A stretch of DNA of 21,680 nucleotides from Acetobacteraceae bacterium (GTDB lineage Bacteria; Pseudomonadota; Alphaproteobacteria; Acetobacterales; Acetobacteraceae): the NCBI GenBank assembly GCA_947476855.1, contig CANJSR010000021.1, forward strand, positions 1 through 21,680. The letters are read 5' to 3'. Under the pieces are notes generated by a model. It was not told the origin of the DNA. It made no database searches and worked only from the letters and a program-made list of their open reading frames with translations. Both the position numbers and the translations under genes were made by a program. Shown in pieces: positions 1 to 21,680 of the stretch; within the stretch, counting starts at the first letter, position 1, and each line of letters opens with the position of its first letter.

Positions 1-395
1 CGGCCGCCTTCTGGCCGATTACCAGCACATCCATGTCAGTATCCGGCCGGTGGCACTGCCGGGCGCGAAGCCGGATCCAGGCCATGAGATCGCGAAGATG
101 AGTTGCAGCAACCTTCTGATCACGCGCAGGGGCTTCTGCGAGGGGCGTCAAGGCTTTTGCCGAGGTGGGGCTCTGGGTAACCTGACGCACCCGGACATGG
201 GGCTGGCGCGCGGCAACAAGCGCCCCGATCTCCATATAGGGCAGATAGGGTTCGACCAGTTCAGGGCGCAGCGTGGCATCGAGATGGAGGATCGGCACGC
301 CCGCGGCCCAGCCGCCGCGCAGACGCGAGCGGCAGCGCAGACGCAGCGACTTAACCGAACCCGCTTCGGTGCGATCATGGAACAGTTCGACGCCC
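1..395 (-). pseudogene. Fragment of a plasmid/ICE-type helicase-like protein
   Basis: On the minus strand an open frame without a start codon runs from about position 395 down past position 1. It contains RTEAGSVKSLRLR, then GVPILHLDATLRPELV, then VRVRQVTQSPTSAKAL, then HLRDLMAWIRLRARQC. This order of motifs (a 'LDAT-RPE' stretch after a charged Leu/Arg segment, then a conserved Val-Arg-Gln-Val, then an 'LRDL-W' helix) resembles the middle of helicase-like ATPases found on alphaproteobacterial plasmids and integrative elements. The family assignment is from memory and is weak. The C-terminal part would lie left of the window. The N-terminal part should lie at higher coordinates but is replaced by an unrelated gene fragment on the other strand, so the gene looks broken near 395. 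The frame itself stays open somewhat further (to beyond 440), where it overlaps the AceE-like fragment. Confidence 0.35.
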
Positions 396-901
396 GCCGC
401 GTAACACCCGACCTCGCCGCCGGACTCATCGATGGCGCCTACTGGATGCGCCGGCCCGGCCCCAATGCCGAGGTCGTTGTCGTCTACACGGGGGCCATCG
501 CACCCGAGGCCATCCGGGCGGCGGGGTTGATGGCGGAAGACCGGCGCGACGTCGGCCTGCTGGCGGTCACGTCGGCCGACCGGCTGAACGCCGGATGGAC
601 CGCCGCCGCAAAGGCCCGCGAGAACGGCCTGCCACACGCCCTGAGCCACATCGAGCGCATGCTGGCCGAAGTGCCGCGCGAATGCGCGCTCGTCACCGTG
701 GTGGACGGCCACCCGGCCGCACTGGGTTGGCTCGGCGCGGTTGCGGGACACCGTACCCGCGCGCTGGGCGTCGAGCATTTCGGGCAGACGGGGTCGCTTG
801 CCGATCTCTACCGCCACTTCGGGATCGACGCGCAGGCCATCGTCAGGGCGGCGCAGGCCATGACCGCCGGACCGCCCATGCGCCATCTGCGGTATGCGTG
901 A
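377..901 (+). pseudogene. C-terminal fragment of AceE-like pyruvate dehydrogenase E1
   Basis: The product from about position 377 (first ATG near the homology boundary) reads like the last 170 or so residues of a homodimeric E1 component of pyruvate dehydrogenase or a related transketolase-fold enzyme. Recognisable pieces are LIDGAYWMRRPGPNAEV, VVYTGAIAPEAI, a LLAVTSADRLNAGW stretch, VDGHPAALGWLGAVAG and GVEHFGQTGSLADLYRHFG. These belong to the transketolase C-terminal domain. Full-length members are roughly 800-900 residues, and the thiamine-diphosphate and pyrimidine-binding domains are absent. The frame is open back to position 50, but those first 100 or so residues are Arg/Gly/Ala-rich, match no part of E1, and are antisense to the helicase-like fragment. 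I take it as a decayed gene end left by a rearrangement. Expression as a stand-alone protein is unlikely. Confidence 0.6.
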
Positions 902-1052
902 GGCTGGATGCGCCAGGTGCCAAACGAAGCCCCTGTTCATCACACCAGAAGTATCGTATGTTGAATGACAATCCCACTATTTGGAACAAAATTCGCGACG
1001 AGCGGGAGTTCCACGCGACGGCTGCGTGCCCGGCAGAAAGTGTGACTGGCAG
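902..1052 (+). promoter_or_regulatory. Promoter region of the hydantoinase operon
   Basis: This 151-bp gap separates the AceE fragment from hyuA. It is visibly more AT-rich in its middle (about 935-995) than the flanking genes, as expected for a promoter. It carries the candidate IclR operator described at 972-986. No -10/-35 pair is clear enough to place. The ribosome binding site is weak: only a purine run (agaaag) about 12 bases before the chosen ATG at 1053. Confidence 0.5.
972..986. promoter_or_regulatory. Candidate IclR operator upstream of hyuA
   Basis: TCCCACTATTTGGAA is an imperfect inverted repeat (arms TCCCA and TGGAA, 5-bp spacer) ending 66 bp before the hyuA start. It matches the site at 14659-14673 at 13 of 15 positions. 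Inverted repeats of about 15 bp with TTCCA/TGGAA-type arms are known for IclR-family regulators. A weak second copy, TATCGTATGTTGAAT, starts exactly 20 bp upstream at 952. Assignment to the local regulator (11283-12101) is inference. Confidence 0.5.
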
Positions 1053-3095
1053 ATGAATGACCTAAAACCACGGTACCGTCTCGGCGTCGACATCGGCGGC
1101 ACCTTCACCGATGTGCTGGTCTTCAACGATGTCTCAGGGGCGCTGACGTCACTCAAGGTTCCGTCCAACCGGCAGGACCCCGCGCAGGCCATCGTCACCG
1201 GCCTCGAGGCATTACGAGACAGGCATGGTGTCGATCCCGGCATGATCGGATACTTCTCCCATGGCACCACGCTCGGCGTGAACACGCTTCTCGAGCGCGA
1301 CGGAGCGGAGGTTGGTCTCCTCGTCACCAAGGGTTTCAGGGACATTCTGGAACTTCGGCGGCTGCGGTTGCCTCAGGCGAACAATCTCTATGCTCCCCGG
1401 CCGCGGGCGCTGGCGCCGCGCAGGCGGGTTGCCGAGATCAACGAAAGACTCGGTTACGACGGCAGTGTCATCGTGCCGGTCGCACGGGAGGATGTCGTGG
1501 CGAAGGCCCGCGCGCTGCTCGACGGGGGAGCCGACAACATCGCGATCTGCTTTCTGCATTCCTATCGCAACGGAGATCACGAGTCCCAAGCCAAGCAGTG
1601 GATCCTCGAAGAGTTTCCTGGCGCCTATGTCATCGCATCTGCCGAGTTATGGCCACAGCAGCGTGAGTACGAGCGCGCGCTCGTTGGCGTCATCAACGGA
1701 TACATTGGCGCCCGGATGCGCCGCTATTTCGAGACCCTGAAGGAGAGGGCGGAGAATTCCGGTGTCGTCACACGGATATTCTCCACCAAGTCGAATGGCG
1801 GGGTGATGAGCATCGAGGCCGCAGGCGAGCGCCCTGTCGAGACGCTTCTCTCCGGTCCGGCGTCAGGCGTCATGGGTGCCGCATTCATTGGTCAGTTGAT
1901 CGGCGATACGCGCCTCCTGACACTCGACATGGGCGGCACCTCTGTCGATATGGCGCTCATCAACGGCGAAGTACCCTATTCGAACGAGAACACCGTCGGC
2001 GATTTCACTGTGGTGCTGCCCGCCGTCGATGTCTCTGCTATCGGCGCCGGCGGCGGCTCGATCGCATGGCTCGATGCCGAAGGCGTGCTGAAGGTCGGTC
2101 CGCGTTCAGCCGGCGCCAATCCAGGTCCCGCCTGCTATGGCCGCGGCGGCACCGAGCCGACCGTAACCGATGCCTATGCCGTTCTCGGCATCATGACCTC
2201 TATCCTGGGCGGAGAGATGAAGCTGCAATTCGACAAGGCACGCGCGGCACTGGCCACGATTGGCACAAGACTGGGCCTGACGGTCGAACAGGCTGCGGAC
2301 GCGGTGCTGCAGGTCGCCACCGCGAACATCTATGCGGAGGCCGTGCCGCAACTGGCGCGCCGTGGCGTCGATGCCAAGGAGTTCTCTTTGCTCTGCTATG
2401 GCGCGGCAGGGCCCACCCACTCCTTCATGCTGGCGCGCGAACTCAACCTCCGCCGGGTCATCGTGCCGCCGATGCCCGGGCTGCTGTGCGCCCTGGGCTG
2501 CCTCGTCGCCGATCTGCGCGCCGATTTCGTGCGCAGCCTCTGGCACGATTCCCGCTCGATGTCCGATGACCAGATCAATGCGACCTTTGCGCAGTTCACC
2601 ACCGAGGCGGAGAGCTGGCTTGCGGCCCAGAAAGTCGACGTCGTGGAACGGCGGATCGTGCGATCGATCGACATGTGCTACCAGGGGCAGTCGTTCGAGC
2701 TGAACGTGATACTCCCTGACGGGCCGCTCACCATTGCCCAGATCGAAACCCTCTTTCATGATCACTATGAGAGAGTCTACGGCTATGCCGACCGCGCCAG
2801 TTCGCTCCGCATTCTCGAGGCACGGCTGCAGATCGTCGGGTCCACCAGGAAGCCGGATTTCTCCCGCCTGCGCCCGTTCGTTGGCGTTGGCAGCGGAGCG
2901 CCCGTCACACGCCGCATCTACGAAAATGGCAGAAGCGGCGAAGCGGCGGTCTACAACCGCGCGTCGCTCGAGCCCGGCTTCCGTTTCGAAGGCCCCGCCA
3001 TCGTCGAGCAATACGACACCACGGTCTACGTGCCCGCAGGGTTCAGTGCGACCGTCGACCCATGGTACAACATCATCGGGGAACGAATGCCATGA
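1053..3095 (+). CDS. hyuA: Hydantoinase/oxoprolinase family protein, subunit A
   Basis: ATP-dependent cyclic amide hydrolase subunit of 680 residues, the usual size for HyuA-type proteins. The N-terminal Hydant_A_N and following hydantoinase_A domains are clear: the phosphate-binding loop GVDIGGTFTDVLVF near residues 10-25, GTTLGVNTLLERDGAEVGLL around 70-90, the second actin-like nucleotide loop TLDMGGTSVDMAL near 290-305, and the ALGCLVADLRADFVRSL stretch near 480-500. The frame is open from 981, but the ATG at 1053 places the conserved YRLGVDIGG loop at the normal distance from the N-terminus and leaves the operator upstream. The stop overlaps the start of the B subunit in ATGA, indicating translational coupling. 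Known relatives hydrolyse hydantoins, N-methylhydantoin, 5-oxoproline or carboxylate acetone and acetophenone; the sequence does not say which applies. Confidence 0.9.
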   Translation: MNDLKPRYRLGVDIGGTFTDVLVFNDVSGALTSLKVPSNRQDPAQAIVTGLEALRDRHGVDPGMIGYFSHGTTLGVNTLLERDGAEVGLLVTKGFRDILELRRLRLPQANNLYAPRPRALAPRRRVAEINERLGYDGSVIVPVAREDVVAKARALLDGGADNIAICFLHSYRNGDHESQAKQWILEEFPGAYVIASAELWPQQREYERALVGVINGYIGARMRRYFETLKERAENSGVVTRIFSTKSNGGVMSIEAAGERPVETLLSGPASGVMGAAFIGQLIGDTRLLTLDMGGTSVDMALINGEVPYSNENTVGDFTVVLPAVDVSAIGAGGGSIAWLDAEGVLKVGPRSAGANPGPACYGRGGTEPTVTDAYAVLGIMTSILGGEMKLQFDKARAALATIGTRLGLTVEQAADAVLQVATANIYAEAVPQLARRGVDAKEFSLLCYGAAGPTHSFMLARELNLRRVIVPPMPGLLCALGCLVADLRADFVRSLWHDSRSMSDDQINATFAQFTTEAESWLAAQKVDVVERRIVRSIDMCYQGQSFELNVILPDGPLTIAQIETLFHDHYERVYGYADRASSLRILEARLQIVGSTRKPDFSRLRPFVGVGSGAPVTRRIYENGRSGEAAVYNRASLEPGFRFEGPAIVEQYDTTVYVPAGFSATVDPWYNIIGERMP

Positions 3096-5113
3096 TCGCT
3101 GACAAGATCGGGTTGGAGATCATGTCCAATCGCTTTCAGGCGATCGTCGACGAGATGGCGCAGGCCCTGTTCCGCACCGCGCACACGGTCTTCATCAAGG
3201 AGACGCAGGACTACGGCGCAGCGCTTGTAAGCCTCAAGGGCGAGGTGTTCGCGGCCTCCCGGCGCTACGGTGTGCTGATGATGGTCGGCAAGCCCATGGA
3301 CGATGCCATACGGGCCATGGGCGAGGATGTGCGCGAGGGAGACATCTTCATCACCAACGACCCCGAGGCCACCCGGGGAATGGCGACCCACCTGTCCGAT
3401 GTCTATCTCTGGACACCGGTCGTGCACGACGGCGCAGTCATCTGCTATCTGTGGACCTTCGTTCACATGACCGATGTGGGCGGCAGGGTTTCGGGTTCGA
3501 TCGCCCCGTCAAGCTATGAACTGGTGCAGGAAGGAATCCGCATTCCGCCGCAGAAGCTCTTCAGCGAAGGCGTCCTGAACGAGACGTTCCTGAAGACGTT
3601 TCTCGTCAATACCCGCAGCAGCCCGCAGAACTGGGGAGACATGAAGGCATGTATTGCCGCCCTGAACACGGCGATGCGGCGCATGCGCGAGATCATCGCG
3701 CGGTTCGGCGCGCCTTCCGTCAGCAAGTCGATCGATGACGTGCTGAATTACGCCGAGGCCCAGTCGCGCCGGGTGATTTCCTCCGTTCCCGAGGGCGTCT
3801 ACCGCTTCTCGGACTTCATCGAGGGTGACGTCGCGGGCCTCGGCCTCCTGCGCATCAACCTCGCGCTGACGGTGAAGGACGGTGAGTTCCACATGGACTT
3901 CGCGGGTACCGCACCCGAGGTGCGGGCCGCCCTCAACCTGCCAAGCTATTCCAAGAACGGCCACTGGATGCTGGTGACCGGCATCGTCAACTGGCTGTGC
4001 ACCCGCGAGCCTTCGATCGCCTACAACGCGGGTCTCGTTCGTCCTCTCAGGATCTCGATCCCGCGCGGCACCATCATCAACCCGGAGCCGGGGGCAGCCT
4101 GCGGCGCGCGCTATTCCACCTCCCACAAGGTCTGTGACGTGATCATCGGCGCCCTGGCACAGGCGGTTCCGGACCAGCTTCCGGCGACCGACTCCGGCCA
4201 GGGCGGCATTCTGATGGTGGCGATGCCCGACCCCGAAACATCGGAGACCCGCGTATCCGTCATTCAACCCGTGGTGGGCGGCTCCGGCGGGCGCCCGATG
4301 GCGGACGGAGTCGACGGCACGATGGTGATCCTGAACTTCCTCAAGAACGTCCCGACCGAACTGCTGGAGCGGGAAATGCCGGAAGTGCTGATCAGGCGCT
4401 ACGGCCTGCGCGAGGATTCGGGCGGCCCGGGCAAGTTCCGCGGCGGCACGGGTTCGATCATCGAGTTCGAAACGCATTCCCCGTTCTCGACAGTGACGGC
4501 GCGCAACCTCGAGCGCTACCTCTTTCCGCCGGCGGGCCGCCAGGGTGGCCGTCCCGGCACCACGGGCTATACACTGCTCAATCCGGGCACGCCCGGCGAG
4601 AAGGACATCGGGAAGATCGACATCCTGCATTTGGGCATCGGAGACGTGATCCGGATGGGCACCCAGGGCGGGGGCGGCTACGGCGATCCCCTCGAGCGGC
4701 CGGCGGAGCAGGTCCTGTCGGACGTCCTCGACGGCTACGTCTGGCGCAGCAGCGCCGAGGCGGACTACGGCGTGGTGATATCCGCCGACGGTGTGCTGGA
4801 TGAGGATGCAACGCGCGCACTGCGCGAGCGGATGCGTGCGGCCCGCGGCGGCAGGCCGCTCAAGGCCATCGACTACGGACCCGTCCGCGACGCCTACAAT
4901 GCGCTGTGGCCCTCCGAACTGCATGACGCGATCAGCGCGCAGATCATCGGACTGCCGCGGGTCCAGCGCCAGACCGGTCATCAGGCCCTCTATGCGGAGA
5001 TCGGCCGCAGGCTCGAAGCCGGCGAGAAGGTACTGCCCGGAGAGGTGCCGATGATCTACAAGGAATTGCGCGAACACAAGCTCATGTCCCGGCGGCTTGC
5101 GAGGCCGCTCTGA
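3092..5113 (+). CDS. hyuB: Hydantoinase B/oxoprolinase family protein, subunit B
   Basis: A 673-residue partner of the preceding subunit. The hydantoinase_B domain fills about residues 5-530: the opening IGLEIMSNRFQAIVDEM, then FIKETQDYGAALVS, GDIFITNDPEATRG, HLSDVYLWTPV, a FVHMTDVGGRVSGS block with histidine and aspartate, SSPQNWGDMKACIAALNTA, and near the end of the domain TQGGGGYGDPLERP. The start at 3092 overlaps the hyuA stop by 4 bp; an upstream in-frame ATG at 3062 lies inside hyuA and is less likely. A and B subunits form the active hydrolase or carboxylase complex in this family. The last 140 or so residues beyond the glycine-rich motif are less conserved. The segment NDPEATRGMATHLSDV replaces the commoner NDP-GGTH-PD pattern, so substrate preference may differ from that of classic 5-oxoprolinases. 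Confidence 0.9.
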   Translation: MIADKIGLEIMSNRFQAIVDEMAQALFRTAHTVFIKETQDYGAALVSLKGEVFAASRRYGVLMMVGKPMDDAIRAMGEDVREGDIFITNDPEATRGMATHLSDVYLWTPVVHDGAVICYLWTFVHMTDVGGRVSGSIAPSSYELVQEGIRIPPQKLFSEGVLNETFLKTFLVNTRSSPQNWGDMKACIAALNTAMRRMREIIARFGAPSVSKSIDDVLNYAEAQSRRVISSVPEGVYRFSDFIEGDVAGLGLLRINLALTVKDGEFHMDFAGTAPEVRAALNLPSYSKNGHWMLVTGIVNWLCTREPSIAYNAGLVRPLRISIPRGTIINPEPGAACGARYSTSHKVCDVIIGALAQAVPDQLPATDSGQGGILMVAMPDPETSETRVSVIQPVVGGSGGRPMADGVDGTMVILNFLKNVPTELLEREMPEVLIRRYGLREDSGGPGKFRGGTGSIIEFETHSPFSTVTARNLERYLFPPAGRQGGRPGTTGYTLLNPGTPGEKDIGKIDILHLGIGDVIRMGTQGGGGYGDPLERPAEQVLSDVLDGYVWRSSAEADYGVVISADGVLDEDATRALRERMRAARGGRPLKAIDYGPVRDAYNALWPSELHDAISAQIIGLPRVQRQTGHQALYAEIGRRLEAGEKVLPGEVPMIYKELREHKLMSRRLARPL

Positions 5114-5159
5114 CCATGCGCGCGCTGACAGCCTCATTCTGCTGGGCGGAGGACAGGAC

Positions 5160-6023
5160 ATGAACGACTGGCTGATCGAAACCGACGAACTCGCGCGCAT
5201 CATGGCGGAGGAACCGGGGAAGGACCGCGTGGTGGTCGACTGCTCGTGGTATCTGCCGGAGGCGGGCAAGCACGCGATCGACGATTTCCGGCGCGGCCAC
5301 ATTCCGGGTGCGCGTTTCGTCGACCTGCAGGACATCTCCGATCCGCAGTCTCCCTACATCAACATGCTGCCCGGCGCCGAACAGTTCTCCGCCGTCATCG
5401 GCGGGCTTGGCATCGGCAACGAAACCCAGGTGATCGTCTATGACTCGGGCTACGTTTCGGCGCGGCTCTGGTGGATGTTCCGCACCTTCGGTCACGACAA
5501 CGTCCGGATCCTGAACGGTGGCTTTCGCAAGTGGAAGGCCGAGGGACGGCCGGTGGAAACGGGCGAACCGTCGGCGCCCGCGCAGCGGCCGTTCAAGGCC
5601 GTGCTGCAGTCGGGCCGAGTCGCCTCTTTCGAGGACGTGCGCAAGGTGATCGAGACGGGAGGAGCGGCAATCGTCGACGCGCGCACCGCGGCGCGCTTTC
5701 AGGGTGCGGAAGGTTCAGGCTATCCCGGCGTGGCGTCGGGCGCCATGCCGGGCGCCGTCAACGTGCCATGGAGCAGCTTTTTCGACCCGGCCAGCAACTA
5801 CGCCTTCGTTTCGCCCGAGAAAGCGGCGGAGATCTTTGGTCGGGCGGGGGTCGATGTGGCAGGACCGATCATCACCACCTGCGGTTCGGGCGTCACGGCC
5901 GCTCTGCTCGGGTTCATGGCTGAACGGCTCGGCAACCATGACTGGCTGCTCTATGACGGATCCTGGCACGAATGGGGCCAGCGTCCCGATACGCCGAAGG
6001 TCATTCTCTCGCCACCTCCATGA
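5160..6023 (+). CDS. sseA: Sulfurtransferase, 3-mercaptopyruvate type (tandem rhodanese)
   Basis: A 287-residue tandem-rhodanese protein that moves sulfane sulfur from 3-mercaptopyruvate or thiosulfate to an acceptor through a cysteine persulfide. The N-terminal inactive rhodanese domain shows VVVDCSWYLPEAG and FRRGHIPGARFVDL; the linker is NGGFRKWKAEGRP; the C-terminal domain has AMPGAVNVPW and the active loop TTCGSGVTAALLGF with the nucleophile at Cys241. The CGSGVTA loop is typical of mercaptopyruvate sulfurtransferases; thiosulfate-type rhodaneses usually have CRKGVT. I chose the ATG at 5160 because a GGCGGAGGAC ribosome site sits just before it; the earlier in-frame codon at 5097 lies inside hyuB. 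The stop overlaps the next start in ATGA. Its place between hydantoinase and an amino-acid-oxidase-like enzyme suggests handling of sulfur released from the substrate. Confidence 0.88.
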   Translation: MNDWLIETDELARIMAEEPGKDRVVVDCSWYLPEAGKHAIDDFRRGHIPGARFVDLQDISDPQSPYINMLPGAEQFSAVIGGLGIGNETQVIVYDSGYVSARLWWMFRTFGHDNVRILNGGFRKWKAEGRPVETGEPSAPAQRPFKAVLQSGRVASFEDVRKVIETGGAAIVDARTAARFQGAEGSGYPGVASGAMPGAVNVPWSSFFDPASNYAFVSPEKAAEIFGRAGVDVAGPIITTCGSGVTAALLGFMAERLGNHDWLLYDGSWHEWGQRPDTPKVILSPPP

Positions 6024-7345
6024 GCGCCGTTAGATCATCTTCAGGTTCGGTGCCACCCGGGCTGGTCGGGGTGGCGGACGATGGCAAGGTGCCGGCGAGC
6101 GCCGATGCCGTGGTCATCGGCGGCGGCATCGTGGGTGTATCCGCCGTCTGGCATCTGGCCCAGCGGGGACTGAAGGCGGTGCTGATCGACAAGGGCGCCA
6201 TCGGCGGGGAGCAATCCGGCCGGAACTGGGGCTGGTGCCGCAACACGACGCGCGATCCGGCAGAGATCTCCCTGATGTTCCAGTCGATGCGCGACTGGCG
6301 CGACCCTCAGGTGTTCGGCGCACTCGATACGGGCTTTCGCACCACGGGCATCGCCTATTTCACCTATCCCGACACGGAAGCCGAGCAGACGCGATGGCTC
6401 GAACAGGTGCGCGGCGCCGGCCTCGACAGCCGGATGATCTCCCGCCGGGAACTCGACAGCCTACTCCCGGGGAATGACGGCAATGCGATGGGCGCGCTGT
6501 ACACCCCGAGCGATGGCTGTGCCGAACCCGAATGCGCAGCGCCTGCCATTGCCACCGATGCCCGCCGCCTTGGCGCCGGCATCCACACGAACTGCGCCGC
6601 GCGGGGAATCGAGACGAGCGCCGGGCAGCTCAGCGCCGTCGTGACCGAGCGCGGCGCGATCCGCACATCTCTCGCCATTTTGGCCGGCGGGATCTGGTCG
6701 AGGCTGTTTCTTGGCAGCCTTGGCATCGGCTTCCCCCAGATCAAGGTCCTGGGATCCGTATCCGCCCACACCTCGCTCACCGGAGGCCCGGAGATCTCCG
6801 TCGCCGCGAAGCGCTATGGCTGGCGAAAGCGGCGGGACGGCGGCTACATCCTATCGCGCGCCAATGCCACCTATGTCGACGTCGTGCCGGACAGCTTCCG
6901 CCTGATGGGCAGCTATCTGCCGCTGTTGACCAGAAGCATTCGCGAGCTGCGGTTCCGGATCGGGCGGCGGTTCATCACCGAAGCCATGATGCCGCGGCAC
7001 TGGGCACTCGATGCGCCATCTCCTTTCGAATCCGTCCGGATCGCCGATCCCGAGCCCGTCGGCAGCGTGTTGAGCGGCGCGAAGCGCGCAGTCGATGCCG
7101 AGTTTCCCGTCTTCGCGCAAGGCCGCGTGGACAGGGAATGGGGAGGCTTCATCGATGTGACGCCTGACGCGCTGCCCGCAATCGGCCCGCTCAGTGCGGT
7201 CCCGGGGCTGGTGCTGGCATCGGGCTTCTCCGGGCATGGCTTTGGTCTCGGACCGGGCGGGGGCCGCCTCGCGGCGGACATTGCGATGTCTCTCACCCCC
7301 GGCGTCGATCCTTCGCCCTTCGCACCGCGACGTTTCGGCATGTGA
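6020..7345 (+). CDS. FAD-dependent oxidoreductase, DAO (D-amino acid oxidase) family
   Basis: A 441-residue flavoprotein of the DAO fold, expected to oxidise a secondary or primary amine or amino acid. The FAD-binding beta-alpha-beta unit is DAVVIGGGIVGVSAVWHLAQ (about residues 30-50), followed by LIDKGAIGGEQSGRNWGWCR, a segment found in a DAO subgroup annotated as glycine/D-amino-acid oxidases or gamma-glutamylputrescine-oxidase-like. The C-terminal FAD loop is PAIGPLSAVPGLVLASGFSG followed by HGFGLGPGGGRLAADI. The start is fixed by the 4-bp ATGA overlap with the sulfurtransferase stop; an earlier in-frame ATG at 5972 would overlap much more. The first 28 residues are low-complexity and precede the Rossmann fold. 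Substrate unknown; the operon suggests it acts on the hydrolysed ring product or a later N-substituted intermediate. Confidence 0.85.
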   Translation: MSAVRSSSGSVPPGLVGVADDGKVPASADAVVIGGGIVGVSAVWHLAQRGLKAVLIDKGAIGGEQSGRNWGWCRNTTRDPAEISLMFQSMRDWRDPQVFGALDTGFRTTGIAYFTYPDTEAEQTRWLEQVRGAGLDSRMISRRELDSLLPGNDGNAMGALYTPSDGCAEPECAAPAIATDARRLGAGIHTNCAARGIETSAGQLSAVVTERGAIRTSLAILAGGIWSRLFLGSLGIGFPQIKVLGSVSAHTSLTGGPEISVAAKRYGWRKRRDGGYILSRANATYVDVVPDSFRLMGSYLPLLTRSIRELRFRIGRRFITEAMMPRHWALDAPSPFESVRIADPEPVGSVLSGAKRAVDAEFPVFAQGRVDREWGGFIDVTPDALPAIGPLSAVPGLVLASGFSGHGFGLGPGGGRLAADIAMSLTPGVDPSPFAPRRFGM

Positions 7346-7356
7346 AGGACGGGACG

Positions 7357-8082
7357 GTGATACAGGGTTTCGATCATACGATCTTCCACGTGGCGGAGCC
7401 TGAGGCCTTCGATCACGTCTGCAAGGCCTTCGAGGCCGCTGGCTTCCTCATCACCGATCGCGCCGACGAGGACCGCGACACAGCACCTGTCCTGCAGCGG
7501 CTGGTTTGCCTTGCCGACGGGACCTATGTCGAGATCCTGACCGTCCGCGATGCGGAGGCTCGGCGGCGCCATCGCCTTGCGCAGCACATGAACGGACGTT
7601 CCGGCTGGGCCGACTTCACGCTCCTGACCGGCCGCCTAACGGACGTCATCGCCGTCCAGTCGAACGCCGGGTTCGCCGTGAACGGGCCCGTGACGCATGC
7701 GAGGCGCCTGTCCGATGGCCGGACATGGCGTGTGTCACTGGCGCTTCCGGGCATCGGCTTCGGCCACCCTTCCCTGCCCTTCTTCCTGCAGGACGAGACG
7801 GGCCGCGAACTCAGGATCCCGGCAGGCCGGACCGCGCATCCGAACGGCGCCACCGGAACCGCCGGCATCACGATCTCCACGCCCGACCTCAGTACAGCGC
7901 GCGCCCATTACCGCCCCCTCTTCGGTGAGCCGCAGCAACGGGGCGGTGTTCTGCGCTATGTCGTCGGGAACGGGTGCTGGATCGATCTCCGCGAGGGGCC
8001 TGCTGCCATTGAGGACGTCGTGCTGTCAGGCGTCACCGGCTTCCGGCGTGAGCTCGCTGCACTGCAGCTGCGCTCCGGCTGA
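7357..8082 (+). CDS. VOC (glyoxalase-fold) family protein
   Basis: A 241-residue protein with two vicinal-oxygen-chelate-type halves. The first half opens with GFDHTIFHVAEPEAFDHVC, followed by FEAAGFLITDR and GTYVEILTVRD; the second has TAGITISTPDLSTARAHYRP and GVLRYVVGNGCWIDLREG. The H in FDHTIFHV and the E in VEILTV sit where many such proteins hold metal ligands. It resembles the Glyoxalase_3-type group seen beside catabolic genes, but no specific reaction can be assigned; isomerase, epimerase or dioxygenase-like roles are possible. The GTG at 7357 follows GAAGGACGGGAC, a good ribosome site; a GTG at 7342, overlapping the previous stop, is an alternative that adds five residues. It is the last gene of the operon, ending 5 bp from the convergent PLP enzyme. 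Confidence 0.75.
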   Translation: MIQGFDHTIFHVAEPEAFDHVCKAFEAAGFLITDRADEDRDTAPVLQRLVCLADGTYVEILTVRDAEARRRHRLAQHMNGRSGWADFTLLTGRLTDVIAVQSNAGFAVNGPVTHARRLSDGRTWRVSLALPGIGFGHPSLPFFLQDETGRELRIPAGRTAHPNGATGTAGITISTPDLSTARAHYRPLFGEPQQRGGVLRYVVGNGCWIDLREGPAAIEDVVLSGVTGFRRELAALQLRSG

Positions 8083-8087
8083 ACGGG

Positions 8088-9290
8088 TCAAAGCAGATCG
8101 AGCGCCTGCTGCAGATCCTCGAGGATGTCATCCACGTTCTCAAGGCCGACCGAGAGGCGCAGCAGGCCATCGGAGATGCCGTGCTTGCGGCGTTCCTCCT
8201 CGCCATAGATCGCGTGGGTCATCGAGGCGGGGTGCTGGATCAGCGTCTCGCAGTCGCCGAGGCTCACGGCGCGCGAAATGATCGTGAGCTTGTTCATCAA
8301 CGCCATGCCCAGGGCCATGCCGCCGTCGAGCTCGAACGAAATCAGCCCGCCAAAACCGGACATCTGCCGCTTTGCCAGCTCGTGACCGGCAAAACTCTCC
8401 AGTCCAGGATAGGAGACCGACATCACATTGCGATGGCCTTCGAGCATGCGGGCAACGGCAAGTGCTGAAACCGAATGCCGCTCCATGCGCAGTTCCAGCG
8501 TCTTGAGCCCGCGCAGCAGCAGAAAGCAGTTCATGGGCGACAGGGTTGCACCCGTGACCCAGCGTAAGCCGATCTGCCTGACCTTGGTAAGCACGGCTGC
8601 AGGCCCGACAACGAGACCGGCAAGGACGTCGCCATGCCCGCCGATGTACTTTGTGGCCGAATGCACCACGATGTCCGCACCCAGAGAGAGCGGCCTCTGC
8701 AAGGCGGGCGTGGCGAAGGTATTGTCAACAACTACGAGAGCCCCGGCCCCATGGGCGATGCCGGCGATCCGCGCGATATCGACTATGCGAAGGTTCGGAT
8801 TGGCGGGCGTCTCGAAGAACACGAGTTTGGTCACCGGACTGATCTGCGCCTGCAGCGTCTCCGGCCGGGCGAAGTCGGCGAGTTTCACCTTGATGCCCCA
8901 CCGCGGCAGGGCCTGCGTGAGATAGGCGAAGGTGTTTCCGTAAAGCGTGTTGTCAATGACGATCTCGTCGCCGGAATCGAGGAGAGAGAGCATGACGCTC
9001 GAGGTCGCGGCCATGCCGGAGCCAAGCGCGATCGCCGTTTCGCCACCTTCGAGACTGGCGATCCGCTCCTCGAGAATGGTCTGGGTGGGGTTTCGCGTGC
9101 GGCCATAGATGTATCCGGCACGTTCCCCGCGGAACATCTCCGATCCCGCCTCTGCGGTCTCGAACGTATAGGTCGAGGTCATGTAGATCGGCGGATTGAG
9201 GGCGCCCTTCTCGCTCGCCGGGTCATATCCAAGGTGAATGGCACGGGTCGAGAACCCCAGCCGGCGATTTGATTTCGGATCGTCGCTCAT
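8088..9290 (-). CDS. Cys/Met metabolism PLP-dependent enzyme (methionine gamma-lyase-like)
   Basis: A 400-residue fold-type I PLP enzyme of the cystathionine gamma-synthase/gamma-lyase/methionine gamma-lyase/O-acetylhomoserine sulfhydrylase family. Visible elements: NPPIYMTSTYTF near the N-terminus, YIYGRTRNPT with Tyr62 and Arg64 for the neighbouring subunit's PLP phosphate, GSGMAATSSV, DNTLYGNTF with the ring-stacking Tyr117, VVVDNTFATP with Asp189, and SATKYIGGHGDV with the PLP lysine Lys214. Overall order is closest to methionine gamma-lyases, but Asn119 stands where the classic enzyme has its signature cysteine. The start at 9290 follows a GGGAG ribosome site; upstream in-frame codons look non-coding. 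It faces the PYROXD2-like gene across a shared regulatory region, so it likely belongs to the same regulon. Likely reaction: C-S or C-gamma elimination/replacement on an S-substituted amino acid. Confidence 0.85.
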   Translation of the reverse strand: MSDDPKSNRRLGFSTRAIHLGYDPASEKGALNPPIYMTSTYTFETAEAGSEMFRGERAGYIYGRTRNPTQTILEERIASLEGGETAIALGSGMAATSSVMLSLLDSGDEIVIDNTLYGNTFAYLTQALPRWGIKVKLADFARPETLQAQISPVTKLVFFETPANPNLRIVDIARIAGIAHGAGALVVVDNTFATPALQRPLSLGADIVVHSATKYIGGHGDVLAGLVVGPAAVLTKVRQIGLRWVTGATLSPMNCFLLLRGLKTLELRMERHSVSALAVARMLEGHRNVMSVSYPGLESFAGHELAKRQMSGFGGLISFELDGGMALGMALMNKLTIISRAVSLGDCETLIQHPASMTHAIYGEEERRKHGISDGLLRLSVGLENVDDILEDLQQALDLL

Positions 9291-9445
9291 CTTGCACTCC
9301 CGGTCGTCATGCCCATTTCGCCGCATCATGGTCGAAAGCCGGCGCGGCGCCGCAAGCGACCAGCGGTCCCTCAATCGATCAGTGCACAGTACCCTTGCCG
9401 ATCGGACGACGATGCCAAAAAAATCTAGCGCTCAACACCTGCATG

Positions 9446-9460
9446 TGTCAATATACGGTA
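9446..9460. repeat. Weaker upstream copy of the operator
   Basis: TGTCAATATACGGTA matches the site starting 20 bp later (9466) at 11 of 15 positions, including the shared core CAATATAC. The 20-bp period is close to two helical turns, as would suit two dimers binding side by side on one face of the DNA. It could instead be a chance near-repeat of the AT-rich core. Confidence 0.4.
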
Positions 9461-9465
9461 TCTAA

Positions 9466-9480
9466 TTCCAATATACAGAA
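9466..9480. promoter_or_regulatory. Candidate IclR operator in the PLP enzyme/PYROXD2 divergent region
   Basis: TTCCAATATACAGAA (arms TTCCA and CAGAA, spacer 5 bp) lies 121 bp before the start of the plus-strand flavoprotein gene and 175 bp before the minus-strand PLP enzyme gene, so it could control both. It matches the reverse complement of the iclR-upstream site at 13 of 15 positions and the gcvT-side site at 12 of 15. Confidence 0.55.
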
Positions 9481-9601
9481 CAACTAAGGCGATGACGTTC
9501 AGCCCGTGAGGGCAAGTGCCCTGCCCGGCCGCCTTGTCCGGCTGCTCTTGAGACGGGTGGGCCGCGCCGATTGACAGGCAAAGGATGAACTCGGCGGGAA
9601 C

Positions 9602-11185
9602 ATGGCCGCGACGGAACACTACGATGGCATCATCATCGGCGGCGGCCACAACGGGCTGGTCTGCGGTGCATACCTTGCGCGGTCGGGAAAGAAGATCCTC
9701 GTTCTCGAGCGCCGCGAGATGCTGGGCGGCGCATCGGTCACCGAACAAATTTGGCCGGGCTACAGGATAAACACGGCCGCACATATCCTGAGCCTGATGC
9801 AGCCCAAGATCGTTCTCGATCTTGAACTCCAGAAATTCGGCTATGAGGTCGTTCCCGTACCCCCGGGCGTGCATTTCGTGGAGGGTGCGGGGCCGGTGGT
9901 CCTGTGGAAGGAACAGGACCGGCTCTGTGCCGAACTCGCGCGCTTCTCGAAGCGCGATGCCGAGACCTACCCGAAATTCCAGGCCCATCTCGCACGCATC
10001 GCCCCGATCTTCCGGCGGATGCTGTGGGAGATTCCGCTCGACCCGTCCGATCTCAACCCCGGAAACCTTGCCCGCCTCGCCGGCTTCGCGTGGCGCAACA
10101 GGGCTGCCCTTCGCGCCTTTCACGATGTGACCGATCTCGTCTCCATGAGCGTTTCCGATTACGTCGGGCGGTGGTTCGACAGCGACGAGGTGAAGGTCAT
10201 CGCCGGCTACTACCCGGCTGGTGCTGCCGGGCAGACGATGTCGATCCACACGCCGGGCACGGCCTTTCTGCTGCTGCGCAATCACCTGCGCGACGGGCCC
10301 GATCCCGCCGGTGGCACCGGCCTCGCGCGGGGCGGTATGGGCATGATATCTGAGGCCATCGCGGCATCCGGCGCGCGCTTCGGACTCGAAACGCGGACAG
10401 GCGCGGAGGTGAGCGAGGTGATCGTCGAGAAGGGCCGCGCGACCGGCGTCAGGCTCGCCGGAGCCGGCATCATCCGCGCCCGCGCCGTCATCTCCAATGC
10501 CCCTCTCCAGCATCTCTTCGCCGATCTCGTGCCGCAGTCGGCGGCGCCGGAAGCCTATCGCCGCTCGGCGGCGGGCATTCACGGCACGGTGACGAACTTC
10601 AAGATCCATCTTGCGGTCGACAGTCCCATTCCCTTCGCCGGACTCAAGGAAGCGGGCTACACCTCGGGCTATCCAGTGCAGATCACCCTGGCGCCGAGCC
10701 TCGCCTACGTCGAGCGCGCCTATACCGACATGCGGAGCGGCCGGCTGTCGGAGCACCCCTACATGACCGTGCAGACCCCGACCGTGGCCGACAGCACACT
10801 GGCGCCGCCGGGCAAACACATCATCAGCATCTATGGAGGCCATATTCCGGCAGGCCATGAGGACGAGGCTGCCCGCGAACGGCTCTTCGAGCGCGTGCTG
10901 GACACGATCGCCCTGCATGCGGCGGGATTCGACCGCCGGTGGATTCATCGCCAGATCATGCTGCCGGTCGACTATGCGACGACGTTCCGCCTGCCGGGCG
11001 GAAGCCCGCACCACGGCGACCTGACGCCCGATCAGCTGTTCTTCCGCCGTCCGGTGCGGGGATACGCCGACTACACCACCCCTGTCCCCGGCCTGTTCCT
11101 TTGTGGCGCCTCCGCGCATCCGGGCGGCGGCGTCACGGGTGTTCCGGGCCACAATGCGGCGCGCGTCGTGAAGCGCTACCTCTAG
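9602..11185 (+). CDS. PYROXD2/phytoene desaturase-like FAD-dependent oxidoreductase
   Basis: A 527-residue NAD(P)/FAD-dependent flavoprotein of the amine-oxidase superfamily. The N-terminal dinucleotide fold is YDGIIIGGGHNGLVCGAYLA (residues 7-26), with LVLERREMLGGASVTE continuing the FAD contact. The middle has SIHTPGTAFLLL and GGTGLARGGMGMISEAI, and the C-terminus the family hallmark LFLCGASAHPGGGVTGVPGH. This set identifies the PYROXD2 group, often misannotated as phytoene desaturase; no carotenoid genes are present, so carotenoid synthesis is unlikely. Related bacterial proteins are commonly found near amino-acid or polyamine catabolic genes, but the reaction is not established. The ATG at 9602 follows a modest GGCGGGAA ribosome site and gives a normal N-terminus. 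The next gene, iclR, starts 97 bp later behind its own operator. Confidence 0.85.
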   Translation: MAATEHYDGIIIGGGHNGLVCGAYLARSGKKILVLERREMLGGASVTEQIWPGYRINTAAHILSLMQPKIVLDLELQKFGYEVVPVPPGVHFVEGAGPVVLWKEQDRLCAELARFSKRDAETYPKFQAHLARIAPIFRRMLWEIPLDPSDLNPGNLARLAGFAWRNRAALRAFHDVTDLVSMSVSDYVGRWFDSDEVKVIAGYYPAGAAGQTMSIHTPGTAFLLLRNHLRDGPDPAGGTGLARGGMGMISEAIAASGARFGLETRTGAEVSEVIVEKGRATGVRLAGAGIIRARAVISNAPLQHLFADLVPQSAAPEAYRRSAAGIHGTVTNFKIHLAVDSPIPFAGLKEAGYTSGYPVQITLAPSLAYVERAYTDMRSGRLSEHPYMTVQTPTVADSTLAPPGKHIISIYGGHIPAGHEDEAARERLFERVLDTIALHAAGFDRRWIHRQIMLPVDYATTFRLPGGSPHHGDLTPDQLFFRRPVRGYADYTTPVPGLFLCGASAHPGGGVTGVPGHNAARVVKRYL

Positions 11186-11213
11186 GACCGGCTCCTGCTG
11201 CCGCGGCCACCTG

Positions 11214-11228
11214 TTCTGAATGTTGGAA
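11214..11228. promoter_or_regulatory. Candidate IclR operator upstream of iclR (autoregulation)
   Basis: TTCTGAATGTTGGAA is the same inverted-repeat pattern in the opposite orientation; its reverse complement TTCCAACATTCAGAA matches the site at 9466 at 13 of 15 positions. It ends 54 bp before the iclR start, a position suiting autorepression. No second copy at 20-bp spacing is seen here. A further TTCCA half-site lies at 11257-11261 without a matching right arm. Confidence 0.5.
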
Positions 11229-11282
11229 AACCGTGGTCGATGGTCTAAGCATCGTGTTCCACAGCAATCCGAAGCATGGGAT

Positions 11283-12101
11283 ATGGAAACAACCATCGTA
11301 AAGGGATTGAAGGTTCTCGAGACCCTGGTGCAGTCCGGCGGACCGCGCTCCCTGACCGAGATTGCGCTTCAGTGCGGCATCAGCAAGAGCAACGCGCACC
11401 GCGTTCTCGGCACTCTCGAGGCGTGCGGTTACGTGAGCAGGCCTGCGGGATCGCGAAACTATGAGCTCACACTCCGCCTGTGGGAACTGGGCCAGCGGGT
11501 GTTCTCGCGTTTCGACATCCGCTCCGTGGCCATGCCGCATCTCCGCACTCTCGCCTCGGAAACGGGCGAGACCGTGCACCTGTCGGTGCTCGACAACAAC
11601 CAGACGCTCTATATCGACAAGGTCGACAGCACCCATGCGGTGCGCGCCTATGTCAACATCGGGGACCGTTCGCCGGCCTATTGTTCCGCCACGGGAAAGG
11701 CGATGCTCGCCCACGCGCCGGACGAAATCGTGGACGCGGTCAGCGCGAACATGCAGCGCTTCACCCGCCACACCGTTTCTTCCCCCGCCATGTTGCGCCG
11801 GCAGCTCGCAAACATTCGCGAGCAGGGCTATTCGATGACGAATGGCGAGTGGCGCGAGGGCGTCCTGGGTTTCGGCCGCGCGATACTCAGCCCCTCGGCC
11901 CGGGCCATTGCCGCCATCGGAGTGGCCGGCCCTGAGGAGCGGATGCGGCAGGGCGGCGTGGACAGGTATGTGTCCGTCTTGCTTGACGCAGGCGAAGCCA
12001 TCGAAGGCGCACTGGGTTTTCGCGATGCACCGATCGGGCTGCAAGTCGATCCGGCCGCAACACCGAAGGCCGCACCCAGGCGGCAGAAGCCGAAGGCCTG
12101 A
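11283..12101 (+). CDS. IclR-family transcriptional regulator
   Basis: A 272-residue regulator. The N-terminal winged helix-turn-helix covers about residues 5-65: VKGLKVLETLVQSGGPRSLT, IALQCGISKSNAHRVLGTLE (recognition helix) and CGYVSRPAGSRNYELTLRLW. The IclR effector-binding domain follows, with VHLSVLDNNQTLYIDKVDS, the conserved RSPAYCSATGKAMLA near 130-145, and a MTNGEWREGVLGFGRAIL block. Typical members act as dimers or tetramers on inverted repeats and respond to a small catabolite. The frame is open to 11220, but that ATG lies within the candidate operator; the ATG at 11283 puts the HTH at the usual distance. It is most likely the local regulator of the island because similar operators precede its own gene and the surrounding transcription units. 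Whether it activates or represses cannot be read from the sequence. Confidence 0.9.
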   Translation: METTIVKGLKVLETLVQSGGPRSLTEIALQCGISKSNAHRVLGTLEACGYVSRPAGSRNYELTLRLWELGQRVFSRFDIRSVAMPHLRTLASETGETVHLSVLDNNQTLYIDKVDSTHAVRAYVNIGDRSPAYCSATGKAMLAHAPDEIVDAVSANMQRFTRHTVSSPAMLRRQLANIREQGYSMTNGEWREGVLGFGRAILSPSARAIAAIGVAGPEERMRQGGVDRYVSVLLDAGEAIEGALGFRDAPIGLQVDPAATPKAAPRRQKPKA

Positions 12102-12149
12102 GACGCTCATGACGGAGCCATGGCGCGCGGCGGTTCGCCTGGAGGACAG

Positions 12150-13349
12150 ATGACGGAGACAAAGAACAGCTTTGACTACATCGTCATCGGACTGGGTGGC
12201 CTCGGCAGCGCGGCCGCCTACTGGCTCTCGCGGCAGGCAGGGCAAGAGGTTCTGGGGATCGAGCGCTTCGAACTGGGACATGGCCGCGGCGAGTCCGAGG
12301 ATCATTCACGCATCATCCGGCTGACCTACCACAACACCCCGTACGTGCGCCTTGCGCAGGCCTCCTACCGCATCTGGGCGGAGATGGAGGAGGATGCCGG
12401 AGAGCAGTTCGTGTTGAAAACCGGTGAACTGAACTTCTGGCCGGATACGACAACCCTGTCGGAGACGAGCTACAACAGCAGCATGGCGGCATGTGGCGTG
12501 CCGTTCGAAACGCTGGATGCCTCCGGCATTCACCGGCGCTTTCCACAGTTCCAGTTCGCGGACGACATGCATGCCGTCTATCAGCCGGAGGGCGGTCTCG
12601 TTGCCGCCTCCAGGGCAAACGCCGCCCACCGCCGCATGGCGCAGCGCAACGGTGCCATGCTGCTTGGAAACATGCCGGTATCCGCCATCCGCCAGCGTGG
12701 CTCAGCATACCGCGTCACGGCTGGCGGACGGGAATTCGAATGCGGCAAGCTCGTCATCGCGTCAGGCCCATGGACCAATGACGTGCTCCGGCATCTCGGC
12801 TTCCACCTGCCGCTGCAGGTGACCCAAGAGCAGGTGACCTATTTCGCCACTCCGCATCCCGAGGAGTTCTCGCCCGGGCGGTTTCCTGTCTGGATCTGGA
12901 TGATCCTCGACAATTTCTATGGCTTTCCGGTCTATGGAGCCAATGGCGTGAAGGCGGCCAGGGACCGCTTCGCGCCGGTCGATCCCGACAACCGCAGCTT
13001 CGTTGCCGATGCGCGGAACGAGCAGGACGTGAGTGCCTTCGTCAAACGCAACATCCCGCGGGCGCATGGTCCTGTCCTTTATAGCAAGACCTGTCTGCTC
13101 ACCCACACGCCGGACACCGACTTCGTGCTCGACACCGTCCCGGGGCATCCCGGCGTGGCCTGTGTCGTGGGCGCCGCGCACGCATTCAAGTTTGCCTCGG
13201 TGATCGGCAGGACGTTGAGCGAGTTGCTGACGACTGGCAAAGCATCGACCGACATCTCGCTCTTCCACTTTGACAGGCCGGCGATGCGGCCGGAGTCCAC
13301 ACCGTCATTCCAGATCGACGGACTTGGAGAATACCAGACGGCCACCTGA
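12150..13349 (+). CDS. Monomeric sarcosine oxidase/N-methyltryptophan oxidase-like enzyme
   Basis: A 399-residue flavoenzyme expected to oxidise an N-methyl amino acid with oxygen, giving formaldehyde, H2O2 and the demethylated product. FAD-binding FDYIVIGLGGLGSAAAYWLS begins at residue 8; EDHSRIIRLTY near 50-60 corresponds to the His-x-x-Arg-Ile-Ile-Arg segment of monomeric sarcosine oxidases; GPWTNDVL near 206 is the second flavin contact. In SKTCLLTHTPDTDFVLD the cysteine is residue 315, the same number and motif as the cysteine that covalently holds FAD in bacterial monomeric sarcosine oxidase. The ATG at 12150 follows GGAGGAC, a strong ribosome site, and lies 48 bp after iclR, so it can be co-transcribed. 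It ends 8 bp from the convergent GcvT-family gene. The exact N-methyl substrate is open (sarcosine, N-methyltryptophan, pipecolate or another). Confidence 0.88.
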   Translation: MTETKNSFDYIVIGLGGLGSAAAYWLSRQAGQEVLGIERFELGHGRGESEDHSRIIRLTYHNTPYVRLAQASYRIWAEMEEDAGEQFVLKTGELNFWPDTTTLSETSYNSSMAACGVPFETLDASGIHRRFPQFQFADDMHAVYQPEGGLVAASRANAAHRRMAQRNGAMLLGNMPVSAIRQRGSAYRVTAGGREFECGKLVIASGPWTNDVLRHLGFHLPLQVTQEQVTYFATPHPEEFSPGRFPVWIWMILDNFYGFPVYGANGVKAARDRFAPVDPDNRSFVADARNEQDVSAFVKRNIPRAHGPVLYSKTCLLTHTPDTDFVLDTVPGHPGVACVVGAAHAFKFASVIGRTLSELLTTGKASTDISLFHFDRPAMRPESTPSFQIDGLGEYQTAT

Positions 13350-13357
13350 CGTCGCGG

Positions 13358-14572
13358 TCACGCTCTTGCGAGTTTTCGTTCCGGATCAAGGAACGGCATG
13401 TCAACGACCGTCGCCGCGGCGGCGCGCCCGCCGAGATCGACGTCCACCCGGGCGCCGGACACTGCGTTCTCCGTGTCGAGCCAGCAGATTGCGAGGGGGC
13501 AATCGAGGGCGGGGGACCCGGTCGCGGAGGTGATGATCCCCCGCCCTGCGCCGTTCACAGTCACCCTGTCCCCCATCAGCGGAACCTCTCGGCCCTCGAG
13601 CCGGAGGCCTGCAAGTTTCTGCCTGTAAGTACGGGCTTTGGCGGATTGCAGCGCCTTCTGGGCGCGGTATGGCGCCTTGGTATCCGATATCATCCAGCCG
13701 AGCCCGATCTCGACCGGCGTATGCTGCCAGTCGAAGTCCTGGCCGAAGTTCAGGATCGCCGCCTCGATGCGCCTGATGCCGAGTGTCCTGCTGCCGCAGA
13801 GGGCGCCGCCAGCCTTCCTGACGGCATCCCAGAGGCCCGCGAAGAATTTACCCCCCCGCGCAACGTCGACATAGATGTCGTAGCCGAGTTCGGCGGTATA
13901 GCCGGTTCGCGTGATGGTGACAGGCACGCCGCAGACCTCGGCACTCAGCAGGCCGAAGAACGGCACGGGCGCCAGGTCCGCCGAACAGACCTCCTGCAGG
14001 ATGTCCCGCGAGCGGGGCCCCTGCAGACTCGCCACGTGCAGGCGGTCGTTGAAGCTCTCGATGCGCACGTCCCGGGAAACGGAATGGGCATAGAGCCACT
14101 CCTCCGAACTGCCGGGTCCTCCAATCCACCAGAAGGAGTTCCTGTCAAAGCGGACGAGGATGCCATCCTCGACGATTCCGCCATGATCATGGAGGAGCAC
14201 GGAGTAGTAGCTGTGCCCGTCCTTCATCTTGCGCACATCGCGCGGCATCAGGCTGTCGAGCAGCGCCTCGGCATCCGGACCGGTGACGGCGATGACCTCC
14301 TCGCCGGTGACGTCGAGAAGACCCGCCGTCCGCCTGATCGCCCAGTACTCCTCCACAGGGTCGGTGAAGAAATCCGGCTTGAGATAAGTATTGTGCAACT
14401 TGAAGCTGGAGGCGATCTCTCCCACGATCGGGAAAAACGCCGTCCTCTTCAACCCGCCGCGGGAACGTATGGGCGTGGAAACATAGGGCGGCTGGCCGGT
14501 GATGCTGGCGAATTCGGTGCGGATGAAGCGATCGTCCCGCCTGCTATTCATGGCCTGCACAGTCGTCTCCAT
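13358..14572 (-). CDS. GcvT-family folate-binding aminomethyltransferase-like protein
   Basis: A 404-residue protein of the glycine-cleavage T fold (GCV_T followed by GCV_T_C). Visible parts: EYWAIRRTAGLLDVTGEEVI, VTGPDAEALLDSLMPRDV, YSVLLHDHGGIVEDGILV with the conserved Asp after GGI, VASLQGPRSRDIL, TRTGYTAELGYDIYV, GIRRIEAAILNFGQDF and TPVEIGLGWMI. These match tetrahydrofolate-dependent C1-transfer proteins, including the C-terminal halves of dimethylglycine and sarcosine dehydrogenases and some demethylases. It lacks any flavin domain, so it could accept the methylene group produced by the neighbouring N-methyl oxidase, or act as a separate THF-dependent demethylase. The N-terminal 30-60 residues are longer than in GcvT proper. 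Starts at 14572 (ATG) and 14551 (ATG) are both possible; neither has a strong ribosome site. The frame extends to a TTG at 14644, which seems less likely. Confidence 0.82.
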   Translation of the reverse strand: METTVQAMNSRRDDRFIRTEFASITGQPPYVSTPIRSRGGLKRTAFFPIVGEIASSFKLHNTYLKPDFFTDPVEEYWAIRRTAGLLDVTGEEVIAVTGPDAEALLDSLMPRDVRKMKDGHSYYSVLLHDHGGIVEDGILVRFDRNSFWWIGGPGSSEEWLYAHSVSRDVRIESFNDRLHVASLQGPRSRDILQEVCSADLAPVPFFGLLSAEVCGVPVTITRTGYTAELGYDIYVDVARGGKFFAGLWDAVRKAGGALCGSRTLGIRRIEAAILNFGQDFDWQHTPVEIGLGWMISDTKAPYRAQKALQSAKARTYRQKLAGLRLEGREVPLMGDRVTVNGAGRGIITSATGSPALDCPLAICWLDTENAVSGARVDVDLGGRAAAATVVDMPFLDPERKLARA

Positions 14573-14638
14573 CGGATCACTGAGGGCGTGGCAGCCCGCC
14601 TTGCTGACAAAACAAGGCTTGCATCGACCCTGATTTGA

Positions 14639-14653
14639 TGTCAAGATTTATGA
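14639..14653. repeat. Weaker upstream copy of the operator
   Basis: TGTCAAGATTTATGA begins exactly 20 bp before the better site at 14659 and matches it at 9 of 15 positions. It shares its first six bases TGTCAA, at the same 20-bp offset, with the upstream copy at 9446. Confidence 0.35.
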
Positions 14654-14658
14654 CAGCT

Positions 14659-14673
14659 TTCCACTATTTAGAA
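14659..14673. promoter_or_regulatory. Candidate IclR operator between gcvT-like and SDR genes
   Basis: TTCCACTATTTAGAA (arms TTCCA and TAGAA, 5-bp spacer) lies 87 bp before the minus-strand start at 14572 and 160 bp before the SDR start at 14834. It matches the hyuA site at 13 of 15 positions, including an identical CCACTATTT core. Confidence 0.55.
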
Positions 14674-14833
14674 AAATTAAAGCCTTGTCCGACGCGCCTC
14701 CGGCGCTCCTCGGCGGCGACCAGGAACCGCCTCATCCTGCGGCCGAACGCGAGGCAGTCCTGGGCTGACGTTGTTCATGAGTATGGAAAGGCGCCGGAGA
14801 ACGCGCCGCTCTCTCCGGCTGGCAAGGAGTGAA

Positions 14834-15661
14834 ATGGCTTCGTATCCGCGCTTCAAGGACAAGGTGGTGATCGTGTCGGGTGGCGCCGACGGCATGGGTC
14901 GCGCCTGCAGTACGCAGCTCGCAGCGGAGGGCGCACGCCTCTTCATCCTCGACGTGAAGCACGACATGGCCGAGGAACTGGCGCGCGGCCTTTCGAAGAG
15001 CGGCGCCCGCGTAGAAGCGTTGCGCGCCGACGTCATGAACGAGACCGAGCTGCGCGACGCCATCGCAACAGTCCTGCGCCGCACGGGCGGCGAGGTCGAC
15101 AGCCTCATCAACATCGCAGGCGGCAGTGCGTCCGGCCTCACCGCGGAGATCGACCTCGCGGTCTGGGACAGGCTCTACGCCCTCAACCTGCGGAGCACGC
15201 TCGTCGCATGCCAGGCAGTGATACCGGCCATGCGCAAGCGCGGCGGCAGCATTGTCACCATGGCCTCGATCTCCGGCCTGCGCGGCGACCCCGAATGGGC
15301 GCCCTACAACGCGGCAAAGGCCGCGATCATATCACTCACGCAATCGCTCGCCTGGGAGGAAGGCGGCTATGGCATTCGCGTCAACGCCATCTGCCCGGGC
15401 CCCGTCGCATCCGAGCGCATGCTCGCGACAATATCCCAGAATGAACTGCGCGCCTACAATGAGTCCTGCGCTCTGGGACGCATCGGCACGGCATCGGAAC
15501 TTGCCGAGGCGATCCTCTTCCTCGCCTCGGACCAGTCATCGTTCGTCACCGGCGCAGCACTCGTCGCCGACGGCGGGCTGACCGCGCGCACGGGTCAGCC
15601 GACCCGTTTCTACCGGCAGCAACGCGAAGGCCTGCATCGCAGGCCAACAGATCCAAGCTGA
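14834..15661 (+). CDS. Short-chain dehydrogenase/reductase (SDR)
   Basis: A 275-residue classical SDR, a cytosolic NAD(P)-dependent oxidoreductase. The dinucleotide loop is VVIVSGGADGMGRA (residues 11-24), where Ser-Gly-Gly-Ala replaces the commoner Thr-Gly start. Next come LFILDVKHD, whose aspartate after the second beta strand favours NAD(H), LINIAGGSAS, and ALNLRSTLVA with Asn118. The catalytic set is Ser145 in TMASISGLRG and Tyr158/Lys162 in APYNAAKAA; the C-terminal loop is NAICPGPVAS. The ATG at 14834 is chosen for the AAGGAG ribosome site 7 bases before it. The gene is followed after 6 bp by the GMC oxidoreductase and 1.5 kb later by a substrate-binding protein, forming a three-gene operon. 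It probably oxidises an alcohol or reduces a carbonyl intermediate. Substrate unknown. Confidence 0.87.
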   Translation: MASYPRFKDKVVIVSGGADGMGRACSTQLAAEGARLFILDVKHDMAEELARGLSKSGARVEALRADVMNETELRDAIATVLRRTGGEVDSLINIAGGSASGLTAEIDLAVWDRLYALNLRSTLVACQAVIPAMRKRGGSIVTMASISGLRGDPEWAPYNAAKAAIISLTQSLAWEEGGYGIRVNAICPGPVASERMLATISQNELRAYNESCALGRIGTASELAEAILFLASDQSSFVTGAALVADGGLTARTGQPTRFYRQQREGLHRRPTDPS

Positions 15662-15667
15662 CCGCCG

Positions 15668-17200
15668 ATGGGCATTGAATTCGACTATGTGGTTGTGGGT
15701 GGCGGCGCTGCGGGGGCAGTGGCGGCGCGGCGGCTGGCCGAACTCACCCACGCACGCGTTGCTCTGCTCGAGGCAGGCCCCGACGTTCTTGCACGCGAGG
15801 AGGTGCGCGACTTCCGCCGTTTCAACGAGGTCAAGAACGGCCCTCTCGCACGGCTGCTTCCCATCGTCCAGCCGACAAGCGGCAATGGACGTTTTCGTTA
15901 CCCGGTGGCCCGCATGCTGGGCGGATCGACGTCGCAGAACACCTGCATCTGGTTTCGTCCGCCGGCAGCCGACTTCCTGACCTGGGTCGCGGCAGGAGCC
16001 GCAGGTTGGGGGCCGGATGCGGTCCGTCCGCATTTCGAGTCGCTCGAGGCGCGTATCAATATCGAGACCGTGCAGCCCCGGGGGCCGGCACATGAAGCCC
16101 TGGCGGCCGCCGCGCGGGAGATGGGCGTGAAAGTGGCCGATTTCGCAACCGAGTTTGCGGAAGGATGGGGCAGCTACCGGATGAGCAAGCGGGGCGTCGC
16201 GCGGGAAAGCTCGGCTGAGGTCTTCCTGTCGCCCCAGTCCGGCCCGCCACCCAATCTGTCGATCTTTACCGATACGGCCGTCAGCCAGCTCGTGTTCAGT
16301 GCGGACAGGCAGGTTTCCGGAGTCATGACGCCGCGAGGCGCCTTCACTGCCCGGAAGGAAGTCATTCTCTGCTGTGGCGCGTTGGATACGCCGCGCATCC
16401 TGATGCTGTCGGGAATAGGCCCTGCAGAGGAACTGCGGGCGCTGGGCATGGCACCCAGACTTGATCTGCCGCAGGTGGGCCGCCACCTGCTCGATCACCC
16501 GGCAGCCTGCGTCAACGCCGCGTCCCTACAAGCGAGCGACAGGGATCCGCTGTGGAACTATACCGGTGTGCTGTTCGCCAGGGTCGAAGACCCAAACGCT
16601 CCATGGCCGGACATCGAGCTGCAGCTCGGACCGGAATTGTTCGAACAGCAAACCGCACCAGCCGGATATCTCTCTGCGCCACATGGCTTCACGGCCTACA
16701 TGACGGTGAACAGGGCGCGCAGCGAAGGTTCGGTTCGCCTCCGCTCGCGCAACCTGGAAGACGACCCTCTGATCAATGCCGGATACTTCACCGATCCCGA
16801 TGGCTACGACCTGCGGGTGATGATCGAAGGACTCCGCTACGCGCGGTGCCTGTTTGGCAGGCCCGCCTTGTCTGGCTGGATCGGTGAAGAACTTGCGCCG
16901 GGCGCGTCCGCCGTCTCGGACGGCGAGCTTGCGAGCTACGTGCGGGAGACTGCGACCACGGGTTACCATCCGGCGGGCACCTGCAAGATGGGCCCGGCGA
17001 GCGACCCGGGCGCTGTGGTCGACTCCTCACTCAGGGCCAAGGGCGTGGGCGGCCTGCGCATTGCAGATGCATCGATCATGCCGACCATGGTCAGTGTCAA
17101 CATCGCCGCGACCTGCATGATGATCGGACACCGCGCGGCAGAACTGGTGGCCGAGGATCTCGAGTCGATTGCAACGAAAGTGCTTGTTCAGAACGTGTAG
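15668..17200 (+). CDS. GMC-family oxidoreductase (choline dehydrogenase-like)
   Basis: A 510-residue FAD-dependent glucose-methanol-choline oxidoreductase, which oxidises an alcohol to an aldehyde or ketone. Features are FDYVVVGGGAAGAVAARRLA (residues 5-24), LLEAGPD, the GMC signature region RMLGGSTSQNTCIW, the second signature CGALDTPRILMLSGIGP, and the C-terminal catalytic pair: His434 in GYHPAGTCKMG and Asn478 in VSVNIAATCMM. Asn where the family often has His-Asn or Asn-Thr-Asn is normal at the second position. The signature SLNAM found in choline dehydrogenases reads SQNTC here, so choline itself is not a safe substrate call. The start follows the SDR stop by 6 bp with only a weak ribosome site, suggesting coupling. 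The following gene encodes a periplasmic binding protein with its own strong ribosome site. Confidence 0.88.
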   Translation: MGIEFDYVVVGGGAAGAVAARRLAELTHARVALLEAGPDVLAREEVRDFRRFNEVKNGPLARLLPIVQPTSGNGRFRYPVARMLGGSTSQNTCIWFRPPAADFLTWVAAGAAGWGPDAVRPHFESLEARINIETVQPRGPAHEALAAAAREMGVKVADFATEFAEGWGSYRMSKRGVARESSAEVFLSPQSGPPPNLSIFTDTAVSQLVFSADRQVSGVMTPRGAFTARKEVILCCGALDTPRILMLSGIGPAEELRALGMAPRLDLPQVGRHLLDHPAACVNAASLQASDRDPLWNYTGVLFARVEDPNAPWPDIELQLGPELFEQQTAPAGYLSAPHGFTAYMTVNRARSEGSVRLRSRNLEDDPLINAGYFTDPDGYDLRVMIEGLRYARCLFGRPALSGWIGEELAPGASAVSDGELASYVRETATTGYHPAGTCKMGPASDPGAVVDSSLRAKGVGGLRIADASIMPTMVSVNIAATCMMIGHRAAELVAEDLESIATKVLVQNV

Positions 17201-17224
17201 ACCCAAAACTCAGGAGGACCGAAG

Positions 17225-18817
17225 ATGAAAACGACGATTGGAAAACACGCCCGCTCTGCTGGCATGATTGACCGCCGGGGGCTGATCAAGGGAGTGGGTG
17301 CATCGGGGCTTGCTCTCGCAACCGGTTCCTTGTCCTGGTCAAGCCGGGCAAGCGCTGCGCCGGTCAAGGGTGGCAGCCTGAAGATGGGCTGCTCGCACGG
17401 CCAGACGACGGATTCGCTTGAACCCGGCACCTATTCGCACGGCTTCATGATCCTCCTGTCCTACAATTGCCACGCCAAGCTGACCGTGGTGGGGGCAGAC
17501 AACAAGCTTCACGGCGACATCGCGGAATCCTGGGAAGGCTCAGACCAGGCGCGCAAGTGGGTGTTCAAGCTGCGCCAGGCGGAGTTCCACGACGGGTCGC
17601 GCGTCACGGCAAAGGACGTGATCGCCTCGCTCAACCATCATCGGGGCGAGAACAGCAAGTCGAACGCCAAGACCGTCGTCGCGAACATCAAGAACATCAC
17701 GGCGGATGGCGACGGCACGGTCGTCTTCGAGCTGACGAGCGGCGACGCCGACTTCCCCTATATCCTCACCGATTACCAGCTCGCGATCTGCAAGGCCAAG
17801 GAGGATGGCAAGATCAACTGGGAGGACGACGGCAGCCGTGCTGGCCCCTACAAGTTGGTCGGCTTCGAACCTGGCGTGCGCGCTCAGCTTCAGAAGGCCG
17901 AAAACTACTGGAACCCGGACGTCGGACACCTGGCCTCGGCCGAGGTCCTCGTCATCACCGATTCGACCGCACGCCAGAACGCGCTGATTGCCGGCGAAGT
18001 CGACGTGATCGACCGTCCCGACATCCGCACGCTTTCGATGCTGCAGAATACGCCGGGCCTCAAGGTCGAGGAGGAAACGGGCTTCCGCTTCTTCGGCTAC
18101 ACCATGTTCACCGACACGACCCCCTTCGACAACAATGACGTCAGGCTGGCTCTGAAATATTCGATCGACCGCGAGGCCGCGCTGAGCGCTGCGCTCGATG
18201 GACACGGAATCATCGGCAACGATCACCCCATCACGCCGGCCTACCGCTTCCACGATCCCTCGATCGAACAGTTCAAGTACGATATCGACCGCGCGAAGTT
18301 CCACCTCAAGAAGGCAGGACTCTCCTCGCTCGACGTCGACCTCTCGGCCTCCACGGCCGCCTTCGCGGCGGCGATCGACAGCGCGTTGCTCTTTCAATCA
18401 AACGCCAAGCCGGCCGGTATCAACATCAATGTCGTCAAGGAGCCGGCCGACAGCTACTGGTCGAATGTGTGGCTGAAGAAGCCGTTCATCGCGACGGATT
18501 GGGGCGGCCGGCCGACGGAAGACCTGATGTTCTCGGTGATGTTCGCGGCCGGAGCGCCATGGAACGACACGCGCTTCAACAATGCGCGGTTCGAGGAGCT
18601 TCTCGTCGCGGCCCGCGCCGAGCTTGACGAGGCCAAGCGCCGCGAGATGTACGGCGAGATGCAGCGCATCGTCCACAGCGAAGGCGGCCTCATCGCGCCG
18701 GTCCTGCCGAACAACATCTGGGCGTTCCGGTCGCGTGTGAAGCATGCCGACAGCATATCCAAGTCATGGGAGCTGGACGGCTGGATGTTCATCTCACGCT
18801 GGTGGGTCGAGGGTTGA
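17225..18817 (+). CDS. ABC transporter substrate-binding protein, peptide/opine (SBP_bac_5) family, Tat-exported
   Basis: A 530-residue periplasmic solute-binding protein of the DppA/OppA class. The N-terminus carries a twin-arginine signal, DRRGLIKGVGASGLALATG, with probable cleavage after SRASA near residue 40. The mature part shows GDIAESWEGSDQARKWVFKL, FHDGSRVTAKDVIASLNHH, AGPYKLVGFEPGVRAQLQ and NNDVRLALKYSIDREAAL, in the order typical of SBP_bac_5. A strong ribosome site (CAGGAGGACC) lies just before the ATG at 17225. This class takes up peptides, nickel, heme precursors, opines and other amines. No permease or ATPase gene follows: a terminator-like hairpin stands 48 bp downstream and then phage genes. 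It must use transporter subunits encoded elsewhere, or they were lost. Confidence 0.9.
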   Translation: MKTTIGKHARSAGMIDRRGLIKGVGASGLALATGSLSWSSRASAAPVKGGSLKMGCSHGQTTDSLEPGTYSHGFMILLSYNCHAKLTVVGADNKLHGDIAESWEGSDQARKWVFKLRQAEFHDGSRVTAKDVIASLNHHRGENSKSNAKTVVANIKNITADGDGTVVFELTSGDADFPYILTDYQLAICKAKEDGKINWEDDGSRAGPYKLVGFEPGVRAQLQKAENYWNPDVGHLASAEVLVITDSTARQNALIAGEVDVIDRPDIRTLSMLQNTPGLKVEEETGFRFFGYTMFTDTTPFDNNDVRLALKYSIDREAALSAALDGHGIIGNDHPITPAYRFHDPSIEQFKYDIDRAKFHLKKAGLSSLDVDLSASTAAFAAAIDSALLFQSNAKPAGININVVKEPADSYWSNVWLKKPFIATDWGGRPTEDLMFSVMFAAGAPWNDTRFNNARFEELLVAARAELDEAKRREMYGEMQRIVHSEGGLIAPVLPNNIWAFRSRVKHADSISKSWELDGWMFISRWWVEG

Positions 18818-18864
18818 GAGGTTGCTGCTGCGCCTGCAGCGTCGAACTCTGATTTTGGTGACAG

Positions 18865-18890
18865 AGGCCGGGCGTCTACACCCGGCCTTT
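18865..18890 (+). terminator. Hairpin terminator after the substrate-binding protein gene
   Basis: An 8-bp perfect stem, AGGCCGGG (18865-18872) with CCCGGCCT (18881-18888), and an 8-base loop is followed by a short T run. The T tract is only three bases long at its core, so efficiency may be modest. It is placed 48 bp after the stop at 18817, as expected for the end of the SDR-GMC-binding protein operon. Confidence 0.7.
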
Positions 18891-19463
18891 GACACTTGAG
18901 TATGGAGTTCATGCAGGGAGGCGAACAAGCCAGCCCCGAAAGCCTTCATTCCGCAGGCCGCGCGGGCGGCTGCGCTACCCCGACCGGCTTCGCCGCCCGC
19001 GCTGGCGCCCAAGCCAATCATGCACTAACATTCAACCCGGACCACTCGTTGAGGGCCGATCAGTTTCGCGTGCCGAAGAGCTTCAAGTCAAATGTCGAGC
19101 CAAGGCGTACCATTCCTCTTGTGCTTCTTGGCATCATTGAGCAAAGCCTGTGGGATGCTTACCTTTTCTCTCTACCGTAACCGGTGCCATCACCGAACTC
19201 CCGTCTGGAAAGAACTTGCCCTTTTCCGGAAACGACTTTCCACACTGTTCTGGTGATGATCTCGACGGGGACCCGGACCCATGAAGCGCGGGGACCACGG
19301 GAGACGCCGCACGCTGGGGCGGATCGAGCGCGGCGGTGGGAATGGCGGCGAACCCGCCCGGAGCCCATCAGGCCGGCTTGAGGATTCGCCAGCCGGCCAT
19401 GGCCGGGCCTCCGGTCATGTCGGTCAGGCTGTGCCGGTGCCAAAGGCGGTACGCCCCTTCATC
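18891..19463. other. Non-coding or degenerate stretch at the island/prophage border
   Basis: No gene here is convincing. Short open frames exist on both strands (for example 18896-19180 plus and 19159-19443 minus), but they lack family features and ribosome sites. The segment around 19025-19065, with AACCCGGACCACTCG then GGGCCGATCAG, is reminiscent of terminal sequence of IS3-type elements, from memory only. Base composition drops around 19130-19260. An inverted pair TGGAAAG/CTTTCCA flanks a TTTCCGGAAA-type palindrome near 19205-19243. I see no tRNA or clear direct repeat to mark a phage attachment site. Confidence 0.4.
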
Positions 19464-19997
19464 TCACGGCCAGCCGGTGTTCAGGTCCACTACCGCAATC
19501 TCTTCCGCCGTGCTGGCCGCCTCGATCTGCGACTTCAACGCCGCCTCGTTGTCGAAGCACGCCTGAACATGTGCCCGCACCGCCATCGCTACCGCAGTGA
19601 TGGCCTGGGCATCGAGGGTCACGAAGGTGCCATCCGCCATCTTCCAGTTGATGACGGCATTGGGATCGATTTGCGCGCCCACCACCGCGCCGATGTACTT
19701 GGTCTGGCTCACGGCGTCGGTGGCGACAGGCATGCCGTTGAACAGGGTACCGCCCGTCTCCCTCTCCCAGCGGAGAGCCGCAAGTTCCGAAAGCTTCAGG
19801 GCACGAAGTTCGTCCAGAGTCGGCAGCGCCGCGCGAACCACCCAGTTGCCGTTCTCAAGTCCGGTGAACGCGGTGGGCCCCTCGTCCCGCACGACCTCGT
19901 GCCACGTCACCTTCTTGTGCGGGATGTCGCCGGGCTTCGCCGAATACTGCCGTATTTCCATGAAGGAGCCGTCGATCACGAGTGCATATTCAGTCAT
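19464..19997 (-). CDS. Phage tail-associated protein with DUF4376-type C-terminus
   Basis: A 177-residue protein at the end of the phage operon. The first part (MTEYALVIDGSFMEIRQYSA, then KKVTWHEVVRDEGPTAF) resembles the short N-terminal region of tail-fibre assembly-type proteins. The C-terminal 100 residues follow the DUF4376 pattern: a helix LRALKLSELAALRWERETGG, then FNGMPVATDAVSQTKYIGAV, a VINWKMADGTFVTLDAQAI segment and a final long helix ending near ALKSQIEAA. DUF4376 proteins occur beside tail fibre genes in many prophages; their exact role is not known to me. The ATG at 19997 follows a GGAGA ribosome site and starts 12 bp after the upstream gene's stop. Stop at 19464-19466. Confidence 0.72.
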   Translation of the reverse strand: MTEYALVIDGSFMEIRQYSAKPGDIPHKKVTWHEVVRDEGPTAFTGLENGNWVVRAALPTLDELRALKLSELAALRWERETGGTLFNGMPVATDAVSQTKYIGAVVGAQIDPNAVINWKMADGTFVTLDAQAITAVAMAVRAHVQACFDNEAALKSQIEAASTAEEIAVVDLNTGWP

Positions 19998-20009
19998 TGC
20001 ATCGTCTCC

Positions 20010-20714
20010 TTACGCGGCCTTATTGATCGCGATGGCACAGATCGATTGCGTCTTGCTGCTGTCTGATCCGCTCGATGAAACATATCCGCTTCCCGCGCTT
20101 CTGTAGGTAGTCGTTTTGTCGATCATGCCGCCGCCATAGCCCGCGCCTGTATAGGTCACATAGTTCGCGTTCTGTGTCAGCACGCCGCCGAGATTTGAGC
20201 CAATGCCAGCGAAGGCATTTGTCGACAGCTTTTGCCCGATGGCAAAGACCATCGCATTGAGCGGGACTTCTGAGCTGAAATATCCTGCGGCACTGTTGGT
20301 GTTGTTTCTGTAGCCGCTGGCAATCTGCCGAACGGGGTTTGCACCGCAGCCGCCCTTGATGACCCAAACCATCATTCCGCTTGCGCCAGCGCCGGACATA
20401 TTCACTCTGATGGTAACAACTCCCGCCCCCGGTGGCTGCTTGCATATGAACCATTGATGCTCGCCGCCAGCATTCGATCCGCCGATCCACTCTGCCGCCT
20501 TGCCGTTTACGATGGCCCCATTGCCCCACACGCCACCAGAAGTGAGGTGGCCGATGACGACCAGGCGGTCGGCGAACTCAAGGCCAATGTCGAACGTGCC
20601 TTCATTGTAGTTGAACGAACTATTCTCGCTCCTGCGTCCCGCATAGAACAATTCATGAGGGCCGGGCGTAAGATCGTCCGCTCCGAACCCGGTCAGCTGC
20701 GTGGCCTCGAGCAT
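20010..20714 (-). CDS. Probable phage structural protein, unrecognised
   Basis: A 234-residue protein I cannot assign to a family. It is rich in Gly, Ser, Asn and aromatic residues with alternating short beta-like segments (for example FDIGLEFADRLVVIGHLTSG, VVTIRVNMSGAGASGMMVWV) and a low-complexity Ser/Gly/Tyr tail (GSGYVSSSGSDSSKTQ). The pattern of beta strands with variable glycine-rich loops suits a virion-surface or tail-tip domain. It starts 3 bp after the stop of the fibre-like gene and ends 12 bp before the DUF4376-type gene, so it is part of the same tight operon. No signal peptide or membrane segment is seen. Its job is inferred from position only. Confidence 0.6.
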   Translation of the reverse strand: MLEATQLTGFGADDLTPGPHELFYAGRRSENSSFNYNEGTFDIGLEFADRLVVIGHLTSGGVWGNGAIVNGKAAEWIGGSNAGGEHQWFICKQPPGAGVVTIRVNMSGAGASGMMVWVIKGGCGANPVRQIASGYRNNTNSAAGYFSSEVPLNAMVFAIGQKLSTNAFAGIGSNLGGVLTQNANYVTYTGAGYGGGMIDKTTTYRSAGSGYVSSSGSDSSKTQSICAIAINKAA

Positions 20715-20717
20715 GGG

Positions 20718-21443
20718 TCAGTCGTCCTTCGCGGCGTTGACGGTGTAGGTCATCGTCACCTCGATGAGCTGGGCGTCGCCGGCCATCGTGTCGGCGGCGT
20801 TGGCGGGGGCGCGGTAGAACTCGAAGATCACCATGTCGTTTTCGGCGGGGCTGCCGCCAATCGTCAGGTCGGCAGAGAAGGAGGTGATGTAGACGTTGTT
20901 CGTGACGCCGCCCGTGTCGCTCACCTCCTGCGCGGTACCCCACGCCGCATCGAGCGCTTCGTTGTCGCTGAAGGCGCGCGCGCGCACGCCCCAGCGAACG
21001 CCGAAGCTGGTGGTGGTGGCGGGGTGCTTCCAGATGAACTGGACCTGCACGGCGCCCTCGTTCCACGACCTGGGCATCCTGACGGGGACGGTCTGGACCG
21101 CCTCCGACACCGTGGCGTCAAAGGCCCAGAAGCGGACCATGACGTCGTTGGTCGCCATCTCCTCGGTTCCCGACTGCGCGCCGCTGGTGGCGCGGGCGAT
21201 CATCGCGGCGGCCGGGAAGTTCACCGTGCGCCTGCCCAGTATCGAGCTCAGGTCGGCCTTGGCGTCGAGCGCCGTCTGGAGTCCGGTGACGCTGGCGATG
21301 GTGTGGGTATGAACGGAGGCGGCATAGGAGCCTGCCGCCTGCTTGCCGTCGAGGGCAGTCTGCAAGCTAGCGACATCTGCGATGGCGAGGGCAACAGCAC
21401 CCGTCCTGCCGGCGATCGTGAACGCTCGATAGTGGACCGCCAT
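20718..21443 (-). CDS. Phage tail fibre-like protein
   Basis: A 241-residue protein. The N-terminal part carries two copies of a fibre-type repeat: VASLQTALDGKQAAGSY and VTGLQTALDAKADLSS, joined by VHTHTIAS. Repeats of the form L-Q-T-A-L-D-x-K and a short H-x-H-x motif are typical of side-tail-fibre and collar-like proteins, where they form trimeric coiled shafts. The rest, from LGRRTVNFPAAAM onward, looks like a compact beta-rich head domain (FEFYRAPANAADTM, IEVTMTYTVNAAKDD). Being far shorter than a classic tail fibre, it may be a short fibre or tail-tip protein. No ribosome site stands before the ATG at 21443, which lies inside the preceding open frame, so translation may depend on coupling. 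Confidence 0.65.
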   Translation of the reverse strand: MAVHYRAFTIAGRTGAVALAIADVASLQTALDGKQAAGSYAASVHTHTIASVTGLQTALDAKADLSSILGRRTVNFPAAAMIARATSGAQSGTEEMATNDVMVRFWAFDATVSEAVQTVPVRMPRSWNEGAVQVQFIWKHPATTTSFGVRWGVRARAFSDNEALDAAWGTAQEVSDTGGVTNNVYITSFSADLTIGGSPAENDMVIFEFYRAPANAADTMAGDAQLIEVTMTYTVNAAKDD

Positions 21444-21680
21444 GGCGCACGATCAGCATGATCGATGTGGGGTGAGATTCAGTGGGCGGCAAGTCCAGCG
21501 CCTTCACCGTGCAGTTGGTCTTCAGCTGAAGAACTTTTGTGATGCGCGCGGCCAGCGCGGTCTCATCGACGGAAGCGGCATCGAGAGCCGCCGCCTTCTC
21601 AAGCTCCACCTCGAAGGCGTCATACATCCTTCCGTAGTCGCGGAACTGCCGCGCGAAATAGAAACTCTCCGCGTCCTCGA
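21367..21680 (-). CDS. Unrecognised protein, C-terminal part (cut by the window edge)
   Basis: A frame without a stop enters from the right edge on the minus strand and ends at 21367. Its credible part reads DAESFYFARQFRDYGRMYDA, FEVELEKAAALDAASVDETA, then LAARITKVLQLKTNCTVKAL and DLPPTE; beyond about position 21480 the reading looks out of character (Cys/Arg-rich) and overlaps the start of the fibre-like gene by 77 bp. I do not recognise the family. By position it would be a phage baseplate or tail protein. The helix-strand pattern ending in a Pro-Pro-Thr-Glu also vaguely recalls the C-terminal lid of phenylacetate-CoA-ligase-like enzymes, which I rate as unlikely. The true end of the gene may be nearer 21480 if a frameshift is present. 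Confidence 0.4.
   Translation of the reverse strand, partial: EDAESFYFARQFRDYGRMYDAFEVELEKAAALDAASVDETALAARITKVLQLKTNCTVKALDLPPTESHPTSIMLIVRHGGPLSSVHDRRQDGCCCPRHRRCR

Follow-up and report, generated by a model that had tools for sequence, protein, structure and literature searches.

Gene content of the island

The window, by which we mean the whole 21,680-nucleotide (21.7-kb) stretch analysed here, carries an island of catabolic genes together with one regulator gene. A plus-strand operon (1053-8082) encodes HyuA and HyuB, both assigned to hydantoinase/oxoprolinase by Pfam and NCBIfam, followed by a rhodanese, a DAO FAD oxidoreductase and a glyoxalase-like protein; the rhodanese resembles 3-mercaptopyruvate sulfurtransferase at a score below the cut-off of that model. 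Beside this operon, on the minus strand, lies megL (8088-9290), whose product passes the TIGR01328 cut-off for methionine gamma-lyase and had been called a PLP enzyme in the first-pass annotation of this DNA. It diverges from a plus-strand gene, here pyroxd, for a PYROXD2-like FAD oxidoreductase (9602-11185; Pfam Amino_oxidase, with CrtO/CrtI-type NCBIfam models below cut-off). The regulator gene iclR (11283-12101) follows on the plus strand, with a gene for an N-methyl-L-tryptophan oxidase-like FAD enzyme downstream of it (12150-13349, plus strand; above the NF008425 cut-off). A minus-strand gene for a GcvT-like aminomethyltransferase of the folate-dependent demethylase family (13358-14572) and divergent plus-strand genes for an SDR, a GMC oxidoreductase and an ABC solute-binding protein (SBP_bac_5; 14834-18817) complete the island. 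Beyond it are phage-tail-like genes (19464-21443, minus strand; DUF4376 and phage tail repeat). Near the window's start, an ORF at 50-901 (plus strand) contains a weak transketolase C-terminal-like domain, and a 62% identical stretch occurs near the island in locus L003 (5540-6025).

The regulator, a protein of 272 aa, contains the HTH_IclR and IclR_C domains of the IclR family (PF09339 at 52.3 bits and PF01614 at 146.6 bits, each exceeding its cut-off). Of the window's 18 ORFs that were compared with Pfam, no other encodes a regulator. Its four closest relatives among the best 120 of 1019 homologues are 83-93% identical to it. When the window protein was aligned with 31 of those best 120, the recognition-helix residues were invariant in all 32 sequences, and the helix core KSN-[AVT]-HR was present in 12 of 12 sequences, the window's included.

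Scanning contigs with this 32-sequence alignment, we retained nine loci out of 57 candidate stretches, among them loci of Mesorhizobium sp. 65-26, Paracoccus sp. IB05, Mesorhizobium ephedrae and Roseovarius aestuarii; L008 and L009 contain only part of iclR. Left out of the locus analysis were pattern matches (L011-L018), duplicates (L019 and L048), hyuA paralogues (L038-L047) and model-search loci (L049-L078). A plasmid collection added an island on pAMI1 of Paracoccus aminophilus JCM 7686, a plasmid of which the strain could be cured (PMC3925955); the terms 'IclR' and 'methionine gamma' do not occur in the main text of the genome paper for that species (PMC3925955). At E <= 1e-70, 4 genomes out of 397 in one order had the regulator, the genome of the query locus being one of the 4, as did 1 out of 390 in a second order, that one having been found before, and relatives on viral contigs were found in 0 of 51 stretches. 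Gene content is largely kept across the islands; order and orientation vary. Two loci (L001 13613-14761 and L002 13652-14860) have a second, divergent GcvT-like gene (47-48% identical) before the SDR gene, and the window has none.

Four operator-like sites share one near-palindrome

The first-pass annotation had reported a 15-bp inverted repeat at four promoter regions. Re-reading the window, we found the positions and letters of all four to be correct, and the observation of four shared near-palindromic sites is confirmed. The hyuA site, TCCCACTATTTGGAA (972-986, plus strand), is centred 74 bp 5' of the hyuA ATG at 1053; TTCCAATATACAGAA (9466-9480, plus strand) lies between the divergent megL and pyroxd genes; TTCCAACATTCAGAA (11214-11228, minus strand) is centred 62 bp 5' of the iclR ATG; and TTCCACTATTTAGAA (14659-14673, plus strand) lies between the divergent gcvT-like and SDR genes. 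At the catabolic genes, the distance from site to ATG ranges from 74 to 184 bp. The sites at 972 and 14659 have the same letter at 13 of 15 positions, the best pairwise agreement that had been claimed, and the proposed form TTCCA-N5-YRGAA is exact in three of the four, whereas the site at 972 departs from it by one base. The four also stand where they had been said to stand, and together they cover all transcription units of the island, taking the units as gene order and orientation suggest them. A 15-mer identical to the site at 14659 occurs at position 3113 of locus L008.

A symmetrised weight matrix built from the four sites matches just these four at 9 bits or more in the 21.7 kb. With at most one mismatch, TTCCA-N5-YRGAA is enriched in the window (13 matches, 2.64 expected; at most 7 in 100 shuffles), but the short consensus alone is loose: two of the four sites enter this count twice, once per strand, and the remaining matches are intragenic. 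With no preset motif, the top common 15-mer of the four intergenic regions reached 37 of 45 letters, against a maximum of 35 in 200 shuffles.

The sites are conserved at orthologous promoters

In a held-out test, a matrix built from the window only was applied to 43 orthologous promoter regions of other genomes, and 28 were significant at p <= 0.05 and 15 at p <= 0.01, counts that are not independent events because of shared ancestry. By comparison, none of 34 control regions (300-365 bases, before genes within operons) reached p <= 0.05. Significant sites were found at 10 of 11 iclR promoters (one of them only at p 0.0499), 7 of 11 hyuA promoters, 7 of 11 gcvT/SDR regions and 4 of 10 megL/pyroxd regions. 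Each promoter region was compared with 500 shuffles and each control region with 300; regions shorter than 40 bases and genes below 50% identity (60% for SDR) were excluded, and regions were trimmed to 350 bp. Because of this trimming, the megL/pyroxd sites of two genomes (G001 and G002) were missed; the tandem model described below recovers both. With the same matrix, genome G100 had no significant region among four and G378 one among three (together 1 of 7). The regulators of these two genomes are only about 50% identical, and G100 carries a strong site of 19.2 bits before a solute-binding protein gene.

The reverse test used a matrix refined on 61 non-window regions, of which 45 had a match with divergent genes counted twice, giving 33 distinct sites. 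Applied to the window, it ranked the four sites 1 to 4, at 17.0, 15.6, 15.2 and 14.5 bits, with the site at 972 in third place; rank 5, at 6.6 bits, was position 9446, the partner of the 9466 site. It is the final training set alone that is free of the window, and not the starting point, because the refinement was seeded with the window's matrix.

Two other searches gave negative results. A blind count of exact inverted 4-mer dyads over the 61 regions missed TTCC-N7-GGAA, because the symmetry of most sites is imperfect, with the form TTYC...GGAA. None of 12 homologous pyroxd/megL loci away from the regulator had a site of at least 10 bits (best 9.7), a weak control because these homologues are distant (pyroxd protein 41-48%, megL DNA about 66-68% identical). 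Six of the 12 come from genomes without the regulator (E <= 1e-70), one (L096) is a paralogue from a genome that has it, G001, and the remaining five are plasmid megL loci with about 9 kb covered in each.

Catabolic promoters carry tandem sites 20 bp apart

Beyond what the first-pass annotation described, second copies of the motif lie exactly 20 bp from three of the four sites, one of them weak. The partner of the 972 site is 20 bp upstream (952-966, plus strand; 3.3 bits, p 0.0011 against flanking offsets). That of the 9466 site spans 9446-9460 (plus strand; p 0.0006), and its left six letters read TTGACA on the minus strand. The 14659 site has a weak partner at 14639-14653 (plus strand; -3.1 bits, p 0.007), and the iclR site at 11214 has none at 20 bp on either side (p 0.09).

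This spacing is general across the islands. When 37 distinct sites (33 from other genomes and 4 from the window) were scored for partners at offsets from 8 up to 70 bp, 20 bp was the one offset to stand out, with a mean of -9.0 bits versus -18.3 (s.d. 1.45). A partner is present at 26 of 26 sites outside iclR promoters versus 5 of 11 at iclR promoters (Fisher p 2e-4), counts that include the window's three tandem sites and its one iclR site; the threshold, at about the 99% level of the flanks, was picked after seeing the null, and with two flanks per site about 2% would pass by chance. The two halves of the partner are enriched separately, the inner in 20 of 26 and the outer in 21 of 26 at p <= 0.05. 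A 41-position model of 23 tandem operators, none of them from the window, recovers the window's three tandem operators, at hyuA (950-988, E 8e-5), megL/pyroxd (9444-9482, E 5e-6) and gcvT/SDR (14638-14675, E 3e-5), and finds nothing else below E 0.6 in the rest of the window.

Second copies coincide with likely -35 boxes

On the minus strand, TTGACA at 9446-9451 is the likely -35 box of the megL promoter, and CTAGAT (9423-9428), 17 bp past it, the likely -10 element; the hexamer has the same offset in six of seven 'mid'-group regions elsewhere. The gcvT-like gene has an equivalent layout on the same strand, with a likely -35 box TTGACA at 14639-14644 and, again after 17 bp, a likely -10 element CAAGCC at 14616-14621. 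Across the 37 sites, TTGACA occupies the exact partner position in 15, and elsewhere it occurs once in 12,302 positions around the sites. With each pair oriented so that the main site comes first, TTGACA closes the partner at six of seven sites of the megL/pyroxd group, six of eight of the gcvT/SDR group, one of ten iclR-group sites (in L003, where iclR diverges from megL) and two of the window's four, and at none of eight hyuA/solA sites. One member of the gcvT/SDR group, at L001 7360, actually lies in that locus's megL-pyroxd interval, before an OYE-type gene; in L001 an OYE-type gene stands beside megL.

In 14 of the 15 cases, GC[ACT]AG starts exactly 16 bp after TTGACA, the exception being L003 with GATAG. 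TTGACA-N17-C[ACT]AG is thus likely to be a promoter towards megL or gcvT. The -35 overlap suggests repression by occlusion at megL and gcvT, the two genes for which we make this argument and in whose directions promoters were sought. Part of the partner conservation at these promoters could be owed to the -35 box itself.

Specificity across whole genomes

Searching 11 whole genomes with the tandem model, we obtained 41 matches at E <= 5, of which 20 were at E <= 0.01; all 20 of these lie at island loci, 17 being training sites by coordinates and 3 not. In 8 of the 11 genomes, the model scored 150 of 174 to 491 first-look candidates. A match that is not a training site (E 1.7e-4) lies downstream of iclR in G003 (L003 11371-11385). 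Many equally good sites at unrelated genes, a prospect that the first-pass annotation had itself raised, are thus lacking for the tandem form, whereas the 15-bp consensus is common. As a specific marker, the short pattern TTCCANNNNNYRGAA was rejected: it has 13 to 76 matches per genome in eight genomes (palindromes counted twice), and in three of the eight it is about no commoner than a reversed control.

Weaker tandem-model matches fall outside the islands of other genomes. In G402, a match (E 0.014) precedes an ABC transporter gene about 160-170 kb from the island, and the solute-binding protein of that transporter is 56-59% identical to the island-adjacent ones in L005, L006 and L023. At this distance in G402, two operator-like sites (L079 4947-5069) precede an ABC peptide-type transporter operon beside biotin synthesis-like genes (names by eye). 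Tandem operator-like sites precede a TRAP transporter in G005 (L080 5063-5097, E 0.024), about 3 kb from another iclR-family gene; this cluster has its own iclR-family and hyuA-like genes. A match in G378 (L086, E 0.14) is beside yet another iclR-family gene. Mesorhizobium sp. 65-26 (G001) has a tandem pair of 13.1 and 12.1 bits, 20 bp apart (L081 4482-4516; tandem model E 0.68 genome-wide), between purU and a gene like the Blh dioxygenase part (below the model cut-off). Another site in G001 precedes a GMC gene (E 0.97). Both are on the island contig, 4-6 kb past the island locus, and the 15-bp matrix gives them 12 to 15 bits. Other off-island matches occur in G004 (C67, C94), G006 (C10) and G100 (C2). 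In G100, a tandem pair of 11.4 and 17.4 bits, 20 bp apart, stands directly before an OYE-type flavin oxidoreductase gene (L084 3058-3092).

The regulon had been described as local. For the 20 of 20 tandem matches at E <= 0.01 this holds, but because of the weaker off-island matches in other genomes we would call it mostly, perhaps not strictly, local. Two of those matches are near other iclR-family genes, and we take the short consensus to be partly common to the IclR family.

A model for regulation of the island

We consider it very probable that the sites are operators of the island's own IclR, arranged as tandem pairs at catabolic promoters and as a single site at iclR, and that they serve repression. 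Sequence comparison supports this IclR as the binder, the assignment that the first-pass annotation had proposed. Each catabolic promoter region carries two 15-bp near-palindromes with centres exactly 20 bp apart, close to two turns of the helix, which would let two dimers or a single tetramer bind on the same side of the DNA. With one site in its promoter, iclR would be autoregulated more weakly. Where transcription runs leftward, towards megL and the gcvT-like gene, the likely -35 hexamer TTGACA falls within the second copy, so that bound regulator would block RNA polymerase, and an inducer (the pathway substrate or an intermediate) would release the regulator. Repression, tetramer binding and the inducer are the parts of this model that we infer.

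It is rather doubtful, though far from negligible, that the same IclR binds mainly as an activator, its tandem sites upstream recruiting polymerase. IclR-family members act as activators or repressors, PcaU and PobR being activators; the main site is upstream of the TTGACA box, and the site-to-ATG distances at the catabolic genes would suit activation too. The coincidence of the second copy with the -35 hexamer at megL and gcvT fits blocking better, however, and TTGACA is already a consensus -35. We also infer the link between the sites and the window IclR, which leaves room for binding by another, unlinked regulator that happens to control the island. Such a regulator is unlikely: iclR itself is preceded by a significant site in 10 of 11 other genomes, the motif class and the 20-nt tandem spacing are of the IclR-family type, and two off-island matches (G005 L080 and G378 L086) are near other iclR-family genes. 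Least probable by far is that the repeats reflect chance, conserved core-promoter letters or common descent of intergenic DNA, since, although orthologous intergenic DNA shares ancestry and a likely -35 box makes up some of the second copy at megL and gcvT, the motif recurs at four promoter regions of one genome beyond the shuffle maximum, persists where gene order is rearranged (L003, L007 and L010) and has partner halves that are enriched separately, and the window-free matrix, the lone 20-bp offset and the held-out promoter test contradict such an origin.

The proposed repression by the island's own IclR raises the matter of what is being controlled, a pathway that is poorly known. Tentatively, the operator set may define a regulon for catabolism of an N-methylated, sulfur-containing lactam or hydantoin-like compound, a regulon so far undescribed. 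The ATP-dependent hydantoinase would open the ring, the FAD oxidases and the GcvT-like protein would pass N-methyl groups to folate, and MegL and the sulfurtransferase would release sulfur; PurU (formyl-folate hydrolysis) and the Blh-like persulfide dioxygenase of Mesorhizobium sp. 65-26 could supply the steps needed next. Degradation of ergothioneine or a thiohydantoin is one idea for the island pathway. Literature searches in limited wordings returned no paper joining hydantoinase, methionine gamma-lyase, IclR and gene cluster, nor one joining IclR family, binding motif, hydantoinase and regulon.

We envision several uses for the operator. It delimits computationally the set of genes that form a unit in a rare catabolic island; it is searchable and gives a direct binding test; and it could be used as a reporter for finding the inducer and hence the substrate. 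The contrast between iclR, with its single site, and the catabolic genes, with tandem ones, provides a simple, testable rule for graded autoregulation. The tandem spacing and the -35 overlap are what the present analysis adds to the first-pass annotation.

Comparison with known IclR systems

The earlier statement that IclR-family proteins bind inverted repeats of this kind accords with the survey of 181 IclR-family orthologous groups by Suvorova and Gelfand (2021, PMC8222616), whose text describes both the motif and the tandem spacing seen here. The group 1 motif given there, GKTYCRYW3-4RYGRAMC, has an odd-length palindrome TTYCR-N5-YGRAA, and tandem sites with centres 18-22 nt apart are listed for 94 orthologous groups. 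Island sites share this palindrome, with half-site frequencies of T 0.99, T 0.87, Y 0.85, C 0.83 and R 0.93 (symmetrised, from 45 matches with divergent regions counted twice), and their spacing of exactly 20 is within that range. The survey divides group 1 by outer letters into WTT-11-AAW and GTT-11-AAC; the island's consensus is G...C at tandem sites, with A/T frequent (left G/A/T, right C/T/A), and these mixed outer letters point clearly to neither subgroup. Residue-base correlations published there, aligned by eye, fit in part: Arg at the position that avoids even-length sites fits, and the preference of Lys for G/C at outer positions is not evident in the island sites.

Among individual regulators, GenR of Corynebacterium glutamicum, with ATTCC-N7(5)-GGAAT in the same survey, has the same half-sites TTCC...GGAA with 7 bp between them, a likeness by consensus alone; it differs in controlling the use of 3-hydroxybenzoate and gentisate, and in an actinobacterium. 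TtgV of Pseudomonas putida (PDB 2XRO) is an IclR-family protein like the island regulator, to which it is a distant sequence match (2xrn/2xro, E 8.5e-17), and differs in controlling efflux pumps; the survey cites it for tetramer binding in the family (PMC8222616). Judged by their sequences, the predicted operators fit the published group 1 class of IclR sites, and their arrangement is a common one, ordinary as a kind.
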